64,000 nt of DNA from Rhodovulum imhoffii. GTDB lineage: Bacteria > Pseudomonadota > Alphaproteobacteria > Rhodobacterales > Rhodobacteraceae. The stretch lies in the NCBI RefSeq assembly GCF_003046545.1, contig NZ_QAAA01000004.1:1-64000 (forward strand), given 5' to 3'. Positions within the stretch are counted from its first letter, which is position 1. Every line of letters begins with the position of its first letter. Positions 1 through 64,000 of the stretch are shown here, in pieces. Below the pieces are notes generated by a model, which saw only the letters and a program-made list of their open reading frames with translations, had not been told where the DNA came from and did no database searches. A program made the position numbers and the translations under genes.

Positions 1-543
1 AGTGTCCGCGGACAGGAGTTCGCCCGGAGCACTTGATTCCACATGCCTTTCCCGAAAGCACGGGTTCAGCTTCTCCAGGAAGGCGGCTTGCTCAGGGGTG
101 ATCTCGATCGCTTGCGCTGCGTTTTGTCGTTCCAGGGCCAACCAGCGCTCGATCTTGGTGCCGAGGCCGTGCTCGTGCAGGATCTTCTGGATCGTGATCG
201 ACGACACGCGTGTCCCTTCCAGCGCCAGCCTCGCCTCGTGCCGGTTGCAGCCATAGGCCGGGTGCTCGAGCGCCAAAGCCTTGATCCGCTCCACCACCTC
301 GGGAGGCGTCGTCTGCGGGTGGCTCTTGTGGATCGGCGGCAGGTCCTTCAGGCCCTCGAAGCCCTGGGTCTGAAACCGGCGCTTCCATTCGTAGAAACTG
401 GTCCGGTCCATGTCCCGCTGGCGGCACGCCTCGGCAACGTTGCCGAGTTCCCTTGCCAGCTCCAGAACGCTCAGGCGCTGCTGAGCAAGCTTGGTGGCGG
501 TATCACGCGGCGCAGCTTTCTTTGCTGTCGATGATCGCCCCAT
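1..543 (-). CDS. IS481-family transposase, N-terminal part (partial)
   Basis: An ATG at 543 opens a frame of 181 codons with no stop before the window edge. The first ~65 residues form a helix-turn-helix of the type that begins IS481-like transposases: ELARELGNVAEACRQRDMDR, then SFYEWKRRFQTQGFEGLKD. Next comes a second winged region with the hallmark HPAYGCNR (the 'yG..R' stretch) and a linker (KILHEHGLGTKIERW). The DDE catalytic core would lie beyond the window. A purine-rich GGAAGGAGGAA precedes the ATG. Whether the element is intact cannot be told here. Confidence 0.85.
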   Translation of the reverse strand, partial: MGRSSTAKKAAPRDTATKLAQQRLSVLELARELGNVAEACRQRDMDRTSFYEWKRRFQTQGFEGLKDLPPIHKSHPQTTPPEVVERIKALALEHPAYGCNRHEARLALEGTRVSSITIQKILHEHGLGTKIERWLALERQNAAQAIEITPEQAAFLEKLNPCFRERHVESSAPGELLSADT

Positions 544-621
544 GGGTGGTTCCTCCTTCCCGAAAATAGCACGGAAAGAAGGTTAAGTGGGCATTTGCGC
601 AACAGGGGGTGTTTGGTTACA
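1..621 (-). mobile_element. IS481-like insertion sequence, left end only
   Basis: The minus strand carries the 5' part of an IS481-type transposase running off the window start. On the minus strand the element begins with TGTAACCAAACACCCCC at about position 621, 78 bases before the transposase start. TG at the tip is typical of IS481/IS3-type ends. The other end lies outside the window, so the inverted repeat and target duplication cannot be verified. The outer boundary is inferred from the TG tip and from the end of the neighbouring regulator gene. Confidence 0.7.
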
Positions 622-1138
622 GGGATGCCGCGGCACGACTGGCCTGGTCGTAGTGGCCCGAAAGTGCGCGCAGATTGCGGGCGAGGTCGCGCATCTCGGG
701 ACCGGAAATATCGGTAGAGGCCAGGCCGTCCAGAAGGCATTGGCGCCGTATGTCGCGATATGCCTCACAAAGTGCGACCCCCTCGGGGGAGGTGCGATAG
801 AACACTTCCTTGCCGCGCTTCTCCGATGCCAACAACCCGGCCTTGAGAAGCTTGCGCAGGGCATAGTTCACGGTGTGGCTGTCTTCGATATTCAGGAGGA
901 AGCAGATGTCCGACAGGCGCTTGTCGCGTGAACGGTGATTGACATTGTGCAGAATCAGGATGTCGAGCGGGCTGAGATCGGGTTGGCCCGAGGCGGACAT
1001 GCAGCGCATCATCCAGCGTGAAAAGGCATTGAAGACGATGATCATTCCGAATTCCAGCTCGGACAGTTCCCATCCGTCACCTTCGGCCAGGTGACGGGAG
1101 GAGACTATCCGCCGTGCATCTTTCGCGTTTGCCGTCAT
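617..1138 (-). CDS. MarR-like winged-helix transcriptional regulator
   Basis: About 173 residues. The middle of the protein has MarR-type winged-helix features (SPLDILILHNVNH, then LSDICFLLNIEDSHTVNYAL and a wing around KRGKEVFYRTSPEG). It resembles the predicted MarR-type regulators grouped in COG5631. I chose the ATG at 1138 because AAAAGG lies about 8 bases upstream; a GTG at 1147 overlaps that site. The gene is divergent from the TRAP/5-oxoprolinase operon, so it is a plausible local regulator; this is inference from position. The stop TAA is formed by the tip of the adjacent insertion element, so a few C-terminal residues may have been replaced or lost. Confidence 0.75.
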   Translation of the reverse strand: MTANAKDARRIVSSRHLAEGDGWELSELEFGMIIVFNAFSRWMMRCMSASGQPDLSPLDILILHNVNHRSRDKRLSDICFLLNIEDSHTVNYALRKLLKAGLLASEKRGKEVFYRTSPEGVALCEAYRDIRRQCLLDGLASTDISGPEMRDLARNLRALSGHYDQASRAAASL

Positions 1139-1300
1139 TTTCCACACCTTTTCAAATACAAAACGTAAGTGTTTTACCAGTGTTATGGCCTTGACGGCCG
1201 AGTTTCAACGCTCCTGGTTCTGGTTTTGAGCCCGCCGGGGTGTGCGCAGGGAAATTATACCCCGCGTGAGTAATGGGATGGGGCTCAATATAACAATACG

Positions 1301-1328
1301 TTGACAATTTGTAAGCGTTATGTATGAA
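1301..1328 (+). promoter_or_regulatory. Candidate sigma70 promoter of the TRAP/pxp operon
   Basis: TTGACA at 1301-1306 is followed after 16 bases by TATGAA at 1323-1328, in a locally AT-rich stretch, 35 bases before the substrate-binding-protein start. The spacer contains GTAAGCGTT (1311-1319). A near copy, GTAAGTGTT, lies at 1165-1173 just upstream of the divergent regulator gene. The repeat could be an operator half-site; no experiment supports this yet. Confidence 0.5.
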
Positions 1329-1362
1329 AATGGTCAATACAGCTTTTCACGGGAGGACTGAA

Positions 1363-2334
1363 ATGTTTGTATCGCGTTATCTGGGCGGTCCGATTGCCGC
1401 CCTTGTCGGGCTTGCGATTCAGGTTCAGGCAGAGACATGGGATATGCCGACTCCTTACCCGGATGCGACATTCCACACTGTCAACATCCATGAGTTTGCC
1501 AAGGATGTGGCTGCCGCCACCGATGGCGGCCTCGAGATCAAGGTTCATTCGGCGGGGTCGTTGTTCAAACATCCCGAGATCAGCAAAGCCGTGCGCAGCG
1601 GTCAGGTTCCTGCGGGGGAGTTCTTTCTTTCGCTGCTGGCCAACGACAATGCCGCGTTCGGGATCGATTCGATGCCCTTTCTGGCCACCAATTACGAAGA
1701 CGCCCAGCGTCTTTGGGCGGCCCAGAAGGGCGTGATCGAGGCGCTTCTGGAAGATCAGGGGGTAATGGCGCTCTACGCGGTGCCCTGGCCGCCGCAGGGT
1801 CTTTACACGAATAAGGAAATAACTTCGGTCGACGATCTCGCGGGGCTGAAGTTTCGCACTTACAACGCGACCCTTGAGGAATTCGCGAATCTGGCCGGTG
1901 CCGCGCCCACACAGGTCGAAGTGCCGGACATTCCGCAGGCTTTCAGTACCGGGCGCGTCGAGGCGATGATCACCTCACCCTCGACCGGCGTGAACTCCAA
2001 GGCATGGGATTTCGTTTCCCACTACACCGATATCCAGGCCTGGATTCCCAAGAATATCGTCGTGGTGAACAAGCGGGCTTTCCAGCGCCTGGACGAGGCA
2101 ACGCAAGCCGCCATACTTGAGGCCGCCGCCGCCGCCGAAGCGCGCGGCTGGGAAATGAGCCGCGCCGAGACCGCGACCCAGACCGCCGCGTTGAAGGAAA
2201 ACGGGATCGTCGTTGTGGAGCCGTCCGAAGAACTGATGGCCGGTCTGCGTGCGATCGGTGTGCAAATGCTGGAAACCTGGAAGGCTGAAGCGGGGGACGC
2301 CGGCGCAGCCTTGCTGGGCGCTTATCAGCAATAA
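1363..2334 (+). CDS. TRAP transporter substrate-binding protein (DctP family)
   Basis: 323 residues. A signal peptide covers about residues 1-22 (cut after QVQA). The mature part has DctP-family features: TFHTVNIHEFAKDVAA near the start and LAGLKFRTYNATLEEFAN in the second lobe. ATG 1363 is preceded by GGGAGG at 1351; an upstream in-frame ATG at 1324 sits inside the likely promoter. It is the first gene of an operon with both TRAP membrane subunits and three 5-oxoprolinase subunits. 5-oxoproline (pyroglutamate) is therefore the likely ligand, by context only. The protein would act in the periplasm. Confidence 0.88.
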   Translation: MFVSRYLGGPIAALVGLAIQVQAETWDMPTPYPDATFHTVNIHEFAKDVAAATDGGLEIKVHSAGSLFKHPEISKAVRSGQVPAGEFFLSLLANDNAAFGIDSMPFLATNYEDAQRLWAAQKGVIEALLEDQGVMALYAVPWPPQGLYTNKEITSVDDLAGLKFRTYNATLEEFANLAGAAPTQVEVPDIPQAFSTGRVEAMITSPSTGVNSKAWDFVSHYTDIQAWIPKNIVVVNKRAFQRLDEATQAAILEAAAAAEARGWEMSRAETATQTAALKENGIVVVEPSEELMAGLRAIGVQMLETWKAEAGDAGAALLGAYQQ

Positions 2335-2391
2335 TCCAGATCGTCGGCGCCAGGCGCGACACCGCGCCTGGCATGATTTCGGGGGGCGGAC

Positions 2392-2940
2392 ATGCGGCGC
2401 AGTCTTGACCATGTTTATCGTGCGGCCGGGGGGCTCGCGGCGATCTTTATCCTGGCCATCGTGATTTTGGTTTTTGCCCAAGTTTGCCTGAACCTCGCGG
2501 ACAAGATCTCGATCCGGGTCGTGGGCAAGGGGATCGGGCTGACCATTCCGTCCTATTCCGATTTCACCGGGTTTTTCCTGGCGGCGTCTTCGTTTCTCGC
2601 CCTTGCCTATACGCTGCGCCAGGGGGGCCACATCCGGGTGACGCTGCTGACAGGTCGCCTGCCGGTCGGACTTCGCCGGATCTTCGATGTGAGCATCGTT
2701 CTGCTCGCACTTGTGATGAGCGCCTACGCAACCTGGTACATGATTGAGCTTGTCCGGGAATCCGTCGAATTCGGCGATCGCAGTTCCGGCATGGTGTCCG
2801 TGCCGCTGTGGCTGCCTCAGCTTCCTGTCGCTCTGGGTCTGGCCGTTCTGACCCTTGCCCTGGCGGATGACCTGGTCGGACTCCTGCGCGGTCGCGCGGC
2901 CTCCTGGGAAGGCAAGGACGAAAGTCTGCTGAGCGAATAG
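2392..2940 (+). CDS. TRAP transporter small membrane subunit (DctQ family)
   Basis: 182 residues with four hydrophobic segments (about 14-36, 54-74, 92-116 and 134-156), as usual for DctQ proteins. The stretch LRQGGHIRVTLL after the second segment is a family hallmark. It lies between the binding protein (57-base gap) and the large permease subunit (9-base gap), so it should form the Na+-dependent importer with them in the inner membrane. Confidence 0.88.
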   Translation: MRRSLDHVYRAAGGLAAIFILAIVILVFAQVCLNLADKISIRVVGKGIGLTIPSYSDFTGFFLAASSFLALAYTLRQGGHIRVTLLTGRLPVGLRRIFDVSIVLLALVMSAYATWYMIELVRESVEFGDRSSGMVSVPLWLPQLPVALGLAVLTLALADDLVGLLRGRAASWEGKDESLLSE

Positions 2941-2949
2941 GGGGGTGAC

Positions 2950-4245
2950 ATGTCGATCGCTGTACTTTCCATCGTCCTGCTGATCTTGCTGTTTGGTTTT
3001 CTTGGCGCGGGCCTTTGGGTGGCCTTCTCGCTTCTGGGGGTCGGAATCGCCGCAATGGCGCTGTTTTCGGATGCGCCGCTGGGGCTGGTCATGGCCACGA
3101 CGATATGGGGGCACAGCAATTCCTGGGCGCTGGCGGCACTGCCGCTTTTCATCTGGATGGGGGAGATCCTGTTTCGCTCGAAGCTGAGCGAGGACATGTT
3201 CGCAGGTCTTTCGCCCTGGATGAACCGCCTGCCGGGCCAGCTTTTGCATGTCAACATCTTCGCGTGCGGGATTTTCGCAGCGGTTTCGGGGTCGTCGGCG
3301 GCCACGGCGGCCACGATCGGCAAGATGTCGATCCCCGAATTGTCGCGTCGTGGATATCCCGAAAGGATGGTCATCGGCACGCTGGCCGGCTCCGCTACGC
3401 TGGGCCTGCTGATTCCGCCCTCGATCATCCTGATCGTCTATGGCGTGGCCACCGAGCAATCCATCGCAAGGCTGTTCATTGCCGGGATCTTGCCGGGTCT
3501 TCTGCTGGTCGCGCTGTTCGTCGGATATGTCGCGATCTGGGCGGCGATGAACCGTCATAAGTTGCCGGTGGAGGATTTCAAGGCCACCTTCAGGGGAAAA
3601 CTGCACGGGTCGCGCCGGTTGTTGCCCGTGATCCTGCTGATCGGGGGGGTCATCGGTTCGATCTATACGGGCATCGCCTCCCCCACCGATGCCGCCGCGG
3701 TGGGCGTGGTCCTTGCGCTGGTGCTGTCATGGGCCTCGGGAACGCTGACACGCAAAACCTTTGTCGACGGGCTGATGGGGGCGACTGTCACCTCCTGCAT
3801 GATCGCCTTCATCCTTGCCGGGGCCTCGTTCCTGACCGTTGCCATGGGCTTTACCGGCATTCCCCGTATCCTGGCGGAAGCGATCGGTTCCCTGGGTCTT
3901 TCGACGGTCACCCTGCTCGCGGCGCTGACGGTTTTCTTTGTGATTTTGGGGTGTTTTCTTGATGGAATTTCCGTCGTGGTTCTGACCGCTTCGGTGATCA
4001 TGCCAATGGTGTTGCAAGCCGGTATCGACCCGCTTTGGTTCGGTATCTTTCTGGTGATCGTGGTCGAGATGTCACAGATCACACCACCGGTGGGGTTCAA
4101 CCTTTTCGTGCTGCAATCCCTCACGGGGCGCGATATCCTCACGGTGGCGCGCGCCGCGCTGCCATTCTTTTTCCTGATGATCGTGGCGCTTGTCCTCATC
4201 ATGGTTTTCCCCGTCATCGTCACTTACTTGCCGGATCGGATGTGA
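2950..4245 (+). CDS. TRAP transporter large permease subunit (DctM family)
   Basis: 431 residues, the normal DctM length, almost entirely hydrophobic with about a dozen membrane segments. Family signatures are visible: SGSSAATAATIGKMSIPE, the pair LLIPPSIILIVYG, and ASPTDAAAVGV near the middle. The last segments contain ITPPVGFNLFVLQ. This subunit carries the transport path. Its stop overlaps the GTG start of the next gene, which suggests translational coupling to the catabolic enzymes. Confidence 0.92.
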   Translation: MSIAVLSIVLLILLFGFLGAGLWVAFSLLGVGIAAMALFSDAPLGLVMATTIWGHSNSWALAALPLFIWMGEILFRSKLSEDMFAGLSPWMNRLPGQLLHVNIFACGIFAAVSGSSAATAATIGKMSIPELSRRGYPERMVIGTLAGSATLGLLIPPSIILIVYGVATEQSIARLFIAGILPGLLLVALFVGYVAIWAAMNRHKLPVEDFKATFRGKLHGSRRLLPVILLIGGVIGSIYTGIASPTDAAAVGVVLALVLSWASGTLTRKTFVDGLMGATVTSCMIAFILAGASFLTVAMGFTGIPRILAEAIGSLGLSTVTLLAALTVFFVILGCFLDGISVVVLTASVIMPMVLQAGIDPLWFGIFLVIVVEMSQITPPVGFNLFVLQSLTGRDILTVARAALPFFFLMIVALVLIMVFPVIVTYLPDRM

Positions 4246-4991
4246 CTGAGACAGGGGATCTTCCGGGCCGGTTTCCCGTGGTCAGAAGCGCCGGAGTCGA
4301 TGGCCTTCTGGTCAGCTTTGCCGACGGGTTGAGCGAACCCGCAAACCGCGCCGCCCTTGCCTTTCGAGGGGCATTGGAGGCCCAGGACTGGGATGGCATG
4401 GAGGAAACGTCTTCCTCCCTTGTTTCCGCATATCTGCGGTTCGATCCGCTTCGGGTCAGCCATGAGACGATCTCCGGGCAGGTGCGCGCGCTTCTGGCAG
4501 CGCAGGATTGGTATGCCGCCCAATTGCCAGGGCGGCGGCGGTTCTGGCGCATCCCCACGGTTTTCGGCACAGCCCTTGCCCCGCAACTGGCGCAGGCGGC
4601 CGCCGCAGCGGGGATGAGCGAAACGCAAGCCATCGCATCTTTGTCCACTGCGCGAGTCCGGGTGCAGACCATCGGTTTCGCCCCCGGTCAGCCCTATCTG
4701 GGTGAATTGCCCGCGGCCTGGGATATTCCGCGCCAGAGTCAGTTGACCGAACGCATCCCCGAAGGCGCCTTGGCGGTGGCGATCCGGCAGCTGGTGCTGT
4801 TTTCGGTCACAACGCCCACGGGCTGGCAACATGTGGGCCAGACTGCGATCCGGTTGTTTCAGCCCGAAGCGGCGGAGCCGTTCCTGTTGCGGGCGGGGGA
4901 TGAAGTGCAGTTCGTTCCGATTGGTCCGGAGGCTCTTGAGACCCTGCGCCGCGATCCGCGGGGCGGAGCGACCTGTGAGACGGCAGGATGA
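4242..4991 (+). CDS. pxpB: 5-oxoprolinase subunit B (KipI family)
   Basis: 249 residues with a GTG start that overlaps the permease stop (GTGA). It shows the KipI/allophanate-hydrolase subunit 1 pattern: DGLLVSFADG near the N-terminus and the core GFAPGQPYLGELP, then IPEGALAVAIRQL and TPTGWQHVG. PxpA, PxpB and PxpC together hydrolyse 5-oxoproline to glutamate using ATP. The order B-C-A after a TRAP transporter fits an uptake-and-use operon. The stop overlaps the next start (ATGA). Confidence 0.88.
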   Translation: MTETGDLPGRFPVVRSAGVDGLLVSFADGLSEPANRAALAFRGALEAQDWDGMEETSSSLVSAYLRFDPLRVSHETISGQVRALLAAQDWYAAQLPGRRRFWRIPTVFGTALAPQLAQAAAAAGMSETQAIASLSTARVRVQTIGFAPGQPYLGELPAAWDIPRQSQLTERIPEGALAVAIRQLVLFSVTTPTGWQHVGQTAIRLFQPEAAEPFLLRAGDEVQFVPIGPEALETLRRDPRGGATCETAG

Positions 4992-6004
4992 GCCGGTCGC
5001 TTCTGATCCACCGGGCCGGGCCGGGCCTGACGCTTCAGGACCTGGGGCGCAGCGGGTACCTGGATGTGGGGTTGTCGCGGGGGGGGGCGGCGGACCGGCT
5101 GGCGCTTTTTGAGGGCGCGGCCCTGCTCGGGCAGGAGGCGGGAGCCGTGGTCGTCGAGATGGCCGCGATGGGGGGAGAGTTCGAAGCGACGCAGGATATC
5201 CGCATTGCCCTGACCGGGGCGCCGATGCGGGCGAAACTGGATGGGGCGCCACTGGTCTGGAATGCGTCCCATCTTTTGCCGGCGGGTGCACGGTTGTCGA
5301 TCGGTCCGGTTCTGCACGGTTGCTATGGCTATCTGCATGTCGGCGGGGGTATTGAAGGCAACCGCCTGATGGGGGCGCAATCGGCGCATTTGTCGGCGGG
5401 GGTAGGCGGTGTGCTGGCGGCGGGCGACAGGCTGGAAATCGGACCCGATGGCGGCACGGAAACCGGCATGACGCTTGACCGGGATGACCGCTTCACCGGG
5501 GGGGCCGTGCGCATCGTTGCCAGCTTCCAAACCCATCTTTTTGCCGCCGCAGACCTGGAGCGGTTCTGTTCGGCGCCCCTGCGCCGGGATGCACGGGCCA
5601 ACCGCATGGGGGTGCGTCTGACCCCCGAGGGGGTCGGGTTCCATGTCGAGGGCGGGCGCAATGTGCTGTCCGAGGTCATAATTCCGGGAGATATTCAGAT
5701 CACGGGGGATGGCACGCCCTTTGTGCTGATGTCCGAATGCCAAACCACCGGCGGCTATCCAAGGATCGGAACCGTAGTGCCCTGCGATCTGCCCCGGATG
5801 GCACAGGCGCCAGCCGGGGCAGAGGTGTGGTTTCGCTTTGTCGGGCAGGATGAGGCGGTTGCCCTTGAACAGGCTGCCGCCGGGGCGCGGGCCGCGCTGC
5901 GCCGCCGTCTCCGCCCGCTCATCCGTGACCCGCGCCGGATGGCCGACCTGCTTTCCTTTCAACTGATCAGTGGTGTCGTCTCCGGTGGCGAGCCCGACAC
6001 CTGA
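4988..6004 (+). CDS. pxpC: 5-oxoprolinase subunit C (KipA family)
   Basis: 338 residues. The family opening is present (GPGLTLQDLGRSGYLDVGLS), followed by GGAADRLALFEGAALLG, which matches the biotin-dependent-carboxyltransferase-like KipA/PxpC family. A C-terminal block reads LMSECQTTGGYPRIGTV. It forms the 5-oxoprolinase complex with PxpB and PxpA. The start overlaps the pxpB stop by four bases. Older annotations would call it an allophanate hydrolase or urea amidolyase-related subunit; the presence of pxpA supports the 5-oxoprolinase role. Confidence 0.88.
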   Translation: MSRSLLIHRAGPGLTLQDLGRSGYLDVGLSRGGAADRLALFEGAALLGQEAGAVVVEMAAMGGEFEATQDIRIALTGAPMRAKLDGAPLVWNASHLLPAGARLSIGPVLHGCYGYLHVGGGIEGNRLMGAQSAHLSAGVGGVLAAGDRLEIGPDGGTETGMTLDRDDRFTGGAVRIVASFQTHLFAAADLERFCSAPLRRDARANRMGVRLTPEGVGFHVEGGRNVLSEVIIPGDIQITGDGTPFVLMSECQTTGGYPRIGTVVPCDLPRMAQAPAGAEVWFRFVGQDEAVALEQAAAGARAALRRRLRPLIRDPRRMADLLSFQLISGVVSGGEPDT

Positions 6005-6014
6005 GGAGGAGTTC

Positions 6015-6788
6015 ATGACGCAAACCGTGGATCTTAATGCCGACATGGGGGAAAGCTACGGCGCCTGGACCATGGGCGACGATGCGGCGCTGCTGAATAT
6101 CGTCACTTCGGCCAATGTCGCGTGTGGCTTTCATGCGGGGGACTGGAACGTTATGGCGGCCACCATGCGTGCGGCGGTGGCCAATGGGGTGGGGATCGGG
6201 GCGCATCCGGGTTTCCCTGACCTGCATGGCTTTGGCCGCCAGCGGATGAATATGCCGCTCGCGTCTTTGCAAAACCTCGTACGCTATCAGATCGGTGCGG
6301 CACAGGCGATGGCCATGGCGGCGGGCGGCAGAATACGCCACGTGAAACTGCACGGGGCCTTGGCCAACATGGCATCCGAGGACCAGGAACTTGCAACCGC
6401 CTGTTATCGGGCCGCCTTGTCGGTTGCGCCGGACATTGTCCTCATGGTTCTGGCGGGCACGGCACAACAGCGTGCGGCGCAGGCCCTTGGTGCGCCCACG
6501 GCATGCGAGATCTTCGCGGACCGCGCCTACAACGACGATGCCAGCCTGGTCGATCGAAGCCGACCCGGCGCCGTCATTCACGATCCTGGCCTTGCGGGCC
6601 AGCGGGTATCCCGGATGGTTCGTGAGGGTGCGATCATCACCGAAAGCGGGAACCGGGTTCCCACCCGGATCGACACCATCTGCCTGCATGGCGACACACC
6701 TGCCGCCGTCCGCATCGCCGCCGAGGTGCGCCGGTGCCTGAAGGCGGACGGGGTTGAACTGGCGCTATTCGGCGGCGAACCGGTTTGA
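6015..6788 (+). CDS. pxpA: 5-oxoprolinase subunit A (LamB/YcsF family)
   Basis: 257 residues. LamB/YcsF signatures are clear: VDLNADMGESYGAW at the N-terminus, SANVACGFHAGDW around residue 35, and IGAHPGFPDLHGFGRQ. I chose ATG 6015 because GAGGAGGA precedes it and the LNADMGE motif starts a few residues later. It ends the TRAP/pxp operon. The next gene (ureG) is convergent, with 206 bases between them. Confidence 0.92.
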   Translation: MTQTVDLNADMGESYGAWTMGDDAALLNIVTSANVACGFHAGDWNVMAATMRAAVANGVGIGAHPGFPDLHGFGRQRMNMPLASLQNLVRYQIGAAQAMAMAAGGRIRHVKLHGALANMASEDQELATACYRAALSVAPDIVLMVLAGTAQQRAAQALGAPTACEIFADRAYNDDASLVDRSRPGAVIHDPGLAGQRVSRMVREGAIITESGNRVPTRIDTICLHGDTPAAVRIAAEVRRCLKADGVELALFGGEPV

Positions 6789-6994
6789 AGGCCTGCGGGT
6801 CCCGCGGATGCGCCCTGGCGCGACGCCCGCCGGGGGCAAGCTTCAGACCGAAACCGGGGCAGGGCCGGTTCCGGTCGCGCCAATCCAGGGCGTATCGGCG
6901 GCTCCAATGCCGAAGTGGCGGATAAAACGAGTTTTGGCACATGTGGAGCGCGCGCGGTGGGGCCCGGCGCAGATACCCTTAAAGCGTTCGCGCA

Positions 6995-7642
6995 TCAAAC
7001 CTGGGACGGGGCATGTCTCTGCGACGGCTTTTCCAGCCCGCCGATCTCTTGAATATGCGTCACAACGGCCCCCACGCCCTTGCGTTGCCGCAGGCAGGTG
7101 AAGACGAAGGGGCGACCGGAGCGCATCCTTTCGGCATCGCGTTCCATGACTGACAGGTCGGCCCCGACATGCGGGGCCAGATCGCATTTGTTGATCAGAA
7201 GAAGGTCGGACCGGGTGATTGCGGGGCCTCCTTTGCGCGGGATTTCTTCGCCGGCGGCCACGTCGATCACGTAGATCGTCATGTCGGCCAGTTCCGGGCT
7301 GAACGTGGCCGAGAGGTTGTCTCCGCCGCTTTCGATCAGGACGATTTCCACGTCCGGGTGGCGCGCCTGTATCTCGGCGACCGCGGCCAGATTGATGGAG
7401 GCGTCCTCCCGGATGGCGGTATGTGGGCACCCCCCGGTTTCAACGCCAATGATCCGGTCCAGGGAAAGCACCTGCATGCGCATCAGGGCCTCGGCGTCCT
7501 CCCTGGTGTAGATGTCATTGGTGATCACCCCGATGGAATGATCCGCGCGCAACGCTTCGCAAAGCGCGGCGGTCAGGGTTGTCTTGCCGGCGCCGACCGG
7601 CCCGCCGATGCCGATACGGAGTGGACCGTTGAATTTTGTCAT
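6995..7642 (-). CDS. ureG: Urease accessory GTPase UreG
   Basis: 215 residues. The P-loop GGPVGAGKT is near residue 14, and the nickel-binding CPH motif is in [14 protein letters not shown]. Further family motifs are [19 protein letters not shown] and the GTPase specificity stretch [13 protein letters not shown]. UreG hydrolyses GTP to deliver nickel to the urease active site with UreE, UreF and UreD. The start at 7642 overlaps the ureF stop by four bases. This is the last gene of the operon. Confidence 0.95.
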
Positions 7643-8310
7643 GTGCGGAAGATCCTCGAATGCTGGGTTTCGTGTCTCAGCGCGGCGATATCGGCCAGAA
7701 AGGCCGTGCCTGAGAGTGTCTCCAGGTCGCCAGGGGCGGTGGTTTCGGCGACAGTCCGGCAAAGCGGTGCGACATCGCGGATGACCCGCTGGCCTTCGGT
7801 TTGGCCAATGGGAATCAGTCGCATGCCAACGGAGGCAAGGGTGCTGGCAAAGGCATGCAGATACATTGATGCGGTTGCGATCTGTGGCAGGCCAAATAAG
7901 GACGCGGCGTGGCCCACAGCGACGGGATAGGCCAGATTGCCAAGCCGTTTCCCCCAGACCTGCTCGGTCACCCGGCAAAATGCGGCGCCCTGGAGTTCCG
8001 TCTCCAGGAGCCGTTCCCGGCCGGGCGCGAAGGCGCGGCAGGCGGCATCGATCCCCGCGAGGCGCCGAGTATCCCTTGCGCGATAGGCTGCGGCAAGAAA
8101 CACGGCGTCGGATTTGCCTGTTCCATGAAGCAGGATATCAGAAATCCAGGTACGCAAGGTTGCCGCATCTGCCACATCGCCCGCGTCGATCGCCCATTCC
8201 AGCCCATGGGAATAGCTGAAGGCGCCAATGGGGCAGGCCGGGGAAAACCACTGCGCAAGGGTCAGGAGTTCTGTGTCAGTGGTTGTGGCCATGGGTGCGT
8301 CCGTAGCCAT
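7639..8310 (-). CDS. ureF: Urease accessory protein UreF
   Basis: About 223 residues from the ATG at 8310, which has GAAGGCGG upstream; a second ATG at 8292 is possible. UreF motifs are [21 protein letters not shown] near the start and a helical body with [20 protein letters not shown]. UreF links UreD-bound apourease to UreG and times GTP hydrolysis. The 5' end overlaps the end of ureE, as is common in compact urease operons. Confidence 0.92.
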
Positions 8311-8725
8311 AGGCACCGCCTTCGGGCAGGAAGGGTTCGAATATCTCCGCAACGGATGCGTCCAGACGTTCCAGCATTTCGCGGATCACATGGTCTTGCT
8401 GGATGACGAGCCGGTCGGGGCCAATCTGACACGGGGTGTGCCGGTTGCCGATATGCCAGGCCAGCCGGGTCAGATCCTGACCGGTCACACTGAACAGGGG
8501 TTCTTTGGCGGCGGTTATCCCGATATAACGCCCGTCGGTCAGTTCGAAGGCGTCTCCGGGATTGAGCGATACGGTATGTTTCAGATCGACAAGGACCGTC
8601 CCGCCATTCACGGTTCGTACGACCTTGCGCCGCAAAAACCTGTCATCATAGGTCAGGACGCAGTGTTCGAAGCCGGTGTGCCAATCGCCTGCGCGCCGGA
8701 TATTTTGTGCGATATAGTTTGTCAT
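8276..8725 (-). CDS. ureE: Urease nickel metallochaperone UreE
   Basis: 149 residues with a UreE N-terminal domain and a C-terminal metal-binding domain (ARLAWHIGNRHTPCQ-like region, here LTRLAWHIGNRHTPCQIG). The conserved metal-binding histidine lies in WHIGNRH, and a short C-terminal tail ends in [10 protein letters not shown]. The tail is much shorter than the long polyhistidine tails of some homologues. The start overlaps the ureC stop by one base (TGATG). Confidence 0.93.
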   Translation of the reverse strand: MTNYIAQNIRRAGDWHTGFEHCVLTYDDRFLRRKVVRTVNGGTVLVDLKHTVSLNPGDAFELTDGRYIGITAAKEPLFSVTGQDLTRLAWHIGNRHTPCQIGPDRLVIQQDHVIREMLERLDASVAEIFEPFLPEGGAYGYGRTHGHNH

Positions 8726-10434
8726 CAGAACAGGAAATACCTTTGCGTCATGGGAAGAGTACCGGCAGGCTGGCAGGTCAGAAGTTCACCGTCGGCCCGC
8801 ACCTCGTAGGTTTCCGGGTCCACCTCGATCTGCGGCGTCGCATCGTTGAGGACGAGGTCGGATTTACCGATGTCGCGCGTGTTGGCGACGGCCAGTGTCG
8901 TCTTGGACAGCCCGAGTTCATGGCCGATCCCGGCCTCTTGCGCGGCCGCGGAAACGAAGGTGACGGCGGAGTGTTCCACCGATCGCCCATAGGCACCGAA
9001 CATGGGCCGGGAACTGACCGGCTGAGGTGTCGGGATCGAGGCGTTCGGATCCCCCATCTGTGCCATGACGATCGTGCCGCCCAGCAGGACCATATCCGGC
9101 TTCACGCCGAAGAAGGCCGGAGTCCACAGGACAAGATCGGCGCGTTTCCCTTCCGTGATGCTGCCGATTTCATGCCCGATTCCGTGGGCGATGGCGGGGT
9201 TGATCGTGTATTTCGCAATATAGCGGCGGACGCGGAAATTATCGTTGGAGCCGGTTTCCTCCGGTAACCGCCCGCGCTGTCTTTTCATTTTGTCGGCGGT
9301 CTGCCAGGTGCGGATCAGGACTTCGCCAACACGGCCCATCGCCTGGCTGTCGCTCGCGATGATCGAGAATGCTCCCATGTCGTGCAGGATATCCTCGGCG
9401 GCGATGGTTTCGCGACGGATGCGGCTTTCGGCAAAGGCCACGTCCTCGGGGATCGACTTGTCGAGGTGATGACAGACCATGAGCATGTCGAGATGTTCCT
9501 CGACCGTGTTCACGGTGAAGGGGCGGGTGGGGTTGGTCGAGGACGGCAGCACATTGGAGGCGCCGCAGATCCTGATGATGTCCGGCGCGTGGCCGCCGCC
9601 TGCGCCCTCGGTGTGAAAGGCGTGGATGGTCCGCCCTTTCATGGCGGCCATCGTGTTCTCCACGAAGCCGCTTTCGTTCAGCGTGTCGGTATGAATCATC
9701 ACCTGCACGTCCATGTCATCGGCCACCGACAGGCAGCAGTCGATGGCGGCGGGCGTGGTGCCCCAATCCTCGTGCAGTTTCAGAGCACAGGCCCCGGCCC
9801 TGACCTGTTCTTCCAGCGCGGCGGGCAGGCTGGCGTTGCCTTTGCCCGCAAAGGCAAGGTTCATCGGAAAGGCATCCGCCGCCTGCAACATCCGGCCGAT
9901 ATGCCACGGCCCCGGTGTGCAGGTGGTTGCCAGCGTGCCATGGGCCGGGCCGGTGCCGCCCCCCAGCATGGTTGTCAGCCCGGAATGCAGCGCATGCTCG
10001 ATCTGTTGTGGGCAGATGAAATGAATGTGGCTGTCGAAACCGCCCGCGGTCAGGATACGCCCCTCACCGGCGATCACTTCGGTTCCGGGACCGATCACGA
10101 TATCCACGCCGGGTTGCGTGTCCGGGTTCCCGGCCTTGCCGATCCTGGCTATGCGTCCGTCTCGCAGCCCGATATCGGCCTTGTAGATTCCGGTATGATC
10201 CACGATCAGCCCGTTGGTGATGACAGTGTCCACGGCCCCGTCGGCCCGCGTGGCCTGGGACTGCCCCATGCCGTCGCGGATTACCTTGCCGCCGCCGAAC
10301 TTGACCTCTTCGCCATAGGTGGTGAGATCGTGTTCGACCTCGATGATCAGATCCGTGTCGGCCAGCCGCACCTTGTCGCCCGTGGTGGGCCCGAACATCG
10401 AGGCGTAATCGCCGCGCTTGATTTTGGCCGGCAT
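8725..10434 (-). CDS. ureC: Urease alpha (catalytic) subunit UreC
   Basis: 569 residues, the standard length. Active-site residues are all visible: HIHF (nickel ligands), the carbamylated lysine in ALKLHEDWG, the histidines in MIHTDTLNE and [14 protein letters not shown], the flap cysteine in MLMVCHHLD, and the aspartate ligand in [11 protein letters not shown]. It hydrolyses urea to ammonia and carbamate in the cytoplasm. The ATG at 10434 touches the last base of ureB. The enzyme should be functional, given the complete set of assembly genes around it. Confidence 0.97.
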
Positions 10435-10739
10435 CACAGATTTCCCATTACGTGCCGATTGAACCCGTAAACCCGCCGCGCTCCGGAGAGAGGGATCAGG
10501 GGGACTTCGCGCCGCTGCCCTGGTTCGAAACGGATGGCGGTTCCGGCGGGAATGTCGAGCCGCATCCCCCGCGCCGTGTCGCGGTCGAAGTCGAGGGCGC
10601 TGTTGGCCTCGGCAAAATGATAATGGCTGCCCACCTGGACCGGGCGGTCGCCGGTATTGGCGACCATCAGCGTCGTCACCTCCGCCCCCTCGTTGAGCGT
10701 GAGGCTGCCCCCGGCCGGGAAAATTTCTCCGGGGATCAT
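10434..10739 (-). CDS. ureB: Urease beta subunit UreB
   Basis: 101 residues starting MIPGEIFPA, the usual beta-subunit opening. The family block [18 protein letters not shown] is followed by [17 protein letters not shown]. It is separate from the gamma subunit, the arrangement typical of most bacteria. Its ATG overlaps the stop of a small preceding gene (ATGA), and its stop overlaps the ureC start. Confidence 0.96.
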
Positions 10740-10882
10740 TTGCGCACCGCCAATATGACGGCTCCGGCAAGCGCCAGGAACGAGAGCAATATCCAGGTTT
10801 CACTGCCATGGGGGTGAAGATGACCCCCATCATGCGCAAGAACCGGTGACGCCAGAATGGAAAACGGCAGAACGTATCGCAT
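10736..10882 (-). CDS. Small His-rich membrane protein inside the urease operon (48 aa)
   Basis: ATG at 10882 opens 48 codons between ureA and ureB. The product has an N-terminal signal-like segment ([16 protein letters not shown]), then [14 protein letters not shown] with four histidines in nine residues, then one hydrophobic helix (about residues 29-46) ending in VRK. Gene spacing is operon-like: 14 bases after ureA, and ATGA overlap with ureB; GAAGG sits before the start. The predicted topology puts the histidines on the periplasmic side. Nickel binding or handling is a guess from the histidines and the context. I do not recognise a named family. Confidence 0.75.
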
Positions 10883-10896
10883 TGAAGGTCTCCTTG

Positions 10897-11199
10897 TCAG
10901 CGGATCGGGTTGTGGACGGTGACCAGTTTGGTGCCGTCGGGAAAGGTAGCCTCAACCTGTACTTCGGGGATCATGTCGGGCACCCCGTCCATGCAGTCCT
11001 CACGGGTCAGCACGGTGGCGCCGGCTTCCATCATTTCGGCGACCGAACGACCGTCGCGAGCCCCTTCGACCACCGCATCGGTAATCAAGGCGATGGCTTC
11101 GGGGTGGTTCAGCTTGACCCCGCGGGCGCGCCGCCTGCGGGCGATCTCGGCGGCCATCGCCACCAGAAGCTTGTCTGTTTCTCTTGGAGTCAGGCGCAT
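10897..11199 (-). CDS. ureA: Urease gamma subunit UreA
   Basis: 100 residues, the usual length. It opens [20 protein letters not shown] and continues with [24 protein letters not shown], both strongly diagnostic. It forms the urease trimer-of-trimers with UreB and UreC. It starts one base after the ureD stop. Confidence 0.97.
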
Positions 11200-11200
11200 C

Positions 11201-12133
11201 TCATATCATCCATGGTCTGGGGAGGTCGGAGCTGCTCAGGCGTATCAGAAGCGGCACCAGCGCAAGGCGCAGCGCGTGGCTGTCGGGGGCCAGAAGCCGC
11301 AGGAACAGCACATCGCTTCGGAGCAGACTGGCGCCCGCGGTTTCGGGCAGGGCCGCACGAATGCGAGGCAATTGCGTCTCGGCATCGGGCGCGCTGTAGA
11401 GAAGCGTCGCCATCGCGCCGGCGCCATCGGCGATTGCGGCGCGGGCCAGCCGTGCAGCGATATCGCCTTCGAGCATCATTGCGTCCAGAAACAGAAGGTT
11501 TCCGTTGCGCCGCAGCTCGATCCGGTCGCTGAAATTTCCACATGTCAGGCGCTCCCCCATTGCGGCGCGCCCAAAGACAAGCGGTTCTGCCATCACGAGC
11601 GTCGCGTCCTCCGCCATCTCGATGCACAGTCGCCGCCTTATGGCGCAGCCCCGGAACAGGATCGTTTCCTGCGGCAGCCAGTTGATCCGTGCGCCATGCT
11701 CTATGGCCAGGCGATTGCAAATCCGGCCGGTCTCGCCGGATTTGGCGCGATAGGCGCGTTCGCAAGCTTGCGTGGTCAGGGTGAGGGTCGTGCCTGCCGC
11801 GGCACAGGCGTCAAGCGCAAAGCTGTCGCCCCCCGTCACTCCGCCGGCCGTGTTCACGATCATCGCTTGCATTCCGGGGCCCGGAGCCTTCGGGAAAAGA
11901 CATTTCAGGGAGCCGGACTGGTAGAGCCGGTCCAGAACGCTGCGGCCGCCGCTGTGTTTCGAGGAAAGCACAACCCGGCCCTGCGCACGGGGCTGAACCG
12001 GGCAAACAGAAGCAGACAAGGGGTGTGCGGTACGTGTTATGGCGCGGTCCTCGGTGTGTTTCGTGGTGTCACCGTTTTGGCAGGGCCGCCGATCCGCACC
12101 AGAGAAAAGCGTGGGCAGCCATGATCGGCACAC
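11201..12133 (-). CDS. ureD: Urease accessory protein UreD (UreH)
   Basis: The conserved UreD region starts near [17 protein letters not shown] and includes [31 protein letters not shown], and [11 protein letters not shown]. UreD binds apourease and recruits UreF and UreG. The 5' end is uncertain. The GTG at 12133 gives 310 residues, but the first ~38 look unlike the family, and a TTG at 12019 would start just before the conserved part. It is the first gene of the minus-strand urease operon, divergent from urtA. Confidence 0.88.
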
Positions 12134-12422
12134 CGTGCTGCCCGAAAAACGGGCGTTTGCCCGTGCAGATGGTCATTCTTTTGGCGATTTGGCCGAATCC
12201 ACGACCTGTCCGATGTTTCGCAATGGACCGGATTGCTGCGATGCGGCCCCAATACGGTTGCCTGACCGGCCCTGGAAACTGGCTGAAAGGGTGTGTGACG
12301 ACCGGAAGAAGTTGTGCTCTGACCCGGCCGCCACACGGTTGCAACACGAAGCTGCAGGGAAGTGGTATGGAATTCGATCGCCTCAGGCAAGGAATTCGCC
12401 CTTTCCCGATGAGGATGTACAA
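12134..12422. promoter_or_regulatory. Divergent control region between ureD and urtA
   Basis: A 289-base region separates the urease operon from the urea ABC transporter operon and must hold both promoters. I looked for a sigma54 (TGGCAC-N5-TTGC) match, since these genes are often nitrogen-controlled, and saw no convincing one. A GAGGA at about 12410 serves as the urtA ribosome binding site. No coding sequence is supported here. Confidence 0.45.
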
Positions 12423-13703
12423 ATGAAAGTTCTGAATTCCATGTTTGCCGCCACCGTTGCGGCTTCGGCCTTCGCCATGCCGGCCTTCGCCGCCGATTGC
12501 CCGATCAGGGTGGGTGTGTTGCATTCGTTGTCGGGCACCATGGCGATTTCCGAAACCACGCTGAAAGACACCCTGCTGATGCTGGTCGAGGAACAGAATG
12601 CCAAAGGCGGTGTTCTGGGCTGCGAGCTTGAGGCCGTTGTCGTGGATCCGGCATCGGATTGGCCGCTGTTCGCGGAAAAGGCGCGTGAGCTTCTGACCGT
12701 ACACGAGGTCGACGTGATCTTCGGCAACTGGACCAGCGTAAGCCGCAAGTCAGTTCTGCCGGTGATCGAGGAGTTGAACGGGCTGCTCTTCTACCCTGTT
12801 CAGTACGAGGGGGAGGAATCGTCCCGGAACGTGTTCTATACCGGTGCCGCACCGAACCAGCAGGCGATCCCGGCCACGGATTACTTCCTTGAAGAGCTGG
12901 GCGTGGAAAAGTTTGCCCTTCTGGGCACCGATTACGTCTACCCGCGGACCACCAACAACATTTTGCAAGCCTATCTTCAGGACAAGGGCATCGCGGCAGA
13001 GGATATCTTCGTCAATTACACGCCTTTCGGACACAGCGACTGGTCCAAGATCGTTGCCGATGTGGTGGCATTGGGCGCGGATGGCAAGAAAGTCGGGGTG
13101 ATCTCGACCATCAACGGCGATGCGAACATAGGTTTTTACAAGGAACTTGCCGCCGCCGGAATTTCCGCCGACGACATTCCCGTCGTGGCCTTCTCCGTCG
13201 GGGAAGAGGAACTTTCGGGGCTCGACACCTCGAATCTCGTCGGCCATCTGGCGGCGTGGAACTATTTCCAGTCGGCCGGGGGCGAGGCGAACGAAGCCTT
13301 TATCGCCGCATGGAAGGCCAGAATGGGGGAAGATCGTGTCACCAATGACCCGATGGAGGCCCATTACATTGGTTTCAACATGTGGGTGAATGCGGCCACC
13401 GCTGCCGGAAGTACCGATGTGGATGCCGTCCGGGCGGCGATGTACGGGCAGGAGTTTCCGAACCTGACCGGCGGCACCGCGGTCATGCTGCCCAATCACC
13501 ATCTGTCCAAGCCGGTTCTGATTGGCGAGATCCAGGAGGACGGGCAGTTCGATGTCATCTACCAGACCGCCGAAGTGCCCGGCGACGCCTGGACCGATCA
13601 CCTGCCGGAATCGGCCGTGCTGAAATCCGACTGGCAGACACTTGGGTGCGGGATGTACAACACCCAGACCCAGACCTGTGTTCAGACGCTGTCAAACTAC
13701 TGA
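12423..13703 (+). CDS. urtA: Urea ABC transporter substrate-binding protein UrtA
   Basis: 426 residues with a signal peptide (about 1-23, cut after PAFA). The mature protein starts ADCPIRVGVLHSLSGTMAISE, the standard UrtA opening. Further family blocks are YPVQYEGEESSRNVFYTGAAPNQQ and SVGEEELSGLDTSNLVGHLAAWNY. It binds urea (or short amides) in the periplasm for the UrtBCDE importer. An in-frame extension upstream is rejected because the signal peptide begins at ATG 12423. Confidence 0.94.
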   Translation: MKVLNSMFAATVAASAFAMPAFAADCPIRVGVLHSLSGTMAISETTLKDTLLMLVEEQNAKGGVLGCELEAVVVDPASDWPLFAEKARELLTVHEVDVIFGNWTSVSRKSVLPVIEELNGLLFYPVQYEGEESSRNVFYTGAAPNQQAIPATDYFLEELGVEKFALLGTDYVYPRTTNNILQAYLQDKGIAAEDIFVNYTPFGHSDWSKIVADVVALGADGKKVGVISTINGDANIGFYKELAAAGISADDIPVVAFSVGEEELSGLDTSNLVGHLAAWNYFQSAGGEANEAFIAAWKARMGEDRVTNDPMEAHYIGFNMWVNAATAAGSTDVDAVRAAMYGQEFPNLTGGTAVMLPNHHLSKPVLIGEIQEDGQFDVIYQTAEVPGDAWTDHLPESAVLKSDWQTLGCGMYNTQTQTCVQTLSNY

Positions 13704-13759
13704 TCGCGCGGCAACAGTGTGAGGTGCCCCGTGCACCTCACCAGTCATGGGAACCGGAC

Positions 13760-15724
13760 ATGGTACGCATTTTTCTGGCGGCGCTGGTTGTTGCCGCCCT
13801 CTCTTTCGCCGCGCCGGCGCGGGCACAGGACGCGCCCATGCAGGCGGTTTTGCAAGCCCATGCAGAGCTGATCGTGAAGAGTTCGCGCAAGGCGATCGGT
13901 CCGGCCATCGACGCGGTCGCCGACAGCGGCCTGGCCCAGACCCAGGATGTACTCCAGACATGGCAAGCCAAGCGGATGTGGCAGCGCAAGGCTGACGGGG
14001 TATTCTTTCGCGGCGAAGAGATCGACGCGAAGACCAGCCGCCTGTACGATTTCGATACCGGCGCGGATGTTGGCATCTTTGCCAATTCCGACTTGAAACA
14101 GGTCAAGCCGAACAGTGGCGTCCGCGCCATGCTGGGGGCGGCGCTGGTGCGGTTCCAGTTGCGCGATCCCGACCCGAGCCGCCGCGCAGAGGCATTGGCG
14201 GCGATCGAACGCGCCCCGTCCCGGCAGGCGCTGGCCCCGTTGCGCGCCGCCATCGGCGATGAGACGGACCCGGCCCTGAAAGCCCGCAAGGTCCGTGCGG
14301 AACGGTTGCTCACGATCGCTTTCGATGACGATGACGCGATACGTGTTGCCGCGATCCGCGACATGGGGGGAGATCTTGGTGTCGATTTGCGTGCCACGCT
14401 GAATCCGCTTGTGGCAACCGATCTTCGTGTGTTCGCGGGGGGGGACCTGCCCGGCGGACTGAATATCGCCAGGCATGTTGCCCCCGGCGACGAAACGCTT
14501 CCGCGGGATACCGCCTATGACATGCTGGTTGCCGCGTCGCTGGCGCCGGCACGAATTACGGCAGAGGAAATCCGGGCCTCGCTGGCGCGCCATATCGACG
14601 GCGGCTACGTGGCCGGAGTGCCCGTGGCGCAACTGAACGCCGACGCCGCCCGGCTGCGGGCCTATGACGGACTGGTCGCTCAGGGGCTTGTCCCGGCCCG
14701 AGTCAATGACGCCGATATCGACGGGGCGCTGGCATCGCATCGGTTCGCGGAGGTTTTTGCCGAACCCTCCCCCGCCGTGACCGGCGCCGCGCGCGCCGCC
14801 CTTGGCCAGATCGAAACCAGGGTCTCTGCAAACCAGATTCTGGACCTGACGCTGGACGCTTTGTCACTGGCCTCGATCTATTTTCTCGCCGCCATCGGAC
14901 TGGCCATCACTTTCGGTGTGATGGGTGTGATCAACATGGCCCATGGGGAGTTCATCATGATGGGCGCCTATACCGGATTTGTCGTTCAGCAGATGATCCC
15001 GAACCATACGGTTTCGATCCTGGTCGCGATTCCGCTGGCTTTCGCGGTGACTTTTGCGGCAGGGGTGGTCATGGAGCGGTTGGTGATACGCTGGCTCTAC
15101 AACCGCCCGCTGGAAACCCTTCTGGCGACCTTCGGCATTTCCATCGCCCTGCAACAACTGGCAAAAAACATTTTCGGGACGCAGGCCCGGCCACTGACCG
15201 CGCCCGCCTGGCTCGACGGGGCATGGGTGCTGAACGATATCGTTTCGATCAGCTATATCAGGATCGCGATCGCCGTTCTGGCACTGATATTCCTGGGGGT
15301 CTTCCTGATCGTCATAAAGCGCACCCGCCTGGGTCTGGAAATCCGTGCGGTGACGCAGAACCGGCGCATGGCGGCCAGCATGGGAATCAATCCCGACCGG
15401 GTCAACGTGCTGACATTCGGCCTGGGTTCGGGGATCGCGGGTGTCGCGGGTGTTGCCATCGGGCTTTTTGCCAAGGTCACGTCGGAACTCGGCGGCGACT
15501 ATATCGTGCAAAGCTTCATGACCGTCGTTGTCGGGGGGGTCGGAAATATCTGGGGCACGCTTGCCGGAGCGACCATGATCGGGTTCCTGCAAAAAGGGAT
15601 CGAATGGTTCAACCCGTCCAACACGCTGGCCGCCCAGACCTACATGATCGCCTTCATCATTCTCTTCATCCAGTTCCGGCCCCGCGGCATTGTCGCGCTC
15701 AGGGGCCGTGCCGCAGGGGACTGA
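13760..15724 (+). CDS. urtB: Urea ABC transporter permease UrtB
   Basis: 654 residues, longer than a plain LivH-type permease because of an N-terminal extension of about 350 residues that begins with a signal peptide (cut after APARA). The extension, largely soluble and repeat-like in helical content, is a known feature of UrtB. The membrane part (about 365-654) has ITFGVMGVINMAHGEFIMMGAY, RAVTQNRRMAASMGINPDRVN and a conserved end with FRPRGIVALRGR. It pairs with UrtC to form the membrane channel. Confidence 0.93.
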   Translation: MVRIFLAALVVAALSFAAPARAQDAPMQAVLQAHAELIVKSSRKAIGPAIDAVADSGLAQTQDVLQTWQAKRMWQRKADGVFFRGEEIDAKTSRLYDFDTGADVGIFANSDLKQVKPNSGVRAMLGAALVRFQLRDPDPSRRAEALAAIERAPSRQALAPLRAAIGDETDPALKARKVRAERLLTIAFDDDDAIRVAAIRDMGGDLGVDLRATLNPLVATDLRVFAGGDLPGGLNIARHVAPGDETLPRDTAYDMLVAASLAPARITAEEIRASLARHIDGGYVAGVPVAQLNADAARLRAYDGLVAQGLVPARVNDADIDGALASHRFAEVFAEPSPAVTGAARAALGQIETRVSANQILDLTLDALSLASIYFLAAIGLAITFGVMGVINMAHGEFIMMGAYTGFVVQQMIPNHTVSILVAIPLAFAVTFAAGVVMERLVIRWLYNRPLETLLATFGISIALQQLAKNIFGTQARPLTAPAWLDGAWVLNDIVSISYIRIAIAVLALIFLGVFLIVIKRTRLGLEIRAVTQNRRMAASMGINPDRVNVLTFGLGSGIAGVAGVAIGLFAKVTSELGGDYIVQSFMTVVVGGVGNIWGTLAGATMIGFLQKGIEWFNPSNTLAAQTYMIAFIILFIQFRPRGIVALRGRAAGD

Positions 15725-15728
15725 ACCC

Positions 15729-16952
15729 ATGAGCTTTGCCGCACGAAACCCATCGGTCCTGATCTTTCTGTCCGTTCTGGCGCTGTTCACGTTACTTGTG
15801 ACGGTCATGTCGGAGGCCATCGGGACGGGTCTGGTTTCGACATCTTTCGTCAAGATATTGGGCAAGACACTGTGTCTGGCGCTGGTTGCGGTCGCGATGG
15901 ACCTGGTCTGGGGCTATACGGGGATCCTCAGCCTCGGGCATTTCGCCTTTTTCGGACTGGGCGGTTACATGATCGGCATGTGGCTCATGTATGAGCGCAC
16001 GCACGAGATCGCGGCAGCGGCCTTGGCCGAAGGCCCCATCCCCCCCACCGAGGCCGAGATTACCGCCGCCATCGGCAACCAGATTTTCGGCGTTGTCGGT
16101 TCAAGCGACTTTCCCCCCGTCTGGGCCTTTGCCGACAGCCTGACACTACAACTGGCGCTGGTCGTGATGGCGCCGGGGCTGCTGGCGCTGATCTTCGGGT
16201 GGCTGGCTTTTCGCAGCCGTGTCACCGGGGTTTACCTGTCGATCCTGACACAGGCGATGACACTGGCCCTGGCGCTGTACCTGTTCCAGAACGACAGCGG
16301 TCTGCGGGGCAACAACGGGCTTAGCGGGTTGCAGAACCTTCCTGGCGTCGACGCCCCGCAATCGCATGTCTCGCTTTGGTTTTTCTGGGCCTCCGCGCTG
16401 GCGCTGGGGGTGGGATACGTGTTCGCGGCGTGGCTGGTCGGCGGCAAGTTCGGCTCGGTCATGCGCGGCATCCGGGATAACGAGGCGCGCGTGCGTTTCC
16501 TTGGGTATTCGGTCGAAAGTTACAAGCTGGTCGTCTTTACCCTGACGGCGATGATCGCCGGCATTGCCGGTGCGCTCTATTATCCGCAGGCGGGCATCAT
16601 CAACCCGGCCGAGATCGCCCCGATCGCCTCGATCTACCTTGCGGTCTGGGTCGCGATCGGGGGGCGGGGGCGGCTCTACGGCGCGGTCATTGGCGCGGTG
16701 TTCGTCAGTCTTGTTTCCAGTTGGTTTACCGGCGGGCAGGCCCCGGATGTACCCCTTGGGTTTTATACCGTCAAATGGGTCGACTGGTGGCTTGTCGTGC
16801 TGGGTCTGTCGTTTGTCCTGGTTACACTTTTCGCCCCCAGGGGAATCGGCGGGCTGTTCGACCTGGTCACCGAACGCCAACCCCCCGAGCGTCACGGAGC
16901 GAATCTTGGCCCCGATGCGGGCAGCCTGCGTGAAAAGGAGGCCAGTCAATGA
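15729..16952 (+). CDS. urtC: Urea ABC transporter permease UrtC
   Basis: 407 residues, LivM-type permease with many hydrophobic segments. Signatures include MDLVWGYTGILSLGHFAFFGLGGY and QNDSGLRGNNGLSGLQ, followed by MRGIRDNEARVRFLGYSVESYKL. The ATG at 15729 follows the urtB stop by four bases. The stop overlaps the urtD start (ATGA). Confidence 0.93.
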   Translation: MSFAARNPSVLIFLSVLALFTLLVTVMSEAIGTGLVSTSFVKILGKTLCLALVAVAMDLVWGYTGILSLGHFAFFGLGGYMIGMWLMYERTHEIAAAALAEGPIPPTEAEITAAIGNQIFGVVGSSDFPPVWAFADSLTLQLALVVMAPGLLALIFGWLAFRSRVTGVYLSILTQAMTLALALYLFQNDSGLRGNNGLSGLQNLPGVDAPQSHVSLWFFWASALALGVGYVFAAWLVGGKFGSVMRGIRDNEARVRFLGYSVESYKLVVFTLTAMIAGIAGALYYPQAGIINPAEIAPIASIYLAVWVAIGGRGRLYGAVIGAVFVSLVSSWFTGGQAPDVPLGFYTVKWVDWWLVVLGLSFVLVTLFAPRGIGGLFDLVTERQPPERHGANLGPDAGSLREKEASQ

Positions 16953-17689
16953 GCACCCTGCTGGAAGTCTCGGGTGTGTCTGTCACCTTCGACGGGTTCA
17001 AGGCGATCAATAACCTGTCCTTCAGTATTGGCCATGCAGAGCTGCGCGCGATCATCGGACCCAACGGTGCGGGAAAGACCACTTTCATGGACATCGTCAC
17101 CGGGAAAACCAGGCCCGACGAGGGCCGCATTGTCTGGGGCGGCAAAAGCCGGTCTCTTCTGAACATGTCCGAGGCGCGGATCGCCTGCGAAGGGATCGGC
17201 CGCAAGTTTCAGAAACCGACAGTGTTCGAGGACCAGAGCGTGCAGGAAAACCTTCTGATGGCGCTTAAGAAGGACCGTGGGCCGTTGGCGGTTTTGTTTT
17301 ACCGTCCGCAGGCCGCGGATCTGGAGCGTGTCCGGGCCCTTGCGGAGGAAATCGGCCTTGCGGATCAGTTGTACCGTAAATCCGGAGAGCTCAGCCACGG
17401 AGAAAAACAATGGCTGGAAATCGGCATGCTGCTGGCACAGGAGCCACGGCTGTTGCTGGTCGATGAACCGGCGGCCGGGATGACTTCATCGGAGCGTGAG
17501 CACACGACCGCCCTTCTGATCGAGGCGGCAAAAACCCGTGCTGTTGTGGTGGTCGAACATGACATGGAATTCATCCGCCGGCTGAATTGTCGTGTGACGG
17601 TACTTCATGAGGGGGCGGTCCTGGCGGAAGGGTCCCTGGACCACGTGACCAGGAACCAGGATGTAATCGACGTTTATCTGGGACGGTGA
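16949..17689 (+). CDS. urtD: Urea ABC transporter ATPase UrtD
   Basis: 246 residues. Walker A is GPNGAGKT near residue 38, the ABC signature is LSHGEKQWLEIGMLL (variant of LSGGQ), and Walker B ends in LLLVDEPAAGM. The Q-loop region reads IGRKFQKPTVFEDQSVQENL. It is the LivG-type ATPase of the urea importer and would act in the cytoplasm with UrtE. Confidence 0.94.
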   Translation: MSTLLEVSGVSVTFDGFKAINNLSFSIGHAELRAIIGPNGAGKTTFMDIVTGKTRPDEGRIVWGGKSRSLLNMSEARIACEGIGRKFQKPTVFEDQSVQENLLMALKKDRGPLAVLFYRPQAADLERVRALAEEIGLADQLYRKSGELSHGEKQWLEIGMLLAQEPRLLLVDEPAAGMTSSEREHTTALLIEAAKTRAVVVVEHDMEFIRRLNCRVTVLHEGAVLAEGSLDHVTRNQDVIDVYLGR

Positions 17690-17690
17690 G

Positions 17691-18386
17691 ATGTTGAAGG
17701 TAACAGACCTGACCTTGCATTATGGGCATTCGCGGATATTGCACGGGATCTCCATGGAGGCTCGTGCCGGGCGGGTGACCTGTGTCATGGGGACAAACGG
17801 TGTCGGAAAGACCAGCCTGATGAAGGCGATTTCGGGGACCCATCCGCGCTCGGGCGGGGGCGTGTCGCTGCAAGGCGAAGACCTTCCCCCGGTGCCCGCG
17901 CACCTGCTGGCCCGGCGCGGCATCGCGTATGTGCCCCAGGGGCGTGAGATATTTCCCCTTTTGACCGTGCGCGAAAACCTGGAAACCGCCTTCAGTTGCC
18001 TGCCGCGTTCCGAGAGGTTCGTGCCCGACGAAATCTATCGCCTGTTCCCGGTCCTGCGCCAGATGCAGTCCCGCCGGGGGGGCGATTTATCCGGCGGGCA
18101 GCAGCAGCAACTGGCCATCGCCCGCGCTCTGATGACCCGGCCGAAACTGCTCTTGCTGGATGAGCCGACGGAGGGTATCCAGCCCAATATCATTCAGCAG
18201 ATCGGTGAGGTGATCGACCAGCTTCGGGTGCGTGGCGATATGGCGATCATTCTTGTCGAGCAGTTCTTCGAGTTCGCTTATGGCCTGGGCGACGATTTCG
18301 TCGTTCTGCGCCGGGGCGAGGTCACGCTGTCCGGGGCAAAAGCCGATGTGGCGAAGGCCGACCTGTTGCGGGGCGTGACGGTTTGA
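17691..18386 (+). CDS. urtE: Urea ABC transporter ATPase UrtE
   Basis: 231 residues, LivF-type ATPase. Walker A is GTNGVGKT, where N precedes GVGKT instead of the more common NGAGKT. The signature is DLSGGQQQQLAIARAL and Walker B is LLLLDEPTEGIQPN. It begins one base after urtD and closes the urt operon, just before a strong hairpin. Confidence 0.94.
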   Translation: MLKVTDLTLHYGHSRILHGISMEARAGRVTCVMGTNGVGKTSLMKAISGTHPRSGGGVSLQGEDLPPVPAHLLARRGIAYVPQGREIFPLLTVRENLETAFSCLPRSERFVPDEIYRLFPVLRQMQSRRGGDLSGGQQQQLAIARALMTRPKLLLLDEPTEGIQPNIIQQIGEVIDQLRVRGDMAIILVEQFFEFAYGLGDDFVVLRRGEVTLSGAKADVAKADLLRGVTV

Positions 18387-18404
18387 AACCGTGAAGAAAA
18401 TGCG

Positions 18405-18428
18405 AAAGGCTGCCGGAAGGCAGCCTTT
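18405..18428. terminator. Hairpin between urtE and the DUF2853 gene
   Basis: A perfect 10-bp stem (AAAGGCTGCC / GGCAGCCTTT) with a GGAA loop lies between two convergent genes. The stem ends in T-rich bases on both strands, so it probably terminates both the urt operon and the minus-strand DUF2853 gene. Confidence 0.75.
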
Positions 18429-18449
18429 GATGCCGATGCAGCGGCGGAT

Positions 18450-18791
18450 TCAGGCGTAAGCCGCCTCTTTGCCGAAATGCTTGACCAACATGTAATAGAC
18501 GACGACACGGTACTTGTTCCGCTCTGACCGGCCATAGGTGTCGATGACCTTGTTGATGGCCTGCATCAATTCGGGTCCGTCGCGCAGGCCGAGCTTCTTG
18601 ATAAGGAAGTTGTTCTTGACCGTTTCCAGTTCGCTGGGCTGGGTGGCGGCGACGGTGGCGGCGTCGGCGTTGTAGATCGAGGGCCCGCAGCCGATGGTGA
18701 CCTTGGTCAGTAGTTCCATGTCCGGCTGCATGCCGCACTTGGTTTTCAGATCGCTGGCATATTGCGCGATAAGATCGTCACGTTTTCCCAT
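18450..18791 (-). CDS. DUF2853 family protein
   Basis: 113 residues starting MGKRDDLIAQYASDLKTKCG. The composition and blocks (VTIGCGPSIYNADAATVA, NNFLIKKLGLRDGP, IDTYGRSERNKYRVVVYYML) match the DUF2853 family of small cytoplasmic proteins of unknown function. GACGGGGAATG surrounds the chosen start at 18791; a longer frame to 18905 lacks family similarity. The gene stands alone between two terminators. Confidence 0.8.
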   Translation of the reverse strand: MGKRDDLIAQYASDLKTKCGMQPDMELLTKVTIGCGPSIYNADAATVAATQPSELETVKNNFLIKKLGLRDGPELMQAINKVIDTYGRSERNKYRVVVYYMLVKHFGKEAAYA

Positions 18792-18907
18792 TCCCCGTCT
18801 CCCTTTGGTGATGTCACAACACTGCCCGCCGGTGGCGGGAAAAGTGAAAAACAGGTTAACGGGCTGGCAGGGGCGGGCAAGCAGTTTTTTGTCCGTGCCG
18901 GACATGT

Positions 18908-18933
18908 AAAACCGCCCCGGAGAACCGGGGCGG
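18908..18933 (-). terminator. Rho-independent terminator of ahcY
   Basis: On the minus strand, a perfect 9-bp stem (CCGCCCCGG / CCGGGGCGG) with a four-base loop is followed by TTTT. It begins 12 bases after the ahcY stop. Confidence 0.8.
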
Positions 18934-18945
18934 CGCGCGAAACGC

Positions 18946-20340
18946 TCAGTAGCGGTAATGTTCCGGCTTGAAGGGGCCTTCGGGCGAAACGCCGATATAG
19001 GCGGCCTGTTCCTCGGAAAGGGTGGTCAGCCTGACGCCGATACGGCCCAGGTGCAGGCGTGCAACCTTTTCATCCAGATGCTTGGGCAGGATGTAGACGT
19101 CGTTTTCATAGGCATCGCCGCGGGTGAACAGCTCGATCTGGGCCAGAACCTGGTTGGTAAAGCTGGCCGACATCACGAAGCTGGGATGGCCGGTGGCATT
19201 GCCAAGGTTCAACAGGCGGCCTTCGGACAGCAGGATGATCCGGGCGCCGCCGGGCATCTCGATCATGTCCACCTGATCCTTGATGTTCGTCCATTTGTGG
19301 TTTTTCAGCGCGGCGACCTGAATTTCATTGTCGAAATGGCCAATGTTGCCGACGATGGCCATGTCCTTCATCTCGCGCATATGCTCGATGCGGATCACAT
19401 CCTTGTTGCCGGTGGTGGTGATGAAGATGTCGGCGCTGTCGATCACGTCTTCCAGCACCACGACCTCAAACCCGTCCATGGCGGCCTGAAGGGCGCAGAT
19501 CGGATCGACTTCGGTCACCTTCACGCGGGCGCCCGCGCCCCGCAGCGACGCGGCCGATCCCTTACCCACATCGCCGTAGCCGCAGACAACGGCGACCTTG
19601 CCCGCCATCATGACATCGGTGGCGCGGCGAATCCCGTCCACCAGGCTCTCCTTGCAGCCGTACTTGTTGTCGAATTTCGACTTGGTGACGCTGTCGTTGA
19701 CGTTGATCGCAGGGAAGGGCAGCAGGCCTTTTTTCTTCAGTTCGTACAGGCGGTGAACCCCGGTGGTGGTCTCTTCGCTGACACCCTGAATCATGTCGCG
19801 CTGCCGGGTAAACCAGCCCGGTGTTTGCGCCATGCGCTTGCGGATCTGCGCAAACAGCGCCTCTTCCTCCTCGCTGGCGGGGGTGGCGATCAGGCTGTCC
19901 TCTCCGTTTTCAACGCGAGCGCCCAGCAGGATGTAAAGCGTTGCATCGCCGCCATCGTCGAGGATCATGTTCGCGCCGCCCTCGGGAAACTGGAAGATGC
20001 GGTCAGCGTAATCCCAGTATTCCTCCAGCGTTTCGCCCTTGATGGCAAAGACCGGCGTGCCCCCCGCAGCGATCGCGGCAGCGGCGTGATCCTGGGTGGA
20101 GAAGATATTGCACGAAGCCCAGCGCACATCCGCCCCCAGATGGACCAGCGTCTCGATCAGAACGGCGGTCTGGATGGTCATGTGCAGACTTCCGGCAATG
20201 CGTGCGCCCTTGAGCGGCTTGCTGTCGCCGTATTCCTGGCGCAAGGCCATGAGGCCGGGCATTTCGGTCTCGGCGATGTCCAGTTCCTTGCGACCGAACC
20301 CGGCCAGAGAAATATCCTTGACGATGTAATCCTGCGCCAT
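18946..20340 (-). CDS. ahcY: S-adenosylhomocysteinase
   Basis: 464 residues, the usual bacterial length. The enzyme splits S-adenosylhomocysteine into adenosine and homocysteine and so keeps SAM-dependent methylation running. Motifs include [27 protein letters not shown], the catalytic region [20 protein letters not shown] and the NAD-binding loop GYGDVGKG. The C-terminus ends FKPEHYRY, as in most homologues. The ATG at 20340 has GCAGGAGAA upstream. I checked the 5' region for a SAH-type riboswitch by eye and saw none, but this is not decisive. Confidence 0.96.
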
Positions 20341-20443
20341 TGCGCATTCTCCTGCTGATTTCGTTGCGGTGGACATAGCATTGCCCGTGCGGCTCGACAA
20401 TGTGTGCGGGCTGTGGCAACCGGAAACGCAAGGGAGAGTCGCC

Positions 20444-21037
20444 ATGAAACACCCCCGTGCCTGGCAAAGGATGCTTTCGGGCCGCCGGCTGGATCTGCTG
20501 GATCCGACGCCCGTGGACATCGAAGTCGAGGATATCGCGCATGGTCTGGCCTTTGTTGCCCGCTGGAACGGTCAGACAGAGGGCGATTACCCGTATTCCG
20601 TTGCCGAGCACTCCCTGTTGGTGGAGCAGATCTTTGCCCGGATCGTGCCGCAGGCGCCGGCGAAATGGCGACTGGCGGCGCTGCTGCATGACGCGCCGGA
20701 ATACGTGATCGGGGACATGATTTCACCGGTGAAAGCGGCGGTGGGGCCGGAGTACGGGGCCCTCGACGCACGTCTGGCCGCAGCGATCCATATCCGGTTC
20801 GGGTTGCCCGCCACGGTGCCCGTGCGGATCAAGCGGCAGATCAAGCGGGCCGACCGGGTGTCCGCCCGGCTGGAGGCAACCCAGATTGCCGGGTTCTCCG
20901 CGACCGAGGCGAACCGTTTCTTCGGGAAGCCGGACCCGGACCTGTCCGCGGGCCTGTGCCTGCACCTGCGTCCACCCGTCGAGGTGCGCGCGGCCTATAC
21001 CGCGCGTCACGCAGAATTGCTTTCGCAAATGGGCTGA
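20444..21037 (+). CDS. HD-domain hydrolase (YfbR-like)
   Basis: 197 residues. The HD metal-binding pattern is visible: VAEHS, then AALLHDAPE and, further on, KRADR. Together with [20 protein letters not shown] this resembles YfbR/YedI-type 5'-nucleotidase-like HD proteins; the substrate is unknown. ATG 20444 follows GGGAGAG. It is divergent from ahcY (103-base gap), and its last 31 bases overlap the end of the convergent cbbR gene. Confidence 0.8.
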
Positions 21038-22002
21038 GATCGCTCCGGGCGGGCGGGCAAGGCCAGGGGGGCCATGGAGTCGGCCCCCGGCGGCAGCGGC
21101 CCGGCCAGCGCGGCGGCGCGCGCATGGGTAACGAGGTGTTCCAGAAACGCCTCGGCCACAACGGAAAGATGTTTGCCCCGCGGGTAGGCGACCTGCCATT
21201 GGCGCAACAGCGGAAACCCCTTCACGTTCAGCGGTTTCAGCAACCCGAAGCGCCCTTCCAGCGCCAGGGTGTCACGGGACAGAATCGCAAGGCCCAGCCC
21301 GCCGATGACCGCCTGCTTGATGGCCTCGTTGCTGCCCAGTTCCATCCGCATCTTCAGGCGCAGCCCCCGTGCGGCAAAGAACCTCTCCGCCGCGAGCCGG
21401 GTGCCGGAGCCGGGCTCACGCAGGATGAACGGCTCTTCTGCGATGCGTTGGGGTGAGATTTCGTCCGCCTGTAGCAGCGGGTGGTCATGCCGGGCGAGAA
21501 TTGCCAGCGGGTTGTCGGCGATGGCGGTGGCAACCACGTCCAGCCCCTCGGGCGGGGTGCCCAGAACGCACAGATCGTCTTCGTTGCCGGTTAGCCGTGC
21601 AAGGACGGTTTGCCGGTTGGTAACGGTCAGGGCGACTTCCACTCCCGGATTGGCGGTGCAGAACTCCCCCAGCAGGCGTGGCATGAAATATTGCGCGGTG
21701 GAGACGATCGCCAGTTTCAGCCGTCCCTGGCGCAGCCCGCGCAGGTCGTCGAGCTGCATCTGCATCCGTTCCAGCCCATCGAGCGTTTCCTGCGCGGACT
21801 CACGCACCACATGCCCGGCTTCGGTCAGGTGAATCCGCTTTCCGATCCGTTCCAGCAGGGCCATGCCCAGCGTTTCCTCCAGCTGTTTGACCTGCGTGAA
21901 GGCGGCGGGCTGGGTCATGTTCAATTCCTCCGCCGCGCGGGTGTAGCTGAGATGGCGGGCAACAGCCTGAAAGACCTGAAGCTGACGTAAGCTGATGCGC
22001 AT
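21007..22002 (-). CDS. cbbR: LysR-type regulator of the cbb operon
   Basis: 331 residues. The N-terminal helix-turn-helix reads LRQLQVFQAVARHLSYTRAA, then ELNMTQPAAFTQVKQLEE, as in CbbR. The effector domain has the CbbR-like stretch REPGSGTRLAAERFFA. ATG 22002 follows AAAGG at a 7-base spacing. It is divergent from cbbL, the standard arrangement, and should activate cbbLSQO in response to metabolites such as RuBP or NADPH (family knowledge). Confidence 0.92.
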   Translation of the reverse strand: MRISLRQLQVFQAVARHLSYTRAAEELNMTQPAAFTQVKQLEETLGMALLERIGKRIHLTEAGHVVRESAQETLDGLERMQMQLDDLRGLRQGRLKLAIVSTAQYFMPRLLGEFCTANPGVEVALTVTNRQTVLARLTGNEDDLCVLGTPPEGLDVVATAIADNPLAILARHDHPLLQADEISPQRIAEEPFILREPGSGTRLAAERFFAARGLRLKMRMELGSNEAIKQAVIGGLGLAILSRDTLALEGRFGLLKPLNVKGFPLLRQWQVAYPRGKHLSVVAEAFLEHLVTHARAAALAGPLPPGADSMAPLALPARPERSQPICESNSA

Positions 22003-22122
22003 ACTATAACCTTTCATATATTCTGTTACTAAAAACTATTCATTTTGCCTTATTGCATCAAGGGGCCATAGTTTGCCCGTCCCAAGAAGGGCCAAAACAG
22101 CATAACCCCCGGAGGAGGCGAC
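22003..22122. promoter_or_regulatory. cbbR-cbbL divergent promoter region
   Basis: A 120-base region whose first 55 bases are strikingly AT-rich compared with the surrounding sequence (TATATTCTGTTACTAAAAACT and following). It holds several T-N11-A and TNA-N7-TNA arrangements of the kind CbbR binds; I cannot pick one with confidence. GGAGGAGG at 22111-22118 is the cbbL ribosome binding site. Confidence 0.6.
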
Positions 22123-23544
22123 ATGGCTGCCAAGAAATACGATGCCGGTGTGAAGGAGTACCGATCCACATACTGGGAACCCGATTACAAGGTAAAGGAC
22201 AGCGACGTGCTGGCCGTTTTCAAGGTGATCCCCCAGCCAGGGGTCGACAGGGAGGAAGCCGCCGCCGCAGTTGCCGCCGAAAGCTCCACCGGCACCTGGA
22301 CGACCGTTTGGACCGACCTTCTGACCGAGCTGGATTACTACAAGGGCCGGGCTTACGCGATCGAGGACGTGCCCGGCAATGACGATGCGTTCTATGCGTT
22401 CGTCGCCTACCCGATGGATCTGTTCGAGGAAGGGTCCGTCGTGAACCTTTTCACCTCGCTCGTCGGCAACGTGTTCGGCTTCAAGGCGGTGCGGTCGCTG
22501 CGTCTGGAGGACGTGCGCTTCCCGTTGTGGTTCGTGACCACCTGCTTTGGTCCTCCGCATGGCATCCAGGTCGAGCGTGACAAGCTGGACAAGTACGGAC
22601 GTCCGCTGCTGGGTTGCACGATCAAGCCGAAACTTGGCCTGTCGGCCAAGAACTACGGCCGTGCCGTCTACGAGGTTCTGCGGGGCGGTCTCGACTTTTC
22701 CAAGGACGACGAGAACGTCAACTCCCAGCCGTTCATGCGCTGGCGTGACCGGTTCCTGTTCTGCCAGGAGGCCATCGAAAAGGCCGAGGCCGAAACCGGA
22801 GAGCGCAAGGGCCATTATCTGAACGTCACCGCACCGACCGTCGAGGAGATGTTCAAGCGAGCGGAGTTCGCAAAGGAGATCGGGACCCCGATCATCATGT
22901 CGGACTATCTGACGCTGGGCTGGGCGGCGCATAACTCCCTGTCCAAGTGGTGCCGTGACAACGGTCTGCTGCTGCATGTCCACCGGGCCATGCACGCGGT
23001 GATGGACCGCAACCCCAACCACGGTATCAACTTCCGCGTCCTGGCCAAGCTTCTGCGCCTGCTGGGCGGCGATCACCTGCACTCGGGCACTGTCGTGGGC
23101 AAGCTTGAGGGTGACCGGGAGGCCACGCTGGGCTGGATCGACCTGCTGCGGGATCGCTATGTCAAGGAAGATCGCGATCGCGGTATCTTCTTCGATCAGG
23201 ACTGGGGGGCGATGCCGGGGGTTTTCCCGGTCGCGTCCGGCGGTATCCACGTTTGGCACATGCCGGCGCTGGTGTCGATCTTCGGCAACGATTCGGTCTT
23301 GCAGTTCGGCGGCGGCACGCTGGGCCATCCCTGGGGTAACGCGGCCGGTGCCGCGGCGAACCGGGTTGCGCTGGAGGCCTGCGTGCAGGCCCGCAACGAG
23401 GGCCGTAACCTGGAGAAGGAAAGCAAGGAAATTTTGACCAACGCCGCCAAGTCCAGCCCTGAACTGAAGATCGCCATGGAAACATGGAAGGAGATCAAGT
23501 TCGAATTCGACACCGTCGACAAGCTGGACACCCAGCACCGCTGA
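22123..23544 (+). CDS. cbbL: RuBisCO large subunit, form IA
   Basis: 473 residues. Catalytic elements are present: TIKPKLGLS (K168, K170), the carbamylated lysine K194 in GLDFSKDDE with D196 and E197, HVHRAMH, GDHLHSG, loop-6 lysine K327 in VVGKLEGD, and [15 protein letters not shown]. The C-terminus ([12 protein letters not shown]) and the partner cbbS point to form IA rather than the red-type IC common in Rhodobacterales. Residues 260-271 ([12 protein letters not shown]) differ from the usual HDYLTGGFTANT-type stretch. It is the first gene of cbbLSQO. Confidence 0.97.
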
Positions 23545-23566
23545 GCCGAGAAAAGGAGACATCAAG

Positions 23567-23923
23567 ATGAGCAACGTTCAGGATTATTCCTCGCGCCTGT
23601 CCGACCCGGCCAGCCGGAAGATGGGGACCTTCTCCTACCTGCCGGAAATGGACGCCGATCAGATCCGCAAGCAGGTGGAGTGGATTGTCAAGCATGGCTG
23701 GAACCCGGCCATCGAACATACCGAGCCCCAGTTCGCAACTTCGAACTACTGGTACATGTGGAAGCTGCCGATGTTCGGCGAAAGCGATGTGGATGCCATT
23801 CTGGCAGAACTGGAGGCCTGCCGTGCGGCCAACCCGGAGAACCACATTCGCCTGATCGGGTACGACAACCATACCCAGAGTCAGGGTGCCAGCATGGTGA
23901 TCTATCGCGGCAAGACCGTGTAA
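23567..23923 (+). CDS. cbbS: RuBisCO small subunit, form IA
   Basis: 118 residues, starting [18 protein letters not shown] and containing [32 protein letters not shown] and a [18 protein letters not shown] end. This is the green-type form IA small subunit; red-type proteins have a longer C-terminal extension. It starts 22 bases after cbbL with an AAAAGGAG site. L8S8 assembly with CbbL is expected. Confidence 0.96.
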
Positions 23924-23929
23924 GCCATT

Positions 23930-23953
23930 CCGCCGCCCCGAGCGGGGCGGCGG
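23930..23953 (+). other. GC-rich hairpin between cbbS and cbbQ
   Basis: A perfect 10-bp stem (CCGCCGCCCC / GGGGCGGCGG) with a four-base GAGC loop lies six bases after the cbbS stop and 20 bases before cbbQ. No T-run follows (CCTTCC), so it is not a clear terminator. A partial terminator or an mRNA-stabilising end for the cbbLS message is a reasonable inference. Confidence 0.65.
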
Positions 23954-23973
23954 CCTTCCAAAGGGTGAGCGAG

Positions 23974-24777
23974 ATGACCGACGACCTTCAGCAATACCTT
24001 GTTCCGCAGGAACCCTATTATCGCGCCGTAGACGATGAAGTATCCCTCTTTGAGGCGGCCTACGCAGCAAAGATGCCTGTCATGCTCAAGGGGCCGACCG
24101 GCTGTGGCAAGACACGCTTCGTGGAGTATATGGCGTGGAAGCTGGGAAAACCTCTTGTTACCGTCGCCTGCAACGAAGACATGACTGCGTCGGATCTTGT
24201 CGGGCGTTACCTGCTGGATGCGGACGGGACGCGATGGCAGGACGGGCCGCTGACCTTCGCCGCCCGCCACGGTGCGATCTGCTATCTCGACGAGATCGTC
24301 GAGGCCCGCCAAGACACCACCGTGGTCATTCACCCGCTCACGGACAACCGCCGCGTGCTGCCGCTTGAGAAGAAGGGCGAATTGCTGCGTGCGCACGAAG
24401 ACTTCCATCTCGTGATCTCCTACAACCCCGGCTACCAGAGCCTGATGAAGGATCTCAAGCAGTCCACCAAGCAACGTTTCGGCGCGCTGGACTTCAGCTA
24501 CCCCAAGCATGGCGTGGAGGTAGAGATCGTCGCCCACGAAGCCGGCGTGGACAGTGCGGCCGCCGACAAGCTGGTCTCCATCGCCGAACGGGCCCGCAAC
24601 CTCAAGGGCCACGGGCTCGATGAAGGCATTTCCACCCGGATGCTGATCCACGCGGGCAGCCTGATGGCGCGTGGGATCGCCGCGCCTGCCGCTTGTGAGA
24701 TGGCGCTCGTCTCGCCCATCACCGACGACCCGGACATGCGCGATGCGCTGGATGCCGCTGTGGGAACCTATTTTTAA
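23974..24777 (+). CDS. cbbQ: RuBisCO activase subunit CbbQ (MoxR-type AAA+ ATPase)
   Basis: 267 residues. Walker A is GPTGCGKT (residues 40-47), Walker B is AICYLDE (about 101-107) and the sensor region includes [12 protein letters not shown]. CbbQ forms hexamers that, with CbbO, remove inhibitory sugar phosphates from form I RuBisCO (known for CbbQO). The presence of cbbQ and cbbO behind cbbLS assigns this as the form IAq type. ATG 23974 follows AAGGGTGAGCGAG. Confidence 0.94.
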
Positions 24778-24788
24778 GGGGGCGCGCG

Positions 24789-27080
24789 ATGGCTCAGACC
24801 CTTGCCGACCATGCCGACCTGACCGAAGATCTGACCCCGGCCCAGCGAGAGGCGCTGGCCGCCAACTGGGCGGATGCGGTGCGCGCGCTTTCCCCGCGCG
24901 GGCTGGACAACTGGATCAAGGGGGCCGTGGCGCTGCATCGCATGGGCCGGGGCGTGGATATCGCGGTGGTCTGGATCGAAACCGTTCCCCAGCTTGCCCG
25001 TGATCTTGGCGAAGACATCGTCCCCGATCTTGCGCAAAGCTGCCTTGGTTTTGCCTCCCGTACTTCCGGCGGTGTGATCGAGCGCATCATCGCCACGGCG
25101 CCCGTCGCCGCGAAGCGGTTGGGCGATGCGGATCTGTTCCGCTCCTACCTGCAGTTGCTCAACCAGCTTCTGGGCCAGGCCCCGCGCGGCTTGCGCCCGA
25201 TGCTGGACAAGCTTGAGGATCTGCTCGCGGTTCTGACGCTGGGCGGCCTGCGCCGCTGGGCCAGTTGGGGTGCGCAGGCGCATCGCAGCAATTTTGAGGA
25301 GCTTGCCCGTTATTTCGCGCTGGAGAGCGATGAATCCCGTGCCATGGTCCAGAAGGAACGCAAGGGCACCCTGTTCGTCGATATTCATCGACGGATCGGG
25401 ATGTATCTGCGTGCATTATGGGGGCGCGATTTCCTGATGCGCCCCACCGCGGGCGACTTCGAAACCCGCGAGGGGGCGCGACCCTTCATCGCCGATTTCT
25501 TCCTGCATTTGCCGGATGCCTATGACGACTGGAACGGACAGCCGGGGGTGGACCTTTACCGCGCCGCTGCCGCCCATGCCGCCGCCCATGTCATGTCGAC
25601 CACCGAGCGACAGGATGCCGACCCCCTGAACGCGTTGCAGCAAGCCTGTGTGGGCCTGTTCGAGGATGCCCGCGTCGAGGCATTGGCAATTGCCCGCTTC
25701 CCGCGGCTGCGGGATTTGTGGCGCCGGTTTCATACCTCACAGCAGGACGGGATCGGGGCGGTGTTCGATGCCGTCGCCCTGGCCCTGCTGGATCCGGGTG
25801 CCCCCTGTGAGGAGCCCCACGCGCGCTGGGCGCGTGACGCTTTCGCCGCAATCGACCTCAACGATCCCGCCGCCATCCGGGCGCTTGGGCTGGAGCTGGC
25901 CGAACGTTTGCGGGGCCAGCCGTTCTCCCCCTGGCGCGACGGGCAATCCGCGCCGTATCGCGACGATAATCGATACCTCTGGGAGGTCGAAGAGGCCGAC
26001 TGGGAAACAGCCGCTTTTCTTCCCGACCAGCAGGTGCGCAAATACGTCTCGGTTTCCGAAATGGTGAACGAGGTCGAGGTGGAAACCGCGGGCGATGACG
26101 CCCAGGAAATCTGGGTCTCCGCGACAGAATTTTTCGATGATGACGGTATTTCCTTCAACGAGAAGGAAGGCAAGGAGCCGACCGCCCCGCCCAGGCCTTA
26201 TGACGAGTTCGACTACCAGATCCAGATGAATCGCCCGGCCTGGGCGACGGTTCTTGAAAAACGGCCCAGGCTGGGGGATCCGGCGAAGGTGGATCAGATC
26301 CTTGCCGAGAACCGCAAGCTCATCGCCCGCATGCGGCACCTTCTGGAAGCCATGCAGCCGCAGGGTGTGCAGCGTATCCGCAAGCTGGAAGAGGGGGACG
26401 ATCTGGACCTGAACGCGGCGCTGGAGGCGCTGACCGACATCCGTATGGGCCGCCAGCCCGATCCGCGGGTGATGCTGCGCACGGTGCGCAAGACGCGCGA
26501 CATTGCGGTAATGGCGCTGCTGGACTTGTCGGAATCCACCAACGACCCCGCTGCCGGCCAGGACCAGACCGTGCTGGACCTGACCCGGAGCGCGACCGTC
26601 CTTTTGGCCGAGGCAATCCATACCGTGGGGGATGCCTTTGCACTGCACGGGTTCTGTTCTGACGGGCGGCACAACGTATTTTACCAGAGATACAAGGATT
26701 TCGACCAGAAATGGGATGAGATGCCGAAGGCCCGGCTGGCAGGAATGCAGGGGCAGTTGTCCACCCGCATGGGGGCGGCCATCCGTCACGCGGGGTATCA
26801 CCTGGGGCAGGTTTCTGCCGCCAAGAAGCTGATGCTGGTCCTCACGGATGGCGCCCCGGCCGATATCGATGTGCGTGACCCGCAATACCTGCGTCAGGAT
26901 GCCCGCGCCGCGGTGCAGGAGGTCGCCCGCAATGGTGTCATTCCGTTTTGCCTGACCCTGGATCCGCGGGCTGATTCCTACGTGTCGCAGATTTTCGGGC
27001 CGCGCAATTACCTGATCCTGGACAATGTCGAGCGCCTGCCGGAGCGTCTGCCCCAGCTTTATACCGGGCTGACACGCTAG
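24789..27080 (+). CDS. cbbO: RuBisCO activase adaptor CbbO (VWA-domain protein)
   Basis: 763 residues. The N-terminal half is a helical domain with no common motif. The C-terminal VWA domain has its metal-ion-dependent adhesion site: DLSES (579-583), then TRMG and LTDGAP. CbbO binds the RuBisCO large subunit through this site and docks onto the CbbQ hexamer (family knowledge). An acidic linker with DDAQEIWVSATEFFDDDG lies between the two parts. It begins 11 bases after cbbQ and ends the operon. Confidence 0.93.
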   Translation: MAQTLADHADLTEDLTPAQREALAANWADAVRALSPRGLDNWIKGAVALHRMGRGVDIAVVWIETVPQLARDLGEDIVPDLAQSCLGFASRTSGGVIERIIATAPVAAKRLGDADLFRSYLQLLNQLLGQAPRGLRPMLDKLEDLLAVLTLGGLRRWASWGAQAHRSNFEELARYFALESDESRAMVQKERKGTLFVDIHRRIGMYLRALWGRDFLMRPTAGDFETREGARPFIADFFLHLPDAYDDWNGQPGVDLYRAAAAHAAAHVMSTTERQDADPLNALQQACVGLFEDARVEALAIARFPRLRDLWRRFHTSQQDGIGAVFDAVALALLDPGAPCEEPHARWARDAFAAIDLNDPAAIRALGLELAERLRGQPFSPWRDGQSAPYRDDNRYLWEVEEADWETAAFLPDQQVRKYVSVSEMVNEVEVETAGDDAQEIWVSATEFFDDDGISFNEKEGKEPTAPPRPYDEFDYQIQMNRPAWATVLEKRPRLGDPAKVDQILAENRKLIARMRHLLEAMQPQGVQRIRKLEEGDDLDLNAALEALTDIRMGRQPDPRVMLRTVRKTRDIAVMALLDLSESTNDPAAGQDQTVLDLTRSATVLLAEAIHTVGDAFALHGFCSDGRHNVFYQRYKDFDQKWDEMPKARLAGMQGQLSTRMGAAIRHAGYHLGQVSAAKKLMLVLTDGAPADIDVRDPQYLRQDARAAVQEVARNGVIPFCLTLDPRADSYVSQIFGPRNYLILDNVERLPERLPQLYTGLTR

Positions 27081-27561
27081 GCCGGGCAGGCAGGGGCCAA
27101 AGAAAAACGGCGCTTGCCCTTCCAGCCCGCCTGTGCCGGGTTCCCGGGCAGGCGGAAAGCGTGCCTGGGAACCGCGCCTCCGCGACCGCCGTGTGAGGCA
27201 GAAGGGGAGATGCCGATCGTGAAATCAAAGGTGCGGCCCGTTCGAGTGCGTGGTGTCTTGCCGGGCGGATTGAGGGCCCGCGCGAAACGTACTTGCAAGG
27301 ATGGGATCTTGGCGGCCCGGCGCGAGGCCCGCCCGGCGAATCTCATCGGGCCGGGTCCGGCGTGTGAGGCTTTTCATTGGGCGCGACCTTCCGCCACCGG
27401 CTGGCTGAGGTGACAGGCAACCGGAAAAGACCGCGCTTTCCGGCATGGCCGCACACCGGGTCCGTCGGGTCACCCGGCACGGTCCCGTTTCGGAGAGACC
27501 GACGGCCAGATCCCGTCACGCCGGTGGCCGTCCGGGCCCGGCGCAATCGCGAGATTTTCAG
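27081..27561. other. Intergenic region with no supported gene
   Basis: These 481 bases separate the ends of the convergent cbbO and rlmN genes. The only structure I see is a weak GC-rich inverted repeat (CCGCCTG ... CAGGCGG) near 27127-27152. Open frames here have no ribosome binding site or recognisable product. Confidence 0.5.
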
Positions 27562-28791
27562 TCAGTGCACGTCAGGCGCGTTGGGACGGCGGACGATGCG
27601 TTCGGGTTGGGGCAGGCCGGCCTCTGCCGCGATCTCAAAGCGGGTTTTGCGCGCCCGCTCGGTCGCGGATTTCAACTGCCCGCAGGCGGCCATGATATCT
27701 TCACCCCTGGGGGTACGGATCGGGCTGGCGTACCCCGCCTTGTAGACGATGTCGGCAAAAGCCTCGATCCGCTCCCAGCCGGACCGTTTGTAGGGGGCGC
27801 CGGGCCATTCGTTGAACGGGATCAGGTTGATCTTGGCCGGAATGCCCGCGATCAGCCTGACAAGGCGGCGCGCGTCTTCGTCGCTGTCGTTGATGTCCTT
27901 GAGCATCACGTATTCGAATGTGATCCGTTCGGAGTTGGACAGCTTCGGATAGGCGCGCAGAGCCTCGAACAACTTTTCCAGGTTGTATTTGCGATTGATC
28001 GGAACGATCTGATTGCGCAGCGTGTCCGTGGTGGCGTGCAGGGACACCGCCAGCATGCAGCCGATCTCTGTCGCGGTGCGGGCGATTTCGGGCACCACGC
28101 CAGAGGTGGACAGCGTGATCCGCCGCCGGCTGAGCGACAGCCCCTCCCCATCCATGGTGATGCGCATCGCGTCGCGCACCGCATCGAAGTTATAGAGCGG
28201 TTCTCCCATGCCCATCAGAACGACGTTGGAGACAAGACGGGTTTCGTCCTTGGGATGGCGTCCGGGTTCGGGCCATTCGCCGAGGTCGTCGCGGGCGATC
28301 ATGATCTGACCGACAATTTCCGCCGCCGTCAGGTTGCGCACCAGGCGCTGGGTCCCGGTGTGGCAGAAGGTGCAGGTCAGCGTGCACCCGACCTGGGACG
28401 AAATGCACAGCGTGCCGCGCCCGGTCTCGGGGATGTAGACCACTTCGACTTCATGTCCGCCCTGGATACGGACGAGGTATTTCCGCGTCCCATCGGCGGA
28501 GACATTGCGGGACACGACCTCGGGCACCGCAATGGTGAAATGGTCGGCCAGGCGGGCACGGTAATCCTTGGCGAGGTTGGTCATCTCGCCGAAATCGCGT
28601 ACCCCGCGCTGATAGATCCACTGCCAAAGCTGGCTGACGCGCATACGCACCTGACCGTCCGGTGTGCCGGCGGTTTTCAGGGCCTCGGCCAGTTGCGGGC
28701 GCGTCAGTCCGACGAGGTTGATCCTGGATTCCTCGGGCAGCTTGCGCGGAATTGTCACCGCCTCGGGCATGATCGGTGGGGTCGCGGTCAT
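27562..28791 (-). CDS. rlmN: 23S rRNA (A2503-C2) / tRNA (A37) methyltransferase RlmN
   Basis: 409 residues from ATG 28791, which has GGAG nine bases upstream; an ATG at 28806 is also in frame but lacks a site. The radical-SAM cluster motif is [11 protein letters not shown], and the family blocks [16 protein letters not shown] and [12 protein letters not shown] are clear. The C-terminal [16 protein letters not shown] carries the methyl-carrying cysteine (AACGQL). It methylates C2 of A2503 in 23S rRNA. Confidence 0.95.
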
Positions 28792-28861
28792 TTCGCGCAT
28801 CTCCATCGGGGTAAGTGCACCCCAGTACAGGATTCGGCGCGGGAAATAAACACCCCGCCGG

Positions 28862-29395
28862 TCAGCCGCCGCAGCGCCGGGCGGCTTCGTTGACCGCGGC
28901 GGTGAACCCCATCAGGGAAAACGTGTCCTTCGTTGTCGTCCCGCGTGAGGATACGCCGGTCGCGACCGCTTCCGCCCCGCCTTTCATCGCGGTCATGATC
29001 GCCGCCTGGTCGGCTTCCGAGGCCGGCCAGGCCCACTCCCCCTCGGTGAAGAAGTCATAGCTTTTGTCGCCGATCTGCATCTTTACCGTCGAGCCGGAGG
29101 CAAACGGGTAGCCGCCGGTAAACGAAATCTCCCCCTTGACGCTTTGCCCCGGCCGGTAGGACACGAATAAAAGGATATCGCCCCGCCGAACCTCGACGAC
29201 CTTGCCGTTGCGGGAGTTCACGGTTTTCTTGGGGGCAGAAACCCCCCAGCATTCGGTCGGGTTGTCTTCGACGAAGACGCTCCAGTCCGAGTTGGCGGCG
29301 ACGCGGTTCGACGAATCCTGCGCCTGCGCCGCGAAAGCCGTCAGCGCCATCAGGGCGCCGGTCAGCCCGTATCTTATCCGCTGTGAAGTGCTCAC
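28862..29395 (-). CDS. Invasion-associated locus B (IalB) family protein
   Basis: 177 residues from a GTG at 29395 with GGAGG six bases upstream. The N-terminus is a signal peptide ([14 protein letters not shown]). The mature part has the IalB pattern: [32 protein letters not shown] and a paired cysteine at the C-terminal end (RRCGG). It is periplasmic. IalB proteins are widespread in non-pathogenic alphaproteobacteria and their role is unclear, so the name does not imply virulence. Confidence 0.85.
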
Positions 29396-29714
29396 TCGCT
29401 GCCTCCGGTATATTGCCTGCCTAACGGATGAAATCCTGCCCGAAGATTTCGTTTTCCATGGCGAACCTATCTCGAAAAGGCCAAACATTTAAAGACCCGT
29501 TGGCAGAAAATCGCGCAGGCGTGAGAAAGTCCGGAAGGGTCACGGACGGCGAACCTGGAGAATGCTGCGGGGCCGTGCGTCATCCGTGCGCTGGGCAGCG
29601 TCGCGGTGAGGAGGAATTTCTTGCCAAACCTGGGCGGGCACATTCCAGGGCGGAACCGTCGCCCGACCCGGCCCTGAGGTGACGGGGCCGTGTGCTCCCG
29701 GAGGCGCCGAAAAG
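29396..29714. other. Intergenic region with no supported gene
   Basis: The 319 bases between the IalB-family gene and the binding-protein gene, both minus strand, should hold the promoter of the former. I see no convincing terminator, repeat or short gene. Confidence 0.5.
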
Positions 29715-30809
29715 CTAATTAATGGTCTTGGCGCCGAAAACCTCTGCGGGGCTGACGGCATATTCGTCAATCGCGGCCTGTGCGGCAGGCGTCATATACG
29801 GGTTTTCCAGGTAGATCAGGTTGATCGCATCCAGGTTGATACCACGAAACGCGTTCTTCGATTCCGGGTGGGTGCGCAGCAACTCGGCATGGGAGCCGTC
29901 CTCGAAGGCGCGCAACAGGCCTTCTTTCAAGGCATCATGAAGATCCTGATTGTTGCGATCGACCATCAGGAAATGTTCTCCGGGCCAGATCAGCATGACA
30001 TTCGGCAGCGGTGCGACACCGAGTTCTTCTTCGCGCCCGTTGAACATCCCCAGGGTTCCGATGGCGGAATATGGCATCAGATCCGCCCGTCCGGATGCGA
30101 GCATGTCGGGCATGTTCGCGAAATCTCCCTCCACCACGGAGATGCTGTGTTTTTGGAAGCCAGGTATCGTGCTCCACTTGGGGCCCTGAAGCACACTGAA
30201 TTGTGCCAGGTCCTCGGCCGTCCTGATCTGGGCGAAGCGATCGATTTCATCCTTTTTCGCCCAGATCAGCCAGTATTGAAACATCCCCCTGAGCAACGGG
30301 ACATGCACAACCAGCGTTTCGATTTCGCGGTTGGGGCGCGGAGCCCCCCACATGACGTTTCCCTCATCGCCGTAGATGGTGAGGTTCATGGCCGTTCGGT
30401 CGGGCGCGGTCGGCAGCGTACTGAGATCCAGATCGAACGGCCGCCCGCTTTTCTGCAACGCCAGTTCAAGGATGGACCACTGGATGAACCCCTTGGGTTC
30501 AACGCTGCGCTCCGCCAGAAAACGAACTTTCAAAACATCTTGCGCGGCCTGGGGTTCTTCGGCGATTGCGGGCGACATTCCCGCCATCAAGGCCTGACAG
30601 ACGATCAGCGAAGACAAAATTCGTCGCGTTGCCCCGTGCAAGCCGTGCGGGTGCCGCGGCTTCAGGGGGGGAAGAGCACGGCTTGTCCCGTCCGGACCGG
30701 TTTGCCCGGAGCGGATGGCCCGTGTGAGGGGATATTGGCTTTGGCCACATGTCCGGCAGACGCCATCGGCCGATGTTGTCAGGAGATCACGGGCCATCGC
30801 ACACCTCAT
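29715..30809 (-). CDS. Periplasmic solute-binding-like protein linked to a histidine kinase
   Basis: Up to 364 residues; the 5' end is unclear. The first ~60 residues of the longest frame do not look like protein of this kind, and a signal peptide (RRILSSLIVCQALMAGMSPAIA) lies at about 62-83. The true start may be a TTG just before it. The rest resembles a type 2 periplasmic binding fold: LKVRFLAERSVEPKGFIQWS, then DMLASGRADLMPYSAIGTLG. The longest frame overlaps the upstream kinase gene by 23 bases. A ligand-sensing partner for that kinase is plausible. Confidence 0.65.
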   Translation of the reverse strand: MRCAMARDLLTTSADGVCRTCGQSQYPLTRAIRSGQTGPDGTSRALPPLKPRHPHGLHGATRRILSSLIVCQALMAGMSPAIAEEPQAAQDVLKVRFLAERSVEPKGFIQWSILELALQKSGRPFDLDLSTLPTAPDRTAMNLTIYGDEGNVMWGAPRPNREIETLVVHVPLLRGMFQYWLIWAKKDEIDRFAQIRTAEDLAQFSVLQGPKWSTIPGFQKHSISVVEGDFANMPDMLASGRADLMPYSAIGTLGMFNGREEELGVAPLPNVMLIWPGEHFLMVDRNNQDLHDALKEGLLRAFEDGSHAELLRTHPESKNAFRGINLDAINLIYLENPYMTPAAQAAIDEYAVSPAEVFGAKTIN

Positions 30810-32733
30810 TCAACTGGGTCAGAACTTCGACGAGCCGTTGTCGGCTGAATGGTTTTTGCAATAGTATCGTATTTTGGTCGAACCGGCCAGTTTCTCCGAG
30901 TATCCCCTCAGAGTAGCCGGACATGAAAACGGTTTTCAGCCCCGGCCAGAGTTGCGAAAGCACCTCTTTGACATCCGGCCCGTTCATGCTGTCAGTTAAA
31001 ATCACATCGAGAATGGCGATGTCGACGGGCGTATTATTTTGCGCATACGCGATGGCGTCCTGCCCACTCGTGAACGTGATGACGGTGGCCTGCATCGTCT
31101 CGAGGTGATCTTTGACCACCTCCAGCACATCGGGATGATCTTCCACGACAAGAATACGCTTGCCCGACAGGTTCTCCCTGCCCGCAGCAATATGGGGATG
31201 TGCCATACCGGGTATCTGCCCGTCCGCCTCCTGCTCTGAGCGCGGCAGGTACAGTTCCACCCTGGTCCCGACATTCTCCTGGCTGTGTATTTTGACGTGC
31301 CCCCCGGATTGCTTGGCGAAACCATAAACCATGGAAAGGCCAAGCCCGGAGCCCTCCCCCTCTGGCTTGGTTGTGAAATAAGGCTCGAAGGCATGTGACA
31401 TGACGGTTTCGCTCATACCTTCGCCGGTATCGCTGACGCGGAAGCACACATAGTCGCCGGGTTCCAGAGTGTCTTCCGTGGCGCAATATTCCGCGTCGAG
31501 CCGGGCATTGAAGCATTCGATGAGGATTTTTCCCCCCTTGGGTGTGGCATGACTGGCATTGATCGTCAGATTCAAAAGCGCCGCCTCAAGCTGTCGCTTA
31601 TCCGCCAGGCAGGGCCAGACATCAGGATCGGCGGCAAAGTTGAACTCATGCTGCTCACCCAGAACCGGGCGCGAAAACTTGTGCAATTCCTGCAGGAAAT
31701 CACCCGCCAGGATTATCGAAGGGGCCAAGGGTTGTTTGCGTGAGAAAACAAGAAGTTGTGCGGCAAGATCCGCCCCCCGGATCACTGTGCTTCGGGCACG
31801 TTCCAGCGCTTTGCGCTCCGCCTGCGTCAGCCGTTCGGGGCGGACCAGTTCCAGATTTCCAAGGATGATCGCAAGGATGTTGTTATAGTCATGCGCGACG
31901 CCGCCGACCAGTTGCCCAACGACCGACAGCCGTTCGGACTGTCGCAGCTTTTCGTCAAGTTTCAGGGCCTTGCTATTGGCTTCTTCCAGTTCTTGCAGAT
32001 GCTTGCGACTCGCCGCAAGGATGCTGTTGGCCGACAGTGCGACCATCGTGACTTCGTTTTCGGCTTTCCCGATCGAACCGGGCAGGTCGAACGGCTCTGG
32101 CTGACGGGGGTCGACGCGGTTGAGTTTTTCGGCCAGCCAGCTCAAAGGCCGGGACAAGGTCACGTAAAACAGATTGAGCAAAATGAGAGTCAGAATCAGA
32201 TTTTTCAAAAGACCGGAAAGCATCGACCGTACGGAACGGCTGTAAAAGTCGCTCAGGAGCGTGTTCTGGTTCACCATGACCTCGAGCGTTCCGACATTCA
32301 GCCGGGTCGACTGATTTGTCAGATCGATGCTGTAGTTCCGAAACGGTTTTGAGAAGAGAGGGGTCAGGCGGTCCAGAAGCGAGGGCTCAAAAGCACGGCG
32401 GACTTCCGCGAGAACGGCCCCCCGTTCATCGGAAATCCTGACTTGAAACATGAAATCGTAAATCATCAGAGACTTTATGGCTTCGGCTGCAAGGTCCGAA
32501 TCCAGTTGAAAGGCCGCCTCTGCCGCGCCGGAGGAGGAAATCTGCAAAATGCTCTGAATAAACGTTTCGTCGCGTTTCGTTTGGGTCCTGTAATCCTGAA
32601 CGATCTGGATGCAGCCGGTAACCAAACCCAAGGCGGCTGCAATCATCAACCCGTAAGCCGCCAGGGTAACTGCGATTCCCGATCTGACTTTGCGTCTCCT
32701 TTGAGTCATATCCTCAACCTGAGCGGAGTGCAT
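30787..32733 (-). CDS. Hybrid sensor histidine kinase with receiver domain
   Basis: 648 residues. Two membrane segments (about 20-42 and 174-194) flank a periplasmic sensor region. The phosphoacceptor is H281 in GGVAHDYNNIL. ATPase boxes follow: NLTINASHAT (N), VSDTGEGM (G1) and GSGLGLSMVYGFAKQSGG (G2). A C-terminal receiver has VVEDHPD, phospho-site D576 in AILDVILTDS and the lysine in LLQKPFS. No DNA-binding output regulator is encoded next to it. The overlapping downstream gene encodes a periplasmic binding protein. The start is either 32733 or ATG 32709. Confidence 0.88.
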   Translation of the reverse strand: MHSAQVEDMTQRRRKVRSGIAVTLAAYGLMIAAALGLVTGCIQIVQDYRTQTKRDETFIQSILQISSSGAAEAAFQLDSDLAAEAIKSLMIYDFMFQVRISDERGAVLAEVRRAFEPSLLDRLTPLFSKPFRNYSIDLTNQSTRLNVGTLEVMVNQNTLLSDFYSRSVRSMLSGLLKNLILTLILLNLFYVTLSRPLSWLAEKLNRVDPRQPEPFDLPGSIGKAENEVTMVALSANSILAASRKHLQELEEANSKALKLDEKLRQSERLSVVGQLVGGVAHDYNNILAIILGNLELVRPERLTQAERKALERARSTVIRGADLAAQLLVFSRKQPLAPSIILAGDFLQELHKFSRPVLGEQHEFNFAADPDVWPCLADKRQLEAALLNLTINASHATPKGGKILIECFNARLDAEYCATEDTLEPGDYVCFRVSDTGEGMSETVMSHAFEPYFTTKPEGEGSGLGLSMVYGFAKQSGGHVKIHSQENVGTRVELYLPRSEQEADGQIPGMAHPHIAAGRENLSGKRILVVEDHPDVLEVVKDHLETMQATVITFTSGQDAIAYAQNNTPVDIAILDVILTDSMNGPDVKEVLSQLWPGLKTVFMSGYSEGILGETGRFDQNTILLQKPFSRQRLVEVLTQLNEVCDGP

Positions 32734-33300
32734 TCATTAGACGGCGGCGGCGAAACAAGCGGCTGAGCAGCGGGTCGTGATCGGTATTGGTCGCCGTTTC
32801 GCGGGGAAGGAAAAGGAACCTTCATGGGTTTTCAGAGCGGAGTTCATCCGGGTTGCAATATCCTCTTATACTTTTTTTTAACTGATGGTTACAGGCTTTC
32901 AGGCCGCCCGTGGGCAATGCAAGTCTTTTATGCCTCTGCGGGCGTTGCGGGGATTGCGGGCGCCGGTCGCTTTCAGGTCGTTACAATGCGGATTCCGGCG
33001 GCCAGGTCGTTACGCTTCCAAGGGCCTTCGTGGGGCCGAAGCCGGGGCATTCGTGCAAGGTTTTCGTGGCGTGACGGGTCGTAAGCGCATGCGCCAAGAC
33101 CGGCCCGCCCGGATTTCGGCCTGAAGGAAGGGGCCTGCGCGAACTGCTAAAGATTGCCGCAACCGGTATTGGAACTGCATTATTTTCGCTTTGATCGCAG
33201 GCTTTTGGGCCTGCGCCGTTGCGACCGTGCCGTGTCCGGGCATTGACGCAGGCAACCCCGCCCCGTACCCAAAGATTGCAACCAGTCGAGGAGGCCGCCC
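32734..33300. other. Divergent intergenic region, kinase / pncA
   Basis: These 567 bases lie between two divergent genes. An AT-rich stretch near 32862-32885 (CTTATACTTTTTTTTAACTG) could contain a promoter. No short gene, RNA or repeat is recognisable. GAGGAGG at 33287 is the pncA ribosome binding site. Confidence 0.45.
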
Positions 33301-33909
33301 ATGCGACCCGCCAACGAAGCCTTGCTTGTCGTCGATATCCAGAACGATTTCTGCCCGGGCGGCGCGCTTGCCGTTCCTGAAGGCGATACCATCATCACGC
33401 GCGTCAATGCCCTGATGGAAGAGTTCCCCCATCGCGTTCTGACCCAGGACTGGCACCCGGCGGATCATTCCTCTTTCGCGTCGAACCATGCGGGCGCGGC
33501 GCCCTTCAGTGTCGCGGACATGGCTTATGGGGCGCAGGTTCTCTGGCCTGACCACTGTGTGCAGGGGACCGCGGGCGCGGATTTCCACCCGGCGCTGGAT
33601 GTCGCCAAGGCCGATTTCGTCGTGCGCAAAGGGGCCAACCCCGCAGTCGACAGCTATTCGGCCTTTTTCGAGAACGATCACGAAACCGAAACCGAGTTGG
33701 ACGCCTGGCTGCGGGGCCGCGGCATCGATCACGTGACCATCGCCGGGCTGGCCTTCGATTTCTGCGTGCAATGGTCGGCGTTGGACGCGGTGCGGCTGGG
33801 CTATGCGGTGACGGTGCTGGAAGGGGCCTGCCGGGCGATCGACCTGCATGGGTCGGCAGAGGATGCACGCACCGCGATGCTGGATGCCAACGTGGTGCTG
33901 GAGCCCTGA
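33301..33909 (+). CDS. pncA: Nicotinamidase
   Basis: 202 residues of the isochorismatase-like fold. The catalytic aspartate is D12 in LLVVDIQNDFCPGG, the metal/active-site block is TQDWHPADHSSFAS with WPDHCVQGT, and the nucleophilic cysteine lies in AFDFCVQWSALDA. It converts nicotinamide to nicotinate for NAD salvage. It is followed after two bases by pncB, the next enzyme of the pathway. Confidence 0.95.
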   Translation: MRPANEALLVVDIQNDFCPGGALAVPEGDTIITRVNALMEEFPHRVLTQDWHPADHSSFASNHAGAAPFSVADMAYGAQVLWPDHCVQGTAGADFHPALDVAKADFVVRKGANPAVDSYSAFFENDHETETELDAWLRGRGIDHVTIAGLAFDFCVQWSALDAVRLGYAVTVLEGACRAIDLHGSAEDARTAMLDANVVLEP

Positions 33910-33911
33910 AG

Positions 33912-35204
33912 ATGGCGGATATCGCCACCCGCGTTTATAATCATAAGTGGAAGATCGACCCTATCGTCCGGTCGATGCTGGACACGGATTTTTACAAATT
34001 GCTGATGTGCCAGTCGGTTTTTCGCAACAAGCCCGACACGCAGGTCAGGTTTTCGCTGATCAACCGCAGCACGGATATCCGCCTTGCCGATCTGATCGAT
34101 GAGGGCGAGCTGCGTGAGCAACTCGATCACATTCGCACCCTGCGTCTGACGCGGGGTGAAAGCACCTGGCTGCGTGGCAACACCTTTTACGGCAAGCGCC
34201 AGATGTTCCGCCCGGATTTCATGGCGTGGCTGGAGGATCTGCAACTGCCGCCGTATTTTCTCGAGAAACGCGAGGGTCAGTACATGCTGACCTTCGAGGG
34301 GGCCTGGCCCGAAGTGATGATGTGGGAGATCCCCGCGCTGGCGGTGCTGATGGAGTTGCGCTCCCGCGCGGTGCTGGCCGATATGGGAAAATTCGAACTT
34401 CAGGTTCTATATGCCCGTGCCATGACCAAGCTTTGGGAAAAGGTCGAACGTCTGCGCCGCCTCGACCGCTTGCGTCTGGCGGATTTCGGCACCCGCCGCC
34501 GCCATTCTTTTCTGTGGCAGGACTGGTGCGTACAGGCGATGATCGAAGGGCTGGGCCGAAAGTTCGTCGGCACCTCGAACTGCCTGATCGCCATGCGCCG
34601 GGATATCGAGGCGATCGGCACCAACGCCCATGAACTGCCGATGGTTTATGCCGCACTTGCCGACAGCGACGAGGGGTTGCGCCGCTCCCCCTACAAGGTC
34701 CTCGCCGACTGGCATGAGGAGCATGACGGGAACCTGCGCATCATCCTGCCCGATACCTATGGCACCAAGGGGTTTCTGGAGGGCGCCCCGGACTGGCTGG
34801 CGGGCTGGACCGGTATTCGCATCGATTCCGGCGACCCGGCGGAGGGGGCGGAAACCGCGATCGCATGGTGGAAGGCCCGTGGCGAGGACCCTCACGAGAA
34901 GATGATCATCTTTTCCGACGGGCTGGACGAGGACAAGATCATTGAGTTGCAGACCCGATTTGGCGACCGTGCCAAAGTCAGTTTTGGCTGGGGGACCCTG
35001 TTGACGAACGATTTTCGTGGTCTGGTTCCGGGCGATGCGCTTTCGCCCTTCAGCCTTGTGTGCAAGGCGGTTTCGGCCAATGGTCGCCCGACCGTTAAGC
35101 TGAGCGACAACCCCAACAAGGCCATGGGGCCCGCCGATGCCGTGGCCCGTTACAAGCGGGTATTCGGTGTGGGGGAACAGGTGGCGCGGGAGGTGATCGT
35201 TTGA
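33912..35204 (+). CDS. pncB: Nicotinate phosphoribosyltransferase
   Basis: 430 residues. The start region SMLDTDFYKLLMCQSVFRN and the catalytic blocks FVGTSNCLIA and IGTNAHELPM are typical of the family, as is IRIDSGDPAEGAE. It makes nicotinate mononucleotide from nicotinate and PRPP with ATP. A frame extending further upstream overlaps pncA and is rejected in favour of ATG 33912 directly after the pncA stop. Confidence 0.95.
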   Translation: MADIATRVYNHKWKIDPIVRSMLDTDFYKLLMCQSVFRNKPDTQVRFSLINRSTDIRLADLIDEGELREQLDHIRTLRLTRGESTWLRGNTFYGKRQMFRPDFMAWLEDLQLPPYFLEKREGQYMLTFEGAWPEVMMWEIPALAVLMELRSRAVLADMGKFELQVLYARAMTKLWEKVERLRRLDRLRLADFGTRRRHSFLWQDWCVQAMIEGLGRKFVGTSNCLIAMRRDIEAIGTNAHELPMVYAALADSDEGLRRSPYKVLADWHEEHDGNLRIILPDTYGTKGFLEGAPDWLAGWTGIRIDSGDPAEGAETAIAWWKARGEDPHEKMIIFSDGLDEDKIIELQTRFGDRAKVSFGWGTLLTNDFRGLVPGDALSPFSLVCKAVSANGRPTVKLSDNPNKAMGPADAVARYKRVFGVGEQVAREVIV

Positions 35205-35528
35205 TCGCGACCGGCGGCCCGTATGACGATACCCGCCATTGCATGCGAACCCGCCGGCAAGCGGGGCAAAACCTTTGGCAGTTGTCGGATATGCGGGTGG
35301 GAAATGCCTGTCGGCTGCGGGCCGGACCCTGGTGCGGTCGGGCCGCAGACGGGGTTTGGGCGGGGCGCGGGGGCGGGGGTGTTTTGCGCCTTTGGGTTCG
35401 GTTCGCTCCCATGGCTTGGGGGCGGCGCGTTGCCGGGCACGGTGCATTCCGTCTCATTGCGGTTCTGCGGCGACGGGGGTAGGCTGAGGGAATATCCGCT
35501 TCTGTCGGCAACAGGGAAAGGGCCCGAC
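35205..35528. other. Region between pncB and a small membrane-protein gene
   Basis: 324 bases of very G-rich sequence. The frame of the following small gene is open through most of it, but the translation is low-complexity and lacks a recognisable fold, so I treat it as non-coding. No clear terminator or promoter was seen. Confidence 0.4.
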
Positions 35529-35834
35529 GTGTTTCAACTCCTCGCTCTGTACCTTGCGTTTTCGCTCCTGCTTCTGTTCGGCGCCGCAGAGCTTGAGCGC
35601 CGCGCCATCGTCGCCCGCAGGCTCGGGCCGAACGGGCGGGCGATGCTGCTGGCTCTGGTGATTTCGGTGGTGGCGTCGCTGGTGGTGGTGGCGGTCTCCG
35701 CTTTCGTGGAGGATTGGGTTTACATGCTCCACGCCCTTGGCGCGTCCATTGCCTATCACGGGTTCATGGGGGTGTCTCTCGTGCATGGCCTCCAGGAGGT
35801 TTCCGCCCGCGTTGCGGCCCAGCGCACAGCCTGA
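35529..35834 (+). CDS. Small hypothetical membrane protein
   Basis: 101 residues from GTG 35529, preceded by GGGAAAGGG. It has two or three hydrophobic segments (about 1-19, 38-59 and 64-82), with a positively charged loop after the first (LERRAIVARRLG). I do not recognise a family. It ends five bases before the end of the convergent cardiolipin synthase gene. The in-frame region upstream (from 35223) looks like random high-GC translation. Confidence 0.5.
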   Translation: MFQLLALYLAFSLLLLFGAAELERRAIVARRLGPNGRAMLLALVISVVASLVVVAVSAFVEDWVYMLHALGASIAYHGFMGVSLVHGLQEVSARVAAQRTA

Positions 35835-35839
35835 TCCGA

Positions 35840-37276
35840 TTACAGGATTGGGCCGACCGTCGCGACGGCATTGTTCCAGATACACACGTAGAAAGGCCAT
35901 TGCGCCACCTCTTGCGATGAAACCGCTTCGGATTGCGCGATATAGCTGGCCTGGCGGGTGCGGATCTCGTCCGTCAGCGTTTCGTCCTGAAACAGGATGT
36001 TGTTTTCGTAGTTGAGTTCGAAGCTGCGCAGATCGAGGTTCGAAGATCCGATCAGAGCCACCCGACCGTCGATGGTCAGGGTCTTGGCGTGCAGCAGCCC
36101 GCCGGTGAATTCATGTATGACGCAGCCTGCCTCCAGCAGCCGACGATAGTAGCTGCGGCTGGCGGCGGCAACGATCCAGCTGTCATTCTTCTTGGGGAAG
36201 ACGAGACCGACCCGCACGCCGCGGTGGGCGGCGGCGATCAGCGCGTCCAGCACCGTGGCGTCGGGAACGAAATAGGGCGTGGTCAGGATCATTTCTTGCC
36301 GGGCGCTGGCGATGAGCGTGGTGAAAAGCTGCGGCGTGGCGCTGCGCCGTTCGGTCGGGCCGTCGCCCACGACCTGCGCCGGGAATCCGCCTTCGACCGG
36401 TTGCGCCTTGAGCTCGATTCCGTCAAGGATTTCCCCCCGTGCCTGCATCCAGTCGCTGGCGAACAGCAACTGGTTCTGCGCCACGACCGGCCCCTCGAAC
36501 CGCATCATGATGTCGACCCACGGCGCGTATCTGGGCTTGATGTGGAATTCCGGGTCGGCCGAGTTCTGACTGCCGCAATAGGTGATGTGCCCGTCGATAA
36601 CGGTAATCTTGCGATGGTTGCGCAAGTCGATGCGGCTGGTCAGCATCGTCAGGAACGGGTTGTCCAGCGGAAAGGCCACGGCAAGGTCCACGCCGGCGAC
36701 CTTCATGTCCTTCCACAGGCGTGAGCGGATCAACCCGCGCGATCCGAGTCCGTCGGCAATCGCCCGGCAGGTCACACCGCGTTGTGCCGCACGGGTCAGG
36801 GCACGGGCGACTTCGGTTCCCGTCTGATCCTCCAGCCAGATATAATAAAGCACATGTACGTGCGTTTGCGCGGCGTCGATATCGGCAACCAGCCGGGTGG
36901 CAAACGCTGCCGCATCCTCCAGCAGTTCCGCCCGGTTGCCGCCCATGGGGTAAAACCCGTTGATGCTGCCGCCATAAAGGAAGGCGGGGCGGTAGAGCGG
37001 GTCAATCAGGGTATTCACGTCTTCGCACCGCCCCATATAGGGGGCGGCGTGGGCGCGGATCATGGCAAAGATTTCGTCATGCCGTTTGCGCGCCTTTTGG
37101 CCCAGATCGATCTCCCCGAACAGGAAGTAGATCAGAACCCCGAAATAGGGCGCCAGGTTGATCACGACAAACCATGCGAGCCGTGCCGGGGGCGAGAGGT
37201 CGTCGCGCAGCAGGATGCGCATGGTAAAGCCGAACACCAGGGCGCCATGCACGATGGCGAGCGCCAGATAGATCAC
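35840..37276 (-). CDS. cls: Cardiolipin synthase (phospholipase D family)
   Basis: 478 residues. Two N-terminal membrane segments (about 2-20 and 33-53) precede two HKD motifs: HRKITVIDG and HAKTLTIDGRVALIGSSN. SRIDLRNHRK and SSNLDLRSFELNYENN are family blocks. It condenses phosphatidylglycerol to cardiolipin at the inner membrane. The GTG start overlaps the stop of the upstream EEP-family gene (GTGA), so the pair is probably cotranscribed, as in other alphaproteobacteria with EEP-cls pairs. Confidence 0.92.
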   Translation of the reverse strand: MIYLALAIVHGALVFGFTMRILLRDDLSPPARLAWFVVINLAPYFGVLIYFLFGEIDLGQKARKRHDEIFAMIRAHAAPYMGRCEDVNTLIDPLYRPAFLYGGSINGFYPMGGNRAELLEDAAAFATRLVADIDAAQTHVHVLYYIWLEDQTGTEVARALTRAAQRGVTCRAIADGLGSRGLIRSRLWKDMKVAGVDLAVAFPLDNPFLTMLTSRIDLRNHRKITVIDGHITYCGSQNSADPEFHIKPRYAPWVDIMMRFEGPVVAQNQLLFASDWMQARGEILDGIELKAQPVEGGFPAQVVGDGPTERRSATPQLFTTLIASARQEMILTTPYFVPDATVLDALIAAAHRGVRVGLVFPKKNDSWIVAAASRSYYRRLLEAGCVIHEFTGGLLHAKTLTIDGRVALIGSSNLDLRSFELNYENNILFQDETLTDEIRTRQASYIAQSEAVSSQEVAQWPFYVCIWNNAVATVGPIL

Positions 37277-37959
37277 TGCGTGTCCTTTTTTGGCGGTACG
37301 ATATCGATCACGATCGGCAAGTGATCGGATGCAATCGCCGCCATGTCGGATTTATGCACATGCGCCCCCATGTGGCTAATGTCACCAACAAGAATGAACT
37401 TGTCCAGTTGCGCAATTGGCGCAGAACTGTGAAAACTGTCCCCTGGGGAAATGACCCGGCCAAGCGTGTTCAGCAGGCCGGGCCTGGGGTTCCAGTGATT
37501 GAAATCTCCGGCGATGACTGCGGGTCGGCCGGACCGGGTGACGAGCCGGTAGAGCCGCGACACCTGGCGTTCCCGGATGCGGCGGTTCAGGGCCAGGTGG
37601 ACGCCCACGATCTCCAGCGGCGGGGTCTCGAGGCGTACCAGAACCGCGCCGCGGGGTTCCAGGCTGGGCAACATCAGCCGACGGGTGGACGCGACCGGAA
37701 TCTGATGGCGCACCAGAACCACGTTTCCATGCCAGCCGTGGCTGGTGCCCCCGCGTGTGAGACGGGCGAGCTTCAGGCCCAGATCCTCTGCGAGCCGGTC
37801 GAGATACAGGACCCCCTCACGCGCGCCGAAGCGTTTGTCAGCCTCCTGCAGCACCACGACATCGGCGTTGATTTCGCTCAGGACGTTCTGAATGCGGTTC
37901 GGGTCGCGGCGCCAGTCCAGCCCGACGGCCTTGCGGATGTTGTAGCTTGCAATCCTGAT
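37273..37959 (-). CDS. Endonuclease/exonuclease/phosphatase-family protein, non-canonical start
   Basis: The reading frame matches an EEP-family protein: IRIASYNIRKAVGLDWRRDP, then VVVLQEADKRFG, VIAGDFNHWNPR and a catalytic end ASDHLPIVIDI. Between the upstream in-frame stop (38014-38016) and the conserved start there is no ATG, GTG or TTG. AAGGGA lies six bases before an ATC at 37959, two codons before the fold begins. The first standard start, GTG 37857, would delete about 34 conserved residues. I therefore place the start at ATC 37959 (228 residues) with caution. Confidence 0.7.
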   Translation of the reverse strand: MRIASYNIRKAVGLDWRRDPNRIQNVLSEINADVVVLQEADKRFGAREGVLYLDRLAEDLGLKLARLTRGGTSHGWHGNVVLVRHQIPVASTRRLMLPSLEPRGAVLVRLETPPLEIVGVHLALNRRIRERQVSRLYRLVTRSGRPAVIAGDFNHWNPRPGLLNTLGRVISPGDSFHSSAPIAQLDKFILVGDISHMGAHVHKSDMAAIASDHLPIVIDIVPPKKDTQ

Positions 37960-38128
37960 GGCTTTTCCCTTTGCCTGCTGCGCCCGAAGTGTGGCTCGGG
38001 GCGTTTTGCGGTTTCATGTCTCGACCCGGAGGTCTTCTAATACACGCAATGTCCATGACCAAGCGGAGGCGCACAGTATGCCGGAACCGGGCGGTCATTG
38101 TCATGTCCTGTGCACGGGGTCCCCAAGG

Positions 38129-39076
38129 CTAGAGTTTTCGAAGAGTGGCGGCCAGCCAAAGCGCGGTCTGGTTGGCAAACCCCTTGCGGTGCAATCCGCT
38201 TCCGTGCAGCAGGGCCAGCCTCTTCATCAGGTCTGCATCGCGATTTTCGGTCAACCGCTCCAGCATTTTGAGGGCTTCGGGTGTCAGCAAATCCGCATGG
38301 GAGTGAAGAGTGGCGAGATTCTGGCCGATCCAGTCACGGTAGGTGCCGTCCAGCATGCTGCGGAGGCGTCTGATTCTCGGGCCGATCCCGCTGCTGGCGC
38401 CCATCTCGTTTCCGTGATGCTGCCGGTAAAGAAGGCGTGGTGTGGGGTCGAACAGGACCATGCCGCCCGTCCCGGAGACAAGCTGATAGAGCCACCAGTC
38501 ATGCACCGAGGGGACCGGCATGCCGGGCAGGGCACGCCGCACCAGGTCCATGGCGGCCCTGTTCAGGACCATTGTGTTCCCGCCCGCGAAGTTTTGCAGG
38601 AGTGCATGGGCAAAGTTCAATGGTGCTGGCATCGGGCGCGAGAGGATTTTGCGCCCGGTCTTCGGATTCCACTCCCAGCTGCGCGTCCCCAGAAGTGCCG
38701 GACGCCGGCTGTAGGGGGCCAGGATCGCCACGGCGCTTTCCAGCTTGTCGGGGAGCCAGATGTCATCCTGATCCGAAAGGGCAATGTAATCGGCGTGGGC
38801 CTCGGGATGGGCGAGAAGCGAAAGGAAATTCGCCGTCAGCCCGCGCTGCGGTCCGTCCACGAGTTTCCATTGAATGGCGCTTTGATCCGCGCGTGCGAAC
38901 TGGCGGAACCGCTCTGCGGTTCCGTCGCCCGGTGAATCGTCGGATGCGAGAACGACAGCCGGGCGCAGGGTCTGGGCGCAATAGCTTTCGAGTTGGGGCT
39001 GAAGATGTCGGGCCCCGTTGAAAAGGGCCAGGAGCACGGCGACGCGGGGAGGGGCGGTAAGCGAGTCGCTTCCCAT
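38129..39076 (-). CDS. Glycosyltransferase family 2
   Basis: 315 residues with a GT-A fold pattern: VAVLLALFNGARHLQPQLES at the start, the nucleotide-binding aspartates in LASDDSPGDGT, and the metal-binding LSDQDDIW. It resembles rhamnosyl- and galactosyltransferase-like GT2 proteins of polysaccharide clusters. ATG 39076 has AAGGTG seven bases upstream. It borders the glycan island and is divergent from the sulfotransferase-like gene. Confidence 0.85.
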   Translation of the reverse strand: MGSDSLTAPPRVAVLLALFNGARHLQPQLESYCAQTLRPAVVLASDDSPGDGTAERFRQFARADQSAIQWKLVDGPQRGLTANFLSLLAHPEAHADYIALSDQDDIWLPDKLESAVAILAPYSRRPALLGTRSWEWNPKTGRKILSRPMPAPLNFAHALLQNFAGGNTMVLNRAAMDLVRRALPGMPVPSVHDWWLYQLVSGTGGMVLFDPTPRLLYRQHHGNEMGASSGIGPRIRRLRSMLDGTYRDWIGQNLATLHSHADLLTPEALKMLERLTENRDADLMKRLALLHGSGLHRKGFANQTALWLAATLRKL

Positions 39077-39314
39077 GGAAACACCTTGGATCCGAGGCAC
39101 TGGTGCCGGCACCTTACGGCGTCACGGCGCCGCGTGACAGCCGGTTTTCGGGAAAGGGGCGGATATCTCGTGACCAGGGGATGGGGCGGCGCCCGGCAGG
39201 AACCTGAAAAGGCATTATTAGATTGAAAATGGCGTTCGCGTATTCAGTCCTCGTGCGGCCTTCGATACTGTGTCGGAGTGACAGCCCGGATAACAAACAG
39301 AGCGAAAAATTTAC

Positions 39315-40208
39315 ATGGCCAGCAAACGACGGTGTATACTCCATGTCGGGACGATGAAAACGGCGACGACGACAGTTCAGTCCTGGCTTTCGCAGAATGC
39401 GGATCTTCTCAAGGACAGCGGCTGGATCTACCCGGGGTGGCCCTGCCGGGATGCTGAGCGGCTTGCGGACATGGTCGCCGAAAACCCGGAGGCCAACCTT
39501 GTCATCTCGGACGAAGGATATTGGCATTTCGCGGGGACAGCGCGTCTTGATCTGGATGCGATCCTTCGGGTTCTTCAGGGCTTCGATATCACCCTTGTCG
39601 TTTATTTCCGGCGCCCGGATGCGTTTCTGGAAGCCTGGTTCAAGCAAGGGATCAAAAAGGGAACCGGCGCGCAGTCGGTTCGGGACTTTCTCGACAATCC
39701 GGCAGTTCGCAGGGTCGTTCTGCCCAGGCTGGGGTATTTCGAAACCCGGTTCGGGCGGAGAAACATCATTGTCGCACCGTTCGAGAAGACACAACTTCGT
39801 GCAGGGAGCATCATCACGGATTTCCTGATGCGCACGGGAATTCCCGCCGTCGCTCCGGAGGAGGTGGCGGAGCGGGAGAATGTCTCCCCCTCGGCTGACA
39901 GAATGCTCATGGCGGGGTTGATGAGATCGGTTTTCCGCCTCAGTCAAAAGAACATCGATGCCTTGCTGGGCTGCGCCCCGGCGGCGGTTGCGGGGCAGCC
40001 GGATACGACGATATTCACCGTCGACGAGATTGAAGAGATCATGGTTCGCTACCGTCCGGATTTCGAAACAGTCCAGAAGCACTACGGGACAGGTGTTGCG
40101 CCGGCTTTCTTCGAAAGCTGGACCGAAGCGATACGCCCGGTTCATGTCACGCCGCTGCGGGCGGCCTACGACCTCTACATTGAGAACATGAAGCGGGATG
40201 TGGCGTGA
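39315..40208 (+). CDS. Sulfotransferase-like protein
   Basis: 297 residues. The N-terminal CILHVGTMKTATTTVQSWLS resembles the 5'-phosphosulfate-binding loop of sulfotransferases, and DITLVVYFRRPDAFLEAWFK resembles the 3'-phosphate-binding region. The degree of similarity is low, so the activity is a guess; a sulfation or related modification of the surface glycan would fit the context. The start has no strong ribosome binding site. It precedes the nonulosonate operon by 155 bases. Confidence 0.6.
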   Translation: MASKRRCILHVGTMKTATTTVQSWLSQNADLLKDSGWIYPGWPCRDAERLADMVAENPEANLVISDEGYWHFAGTARLDLDAILRVLQGFDITLVVYFRRPDAFLEAWFKQGIKKGTGAQSVRDFLDNPAVRRVVLPRLGYFETRFGRRNIIVAPFEKTQLRAGSIITDFLMRTGIPAVAPEEVAERENVSPSADRMLMAGLMRSVFRLSQKNIDALLGCAPAAVAGQPDTTIFTVDEIEEIMVRYRPDFETVQKHYGTGVAPAFFESWTEAIRPVHVTPLRAAYDLYIENMKRDVA

Positions 40209-40363
40209 CCCGCTGGGCTCATTGGATCAGGGAGGTTTGTCTTGGTCGTCTTTTCGGCGCAGGATGCGGGGCGGAAAGCGCGGCGTTTACCCTTGCTTAA
40301 CACAATGCCAGCCGTTAGCAGTTGCCCGAAAGTTGTTTCAGAAATTTGCAGGAGGCTGGGTGC

Positions 40364-41536
40364 ATGACCGGCAAACCATCCCTTGTTCCGCTGGCCATTC
40401 CCAACCTTCTTGGACGCGAAGCCGACTACCTGCAGGCTTGCATTTCCTCGACCTTCGTGTCCTCCGTCGGGCCTTTTGTCACCCGCTTTGAGGACAGCCT
40501 GGCAAGACTGAGCGGCGCGGAGGCGACAACCGTCGTCTGTAGCGGCACCGTTGCCTTGCAGATGGCCCTGACCGGGCTTGGAATCGGGGCGGGGGATCTG
40601 GTCATGATACCGTCCCTGACATTCATTGCCACGGCCAATGCCGTCAGCCACGCGGGGGCGGCACCCTGGCTGGTGGATTGCGATGCGGCCGGCTGGACAA
40701 TGGACCTTGATCGGTGCCGCCATCTTATCGAAACGGAAACCGAGCCGGCCCCCGGCGGGCGCCGCCACCGCACGAGCGGGCAGGTCCTGAAGGCCCTGAT
40801 GCCGGTGATGATCATGGGGGCGACACTGGATTTTGCCGCCACCGTCGCGCTGGCACGGGAATACGGCCTGAAGGTGGTCGTCGATGCCGCTGCCGCGATC
40901 GGCGCGGCAGGACCGGACGATACCCCGCTGGCCGCGACCGGGGTGGACGCGGTTTGCTATTCCTTCAACGGAAACAAGACCGTCACATGCGGCGGCGGCG
41001 GTGCGATCGCCGGGAACAAGGGGCTGATCGACCGCATCCGGCATCTTTGCTCCACCGCGCGGGTGGGACGGGATTACGATCACGATGAGATCGGTTACAA
41101 CTTCCGTATGACCAATGTTCAGGCGGCCCTGGGGGTTGCCCAACTGGAGCGGCTGGACGACTTCCTGGCTGCCAAGCTGCGAATTCGCAATGCCTACGCA
41201 GATTTTGCCGGGGGGTACCAAAGCCTGCATCCCTTCCCGGAGCCGCCGACGGGGCGCAGCGTCCACTGGTTTTCCGGGTTCTGGTACAGCGGACCGGACG
41301 CGACCTTGCCGTCGCGCTTTCGTGAGCACATGCAATCCGCCGCGATCGATTTGCGGCCGTTCTGGAAACCGATCCATCTTCAGGCCCCCTATCGCACTGC
41401 ACTGGCTTCGCCGATGCCGGTTGTCGACGATCTGTGGACGCGTATTTTTCCGCTTCCATGCTCGACCCATCTCACGGATGGGGATCTCGATCGGGTTCTG
41501 ACGGCCGCCAGAGAGTTCTGGAACGTTCATGACTGA
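40364..41536 (+). CDS. legC: DegT/DnrJ/EryC1-type aminotransferase (LegC-like)
   Basis: 390 residues. PLP-dependent sugar aminotransferase pattern: CSGTVALQMALTGLGIGAGD, VVVDAAAAIGAAG and the Schiff-base lysine K205 in YSFNGNKTVTCGGGG. It would aminate the 4-keto sugar made by the LegB-like dehydratase. ATG 40364 follows GGAGG by eight bases. It is the first gene of a 13-gene operon and overlaps the next gene by eight bases. Confidence 0.85.
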   Translation: MTGKPSLVPLAIPNLLGREADYLQACISSTFVSSVGPFVTRFEDSLARLSGAEATTVVCSGTVALQMALTGLGIGAGDLVMIPSLTFIATANAVSHAGAAPWLVDCDAAGWTMDLDRCRHLIETETEPAPGGRRHRTSGQVLKALMPVMIMGATLDFAATVALAREYGLKVVVDAAAAIGAAGPDDTPLAATGVDAVCYSFNGNKTVTCGGGGAIAGNKGLIDRIRHLCSTARVGRDYDHDEIGYNFRMTNVQAALGVAQLERLDDFLAAKLRIRNAYADFAGGYQSLHPFPEPPTGRSVHWFSGFWYSGPDATLPSRFREHMQSAAIDLRPFWKPIHLQAPYRTALASPMPVVDDLWTRIFPLPCSTHLTDGDLDRVLTAAREFWNVHD

Positions 41537-42740
41537 AGCGCGGCGTCATATTGCGGTAGTTACGGTCGGCCGGTCGGATTTCTCGATCCTGCGGCCATTA
41601 TGCGAGGCCCTGCATGACGCCCCCGATTTCGGTCTGACCCTGTGGGTGGGCGGGGCGCATTTCGACCCGGCCGGGGGCATGACGGTTGCGGATATAGACG
41701 CCAGCGGCCTGCCGGTCGGGGGGCGCGTCATTGCCGGATCGTTTGACCACGTGCCGCGTGGCACGACCCGCAACATGGGCGAGCAACTCCATGGGTTTGG
41801 GGAGGTCGCCGCGCAAGCCATCGTCGATGGCCGGCGGCCTGACCTGGTCCTGGTTCTGGGCGATCGGTTCGAAGCCTGTGCGGCGGGTATGGCAATGGTC
41901 CCCTTCGGGTTGCCCGTCGGTCATATCTCGGGTGGGTCGATCACGGAGGGGGCGATAGACGACATGTTTCGCCATGCCCTGACCAAGCTTGCGGCGGTTC
42001 ACTTCTGCGATGTGCCGGAATTTGCCCGCCGCATTCACCAGATGGGCGAGGAGCCCTGGCGGATATTTACCACCGGGGCGCTCGGCCTTGATGGAATTCG
42101 CCGGCAGCCGCCCAAGCCTCTGGACGAGATGTCGGAGCACTTCGGCATGCCCGGATTGCAGCGTGGATACGTCCTGTCGACGCTGCACCCTGAAACCATG
42201 GCCCCCGAAGTGACGCCGGTCATGGCACAGGGCATGGTTGCCGCTTTGGCGGAAAGCGGGATGCAGGTCGTCTACACCTATCCCAATGCCGACCCAGGCG
42301 CTGACGATATCATCGCCGCGATCGAGCGCTCCGTTGCCAGCCATCCCGGACAGTTCGCGGTTCGCAATTTCGGGTCCGGCTGGTTCTATTCGGCCATGGC
42401 GCATGCGGGTATGGTGGTTGGCAACTCGTCCAGCGGGATCTACGAGGCCGCCAGCTTCGGCTTGCCGGTTGTCGATATCGGGGACCGGCAGCGCGGGCGG
42501 CTTCGCGGTGAAAACGTCATTCACGCCCGGCCCGACCGTGACGGCATCCGCGCCGCGATGGCGCAGGCCACCGCGCTGGCGCCGACGCTGGACCCTGAAA
42601 ACAACATCTATGGCGACGGGCGTGCGTATCTTCGTGTGCTCGCGGTGCTGCGCGCGCTTGACTGGGGCAAGCTTTCGCAGCCCAAGCGTTTTTCGTGGTT
42701 TGATGAAAATTACAGTGGAGCTAGGGTGTCACTGCGATGA
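41529..42740 (+). CDS. legG: Hydrolysing UDP/GDP-sugar 2-epimerase (LegG/NeuC-like)
   Basis: 403 residues. The NeuC-type block HISGGSITEGAIDDMFRHAL has the usual layout, as do VTVGRSDFSILRPL at the start and VGNSSSGIYEAASFGLPVVD near the end. The enzyme would remove the nucleotide and invert C2, yielding the free 6-deoxy-diamino hexose for condensation by LegI. The stop overlaps the next start (ATGA). Confidence 0.88.
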   Translation: MTEARRHIAVVTVGRSDFSILRPLCEALHDAPDFGLTLWVGGAHFDPAGGMTVADIDASGLPVGGRVIAGSFDHVPRGTTRNMGEQLHGFGEVAAQAIVDGRRPDLVLVLGDRFEACAAGMAMVPFGLPVGHISGGSITEGAIDDMFRHALTKLAAVHFCDVPEFARRIHQMGEEPWRIFTTGALGLDGIRRQPPKPLDEMSEHFGMPGLQRGYVLSTLHPETMAPEVTPVMAQGMVAALAESGMQVVYTYPNADPGADDIIAAIERSVASHPGQFAVRNFGSGWFYSAMAHAGMVVGNSSSGIYEAASFGLPVVDIGDRQRGRLRGENVIHARPDRDGIRAAMAQATALAPTLDPENNIYGDGRAYLRVLAVLRALDWGKLSQPKRFSWFDENYSGARVSLR

Positions 42741-43804
42741 GACTCCAAAGCTATACCGGTGATGCCCTGGCCGCCGCGACCGCGCGGGCGAACAGCACCG
42801 TGCGCGAAGCGATGCGTATCATGAGCAATGCCGGTCTGCGGTCTTTGCCGGTCACCGACGATTGCGGAATGTTGGTCGGTCTGGCCGCGGATGGCGACAT
42901 TCGCCGGCATCTGTCCGGGGACGGAAACCTCGAAGACCCCATTTCCGTCGCCTGCAACCGCCGGCCGAAAACACTCGACCACGCGCTCGACCCTGTCGCA
43001 TTGCGATCCTACATGGCGAAGCAAGGCGTCGAAAGCTTGCCGCAGGTCGAGGAGGGCCGCCTTGTTGCTCTGCACGTTCTCTGGATTGTGGCGGATGCCG
43101 GTGCGACGACTGCCGTGATCATGGCCGGAGGGCTTGGAACGCGCCTTGCGCCCTTGACGGAACATTGCCCCAAGCCCCTGTTGCGCGTGGGCGACAGGCC
43201 GATGCTGACCCATATAATCGAGCACCTGCGCGACCAGGGCGTGCAGCGTTTCGTGCTTTCGGTGAATTACCTCAGCGGTATGATCATCGATCATTACGGG
43301 GATGGGCAATCCCTTGGTGTCGGCATAGATTATGTCCATGAAACGATGCGCATGGGGACAGGAGGCGCGCTGGGGCTGATTGCGCCGGATTTGTTGTCGG
43401 ATCCTTTTCTCGTGCTCAACGGCGATCTTCTGAACGACCTGGACGTGGAGACCCTTTGCCAGACCCACCGCAGCCGGGGTTGGGATGCCACCATGGTCGT
43501 GCGCCAGCATCACTACACCATTCCTTACGGTGTGGTACACAGCGGCCCGGAGGGGAATTTCATTTCCGCCGAGGAAAAGCCGACATTCGACTACCAGATC
43601 AATGCCGGTATGTACTTGTTGTCAAAGTCCGTGCTTCCGGTGGTGCCGAAGATGAAATTCTACGATCTCCCGACGCTGTTTTCCGATCTGTCCGCCCATG
43701 GCCTCAAGGGGGGAACACATGTTCATCCCGGCCGCTGGATCGACATCGGCAACATCGCGGATTACGAACGCGCACAAACCATTTTCGAAAGAATGCCCTC
43801 ATGA
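42737..43804 (+). CDS. ptmE: CBS-domain nucleotidyltransferase (PtmE-like)
   Basis: 355 residues. An N-terminal CBS pair (about 1-120) includes MSNAGLRSLPVTDDCGMLVG. A sugar-phosphate nucleotidyltransferase domain follows (AVIMAGGLGTRLAPLTEHC, PKPLL, then NGDLLNDLD). In Campylobacter legionaminate synthesis PtmE makes GDP-GlcNAc, which sets the GDP-linked route apart from the UDP-linked route. The domain order here matches PtmE, so a GDP-sugar pathway is inferred. Confidence 0.85.
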   Translation: MRLQSYTGDALAAATARANSTVREAMRIMSNAGLRSLPVTDDCGMLVGLAADGDIRRHLSGDGNLEDPISVACNRRPKTLDHALDPVALRSYMAKQGVESLPQVEEGRLVALHVLWIVADAGATTAVIMAGGLGTRLAPLTEHCPKPLLRVGDRPMLTHIIEHLRDQGVQRFVLSVNYLSGMIIDHYGDGQSLGVGIDYVHETMRMGTGGALGLIAPDLLSDPFLVLNGDLLNDLDVETLCQTHRSRGWDATMVVRQHHYTIPYGVVHSGPEGNFISAEEKPTFDYQINAGMYLLSKSVLPVVPKMKFYDLPTLFSDLSAHGLKGGTHVHPGRWIDIGNIADYERAQTIFERMPS

Positions 43805-45054
43805 CCGACCTGTCTTCCGCTCTGCGCCTGAATGCGCTGGATTGCCGCATCGTCGGCCGTGCAGAAAGCCTTTTTGCGGATGATCTGCGTGCCGAGGCCG
43901 CGGCACTCGAAGAACAGATCCGGGGCAGCCGTATCCTGGTGATCGGGGGGGCCGGGTCGATCGGGTCGCAGACACTCAAGACGATCCTGCGCTTTGCCCC
44001 GAAAACCGTACATGTCATCGATCATAACGAGAACGGTCTGGCGGAACTTGTCCGCGATCTGCGCTCCTCGCCCGAGCCGGTCCTGGCCGAGAACCTGCTT
44101 ACCCTGCCTTTCGATTATGCGGGGGCTCCCTTCCGCCTGTGGTTCGCCGCGCAGGAGGATTACGATTATGTTCTCAACTTTGCCGCGCTCAAGCATGTCC
44201 GGTCCGAGAAGGACCCGTATTCCATTCTCGCGATGCTGGATACCAACGTGCTCAAACTGGTGGGGTTGTCGCAACTGCTTGCCGACCGGGGGGGGCTGAA
44301 GCGCCTGTTTTGCGTTTCGACCGACAAGGCGGCGAACCCGTCATCGATGATGGGGGCAACCAAGCGCCTGATGGAGCATGCGCTGTTCTCGCCGGCTATC
44401 GGCTGGCGTCAGGGGCTGGCCATCACCTCGGCCCGGTTTGCGAACGTGGCGCTGTCGAACGGGTCGCTTCTTCAAAGCTGGCAGCATCGGCTGGCCGCAC
44501 GCCAGCCGATGGCCTGTCCCGAAGGGTGCCGCCGCTTCTTCGTGGCGCTGCCGGAATCCGGGCATCTATGCACGCTGGCGGGCCTGGGGGGGGAGGATGG
44601 CAACATCCACGTTCCGGCTCTGAACCCCGACGATCATTTGCAGCTTCTCGAGGATGTAGCGGTGTGGTTTCTCGAAGAGCACGGGCTGGTGCCCTTTTTT
44701 ACCCGAGATGAGGACGAGGCGCTGAGCAATGTCGATGCCCTGGCCGCGCAGGGAAAATGGCCGGTCCTTCTGACCCCTCTCGACACGGCCGGAGAGAAAC
44801 CCTACGAGGAGTTCGTGGCGAAGAACGAAACCTTGATGGAAACGAGGTTTTCCAAACTTCATCGCGTTCCGTATCTTGCGCCGGGCGATCCGGAGGCCTT
44901 TCCCACATTCCTTGCCCGGCTTCGGGAAATCGGCGGCGGGTCCGGGGCGCAGCGTCTGACGGTGGATCATCTGAAATCCCTGATTGCAGAGGTCGAGGAG
45001 GATTTCGCCCACAGCCATGTCGTCAGCACCAAGTCTCTGGATCAGAGGATGTAA
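43801..45054 (+). CDS. legB: Nucleotide-sugar 4,6-dehydratase (LegB-like)
   Basis: 417 residues of the extended-SDR CapD type. The Rossmann motif is VIGGAGSIGSQT (residues 47-58) and the catalytic block is CVSTDKAANPSSMMGATKR. The C-terminal region (HVVSTKSLDQRM) is extended. It would convert GDP-GlcNAc (by analogy with LegB) to the 4-keto-6-deoxy sugar. The start overlaps the ptmE stop (ATGA). Confidence 0.85.
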   Translation: MTDLSSALRLNALDCRIVGRAESLFADDLRAEAAALEEQIRGSRILVIGGAGSIGSQTLKTILRFAPKTVHVIDHNENGLAELVRDLRSSPEPVLAENLLTLPFDYAGAPFRLWFAAQEDYDYVLNFAALKHVRSEKDPYSILAMLDTNVLKLVGLSQLLADRGGLKRLFCVSTDKAANPSSMMGATKRLMEHALFSPAIGWRQGLAITSARFANVALSNGSLLQSWQHRLAARQPMACPEGCRRFFVALPESGHLCTLAGLGGEDGNIHVPALNPDDHLQLLEDVAVWFLEEHGLVPFFTRDEDEALSNVDALAAQGKWPVLLTPLDTAGEKPYEEFVAKNETLMETRFSKLHRVPYLAPGDPEAFPTFLARLREIGGGSGAQRLTVDHLKSLIAEVEEDFAHSHVVSTKSLDQRM

Positions 45055-45057
45055 GCC

Positions 45058-46068
45058 ATGACCTGTTTCATTATCGCCGAGATCGGTGTGAACCATAACG
45101 GATCGATGGACATGGCCCGCGAACTGATCGATGTGGCGGCAGAGGCGGGCGCGGATGCTGTCAAGTTCCAGACGTTCTTCGCCGATGAACTGGTCACGCC
45201 GAATGCCCGCAAGGCCGAGTATCAGGTTGCGAATACCGGCGACAGCGGCAGCCAGTACGCAATGCTCAAGGCGCTGGAACTGACCGAGGCACAATTCGCC
45301 GGACTGGCGGATCATTGTAAGGCGACCGGGGTCGAGTTTCTGTCCACGCCGTTTAGCGAGGCGGCATCGGATCTGCTGGCGCGCGTGGGTGTGCGTGCGT
45401 TCAAGATCAGTTCGGGCGACCTGACCCACCTGCCGATGCTGGCGCACATCGCCGCGAAGGGGTTGCCGATTCTTCTGTCGACCGGCATGGGGAACATGAG
45501 CGAGGTGGAAGCGGCGCTGGATACGATTGCGGCACACGGTGCCCCGGAGGTTTCGCTGCTGCATTGTGTGTCGAATTACCCGGCAGACGCCGCGGATTGC
45601 AATCTTGCCGCGATGGACACGCTCGCGCGCGCGTTCGGTGTTCCGGTGGGCTGGTCCGACCACACCGAGGGGGCAGAGATTTCTTTTGCAGCCGTTGCGC
45701 GTGGCGCCAGGCTGATTGAAAAGCACATCACGCTGGACAAGACCTTGCCGGGGCCGGACCATCTCGCCTCGATGGAAGCTGTGGAATTTGGCGCGTTTGT
45801 CCAAGGAATCCGTACGATCGAGGCGGCAATCGGAGATGGCCACAAACGTCCGACTGCGGCCGAACTTAAAACCGCCGAAGTTGCGCGCCGGTCGATTGTC
45901 GTCGTGCGGGATCTGCCGGAAGGCCATGTTCTGCGTGCCGAAGATCTTCGTGTCATGCGCCCGGGAACCGGGTTGAAACCCGCCTTGCTCGGTATGGTGA
46001 CGGGGCTGCCGCTGGCCTGCGATATCGCCGCCTTCACCCCCTTGACCGAGGCGCATCTTCATGGGTGA
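45058..46068 (+). CDS. legI: Nonulosonate synthase (NeuB/LegI-like)
   Basis: 336 residues. The NeuB barrel motifs are present: IIAEIGVNHNGSMDMARELI, GADAVKFQTF, EFLSTPFS and KISSGDLTHLP. A C-terminal SAF (antifreeze-like) domain occupies about 280-336 (VRDLPEGHVLRAEDLRVMRP). It condenses the hexose with phosphoenolpyruvate to a nine-carbon acid. By sequence alone it could equally make Neu5Ac; the surrounding genes favour legionaminic acid. Confidence 0.88.
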   Translation: MTCFIIAEIGVNHNGSMDMARELIDVAAEAGADAVKFQTFFADELVTPNARKAEYQVANTGDSGSQYAMLKALELTEAQFAGLADHCKATGVEFLSTPFSEAASDLLARVGVRAFKISSGDLTHLPMLAHIAAKGLPILLSTGMGNMSEVEAALDTIAAHGAPEVSLLHCVSNYPADAADCNLAAMDTLARAFGVPVGWSDHTEGAEISFAAVARGARLIEKHITLDKTLPGPDHLASMEAVEFGAFVQGIRTIEAAIGDGHKRPTAAELKTAEVARRSIVVVRDLPEGHVLRAEDLRVMRPGTGLKPALLGMVTGLPLACDIAAFTPLTEAHLHG

Positions 46069-46711
46069 CCGCGTACGCCCTGTCGCGGTTCTCGGGGCGG
46101 GCGGCCATGCCCGTGTGGTGGCCGAGGCCCTGGTGTTGTCCGGGCGGCGGCTTGCAGGTTACGTTGCGCCGGTCGCAGAGGGCCGGACCCATCCTCTGCT
46201 GGGTTCATGGCTGGGGACGGACGATATCATTTCGGACCTTGTCGGTGCCGGGCATGATCTGGCGCTGGGGTTGGGTTTTGTCGACAGCGCGGGCGCGAAA
46301 CTGCGGTCCGCCATCCTGGCGGCGCTTGACCCGGCGCGGCTTTCGGTTGTTTGCCATCCGGCCGCATCGGTTTCAGCCTTTGCGCATCTTGCGCCGGGGA
46401 CCGTGGTATGTGCCGGGGCCGTGGTGTCGGTCGGCGCGGCTTTGGACGAGGGAGTTTTGATCAACAGCGGGGCGGTCGTTGATCATGATTGCCAGGTGGG
46501 GGCCAATACCCATGTTGCCATAGGGGCGCATCTGGCGGGGTCTGTGCATGTGGGCCGCGACGTTCTGGTCGGCGCGGGGGCTGTCGTTCGGCAGGGAATC
46601 CGTATCGGAGACAGCGCGGTGATCGGTGCGGGAAGCGTGGTCATACGGGATGTGCCTGCCGGCGTGACGGTTTGCGGAATTCCGGCGCGTGTGCCGAAAT
46701 CCGGGGTCTGA
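46061..46711 (+). CDS. legH: NeuD/LegH-like sugar acyltransferase
   Basis: 216 residues. The N-terminal Rossmann-like region (VAVLGAGGHARVVAEAL) is followed by hexapeptide repeats of a left-handed beta helix (INSGAVVDHDCQVGANTHVA). It matches the NeuD/PglD/LegH family, which N-acetylates the 4-amino sugar. The overlap with legI is eight bases. Confidence 0.85.
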   Translation: MGDRVRPVAVLGAGGHARVVAEALVLSGRRLAGYVAPVAEGRTHPLLGSWLGTDDIISDLVGAGHDLALGLGFVDSAGAKLRSAILAALDPARLSVVCHPAASVSAFAHLAPGTVVCAGAVVSVGAALDEGVLINSGAVVDHDCQVGANTHVAIGAHLAGSVHVGRDVLVGAGAVVRQGIRIGDSAVIGAGSVVIRDVPAGVTVCGIPARVPKSGV

Positions 46712-46715
46712 GGCG

Positions 46716-47732
46716 ATGGGGCGCAAGTTTCTCATTGTCGGGCTTGGGTCGATCGGACGGCGGCACATGTCGAATCTCGCGGCGGCATATCCCGAGGCGT
46801 CGTTTACAGTCTTGCGCCACCGGCCCTCTTCCGATCGTCTATGCGATCGGCTTGGTGCACATATCGTTACCGACCGGGAAGAAGCGATTGCCGGGGATCA
46901 TGATCTTGCTGTGATTTCCTCACCCTCGGCCAACCATATCGACGTTTTGCCGGGCCTGATCGCCCGGGGAACGAATCTTTTGGTCGAAAAGCCGATCGTG
47001 ACCAATACCCATGACTGCGACCTGATCCTCGACCTTCTCGACAGCGCGCCGCCTGCGGTGCGCGTGTCGGGGTTCAATTTCCGTTACCTGCCATCCTTGC
47101 AACTGATCCGCGACATGATCCGGGAAGGTGCGCTGGGGACCGTGGTGCGGGCGGCCTTTGCCGCGGGGCAATGGCTGGGGGACTGGCGCAAGGGGACCGA
47201 TTACCGGGCGTCCTACTCTGCCGATGCCGCTCGCGGGGGAGGGGTTGAGCTGGATCTTGTCCATGAGATCGACGTGGCCCGGTGGTTCTTTGGCGACCTG
47301 GATCTGCGGTTCGCGCAGGCGGGGCGGCTGTCGGCGCTGGGGCTGAAGTCGAACGATGTGTCGGTAATGGTGATGTCCCCCCCTCGGCAGGCAGGGCCGA
47401 TCGTCCAGGTCACGCTGGATTATGTGGCCCGCCAGCGGCTGCGCCATTACGAGATCGTCGGGGACAAGGCCGCCATCCTGTGGGATATTGGCGGCAAGGT
47501 CGAACTGGTGACACCCCAGGGCCGGCAAGTTCTGGCCGAACAGCCCGGCGGCTTCGATGTGGGCCAGACCTATATCGACATGATTTCCCATATCGGGGCC
47601 GCGTGCGAAACCGGCGGGTGGCCGGCACCGCTGCAGAACCTTCAGGACGGGATTGCCAGTACGCGGCTGGCGCTTGCCGCGCGTGAGGCCGGCACACCGC
47701 AGGGCACAGGAGAAGGAACCGAAAGCCCATGA
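46716..47732 (+). CDS. Gfo/Idh/MocA-family oxidoreductase
   Basis: 338 residues. The NAD(P)-binding motif is VGLGSIGRRHMSNL, and the active-site EKP motif is in LLVEKPIV; the C-terminal half includes GGGVELDLVHEIDVARWFFG. ATG 46716 follows the legH stop by four bases. Such enzymes oxidise or reduce sugars; the substrate is probably a nonulosonate or hexose intermediate. It has no direct counterpart in the minimal legionaminate pathway. Confidence 0.8.
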   Translation: MGRKFLIVGLGSIGRRHMSNLAAAYPEASFTVLRHRPSSDRLCDRLGAHIVTDREEAIAGDHDLAVISSPSANHIDVLPGLIARGTNLLVEKPIVTNTHDCDLILDLLDSAPPAVRVSGFNFRYLPSLQLIRDMIREGALGTVVRAAFAAGQWLGDWRKGTDYRASYSADAARGGGVELDLVHEIDVARWFFGDLDLRFAQAGRLSALGLKSNDVSVMVMSPPRQAGPIVQVTLDYVARQRLRHYEIVGDKAAILWDIGGKVELVTPQGRQVLAEQPGGFDVGQTYIDMISHIGAACETGGWPAPLQNLQDGIASTRLALAAREAGTPQGTGEGTESP

Positions 47733-48433
47733 CCACGATTTGTACGATTTGTGCCCGAGGCGGCTCTGTTGGGGTCCCGCGCAAGAACATCCGCCCATTG
47801 ATGGGCAAGCCCTTGATCGTTCATACAATAGAACAAGCCCTCTCCTGTGGGTCGATTGACGATGTATATGTCTCGACCGACGACACGGAGATTGCCGGGA
47901 TTGCCCGTTCTGCCGGTGCGAAAGTCCCCTGTTTGCGCCCCGCGGAGCTGGCGACATCGAAGGCGGCCAAGATCCCGGTGATCGTGCATCTGGTGGAAAA
48001 GGTCGAAAGTCTTGGTGTATCTGTCACGCGGATCATCGATCTGGACCCGACCTCGCCGTTGCGGCTGGTCGAAGACATCGAGAATGCCGCGGCGCTGCTG
48101 GATGATCGGACCGATTGCGTCATCACTGCCTATCCATCCGACAAGAACCCCTATTTCAACATGGTCGAAACGAAGCCTGACGGGAATATCCGGCTGGTCA
48201 AGGCGTTGCCGGAAGGCGTCACGTCCCGGCAGGTGGCCCCGAAAGTGTTTTCGATGAACGCGTCGATTTATGTCTGGCACCGGGCGTCCCTGTCGAAGGG
48301 GCTGTGGGAGGGCCGGACGCGTCTGTACGAGATGCCGCGTGAGCGGTCGATCGATATCGACAGCGAAATCGATTTCCGGTTGGTCGAAATGTTCATGCAA
48401 GACCGGTTGGCGCAGAAGGAGCAGAAGAAATGA
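47729..48433 (+). CDS. legF: CMP-nonulosonate cytidylyltransferase (NeuA/LegF-like)
   Basis: 234 residues. The NeuA-type N-terminus is CTICARGGSVGVPRKNIRPL, with the CTP-binding arginine and lysine, and later YVSTDDTEIAGIA. It activates the nine-carbon acid with CTP to CMP-sugar for glycosyltransferases. The start overlaps the preceding stop (ATGA). Confidence 0.88.
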   Translation: MTTICTICARGGSVGVPRKNIRPLMGKPLIVHTIEQALSCGSIDDVYVSTDDTEIAGIARSAGAKVPCLRPAELATSKAAKIPVIVHLVEKVESLGVSVTRIIDLDPTSPLRLVEDIENAAALLDDRTDCVITAYPSDKNPYFNMVETKPDGNIRLVKALPEGVTSRQVAPKVFSMNASIYVWHRASLSKGLWEGRTRLYEMPRERSIDIDSEIDFRLVEMFMQDRLAQKEQKK

Positions 48434-49209
48434 CCGTTTCAGGAACTGCCGTTCTGACCGGAGGCGGGGGAATTCTGGGCAGGGCAATGGTGGAACGGCT
48501 GAGTGCCGATGGCTGGGAAGTTGCAGTGGTCGACCGCAACGAAGACCTTGCCCACAGCGCCGCTGCGAAGGGACAAGGCCCGGGCCGCGCTGTGGCCTAC
48601 GGTTGCGACATCACCGACCGGGCCGCGCTGCGCGATTTGCACGCGCGGATTCGCGACGATCTGGGGCCGGTGGACGCATTGCTGTGCAATGCCGCGGCAA
48701 AGAGCGACAATTTCTTTGCCCCCTTCGAGTCTTTCCCCCTGGAGGATTGGAACGAGGTGATGGGCGTGAACCTGACTGCCCCGATGCTGTGCGCGCAGGA
48801 GTTCGGGGCACCGATGGCGCAGCGGGGGAAGGGGGCGATCGTCAACACCCTGTCGATCTATGGCATCGTCGCCCCCGATCAGCGCATCTACGAAGGGTCG
48901 CTTTACGAAGGGCGCGCGATAAACACGCCTGCGATCTACTCCGCCTCGAAGGCGGGCCTTTGGGGGCTGACGAAATATCTGGCCAGCTACTGGGGCGCGC
49001 AGGGTGTGCGGGTGAACGCGGTCACGCCGGGCGGTATTTTCAGTGGGCAAAACGATACGTTCGTTGGCAAATACAGTGCGCGGACGATGATGGGTCGTAT
49101 GGGGGAACCCCATGAAATTGCGGATGCGGTTGCCTTTCTCGTTTCCGACCGCGCCAGCTATGTCACCGGCCAGAACCTCATCGTTGACGGAGGGTTGAGC
49201 GCATGGTAG
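48430..49209 (+). CDS. Short-chain dehydrogenase (PtmA-like)
   Basis: 259 residues. It has a glycine-rich LTGGGGILGRAM opening and the catalytic triad S142, Y170 and K174 (YSASK). The stretch AIYSASKAGLWGLTKYLASYWG is typical of SDRs found in flagellin-glycan loci (PtmA). Its substrate in this pathway is not established. The start overlaps the legF stop. Confidence 0.82.
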   Translation: MTVSGTAVLTGGGGILGRAMVERLSADGWEVAVVDRNEDLAHSAAAKGQGPGRAVAYGCDITDRAALRDLHARIRDDLGPVDALLCNAAAKSDNFFAPFESFPLEDWNEVMGVNLTAPMLCAQEFGAPMAQRGKGAIVNTLSIYGIVAPDQRIYEGSLYEGRAINTPAIYSASKAGLWGLTKYLASYWGAQGVRVNAVTPGGIFSGQNDTFVGKYSARTMMGRMGEPHEIADAVAFLVSDRASYVTGQNLIVDGGLSAW

Positions 49210-49256
49210 CTGCCTGATGCCGGTCACACTGATTTTCATTGAAAAAGGGATTTCCC

Positions 49257-49523
49257 ATGAGCGATGCCAGCAACATCGAACAATCGATCCGTGCCCTGTT
49301 CGCCGAAGTATATGGCACGCAGAATGCTGGCGCACCGGCGCCCGAACTCAAGGATGAGACAGTGCTCCTGGAGACCGGGCTGGATTCTCTTGGCTTTGCC
49401 ATCCTGGTGACCCGTCTGGAAGAAGAACTGGACTATGACCCCTTCAGCCTGTCGACCGAGGCGTATTATCCCCGCACCTTCCGCGAATTTGTGGATTTCT
49501 ACGTCGCGAACCAACCTGCCTGA
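49257..49523 (+). CDS. Acyl carrier protein
   Basis: 88 residues, acidic. The phosphopantetheine attachment serine is S44 in ETGLDSLGFAIL. The ATG at 49257 follows AAAAAGGG. It is an additional ACP of the type that serves a dedicated pathway, distinct from the fatty acid synthesis AcpP by its setting next to an AMP-forming ligase, not by sequence proof. It starts the acyl-activation module of the operon. Confidence 0.85.
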   Translation: MSDASNIEQSIRALFAEVYGTQNAGAPAPELKDETVLLETGLDSLGFAILVTRLEEELDYDPFSLSTEAYYPRTFREFVDFYVANQPA

Positions 49524-49537
49524 ACGAAGAGGCCGCC

Positions 49538-50875
49538 ATGACCCTGCTTGATCACATCGGCGGCATGCGCCCCGACAATGTGGCGCTGGTCGGGGGGTGG
49601 GGACGTCAAGACTATGGAGATCTGGCCGCGCGGGCCGGGGCGCTGCGCGAGCGGCTTTCCCCGACCGGGTTGCGGGTTTTTCTGAATCTTTCCGATCTTT
49701 CGGAGGCGCTTGTCGCATTGGCGGCGCTGGATGGTATTGTCGATGCGGTTGTTCTGTCGTCGCCATCGCTTGATGAGGCTACGCTTTGTACGCTTGCGGG
49801 CGTGTCCGCGGATGCAATTATCACGGATCGCACGGATTTGCATGGAAGCGATTTGCCGGTTTTGCGCGATCCGGCGGAGCTTGCGGGGCTGCGGTCTGCG
49901 CCGGAGACATGCTCAACCCGTTGGATCATGACCACCTCCGGAACCACCGGGCGCCCCAAGCTCGTTGAACACTCCCTGGAGAGCTTGTCCCGTACCACCC
50001 GCAAAGACCGGGCCCGCGGAACCGGGCAGGTTTGGGGGCTGCTTTACGATTACACCCGTTTTGCCGGGCTTCAGGTTGTGCTGCAAAGCCTTCTTTCGGG
50101 GGCGAGGCTGGTCGTGCCGGAAGCCGATAGCCCGCTTGATGACCGTTTGGCGTTGCTTTCTGCCGAGGGGTGCACCCATCTGAGCGCGACGCCAACGCTG
50201 TGGCGCAAGATCCTGATGTCGCGGGCTGTCGACGGTCTGGCGCTGCGGCAGGTGACGCTGGGGGGGGAAATTGCCGATGATGCGGTGCTTCGGGCCCTTG
50301 CCCGATCGTTTCCCGAGGCACGTATCAGCCATATCTTCGCATCGACCGAGGCAGGCGTGGGGTTTTCCGTTACCGATGGAAAGGCCGGTTTTCCCGAGAG
50401 CTACCTGACCGACCCGCCGCAGGGGATCAGCCTGAAGGTCGAGGACGGGCGGCTTTTCGTCCACAATGACCGCGTCGGACCGGCTTATGTCGGCGGCGGT
50501 GACATTGCCTGTGACGGGTGGGTCGACACCGGCGACCTGGTGGCGCGCCGGGGCGGCCGGATCGTATTTCTGGGGCGCGGAAGCGGCGTGATCAATGTTG
50601 GCGGCGACAAGGTTGTCCCTGAGGAGGTCGAGACCGTTCTCCTGACGCATCCTGAGGTTCACATGGCGCGCGTCTATGCGAAGACGAACCCGATCATGGG
50701 GGCACTCGTCGCTGCCGATGTGCACCCCGAACCGGGCAGCGACCCAACACAACTGCGCGCGTCTTTGCGGGATTGGTGTGCAGCCCGGCTGGACCGGCAC
50801 AAGGTCCCCGCGGTCTTTCGCATGGTCGATCAGTTCCGCACCAATGCCGCTGGAAAGATCGAAAGGTCCAACTGA
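49538..50875 (+). CDS. AMP-forming acyl-activating ligase
   Basis: 445 residues, shorter than a usual acyl-CoA ligase (500-550). ANL-superfamily motifs: TSGTTGRPK (residues 133-141), WVDTGD, and the C-terminal catalytic lysine K440 in NAAGKIE. It probably loads an acyl group (or amino acid) onto the neighbouring ACP. The substrate cannot be predicted from the sequence by eye. Confidence 0.8.
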   Translation: MTLLDHIGGMRPDNVALVGGWGRQDYGDLAARAGALRERLSPTGLRVFLNLSDLSEALVALAALDGIVDAVVLSSPSLDEATLCTLAGVSADAIITDRTDLHGSDLPVLRDPAELAGLRSAPETCSTRWIMTTSGTTGRPKLVEHSLESLSRTTRKDRARGTGQVWGLLYDYTRFAGLQVVLQSLLSGARLVVPEADSPLDDRLALLSAEGCTHLSATPTLWRKILMSRAVDGLALRQVTLGGEIADDAVLRALARSFPEARISHIFASTEAGVGFSVTDGKAGFPESYLTDPPQGISLKVEDGRLFVHNDRVGPAYVGGGDIACDGWVDTGDLVARRGGRIVFLGRGSGVINVGGDKVVPEEVETVLLTHPEVHMARVYAKTNPIMGALVAADVHPEPGSDPTQLRASLRDWCAARLDRHKVPAVFRMVDQFRTNAAGKIERSN

Positions 50876-51598
50876 ATGCGAAATATCCTTGTCACAGGGG
50901 CCACCCGTGGCCTTGGCCTTGCCATCACCGGGCGCCTTCTGAAAGAGCCGGACACCCACCTTGTCTGCCTTGGCCGCACCCCGTCGCCGGAGTTCGAGGC
51001 CCTGGTTGCCGCCAATGAGGCGCGTGTTTTTTTTCGACGGCATGACCTGTCGGACCTCGATGGGATTCCCGCGCTGGTAAGGGGGATCACGCGTGAGGTT
51101 GGTCCGCTCTACGGGCTGGTCAACAATGCCGCGCTGGGGGCGGACGGGGTGCTTGCGACACAGCACGCTTCGGAGATTGCCAGGGCGATCCGCGTGAATC
51201 TGGAAGCCCCGATCCTGATGTCCAAATATGCCTGCCGCTCGATGTTGACCCAGGGTACGGGGCGGATCATCAACATTTCGTCGATCATCGCCCGAACAGG
51301 ATATAACGGGCTGGCCGTTTACGGGGCAACGAAAGCCGGGATCGAAGGGTTCACCCGGTCGCTCTCACGGGAACTGGGCCGGGCGGGAATAACCGTGAAC
51401 TGTGTGGCGCCGGGCTATATGGAAACGGACATGACAGCGGGCCTGCAGGGGGAAAAACTGAACTCGATCCGGCGTCGCGCACCTTTGGGCCTTCCCCGCC
51501 CTGCCGATGTGGTTGGGGCGGTGGCCTATCTGATGTCCGACGAAGCCGCGATGGTCACCGGGTCCGTGGTGACGGTCGACGGCGGCAGCACGGCGTAA
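50876..51598 (+). CDS. FabG-like short-chain dehydrogenase
   Basis: 240 residues. NAD(P) motif TGATRGLGLAI, then VNNAALGADG; catalytic residues S135/S136 region (INISSI), Y149 and K153 (YGATK). The C-terminal MSDEAAMVTGSVVTVDGG is FabG-like. Its position directly after the ligase suggests reduction of a 3-keto acyl-ACP, as in FabG; that is inference. Confidence 0.85.
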   Translation: MRNILVTGATRGLGLAITGRLLKEPDTHLVCLGRTPSPEFEALVAANEARVFFRRHDLSDLDGIPALVRGITREVGPLYGLVNNAALGADGVLATQHASEIARAIRVNLEAPILMSKYACRSMLTQGTGRIINISSIIARTGYNGLAVYGATKAGIEGFTRSLSRELGRAGITVNCVAPGYMETDMTAGLQGEKLNSIRRRAPLGLPRPADVVGAVAYLMSDEAAMVTGSVVTVDGGSTA

Positions 51599-51602
51599 CG
51601 CG

Positions 51603-52661
51603 ATGGGTCGGATTCGCACACGCCTGGCTGAAGAACACGACCGGGATTCGCTGATCGCGTTCGTCCGCGATTATTGGTCTGCGCGTCATGTTTTCGTGGA
51701 TCAGCCAGAGGTTTTCGACTGGCAATATGCCCAGCGCGACGGTCGTATCAACATGATTCTTGCTGAAGAGGTCGAGGATTCCGGCACGGCAAGGGTTCTG
51801 GGGGTTCTGGGCTTCATCCCTATGGGCCGGTTCGACCCGGCGTTGGGGGATGATGATCTTTTGCTGGCCTTGTGGAAGGTTCGTGACGACATTGCCCCGC
51901 CGGGTTTGGGATTGCGTCTTCTGAAGTCCGTCCAATCCTTGCTGAAACCGCGTCTGATCGGGGCGATCGGCATCTCGGACATGGTTGGCCCAATCTATCG
52001 GGCGCTGGGCTACACGCTGGACAAACTGCACCACGCCGCACTGTTCGATCCGGAGCTTGCCACTTTCCGAATTGCGCAGGGTGTGCCCGGAGCGCGCCCG
52101 GCATTCGGTCCGGCGGGGGGGTATCGCTTACGCCCGTTCCTCCCGGCGGACGCAGGGGCCATAGCCACCTTGGCGGGCGCGCAGATCCCGGCCAAATCGA
52201 CGGATTATATCCGGGAAAGATATATCGACCATCCTTGGTATGACTATACGCTTCGGGTCGTCGAGCGGGGGAATATCCCTGAGGCCCTTGTCGTCTGGCG
52301 TGCGGTCGATGCGGAAGGCGCGCGACTGTTGCGCATTGTGGACATGATCGGAGCACCGGACTGGTTGGCGTGTGCCGGCCCCTTGCTGACCCGCGAACTC
52401 CGCGCTGTTGGAGCGGAATATATCGACCTGATGCAAACCGGGGTTGATAAGGACATTCTGGATCGGGGTGGGTGGATGTCGCCCGACGATTACGATGGGT
52501 TGATCCTGCCGAATTATTTTGCGCCTTTTGAGGCCCGAAATACCCAAATTGCCTTGTCCTGGAAGATGTTTGGCGATTCAGGGGACAAACCCTTGCGTCT
52601 TTTCCGCGCCGATTCCGATCAGGATCGCCCGAACCAGCCGATGCAATACCGCAGCGTGTAA
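51603..52661 (+). CDS. GNAT-like acyltransferase (tentative)
   Basis: 352 residues. It looks like two tandem GNAT-type halves: residues 1-150 (RDYWSARHVFVDQPEVFDWQ, later VLGVLGFIPMG and GLGLRLLKSVQ) and 175-350 (YRLRPFLPADAGAIATLAG). No clear acetyl-CoA pyrophosphate loop is evident by eye, so the assignment is tentative. Last gene of the nonulosonate operon; a role in transferring the ACP-bound group to the sugar is inferred from its place. Confidence 0.55.
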   Translation: MGRIRTRLAEEHDRDSLIAFVRDYWSARHVFVDQPEVFDWQYAQRDGRINMILAEEVEDSGTARVLGVLGFIPMGRFDPALGDDDLLLALWKVRDDIAPPGLGLRLLKSVQSLLKPRLIGAIGISDMVGPIYRALGYTLDKLHHAALFDPELATFRIAQGVPGARPAFGPAGGYRLRPFLPADAGAIATLAGAQIPAKSTDYIRERYIDHPWYDYTLRVVERGNIPEALVVWRAVDAEGARLLRIVDMIGAPDWLACAGPLLTRELRAVGAEYIDLMQTGVDKDILDRGGWMSPDDYDGLILPNYFAPFEARNTQIALSWKMFGDSGDKPLRLFRADSDQDRPNQPMQYRSV

Positions 52662-52969
52662 AATCCCTGCCGATGGGCGGGCCAGACGGCCCGTACTGTC
52701 AGGTGGCCCCGGTTTCGGGCGCATGGAACCGGTCTGAACACGGTATGCGGGGGCGGACCGTCCGGGCGCGCCATGGCGATTCGGCGCCTTGCCTCGGAAG
52801 GCGCCGTGCCCCCCCTGCATCCACACGCGCAACGCTGCGCGGCGCGTTGAGCGGAGGGGGCCGCATTTGCTTCCTCTCGTGTCCGGACAGATGAAAACGG
52901 GAGAGGCTCACCTCCGTTGCCGAAGGTGAAGCAGGACCGAAGGCACGGGTCCTTTTTCAGGGTCCCATT
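52662..52969. other. Convergent intergenic region after the nonulosonate operon
   Basis: 308 bases between the ends of the GNAT-like gene and a minus-strand glycan gene. The only clear element is the terminator at 52933-52957. No short gene is evident. Confidence 0.5.
52933..52957 (+). terminator. Terminator of the nonulosonate operon
   Basis: On the plus strand AGGACC and GGTCCT pair around a nine-base loop and are followed by TTTT. It lies about 270 bases beyond the last gene of the 13-gene operon, with no other plus-strand gene between. Confidence 0.6.
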
Positions 52970-55609
52970 CTAGACCGAGAAGGTTGGGTAGGGCGGATCC
53001 AGGAAAAGATGCGAGGGGACTTCCAGGGGACCTCTCAGAGACGGTTCGCGGGCGATGTCTCTCACGAACTGGCACAGTCGCTCCGCGGGGCCTTCCACAA
53101 ATTGCGGCTCGGCGGCCAGAAACGCAGCCTGCGCCTCCTCATTTGCCGCGGGGTCTGACAATCGTTTGCGGATTTCTTCGCAAAGTTCCGTCTGGGAACG
53201 AACCAACGGCGCATGGATCAACTCATGCTGGGCCAGGGGGTAATCTACATCGCCATATGTCACGCATATGACCGGGCGACCGGCAATGGCGGCGTCTACA
53301 GCGGCTGTGCTGTAGCCCGTAAGAACCACGTCTGAGGCTTCGATGAGAAGATCGGGCGAAGAGGTGAACATGTGAACATTCTTTTCCGCGCCGATTTGAC
53401 GGGCGATACTCATGTATTGCTCGCGCCGGGTTTCGGTTTCTTCGGGATGGGGCTTGAGAAGCACGGTTGCGCCAAGTTCCTGTGCCGAAAGGAGGATCAT
53501 CCTCCAGACATTGGAGACATGGCCCCACTCCGACGGCTGGCTGAAGAAACTGATCACACCGGAGCGCAGGGGAAAGACTTCGCCGTCCGCGGCCAGTTCG
53601 GCGCGTGCGTCTGCGGCCGGGCGGATCTGGCGCATGATGATACGCGGCGTGCCGATGACGCGGGTGCGGTCCCGGGAAATGCCAAAGCCGTTTTCCGCAT
53701 CGGTTCGGAACTGTTCGGAAATGACACCGTAATAGTCGCTGGAGACCTTCGCGTACCGGCTGTAGTTGGCGTTCAGCGCATGTGCTTCCACGGAAAGTGT
53801 CGGCACCTTGTATCGGCGCGCTGTGGACGCGATCTGGAGTGTGGAGGGGGACCGGCAGGTCGTCAGGACGATGACATCGGGCAGACCGCGTTCCCGTGCC
53901 ATGCGATCGAACCACTCATCCAGAACCAACCCATACAGAATCTGCGACTGGATCAGATTCTTGGAGATGTATTCGAGCCCACTCGCGATCAGATGCGCGA
54001 TCGTGTCGTTTAGCCTGCGGCGCAGGCAGTATTGTGCCAACTGGCCGGACATCCACCGTTTGAAAGCCGTTTTCTCAAGGATGTACTGCGTGCGCAGAAG
54101 GTGGAACGGAAGTTCGTTGGCCGGGGCTCCGGTGTTTTCGATTTCCTTGTGAATATGCTCACCCCCCCCTCCCGAGACGACGATCCCGGTGGGAAATTCT
54201 TCCTGCAGGGCCGCCGCGTAGCCGGCCGTTGCAGAGATGTAAGCGGGGTTCGCTGTCGTTGCGACCAAGACGGATGGCAGTTTCGGAACCCGCCCGACCG
54301 CCCGGTCGGGCAGGGGGCTTGCCATCACGGCTGCATTTCGCCGGAGTTGATCCGGTATATCCAGTTCTTTTGGCAGCCAGGCCATGGCCTGCTGTCGAAT
54401 TCGCGGCCCGTTCAGGATCGTCGTCAGGAAGTTATGGAAATCCAGCCGCTTGGAGATCGAGTGATCCAGGGACATGAATTCCACCCGCGGATCTGATGTC
54501 AGGCCCTTCACCCCGGCCAGTGTCATCACGAATTCCGACGCGGCAGAGACGCCAGTGAAGGCCACGACGATGTGATCGAAATCCGGATCCTTCAAAAGCT
54601 CTTCGGTGGCTCTGAGACGCAGCATCCGGAAGAAAAGGTGATCCGCAATCGCCAGTTCGATGCTCGACATGTCCCCTTCCGGGACGAGGTCGGGAATGCG
54701 GGAAATCATTTGTGCGATGTCTTGTGCCGCGTTCCGGACCTGGACATTGATGTCGATGTAGTTCTGGCAGAACCGGGTGATGCGGGTCCGGATATGTTCA
54801 ACCATGATTTCCCCGACACCGGGGTAGTCCCGGTACGGCGCGAATTCGGCCTTGCCAAAGGTGTCTTTCAATCCGATCAGCGTGACACACTCTGCCCCAC
54901 GCAGCAGAGGAAGGAAGGCCGCAGGGTCGGACAAGGTATTCGCGATGACGAGGCGATGACGTTTGGGCTGACGCAGGCCGTTGCGTTTCAGGCCGCGCAG
55001 AACGGGCTCGACATGTCTGGACCTGTCGGCGGGGCGTTGTCCATAGCTGTCGATGATCTGTGAAAAGGGATCGCCAATGATATCGGGTATGCGCGCGCGC
55101 GCCTGATCCAGGGCGGCGTTGTCTGCGGTCATCGCGGTCGCCACAAGGAAGGCCGCCGCATAATCTCCCCGTGTTTTCATGCGCGTGTCTATTTCGGGCC
55201 AGAGGGCGGTCCGTTCCTTCGCCAGGATTCGCGCCATGGCTGATGCAGAAAGCGGATGCTGGGCCATGTTGATCAGGATCAGAGGGTTGTCATCCATCCG
55301 CAATCCGGTTTCGACAAAGTTCTCCATCTGCTCCGGAAGCGTTTCGGCGAGTTGCTCAATCCGGGCTTTCACCGCCGCCCAGCCCTGTTTTTTTGCCGGG
55401 CCTTTCCAAAGCACCTTGTGCGAGGCTTCGATGCCGGCAAGGCGTTCCGCCGAGGCCATGCGCATACGAAGCTGACGGGCCTTGAGCGCCCGTACATTGC
55501 GCACCACGCCCGGCCCCAGCCGTCGCTTGAGCGCCTCGCGCCGCTGAATCGGGTTCATTTGCAGAAATCGTTGGCCCTTAAGTCTGAGCCGTTTCAGGAA
55601 TCCAAACAT
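52970..55609 (-). CDS. Large putative GT-B-type glycosyltransferase of the glycan island
   Basis: 879 residues from ATG 55609, with GGAAG seven bases upstream. The N-terminal ~450 residues match nothing I recognise. The C-terminal third resembles GT-B-fold proteins: SGVISFFSQPSEWGHVSNV, then TVLLKPHPEETETRRE and DVVLTGYSTAAVDAAIAGRP. That pattern occurs in UDP-GlcNAc 2-epimerase-like and capsule glycosyltransferases. It is minus-strand, convergent with the nonulosonate operon. A role in transferring or polymerising a surface sugar is inferred. Confidence 0.6.
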   Translation of the reverse strand: MFGFLKRLRLKGQRFLQMNPIQRREALKRRLGPGVVRNVRALKARQLRMRMASAERLAGIEASHKVLWKGPAKKQGWAAVKARIEQLAETLPEQMENFVETGLRMDDNPLILINMAQHPLSASAMARILAKERTALWPEIDTRMKTRGDYAAAFLVATAMTADNAALDQARARIPDIIGDPFSQIIDSYGQRPADRSRHVEPVLRGLKRNGLRQPKRHRLVIANTLSDPAAFLPLLRGAECVTLIGLKDTFGKAEFAPYRDYPGVGEIMVEHIRTRITRFCQNYIDINVQVRNAAQDIAQMISRIPDLVPEGDMSSIELAIADHLFFRMLRLRATEELLKDPDFDHIVVAFTGVSAASEFVMTLAGVKGLTSDPRVEFMSLDHSISKRLDFHNFLTTILNGPRIRQQAMAWLPKELDIPDQLRRNAAVMASPLPDRAVGRVPKLPSVLVATTANPAYISATAGYAAALQEEFPTGIVVSGGGGEHIHKEIENTGAPANELPFHLLRTQYILEKTAFKRWMSGQLAQYCLRRRLNDTIAHLIASGLEYISKNLIQSQILYGLVLDEWFDRMARERGLPDVIVLTTCRSPSTLQIASTARRYKVPTLSVEAHALNANYSRYAKVSSDYYGVISEQFRTDAENGFGISRDRTRVIGTPRIIMRQIRPAADARAELAADGEVFPLRSGVISFFSQPSEWGHVSNVWRMILLSAQELGATVLLKPHPEETETRREQYMSIARQIGAEKNVHMFTSSPDLLIEASDVVLTGYSTAAVDAAIAGRPVICVTYGDVDYPLAQHELIHAPLVRSQTELCEEIRKRLSDPAANEEAQAAFLAAEPQFVEGPAERLCQFVRDIAREPSLRGPLEVPSHLFLDPPYPTFSV

Positions 55610-55712
55610 CTTCACTTCCATTAAGGCTGGCCGGGTGCCGGCGGCACAATTCGGCGTCTTCTATTATTTTTCATTTTTGCCCGTATCAGGGGCAGGACAA
55701 CGGGTTCGGTTT

Positions 55713-56654
55713 TCAGCGGGGAAAATCGTTGGTATCGAAACGCGGCAACAATAACGGGTCGTTTCGGGATAAATCGGCGGTTGCAACTTCCGTTGTCAGA
55801 CCCAGCGTGCATTTCCGGCTGCGCAGGACGTCCAGAAGCTCTTCGTTCCAGCCGCCGAACGGATAACACATGACCCAGTGATCCTCGATCGGGGCACCGA
55901 TTTCACGCAGGAAATCCAGCGAGGTATCGATTTCCGTCTCCTGCACCGCGCGTGGAATCCGGTTGAGCCAATAGTGAGACGCACCATGGGAGCCGAATGC
56001 CATCCCGCAGGACTGCATCAGCCGTGCCTGTTGTGTGCTGATATAAAGCTCGCTTGCGAAAGCCGGTTCATCAGCGGTCACGAATTGTGCGAACAAGTCC
56101 TGTGCTACCCGGTTGCGCATGTCTTCGGGCAGAACTGTTTGCAACATGCGCTTGATATAGATCGTTTCGGCATCGTCGAACCGGTTGGGGTGTGCCCAGT
56201 CTGCCCGGTAGGCCGCGACCGGCTGCAACCCCAGTGCGGGGTCGGCCGCTTCGATCGCGGCATCGATTCGTTCCGAAACCTGCGCGGGGTTTTCAAGGGT
56301 TGCGGCAAGAATGAAATGAACCCGGTTCACGTCCAGCAAAACGCCGTCGCGGATCGGGGCGACAGGCGGATAAAAACACCCCTGCAAGCCGCGTTCATAC
56401 AGTTCCGGAAAGACAAGGTTGTAATGCTCGGCATATCCGTCGTCGAATGTCAGCAGCGCCGCGTCCGGGGGCAATGCGTGACCCTCGCGTACCGCAGCCA
56501 CCACATCTTCGACCCGTACGATCCGGTAATGCGATTGCAGGTAATCCAGTTGTCGCCGGAACCCGGCGAAATCGAGGCCGCGAATGCCGGGATAACGTGT
56601 GCGGGCAAAGTCACGAACGTAATGATACATGACTATGGTCAAGCTGCTTTGCAT
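55713..56654 (-). CDS. Polysaccharide deacetylase (NodB-type)
   Basis: 313 residues. Carbohydrate esterase 4 motifs are visible: LTFDDGYAEHY (motif 1), GSHGASH (motif 2) and MCYPFGGW (motif 3). There is no clear signal peptide, so it may act on a cytoplasmic or lipid-linked glycan. ATG 56654 lies two bases after the upstream glycosyltransferase stop. Confidence 0.85.
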   Translation of the reverse strand: MQSSLTIVMYHYVRDFARTRYPGIRGLDFAGFRRQLDYLQSHYRIVRVEDVVAAVREGHALPPDAALLTFDDGYAEHYNLVFPELYERGLQGCFYPPVAPIRDGVLLDVNRVHFILAATLENPAQVSERIDAAIEAADPALGLQPVAAYRADWAHPNRFDDAETIYIKRMLQTVLPEDMRNRVAQDLFAQFVTADEPAFASELYISTQQARLMQSCGMAFGSHGASHYWLNRIPRAVQETEIDTSLDFLREIGAPIEDHWVMCYPFGGWNEELLDVLRSRKCTLGLTTEVATADLSRNDPLLLPRFDTNDFPR

Positions 56655-56656
56655 TT

Positions 56657-57910
56657 TCAGCCCCCTGGCTCCGACTCGCGTTCGGACACTAGGCGCGATG
56701 GGGCGGTATGTCCATCGTCGGAGACCACCCTGGAACGTCGGGCCAGAAGGCGTTCGCTGGCCTTTATCATGCTGTCGTAGCGACGGTTGCTGAAGCCGAA
56801 GATGCTGGAGGTGAGGTCGCCGCGATGTCCGGCCAGAAACGGCAATGTCGTCACCACGCGCAGACCGGGCATCGTGCCCAGCCAGGCGTCGATGCTGTTC
56901 GTCCCGATCCCGCCGCGGTCCGGTGCCCAATCCGCAAGACGCTCCAGCGCCCGGCGGTTGTAGATGTTGAAGACCATCCCGATTGTCTGGTCCAGGTGTA
57001 CGAAGGTATGGCCCTCCCGAAGGACGGCGCGCGGGGTTTTCCGGATTCCGGCCAGATTGGTGACCAGCCCGGAAAATATGTCCCAGTCGGTCTGACGCAG
57101 GTAGGCGCGGACGGCGCGAAGGGTCTCCGCGTAGTCCGGGGCAAGCGCCACATCGTCTTCGCAAACGGTGAGCGGGACAACCCCTTGGGCAAGCGCCGCG
57201 CGGGCCATGGTCGCATAGCTGAAAGCCGCCCCGTGCCAGCCGGGAGAGAGACGGATACCGTCGAAGAGGGTGAACGATGTCCCGTGGCGATCCGTAAAGG
57301 CGCGCCGCCGCGCCGGTGTTTCCGGAAGGCTGAGGCACAGGGCCCTCTGGGGGGAAAGATTGCGTAACGCGGGAAATACCTCCGGGGTCAATCCCTTTGC
57401 GCAGATGCCTCCGGCCGCGACCAGCCAGCGGGTCAGCCCCGCTGCCAGCATGTCGTGCGATTCGCCTGATTCGCCGGGCGATGGCAGAACGAAGACCTGG
57501 CCTGGCGGGACGCCGGCACCGACCAGGGCGTCGAATCCGGCGCCGGGGGTCAGGATGGCGGTGGCGTCTTGCGCTGCCCGACGTGCGAGCGATGGCGCAA
57601 GGGTCCCGGCAATCTCGGGGGATGTCAGCAAAAGGCTGCCGCTTGTCGGGGGGGGCAGGTGGCTGGACGCGGAGATGACGTAAAGGTCGTGTGCCGCCGG
57701 GGTTTGACCTTCGCCATGCAAGACACCCAGAGCCGCCAGCGCCTGTTTTACATCTTGCAGGGCATCGCCGCTTGTCCCCCGGACCCGGATCGGCGTCTGC
57801 ACGGGAGCCAGAGCGACCGCACCCCGACGGGATCGGCGATACCGCATGCGGGCCCAGACCCCGGCCATGCCTTCGCGCCGCAACGCGCGCCATGCCCGCG
57901 CCGTTTTCAA
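56657..57910 (-). CDS. Glycosyltransferase family 25-like protein
   Basis: 417 residues from a TTG at 57910 that overlaps the stop of the upstream gene (TTGA). An ATG at 57868 is a fallback start. The GT25 pattern is in the second half: LSLPETPARRRAFTDRH, the acidic catalytic stretch VCEDDVALAPDYAETL and VFNIYNRRALERL. The first ~170 residues are of unknown type. It belongs to the same minus-strand operon as the GT52-like gene. Confidence 0.75.
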   Translation of the reverse strand: MKTARAWRALRREGMAGVWARMRYRRSRRGAVALAPVQTPIRVRGTSGDALQDVKQALAALGVLHGEGQTPAAHDLYVISASSHLPPPTSGSLLLTSPEIAGTLAPSLARRAAQDATAILTPGAGFDALVGAGVPPGQVFVLPSPGESGESHDMLAAGLTRWLVAAGGICAKGLTPEVFPALRNLSPQRALCLSLPETPARRRAFTDRHGTSFTLFDGIRLSPGWHGAAFSYATMARAALAQGVVPLTVCEDDVALAPDYAETLRAVRAYLRQTDWDIFSGLVTNLAGIRKTPRAVLREGHTFVHLDQTIGMVFNIYNRRALERLADWAPDRGGIGTNSIDAWLGTMPGLRVVTTLPFLAGHRGDLTSSIFGFSNRRYDSMIKASERLLARRSRVVSDDGHTAPSRLVSERESEPGG

Positions 57911-58965
57911 GAGAGACCTTCTGTCAGAGCCGTTTCGAGACGTGCATCCCAGCCGCTCAGATCCCCGCGCGCGAAGGCCTCGGGGGTGACCAGTTGCAGG
58001 CTCCGGCATGCGAAAAGCGGGCCGTGACGGTCCAGCGCCGAGCTGCAAAGAGAAACCGCCAGTGCAAAGCGTTCATCCGACAAACAGGGCCAGGCCTCGA
58101 TCGGGAAAAAGGCCGGCACCCCGTTCTGACCGTCGATCCGGGCATGTTCCTGTGGGTGGCGCTTGATGAGCACGCGATACCCGCGCCTGCGCAGGATCTG
58201 GGCCATCCGTTCGTAAAGAACTTCCTTCTCCCGGGGAGAACACAGGCCCGGCCGGTCGATCGGCTGGGTCAGGATCACGGCTGTCGCGCCGATGCGGGAT
58301 ATCGGCGACCCGGACCAAAAGACACGGGCCAGATCGTGGCGGGTGCGCTCAGGCAAGGTTTGAATCAGTCCGGTCATGTCCAGCCGGCTGGCCTTGGCCG
58401 CAAGCGCGGGGGGAAGGCTTTGGGGCGCGGCGACCTCGATCCGGTCAACCCAGGGTTCCTCCCCCATGAAATGATACCGCGGAGATCGCCCCCAAAGCCC
58501 CCGCAGAAGGGCCTTGCCAAAACTGATCGGAAGGGAGTGGTAGGTGCCCAGCCCCTCTTCGCGCAAGATGATGCGCTGACAGCGGTGGCGCAGCGTCTTG
58601 GGGAGGAAATGGCCCGTGGTAAAGATATACGCGTCCCGGTAGGCCGGACGAAGCCATGCCGGAGGGTGGGCCGCCGGACCTGCGAACCAGGCCCCTGGGC
58701 GTGGGGCCCAGTTCCGCCGCAAGATTGCCGGCAGCCCCCCCGGCAGGGATGCGAATTCTTCCGCGGCCTCGCAGTCGCGACGTATCAGGATCGGGGTTTG
58801 CGGCATCAGCGCGTGCAAACGCGCGATGACCTGCTCGGGGATCGGGGCGTAATCGGCCAGATAAACGATTTCAGCCGGGTAGGGGGAGGAAAGGATCGAG
58901 ATCAGCGTATAGAAAAGAGGTCGCGAACTGGGCACGACGTAAAGATCGGGAAGGGGCTCGGCCAT
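57907..58965 (-). CDS. GT52-family (sialyltransferase-like) glycosyltransferase
   Basis: 352 residues from ATG 58965. GT52-type features: an N-terminal PDLYVVPSSRPLFYTLISIL, then ILTQPIDRPGLCSPREKEVL and VLIKRHPQEHARIDGQN. Known GT52 enzymes use CMP-sialic acid. With a CMP-nonulosonate pathway encoded 6-18 kb away, this is the best candidate to transfer the product. Start choice: a GGAAAGG site precedes it; a longer frame reaches 59127. Confidence 0.72.
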   Translation of the reverse strand: MAEPLPDLYVVPSSRPLFYTLISILSSPYPAEIVYLADYAPIPEQVIARLHALMPQTPILIRRDCEAAEEFASLPGGLPAILRRNWAPRPGAWFAGPAAHPPAWLRPAYRDAYIFTTGHFLPKTLRHRCQRIILREEGLGTYHSLPISFGKALLRGLWGRSPRYHFMGEEPWVDRIEVAAPQSLPPALAAKASRLDMTGLIQTLPERTRHDLARVFWSGSPISRIGATAVILTQPIDRPGLCSPREKEVLYERMAQILRRRGYRVLIKRHPQEHARIDGQNGVPAFFPIEAWPCLSDERFALAVSLCSSALDRHGPLFACRSLQLVTPEAFARGDLSGWDARLETALTEGLS

Positions 58966-59470
58966 CTGTTCATGCCTTTCCTCCGAGTCCGTTCGGATGC
59001 CCGGACCGGAGACTTCCTGCATGACGTATACGGGCCGTCCTGTCGGCTGCATCGGGTCTTTCGTGGTCGCAATGGTCTTCGGCAGACTCTTAACGTCTGC
59101 TCCCGGTCGATCAAGCTCCCTTGGCAAGGTTTTCCGAAAGAACGTCCCGACAGGTGGGATTGCGCGGTCGCTCCGGGCTGGTGCAGCGGGGGGCGCTCCA
59201 CGGTCTCCCCGCCCGCCGCTCTTTACGGGTCGCGGGGCATCGCCGCGAAATCCTGTGCGATTCAGGGCAGGGGGAATCTTGTGATGGACGGCTTGCGCCC
59301 GGATTGACCGGCCCCCGGAGGTGGCGCCGGCCGGGAGAGGCAGCCCTGTCTGCCCGCCCCCCGGGCGGTCGGATGGGTCCGGAGGGGCGCATGGGAAGTG
59401 CGTCGGGAACGATCCGCGATATGGCCGACCCGGCTTTTTTGCCGTTTGGAACGGTCTGCTCCTGTCGGCT
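58966..59470. other. Region between the GT52-like gene and the acyl-CoA synthetase gene
   Basis: 505 bases upstream of a minus-strand operon. It includes a possible in-frame extension of the GT52-like gene (to 59127) and presumably its promoter. I see no further gene, repeat or convincing terminator. Confidence 0.45.
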
Positions 59471-61102
59471 CTAGGGGGGCGACCCGGCGCGGGCCATGGC
59501 GCGAAGCTCCGCGCGGATGATCTTTCCCGTTGTGGTCAGGGGCATCGTGCCGATGAATCGCACGATGCGCGGATATTCATGGGCGGCAAGCCGCGTCCGG
59601 ACCCGGTCGGCGATGTCCGTGGCCAGCGCATCAGAGGGTTCGGCCCCTTCCACCAGTTGGATGTAAGCCGCAACAACTTCGCCACGCAGCGGGTCGGGCA
59701 CGCCGATGACGCCGGCCAGGTGCACGGCGGGATGGGTCATCAGGCAATCCTCGACCTCTCCGGGGCCGATGCGGTAACCGCCCGAAGAGATCACGTCGTC
59801 GTCGCGCCCGATGAAACGAATCTTGCCGTTCCGCATCACCCCCCGGTCGCCGGTCAGCAGCCAGCGCCCGCCCGGGCCGGTGGCGAACTTGGCTTCCGTT
59901 GCCTCCGGTGCGTTCCAGTAGCGCAGGAACATCACCGGGTCGGGTGCGTGCACGGCGATGACGCCCTCGGTGCCATCCGGGCAGGGGCGGGCGGCATGGT
60001 CCAGGACGCGCACGTCATGGCCCGGAACCGGCGCCCCCATCACGCCGGGTGTGGCGGGTTCCTGAACGCCGCAGGCGCTGACGATCATGTTGCATTCGGT
60101 CTGGCCGTAAAATTCGTTGATCTCGACACCAAAAACCCGCCGCCCCCACTCCAGCAGTTCCGCGCCCAGGGGCTCTCCGCCCGAGGCGACAGAGCGCAGG
60201 CACAGGCCATCGGCCAGATGCTCCGGCGCGCGGCGCATCATCTTCAGGGCCGTGGGCGGCAGGAAGGTATTGCGGATGCGTTTTTCCCGCAGCAGGCCGA
60301 AGGCGGCTTCTGCGGTGAACTTGGAAAACCGGCGCGCCACAACCGGAACCCCATGATGAAGCGCGGGCATCAGAACATCGAGAAGCCCGCCGATCCAGGC
60401 CCAGTCCGCCGGGGTCCAGATCAGGTCGCCGGGCTGGGGAAGAAAGTCGTGGCTGATCTCGACGCCGGGCAGGTGCCCCAGCAATACCCGGTGCGCATGC
60501 AGGGCGCCCTTGGGGTTGCCGGTAGTGCCGGAGGTATAGATCAGCAACGCCGGATCGTCCGCTGCGGTGTCGGCGGGGGTGAACGCCTCATCCGCTTCCG
60601 CCAGTGCGGCCCGATAACTTTCGGGGCCGTCGTCGTCCAGTATCAGCACATGGGCCAGCGCGGGCAGCCGGTCGCGCAACGCGGAGAGTTTTTCCGCGCC
60701 CGCCCGGTCGGCGATCACGGTCCGGGTGCCGCTGTCATGTAGCCGGTGGAGCAGGGCATCGGGGCCGAACAGTGCGAAAAGCGGCAGGCTGATCGCTCCG
60801 AGTTTATGCACCGCGATATGGGCTATGGCGACCTCGGCCCGCTGAGGCATCAGAACCGCGACACGGTCCCCCGACGCCACGCCGCGGGTAACAAGCGCGT
60901 TTGCCAGGCGGTTGGATTGCGCGCGCAGCCGGGCATAGGTGAATGTCCGTTCGCCCCCCTGGTCGTCGATGTCGAGAATTGCCGTGCGGTCCGGGTGTTT
61001 CGCGGCCCACCGGTCACAGATATCGACACCGATGTTGAACCGCGCCGGGATCTCCCACCTGAAGTCGCCGGGACGGGTCCTTCCTTTTCCTGTTGAAAGC
61101 AT
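59471..61102 (-). CDS. Medium-chain-type acyl-CoA synthetase (AMP-binding)
   Basis: 543 residues. ANL motifs: YTSGTTGNPKGALHAHR, GEPLGAELLEWGRRVFG, NEFYGQTECNMIV, TGDRGV and the C-terminal lysine block PLTTTGKIIR. It resembles AcsA/ACSM-type acyl-CoA synthetases that activate short or medium carboxylates to CoA thioesters. ATG 61102 has GGGGAGGGG upstream. It stands alone behind its own promoter and a palindromic operator-like site. Confidence 0.88.
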   Translation of the reverse strand: MLSTGKGRTRPGDFRWEIPARFNIGVDICDRWAAKHPDRTAILDIDDQGGERTFTYARLRAQSNRLANALVTRGVASGDRVAVLMPQRAEVAIAHIAVHKLGAISLPLFALFGPDALLHRLHDSGTRTVIADRAGAEKLSALRDRLPALAHVLILDDDGPESYRAALAEADEAFTPADTAADDPALLIYTSGTTGNPKGALHAHRVLLGHLPGVEISHDFLPQPGDLIWTPADWAWIGGLLDVLMPALHHGVPVVARRFSKFTAEAAFGLLREKRIRNTFLPPTALKMMRRAPEHLADGLCLRSVASGGEPLGAELLEWGRRVFGVEINEFYGQTECNMIVSACGVQEPATPGVMGAPVPGHDVRVLDHAARPCPDGTEGVIAVHAPDPVMFLRYWNAPEATEAKFATGPGGRWLLTGDRGVMRNGKIRFIGRDDDVISSGGYRIGPGEVEDCLMTHPAVHLAGVIGVPDPLRGEVVAAYIQLVEGAEPSDALATDIADRVRTRLAAHEYPRIVRFIGTMPLTTTGKIIRAELRAMARAGSPP

Positions 61103-61136
61103 GCTTCCCCTCCCCGGAAGTATGCCAGACCTGAAT

Positions 61137-61150
61137 TGAACGATCGTTCA
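61137..61150. promoter_or_regulatory. Perfect 14-bp palindrome, TetR-type operator candidate
   Basis: TGAACGATCGTTCA equals its own reverse complement. It starts 35 bases upstream of the acyl-CoA synthetase gene and directly follows the candidate -10 element, so it would overlap the transcription start. Palindromes of the GAAC-N4-GTTC kind are bound by TetR-family regulators of fatty-acid and branched-chain catabolism (family knowledge). No such regulator is encoded in the window. Confidence 0.6.
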
Positions 61151-61152
61151 GG

Positions 61153-61181
61153 ATGTGAACATGCCTCCTCCGTCCTGTCAA
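61153..61181 (-). promoter_or_regulatory. Candidate promoter of the acyl-CoA synthetase gene
   Basis: On the minus strand TTGACA (61176-61181) is followed after 17 bases by TCACAT (61153-61158). The -35 is a perfect match, while the -10 is weak. The palindrome at 61137 begins two bases downstream of the -10. Confidence 0.5.
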
Positions 61182-61478
61182 CAAAGGTAAGCCTGCCGAT
61201 CCCGCCCCGGCTGTCCCTGGGCGAAAGACCGGGCCGCCCATCCGGGGCCGCCCGCCCGCTCCCGCATCGCCGTAAGGAACGGCGGATGACCCCGGCGGGT
61301 CGGCGGTGTGCACCGTGCCGGGCCTGTGGGACACAGGCAGGATCACGAACGCCCTTGTCCCTTGCCGCGCAAAAATGATGAAAAAAGATGGGCCGGGGGT
61401 TACGGTTTCTTGCAGTACACCGCGGCATGCGCCATAAGAAGGGCGCTTTTGAAGGATCTGGACAGGAAGGCAAATCGC

Positions 61479-62258
61479 ATGGTTCAACTGCGACTCCCCA
61501 AGGACTCTGTCGTCAAGCTGGGCAAGACATGGCCGGCCCCCGAGGGGGCAACCAACCTGAGAAAATTCCAGATCTACCGCTGGGACCCGGATGCGGGCGA
61601 AAACCCGCGGGTCGATACCTATTTCGTCGATCTCGACACCTGCGGTCCGATGGTTCTGGACGCGCTGATCAAGATCAAGAATGAAATCGACCCCGGGCTG
61701 ACCTTCCGGCGCTCCTGCCGGGAAGGGATCTGCGGGTCCTGCGCGATGAATATCGACGGGGTGAACACGCTGGCCTGCACACGAGGCATGGATGAGATCA
61801 ACGGAACGGTGAAAATCTATCCGCTTCCGCACATGCCGGTGGTCAAGGATCTCGTGCCCGACCTGACGCATTTCTATGCCCAGCACGCTTCGATCATGCC
61901 CTGGCTGGAAACCAAGACCAGTACCCCGGTCAAGGAATGGCTTCAGTCGATCGAAGACCGCAAGAAGCTCGACGGCCTGTATGAGTGTGTGATGTGCGCC
62001 TGCTGCTCGACTTCGTGCCCGTCTTACTGGTGGAACGGGGACAAATACCTGGGCCCCGCCGCGCTGCTGCATGCCTATCGCTGGATCATCGACTCGCGGG
62101 ATGAAGCCACGGGTGAGCGCCTGGATCAGCTTGAAGATCCGTTCAAGCTCTATCGTTGCCACACGATCATGAACTGTACCAAGACCTGCCCGAAAAATCT
62201 TAACCCCGCCAAGGCCATCGCCCAGATCAAGGGCATGATGGTGGACCGGGTAATCTGA
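61479..62258 (+). CDS. sdhB: Succinate dehydrogenase iron-sulfur subunit
   Basis: 259 residues. Cysteine clusters: the [2Fe-2S] [15 protein letters not shown] with a following CTRG, and the [4Fe-4S]/[3Fe-4S] region [16 protein letters not shown] and [17 protein letters not shown]. It passes electrons from SdhA to the membrane anchor of complex II. ATG 61479 follows GGACAGGAAGG. Unusually, sdhC, sdhD and sdhA are not next to it; the upstream gene is divergent and unrelated. Confidence 0.96.
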
Positions 62259-62313
62259 CCTGAAAACCGGGGCGGGCGGGGGCAACCGTTTCGGGCATGG
62301 CGCGGTTGGATGG

Positions 62314-62355
62314 CCGCCCGCCTGTGTGGGCACGACATCTGTCGTGCCCGGGCGG
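62314..62355. repeat. Nested inverted repeat after sdhB
   Basis: A 9-bp perfect stem (GGGCACGAC / GTCGTGCCC, loop ATCT) at 62328-62349 sits inside an outer CCGCCCG / CGGGCGG pair. No T-run follows, so it may be a weak or Rho-assisted terminator, or a cruciform. Confidence 0.55.
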
Positions 62356-62464
62356 TCGTATCCCGAGGTGCCCAACGCGCCGGTGGTTTGATCCCCGCCC
62401 TGAAAGAATGCGCCAGCGCGCGGTTCCGGCGTGCTGGATTGGCTGTACCTGCCGTGCCTGGGGG

Positions 62465-62887
62465 TTAGCCGTTCGGGTCTTCGACCTTGTTGCGCATTAC
62501 CTTGATCTCGCCCCGCGCCTTCTTTGCTTTCAGCCGCCGTTCCACTGAACCTTTTGTCGGGCGTGTCGGGCGCCGTTTCCCGGGGGTGATCAGGGCTTTG
62601 CGAATCAGCTCCGCAAGGCGTTCGCGGGCAATCTCCCGGTTGCGGGCCTGGCTGCGGGTTTCGTCCACCTGGATCAGGATCGCGCCCTCTTTCGTCCACC
62701 GCCGACCGGCCAGGCGCTTCAACCGCGCCTTTACCGGAGCGGGCAGATTCGGGCTTCGGGCGGCCTCAAAGCGCAGGTCCACCGCAGAGGAAACCTTGTT
62801 CACGTTTTGCCCGCCGGGTCCCGACGCACGGGAAAAGACCTCGGTCAGTTCCCAGTCGGAAAGGGTGATCTCGTCGGTGATGCGCAT
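62465..62887 (-). CDS. arfB: Alternative ribosome-rescue factor ArfB
   Basis: 140 residues from ATG 62887. The GGQ hydrolysis motif is in SRASGPGGQNVNKVSSAV, and the basic C-terminal tail (RPTRPTKGSVERRLKAKKAR) is the part that enters the empty mRNA channel of stalled ribosomes. It frees stalled ribosomes by hydrolysing peptidyl-tRNA. A terminator-like hairpin stands 33 bases upstream of the start. Confidence 0.93.
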   Translation of the reverse strand: MRITDEITLSDWELTEVFSRASGPGGQNVNKVSSAVDLRFEAARSPNLPAPVKARLKRLAGRRWTKEGAILIQVDETRSQARNREIARERLAELIRKALITPGKRRPTRPTKGSVERRLKAKKARGEIKVMRNKVEDPNG

Positions 62888-62919
62888 GGGGCAAGATAAC
62901 GCTATGGCGGAAAACAAGA

Positions 62920-62942
62920 AAGGGTCGCCACGGGCGACCCTT
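62920..62942 (-). terminator. Rho-independent terminator between the short ORF and arfB
   Basis: On the minus strand a perfect 10-bp stem (AAGGGTCGCC / GGCGACCCTT, 3-base loop) is followed by TCTTGTTTT. It would end transcripts coming from the short ORF (and yhhQ) before arfB, or act as an attenuator for arfB. Confidence 0.82.
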
Positions 62943-63012
62943 CCGAGATCAGGGAGATGGGCCGGTTAGAGCAAGAGGCCCAATCGGGGGTGTTCTGACT
63001 TTGGGATTGCCC

Positions 63013-63069
63013 TCAGGCCACGGCCCCCCCGACTGTTCCAACACCTGTCTCCAACATCACTCTGGACAC
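63013..63069 (-). CDS. 18-residue ORF with extreme ribosome binding site
   Basis: GTG at 63069 opens 18 codons (VSRVMLETGVGTVGGAVA) and a TGA. The preceding 16 bases on the minus strand, AGAAAGGAGGTGGTCC, pair with the complete 3' end of 16S rRNA (one G-U pair), with a 7-base gap from GGAGG to the start. A TTGACT -35-like element lies upstream at 63127-63132, just outside yhhQ, and a terminator follows. It could be a leader peptide or a small-protein/sRNA transcript; I do not recognise the peptide. Confidence 0.5.
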   Translation of the reverse strand: MSRVMLETGVGTVGGAVA

Positions 63070-63070
63070 T

Positions 63071-63086
63071 GGACCACCTCCTTTCT
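63071..63086 (-). promoter_or_regulatory. Full-length anti-SD-complementary ribosome binding site
   Basis: On the minus strand AGAAAGGAGGTGGTCC matches the complement of the whole 16S rRNA tail (GGAUCACCUCCUUUCU) at all 16 positions if one G-U wobble is counted. Ordinary sites in this window use 4-7 matching bases. Confidence 0.7.
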
Positions 63087-63138
63087 GTGACTGCCGATGG
63101 TTAAAGCGTGCCACAGATTTAGTGGAAGTCAAAAGATT

Positions 63139-63762
63139 TTACGCAATCTGTGCCGTCATTCGCCTGACAATCAGGCGAAAAGGAATCAGTGCGGCCAAAG
63201 CGAGGGCAAGTTTGACACACCAGTCCGCCACCGCCAGCGATGCCCATAGCGGGACAACCGGGCCGACGCCCAGAAGCGGCAGGGCCTCATTGGCCCATCC
63301 GACATCGTTGGCGGGTTCCAGGACCGTGAGAGATGCGGAAAACGCGACGGTGAAGAAAAGCGCCGTATCCACGGAAGACCCGATCAGCGTGGAGACCACC
63401 GGCGCCCGCCACCAGCGCCCTTCGCGCAGGCGGTCGAAAATGACGATGTCCAGCACCTGAGCGGTCAGGAAGGCGGTGCCGGAGGCCAGCGCGATGCGCA
63501 GGGTCACCAGCGGGCCGAACTCACCGGAAATCTGGGTGCCAACGAAGGAGCAGATCACCCCGGTGACAAAACCCGCGAATACCACCTTTCGGGCCGTTCG
63601 GGGGCCGTACACCCTGTTCATGACATCGGTCACCAGAAAGGCGAGCGGATAGGTAAAGGCCCCCCATGTCAGCCACTGGCCGAACAGGAACTGGACGAGG
63701 ATATTGGAGGCCACCACGATAGCGGCCATGGCAAGAATGCCGGGAAGAACTGCGCGGTGCAT
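63139..63762 (-). CDS. yhhQ: Queuosine-precursor transporter, YhhQ/VUT family
   Basis: 207 residues with about six membrane segments. Family blocks are present: NILVQFLFGQWLTWGAFTYP, LAFLVTDVMNRVYGPRTARK and the end of the fourth helix with QVLDIVIFDRLR; then WWRAPVVSTLIGSSVDTALF. YhhQ imports precursors such as preQ0 or preQ1 for tRNA queuosine. It starts at 63762. Confidence 0.9.
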   Translation of the reverse strand: MHRAVLPGILAMAAIVVASNILVQFLFGQWLTWGAFTYPLAFLVTDVMNRVYGPRTARKVVFAGFVTGVICSFVGTQISGEFGPLVTLRIALASGTAFLTAQVLDIVIFDRLREGRWWRAPVVSTLIGSSVDTALFFTVAFSASLTVLEPANDVGWANEALPLLGVGPVVPLWASLAVADWCVKLALALAALIPFRLIVRRMTAQIA

Positions 63763-63851
63763 GGTTGTGCCCGTTTTGACAAGGTTGCGGCGACTTGGTC
63801 CGCCCGTGCGGACGCGTCTTGTTAGCGCCCTGCGGGCTTTGCCGCAAGGGG

Positions 63852-64000
63852 TCAGTCGCGCCGGGGCGGTTGCCAGCGTTCGATATAGTCCACCGCCTCG
63901 CGCGCGGTTTCGACGAATTTGAAAAGCTCCAGGTCTTCGGGGGCGATGGTTCCTGCCTCGACCAGCGCGTCCCAGTTCACCAGTTTGCGCCAGAAGCTTT
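63852..64000 (-). CDS. LOG-family (TIGR00730-like) protein, C-terminal part
   Basis: The last 49 codons of a minus-strand gene that continues past the window edge. The end reads SFWRKLVNWDALVEAGTIAP, then EDLELFKFVETAREAVDYIE, as in Rossmann-fold LOG-family nucleotide phosphoribohydrolases (cytokinin-type, formerly 'lysine decarboxylase'). The catalytic PGGxGT region is outside the window, so the family call rests on the tail alone. Confidence 0.65.
   Translation of the reverse strand, partial: SFWRKLVNWDALVEAGTIAPEDLELFKFVETAREAVDYIERWQPPRRD

Follow-up and report, generated by a model that had tools for sequence, protein, structure and literature searches.

What do the last four genes of a nonulosonate (NulO) operon contribute to the sugar made there? 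Much of the diversity among bacterial nonulosonates and O-antigens comes from their N-acyl groups, and to our knowledge the biosynthesis of the less common ones has seldom been worked out. We confirmed that our window, a 64,000-nucleotide stretch of a Rhodovulum imhoffii contig, encodes an acyl carrier protein (ACP), an adenylating ligase, an SDR and a protein of no known family head to tail at positions 49257-52661, closing a legionaminate-type operon. The original prediction read these genes as a possible dedicated system for N-acylation of the sugar, and our analysis supported that reading in part. The four genes look like a small assembly line, in which a hydroxylated short acid would be built on a private carrier and then placed on a sugar amine.

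Table 1. Features of the NulO operon, the four-gene module and the downstream deacetylase gene.
Feature	Coordinates	Strand	Evidence
LegC-like aminotransferase	40322..41536	+	PF01041 1e-73; TIGR04181 333 bits, below cut-off 420
LegG/NeuC-type UDP-GlcNAc 2-epimerase	41529..42740	+	TIGR03568 (NeuC_NnaA) 323 bits, above cut-off 236
PtmE-like CBS + sugar nucleotidyltransferase	42737..43804	+	PF00483 1.2e-33; PF00571 8e-9
LegB-like 4,6-dehydratase family protein	43801..45054	+	PF02719 7e-34; NCBIfam models below cut-offs
NulO synthase (LegI/NeuB)	45058..46068	+	TIGR03569 (NeuB_NnaB) 423 bits, above cut-off 400
NeuD-type left-handed beta-helix sugar acetyltransferase	46061..46711	+	TIGR03570 172 bits, above cut-off 161
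Gfo/Idh/MocA oxidoreductase	46689..47732	+	PF01408 3.5e-13
CMP-NulO cytidylyltransferase (LegF/PseF-like)	47729..48433	+	PF02348 9e-21; TIGR03584 (PseF) 115 bits, below cut-off
Second SDR (PtmA-like), distinct from cassette reductase	48430..49209	+	PF13561 4e-53; PRK09186 163 bits, below cut-off
Acyl carrier protein, 88 aa	49257..49523	+	PF00550 PP-binding 3.1e-6; ATG at 49257
Adenylate-forming ligase, TmlQ-like, 445 aa	49538..50875	+	PF00501 AMP-binding 1.5e-26; PF13193 AMP-binding_C 1.9e-11
SDR reductase, MupS/TmlS clade, 240 aa	50876..51598	+	adh_short_C2 4.7e-49
Tandem-GNAT acyltransferase (predicted), 352 aa	51603..52661	+	AlphaFold2 model; conserved C-terminal DSDQDRP
CE4-type polysaccharide deacetylase, 313 aa, without signal peptide	55716..56654	-	PF01522 2.6e-13

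As shown in Table 1, the operon preceding the module is a NulO operon, with the NeuB_NnaB, NeuC_NnaA and NeuD-type models all exceeding their cut-offs. The cytidylyltransferase and the LegC-like, dehydratase-like, PtmE-like, Gfo/Idh/MocA and second SDR proteins had weaker matches only. Among these, we infer the name LegB for the dehydratase, take the CBS-nucleotidyltransferase to be PtmE-like, and presume that the PRK09186 model is linked to PtmA. The four module ORFs are co-directional, and the start of the SDR abuts the stop of the ligase. They are not chance ORFs, because relatives of both the ACP and the SDR accompany the ligase across the 80 loci kept (45 of 48 outside Bradyrhizobium and 31 of 32 in Bradyrhizobium/Xanthobacteraceae) and the DS[LMI] motif is present in 83/83 related ACP ORFs; the DSL serine of the window copy is residue 44. 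The TSGTxGxPK motif and C-terminal GK of the ligase were invariant across 11 sequences. Pfam matches and a structure prediction bore out the private ACP, ligase, reductase and GNAT-fold protein beside the NulO operon.

The last protein of the module has no Pfam family and no NCBIfam match, and the suggestion that it adopts a GNAT fold was borne out by a confident AlphaFold2 prediction (mean pLDDT 86.1, pTM 0.86). The model fits tandem GNATs along the full chain, and its fold matches include a glucosamine N-acetyltransferase. The GNAT donor-binding loop carries the motif xxGxG, and G101 and G103 in this glycine-rich loop were invariant in two alignments (A1 and A4) of seven sequences each. A scan of viral contigs and a sequence search of the PDB with this protein gave no lead.

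Occurrence of the predicted GNAT followed that of nonulosonate synthesis. NeuB was found in 17 of the 18 other genomes with a GNAT match at ≤ 1e-10, compared with 172/385 in the class background. This count leaves out two weak matches in the class (G188, 1.2e-4, NeuB-positive; G171, 9.2e-4, NeuB-negative), locus L050, which shares a contig with G342, and the plasmid locus L013. The single miss, G279, is a genome of 63% completeness. A hand-calculated binomial probability for 17/18 against 45% was ~1e-5, a value that ignores kinship and takes the class alone as background. The GNAT lies directly after ACP-ligase-SDR in the window, L043, L045, L048, L050, L052 and L108, and beside the ACP in L056 of Vibrio penaeicida, where module genes are interspersed with Leg genes. 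All seven ligase loci (of 80) carrying the GNAT belong to NeuB-positive genomes. In 6/10 tested genomes, however, the GNAT is present and a ligase match (E ≤ 1e-40) is not, which implies that the GNAT can use another donor.

The other three genes proved to be less closely tied to nonulosonates. Loci with the ACP-ligase-SDR trio are spread over several phyla and include a dTDP-amino-hexose operon and pseudaminate operons, with other acyltransferases there, as well as Bradyrhizobium loci with no NulO gene. NeuB was lacking in 15 of 50 ligase-bearing genomes tested, a sample that covers 50 of the 80 loci (the 48 others plus 2 of the 32 from Bradyrhizobium/Xanthobacteraceae). The class-wide ligase search scored at most four candidates per genome, and further copies may be missed. 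The presence of the trio in NeuB-free genomes and in a dTDP-sugar operon rules out that all four genes are dedicated to NulO: the proposed tie to nonulosonates held for the GNAT, and the ACP, ligase and SDR turned out to be common without nonulosonate genes. We read the trio as a portable cassette that works with different acyltransferases in other loci, and the GNAT as the NulO-linked part of the module.

A precedent for the cassette came from antibiotic biosynthesis. The best PDB match of the SDR was MupS (4yxf, 1.1e-45; next match 5.1e-39), and its tetrad residues N108, S135-136, Y149 and K153 are present. TmlS was 41% identical to the SDR and fell inside the cassette-SDR clade (100/99); a clade of 44 rows, comprising 42 cassette SDRs with TmlS and MupS, split from 13 others at 98/93. 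The outgroup of this tree consists mostly of SDRs from the window's own genome, so that closer outsiders could still exist; in the tree that gave 100/99, SDR ORFs longer than 270 aa were trimmed to their last 260 residues. Eighteen columns separate the cassette SDRs from 10 further SDRs encoded in the genome, with 8 common to MupS and TmlS and 9 found in neither. The ligase aligned with TmlQ over 442 residues (1.5e-41, ~28% identity). In a tree built without MupQ, the sister group of 43 cassette ligases was TmlQ plus the ligase of L140, a CmlS-halogenase cluster (98/95). Given the low identity to TmlQ, and the pairing of TmlQ with a halogenase-cluster ligase, the window's enzyme could load something other than a dicarboxylyl-CoA. 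On the thiomarinol plasmid, the TmlQ-like ligase was the sole Pseudoalteromonas record among 23 plasmid matches and sits in a ligase-SDR-ACP row. The ACP matched MacpD (6tg5) weakly (E 0.52) and had no blastp match to TacpD (88 against 111 aa).

MupQ, MupS and MacpD are described as converting malonyl-CoA to 3-hydroxypropionate, and the priming unit of thiomarinol is 4-hydroxybutanoyl (both from the available portion of PMC10098928). Starter-unit chemistry of the MupS/TmlS type would make sense of a reductase that has no ketosynthase beside it. By analogy with these enzymes, the proposal that the SDR reduces the loaded acid has a precedent, with the acyl type revised to an omega-hydroxy group; the same precedent favors 3-hydroxypropionyl or 4-hydroxybutyryl over 3-hydroxybutyryl. 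The starter cassettes resemble that of the window in encoding an adenylating enzyme, an SDR and a private ACP together, with an SDR of the same clade and a ligase of the sister group. However, their unit primes a polyketide or fatty-acid chain, whereas the window cassette adjoins a predicted sugar N-acyltransferase. Gene order also differs (pTML1 compared), and the ACPs are not detectably related by blastp.

We asked whether the cassette might instead make 3-hydroxybutyryl-ACP, with the ligase loading acetoacetate and the SDR acting as an ordinary beta-ketoacyl reductase, like VioR in modified viosamine. N-3-hydroxybutyryl groups occur on the Acinetobacter nonulosonate Leg5Ac7R (PMC9676051, available portion) and in Flexibacter maritimus (PMC3210612), and acp, vioS and vioR of Pseudomonas syringae are assigned to a 3-hydroxy-1-oxobutyl group in the accessible text of PMC3927599. 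FabG-type models were the top scorers on the SDR, yet remained below their cut-offs. Furthermore, in L037-L040 the ligase and the SDR are adjoined by ORFs of the KAS III cluster; more ORFs of this cluster lie in L106 and in L043, ~4 kb before a trio with GNAT. Beta-ketoacyl groups may therefore be a further substrate of the SDR. Against this, the SDR groups with MupS/TmlS rather than the genome's own FabG-like SDRs, and a Pfam scan of the operon proteins from 40322 to 52661 revealed no ketosynthase or KAS III domain of the VioS type. The 3-hydroxybutanoyl modules of Acinetobacter are named with no ACP among their genes, and 'acyl carrier' occurs 0 times in the available portion of PMC9676051. 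We consider 3-hydroxybutyryl unlikely.

The remaining alternatives reassign individual genes or detach the module altogether. The ligase and ACP could load a ready-made acid for the GNAT while the SDR, like its PtmA-like counterpart, has the sugar as its substrate. A PtmA-like SDR is indeed also in the operon, and the fold does not reveal the SDR's substrate, but the SDR accompanies ACP and ligase in Bradyrhizobium loci without a NulO gene and in operons of unrelated sugars, which makes this improbable. There is also little to recommend the tandem GNAT as a second acetyl-CoA-dependent sugar N-acetyltransferase, with the trio serving another product: its occurrence without the ligase and its glucosamine N-acetyltransferase fold match are consistent with such a role, but its place directly after the trio in the window and six loci, and beside the ACP in L056, argues against it. 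Finally, the NulO-free Bradyrhizobium trios and NeuB-free ligase genomes would suit a separate module for a lipid or secondary metabolite, lying beside the NulO operon by chance. Close spacing behind the NulO genes, the interleaving of module and Leg genes in V. penaeicida and NeuB in every genome with a GNAT-carrying ligase locus render that coincidence very hard to credit.

On balance, we lean towards a module that makes an unusual N-acyl group and installs it on the nonulosonate of the operon, with an omega-hydroxyacyl unit from the cassette, transfer by the GNAT and prior action of a deacetylase. Judging from its family, the ligase would adenylate either a short acid or, like MupQ/TmlQ, a dicarboxylyl-CoA at its free carboxylate, and load the operon's ACP. 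Reduction of the loaded unit by the SDR would then give a hydroxyacyl-ACP, most probably omega-hydroxy, with 4-hydroxybutyryl from succinyl-CoA or 3-hydroxypropionyl from malonyl-CoA as candidate units. The tandem GNAT, its fold being predicted, may move the hydroxyacyl from ACP to an amine of the legionaminate-type sugar. A deacetylase without a signal peptide might strip the N-acetyl group beforehand, resulting in acyl exchange, as its conserved neighborhood suggests.

This deacetylase lies outside the four genes originally delimited. It is encoded 3 kb downstream of the module on the strand opposite to the operon, with another gene between. D71, D72, H223 and H227 were invariant in 12 relatives, and the protein has no hydrophobic N-terminus; we take these D/H residues to be the metal-binding CE4 motifs. 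Strict TFDDG was present in 10/12 relatives and SHxxxH in 6/12, and the window copy has both. Similarity to the PgaB N-terminus was far below cut-off. The deacetylase occurs near the GNAT in 12/20 loci including the window (11/19 others) and was not seen in 8/20, three of which (L052, L056 and L150) end early at a contig or locus edge. It probably belongs to the system, with NulO de-N-acetylation as its proposed role. A 726-aa ORF at 55713-57893 was rejected as a single protein, as homology begins around residue 409-418; a start at residue 414 gives the gene in Table 1. The neighboring 463-aa ORF (56660-58048, minus strand) matched no Pfam family, and blastp did not link it to the 563/564-aa GNAT-neighbor proteins of L148 and L015.

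The original prediction knew of no described pathway with exactly this set of genes. In the literature searched, this held for the four genes together, but ACP, ligase and reductase were already on record for the flagellin glycosylation islands of Aeromonas and enterobacteria (PMC7874193, PMC4875605) and for Yersinia ruckeri O1 (PMC5552943), with no acylation mechanism given for these sets in the available portions of the three papers. Aeromonas group II and the enterobacterial islands likewise combine an ACP, a 3-oxoacyl-ACP reductase and an AMP synthetase or CaiC with glycan genes, but carry LuxE/LuxC, a comparison drawn from gene descriptions only; the authors suggested a liposugar as product (PMC7874193, PMC4875605, in the text at hand). 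The Plesiomonas paper PMC4481668 contains none of the terms 'acyl carrier', 'oxoacyl', 'lux' and 'ACP', and the accessible text of the conference-abstract book PMC7024214 offered no lead. The viosamine island of P. syringae (vioA, vioB, vioR, vioS, vioM, vioT, acp) similarly devotes a private ACP, a reductase and an acyltransferase to the hydroxyacyl group that an amino sugar carries in a surface glycan. It differs in that a KAS III replaces the ligase and the sugar is dTDP-viosamine rather than a nonulosonate, as likened by description in the available portion of PMC3927599. Acinetobacter lgaABCHIFG and psaABCGHF (7-N-3-hydroxybutanoyl) likewise yield a nonulosonate with hydroxyacyl in place of acetyl, but are named without an ACP (PMC9676051, available text).

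More tentatively, and with some doubt, a mobile MupQ/MupS/MacpD-type cassette could provide omega-hydroxyacyl groups for amino sugars of the cell surface in general, each sugar having an acyltransferase of its own fold. On NulO this would be acyl exchange, in which an intracellular CE4 enzyme takes off an N-acetyl group and the tandem GNAT then adds 4-hydroxybutyryl or 3-hydroxypropionyl. If right, this would join two fields, making an antibiotic starter-unit cassette a widespread tool for surface sugars, give genome readers a marker for hydroxyacylated sugars and propose a function for a protein family without a Pfam or NCBIfam model. If the trios are homologous, it would also bear on the product of the Aeromonas and enterobacterial flagellin islands. 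A general cassette would also explain why marine and fish-associated bacteria have 4-hydroxybutyramido sugars. Y. ruckeri presumably carries a 4-hydroxybutyramido nonulosonate; our search of the literature on its O1 sugar structure found no text giving this group. All five genes are contiguous in Y. ruckeri L108, in the order ACP-ligase-SDR-GNAT-deacetylase (BI323_13885-13905). This row differs from the window in having no NeuB relative inside the 21-kb locus, and its function is not assigned in the available portion of PMC5552943. According to the same text, four of these five genes, together with legionaminate genes, were exclusive to serotype O1 among the five strains compared.

The four ORFs that the original prediction had grouped into a possible dedicated sugar N-acylation system are real and lie where it had placed them. 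They are separated by gaps of 14 (ACP/ligase), 0 (ligase/SDR) and 4 (SDR/352-aa protein) bases, and the ACP gene starts 47 bases past the final gene of a nonulosonate (NulO) operon beginning at about 40322. In this operon, the NeuB, NeuC-type epimerase and NeuD-type models scored above their curated cut-offs, with weaker matches to LegC-like, LegB-like, PtmE-like, LegF-like, Gfo/Idh/MocA and PtmA-like SDR genes. The 352-aa protein has a predicted tandem-GNAT fold. Because it had no relative (E ≤ 1e-3) in the 15 other genomes of the genus or the 9 others of the family that were searched, the module is an accessory trait.

Coordinates of the four module genes and the neighboring deacetylase gene in the window
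Feature	Position	Strand
ACP	49257-49523	
Ligase	49538-50875	
SDR	50876-51598	
352-aa protein (GNAT)	51603-52661	
CE4-type deacetylase	55716-56654	-

We searched a ligase alignment against genome contigs, which gave at least 550 confirmed relatives, and kept the best 80 loci (L numbers denote loci of other genomes or plasmids holding relatives of window genes). Among these 80, ACP and SDR relatives were both present in 45 of 48 ligase loci outside Bradyrhizobium/Xanthobacteraceae and in 31 of 32 within, mostly in the order ACP-ligase-SDR. Among the hosts of this trio are several proteobacterial classes, Myxococcota, Planctomycetota, Verrucomicrobiota, Chlorobiota, Balneolota, Ignavibacteriota, Campylobacterota, Thermodesulfobacteriota and Actinomycetota. 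The module had been proposed to be tied to the NulO, which does not hold for the trio: within the best 80 of at least 550, LegI relatives occurred in 9/48 loci outside Bradyrhizobium/Xanthobacteraceae, and NeuB in 35/50 ligase-locus genomes tested. In the class sample, NeuB was found in 8/11 ligase-positive genomes versus 172/385 overall.

The gene before or after the trio also differed among the best 80 of at least 550 loci. The tandem GNAT holds this place in the window, L043, L045, L048, L050, L052, L056 and L108. Many Rhodobacteraceae and sphingomonads instead have a NeuD-like protein of ~150-200 aa, of which L059, the only copy scanned, proved to be a hexapeptide protein. In a pseudaminate operon (L064), the neighbor is a 261-aa protein slightly below the Pfam GNAT cut-off, with a NeuB-family gene on one side and a PseH-like gene (73 bits against a cut-off of 93) on the other; its cluster is also represented in L072, L080 and L090. 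An LpxA-like hexapeptide protein adjoins the trio within an rmlB-rmlA-fdtA-aminotransferase operon of Aliivibrio (L118), and equivalent positions in Idiomarina (L102) are taken by a hexapeptide protein and an aminotransferase. In Sulfuricurvum (L073), a GNAT-domain protein by the trio is followed by LegG-like and PtmE-like genes. Given these varied partners and the absence of NeuB or LegI from part of the genomes and loci, the trio is not specific for nonulosonates, and it often adjoins an acyltransferase of an amino sugar.

Other neighbors were of different kinds. The Bradyrhizobium trio mostly adjoins another AMP ligase of 600 aa, as do the trios of L033, L065 and L075, with a DUF3095-family protein in most; no NulO gene was seen within the Bradyrhizobium trio loci. 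A family of ~280-345 aa adjoins the trio in L032 (11392-12228), L034, L035, L036, L057, L070 and L071, and is possibly another partner enzyme; Pfam scans of the L032 and L036 members gave no match.

The tandem GNAT was found together with NeuB in 17 of 18 genomes with a GNAT match at E ≤ 1e-10, the window's genome excluded (6/7 class genomes, 6/6 further ligase-locus genomes and 5/5 genomes of the phylum sample). In V. penaeicida (L056), LegC-like and LegG-like genes flank the ligase and SDR, and ACP and GNAT end the same gene run. Six of 10 genomes tested had the GNAT but no ligase (E ≤ 1e-40), which indicates that the family also uses other donors. A member on a mobilizable Subdoligranulum plasmid (L013, 14261-15969), a Clostridia relative at 28% identity, is preceded by an SDR. 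At L014 (15672-19224), a NulO cluster with NeuB and an SDR-ACP-ligase-SDR-GNAT set has phosphonate-type genes beside it, for a PEP mutase with a fused cytidylyltransferase-like domain, a TPP enzyme and an Fe-ADH. A 563-564-aa protein lies near the GNAT in L148 (7750-9438) and L015 (7924-9615), with 47% identity between the two; the L148 copy, which was scanned, had no Pfam match.

A reductase lacking a ketosynthase is a puzzle. Among solved structures, the mupirocin enzyme MupS was closest to the SDR (E 1.1e-45, against 5.1e-39 for the next). When plasmids were searched with the ligase, 23 records matched, the one from Pseudoalteromonas being pTML1 of strain SANK 73390, a thiomarinol producer (product named in PMC10098928). 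This plasmid carries ligase, SDR and ACP genes in a row, which we take to be TmlQ, TmlS and TacpD, although the record lacks these names. TmlQ and TmlS make the thiomarinol starter unit from succinyl-CoA. The unit is 4-hydroxybutanoyl, and the mupirocin enzymes MupQ, MupS and MacpD form 3-hydroxypropionate from malonyl-CoA (PMC10098928). The window SDR shares 40.7% identity with TmlS across 236 residues, and the window ligase 27.6% with TmlQ across 442. In IQ-TREE phylogenies, TmlS was nested within the 42 cassette SDRs (support 100/99), and a branch with support 98/93 separated these SDRs, TmlS and MupS from 13 others. Eighteen columns were cassette-specific (kept in at least 36/42 cassette SDRs and at most 2/10 other SDRs of the genome), of which eight were common to MupS and TmlS (L13, G80, G91, T95, I101, K117, G168, R200), one was shared with MupS alone and nine with neither. 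The sister group of 43 cassette ligases consisted of TmlQ and a rhizobial ligase (98/95). The latter is encoded on a conjugative Rhizobium plasmid (L140, 4916-9312), where it and an SDR adjoin a chloramphenicol-type halogenase, CmlS.

Because of these family ties to MupS, TmlS and TmlQ, an omega-hydroxyacyl-ACP is the most likely product of the cassette, and the GNAT would pass its acyl group to the sugar. Alternatively, the SDR could act as an ordinary beta-ketoacyl reductase giving 3-hydroxybutyryl-ACP. Room for such chemistry is left by KAS III-cluster ORFs near certain trios (L037-L040, L043, L106), which adjoin the trio in L037-L040 (Pfam scan of two), and 3-hydroxybutyryl groups, described for a Flexibacter nonulosonate and for other amino sugars (PMC3210612), fit its product. 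The ACP comparison supports neither side. The loci L037-L040 combine relatives of the ligase and of the SDR with an ACP-like protein and KAS III; 3/4 have a NeuB relative, and an alpha/beta hydrolase cluster is common to all four.

In Yersinia ruckeri ATCC 29473 (L108), ACP, ligase, SDR, GNAT and deacetylase genes lie in a row. If the nonulosonic acid of serotype O1 is, as we take it to be, the 7-acetamido-5-(4-hydroxybutyramido) form, its acyl group and position fit the model. The O1 polysaccharide repeat is described as including a nonulosonic acid (PMC10174560). Genes listed as O1-exclusive comprise a legionaminate cluster and a phosphopantetheine protein, AMP-dependent synthetase, 3-oxoacyl-ACP reductase and polysaccharide deacetylase (BI323_13885, 13890, 13895 and 13905; PMC5552943); BI323_13900, absent from that list, is probably the GNAT. 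The 3,6-dideoxy-3-(4-hydroxybutyramido)-D-galactose of Pseudoalteromonas (PMC3210612) fits a cassette in an fdtA-type operon.

Related islands have been described. The P. syringae viosamine island likewise has a private ACP and reductase for a hydroxyacyl sugar, but has a KAS III where the window cassette has a ligase (PMC3927599). Aeromonas group II islands have been noted to carry ACP, ligase and reductase genes (PMC7874193), and so have enterobacterial flagellin islands, where CaiC and FabG were each reported in 71 strains and a liposugar component was proposed (PMC4875605). In agreement with the original prediction, which knew of no described pathway with exactly this set, we found neither the four genes together nor a Mup/Tml comparison for sugars in the open-licence literature searched.

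The 5-N-acetyl group of NulO derives from GlcNAc, so a different 5-acyl group requires deacetylation. A CE4-type deacetylase relative lies within ~3.5 kb of the GNAT at 12 of 20 GNAT loci (window, L015-L018, L020, L045, L048, L108, L147-L149). None was seen near the GNAT in the other eight (L013, L019, L043, L050, L052, L056, L150, L151; L052, L056 and L150 are incomplete), L043 having a relative of 23% only. The window copy is 67% identical to a GNAT-adjacent copy in Pannonibacter, and the CE4 center has the same D and H residues in all 12. As none of the 12 has a strongly hydrophobic N-terminal stretch (highest 19-residue mean 1.03), the enzyme probably acts inside the cell. From the conserved neighborhood, we infer that it takes part in NulO acyl exchange. 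The window deacetylase lies between a gene with a weak match to surface-carbohydrate biosynthesis (52973-55621, minus strand) and one for a polysialyltransferase-like protein (57910-59127, minus strand; PF07388, 1.4e-7), and the window NulO may therefore be destined for a capsule-like polymer.
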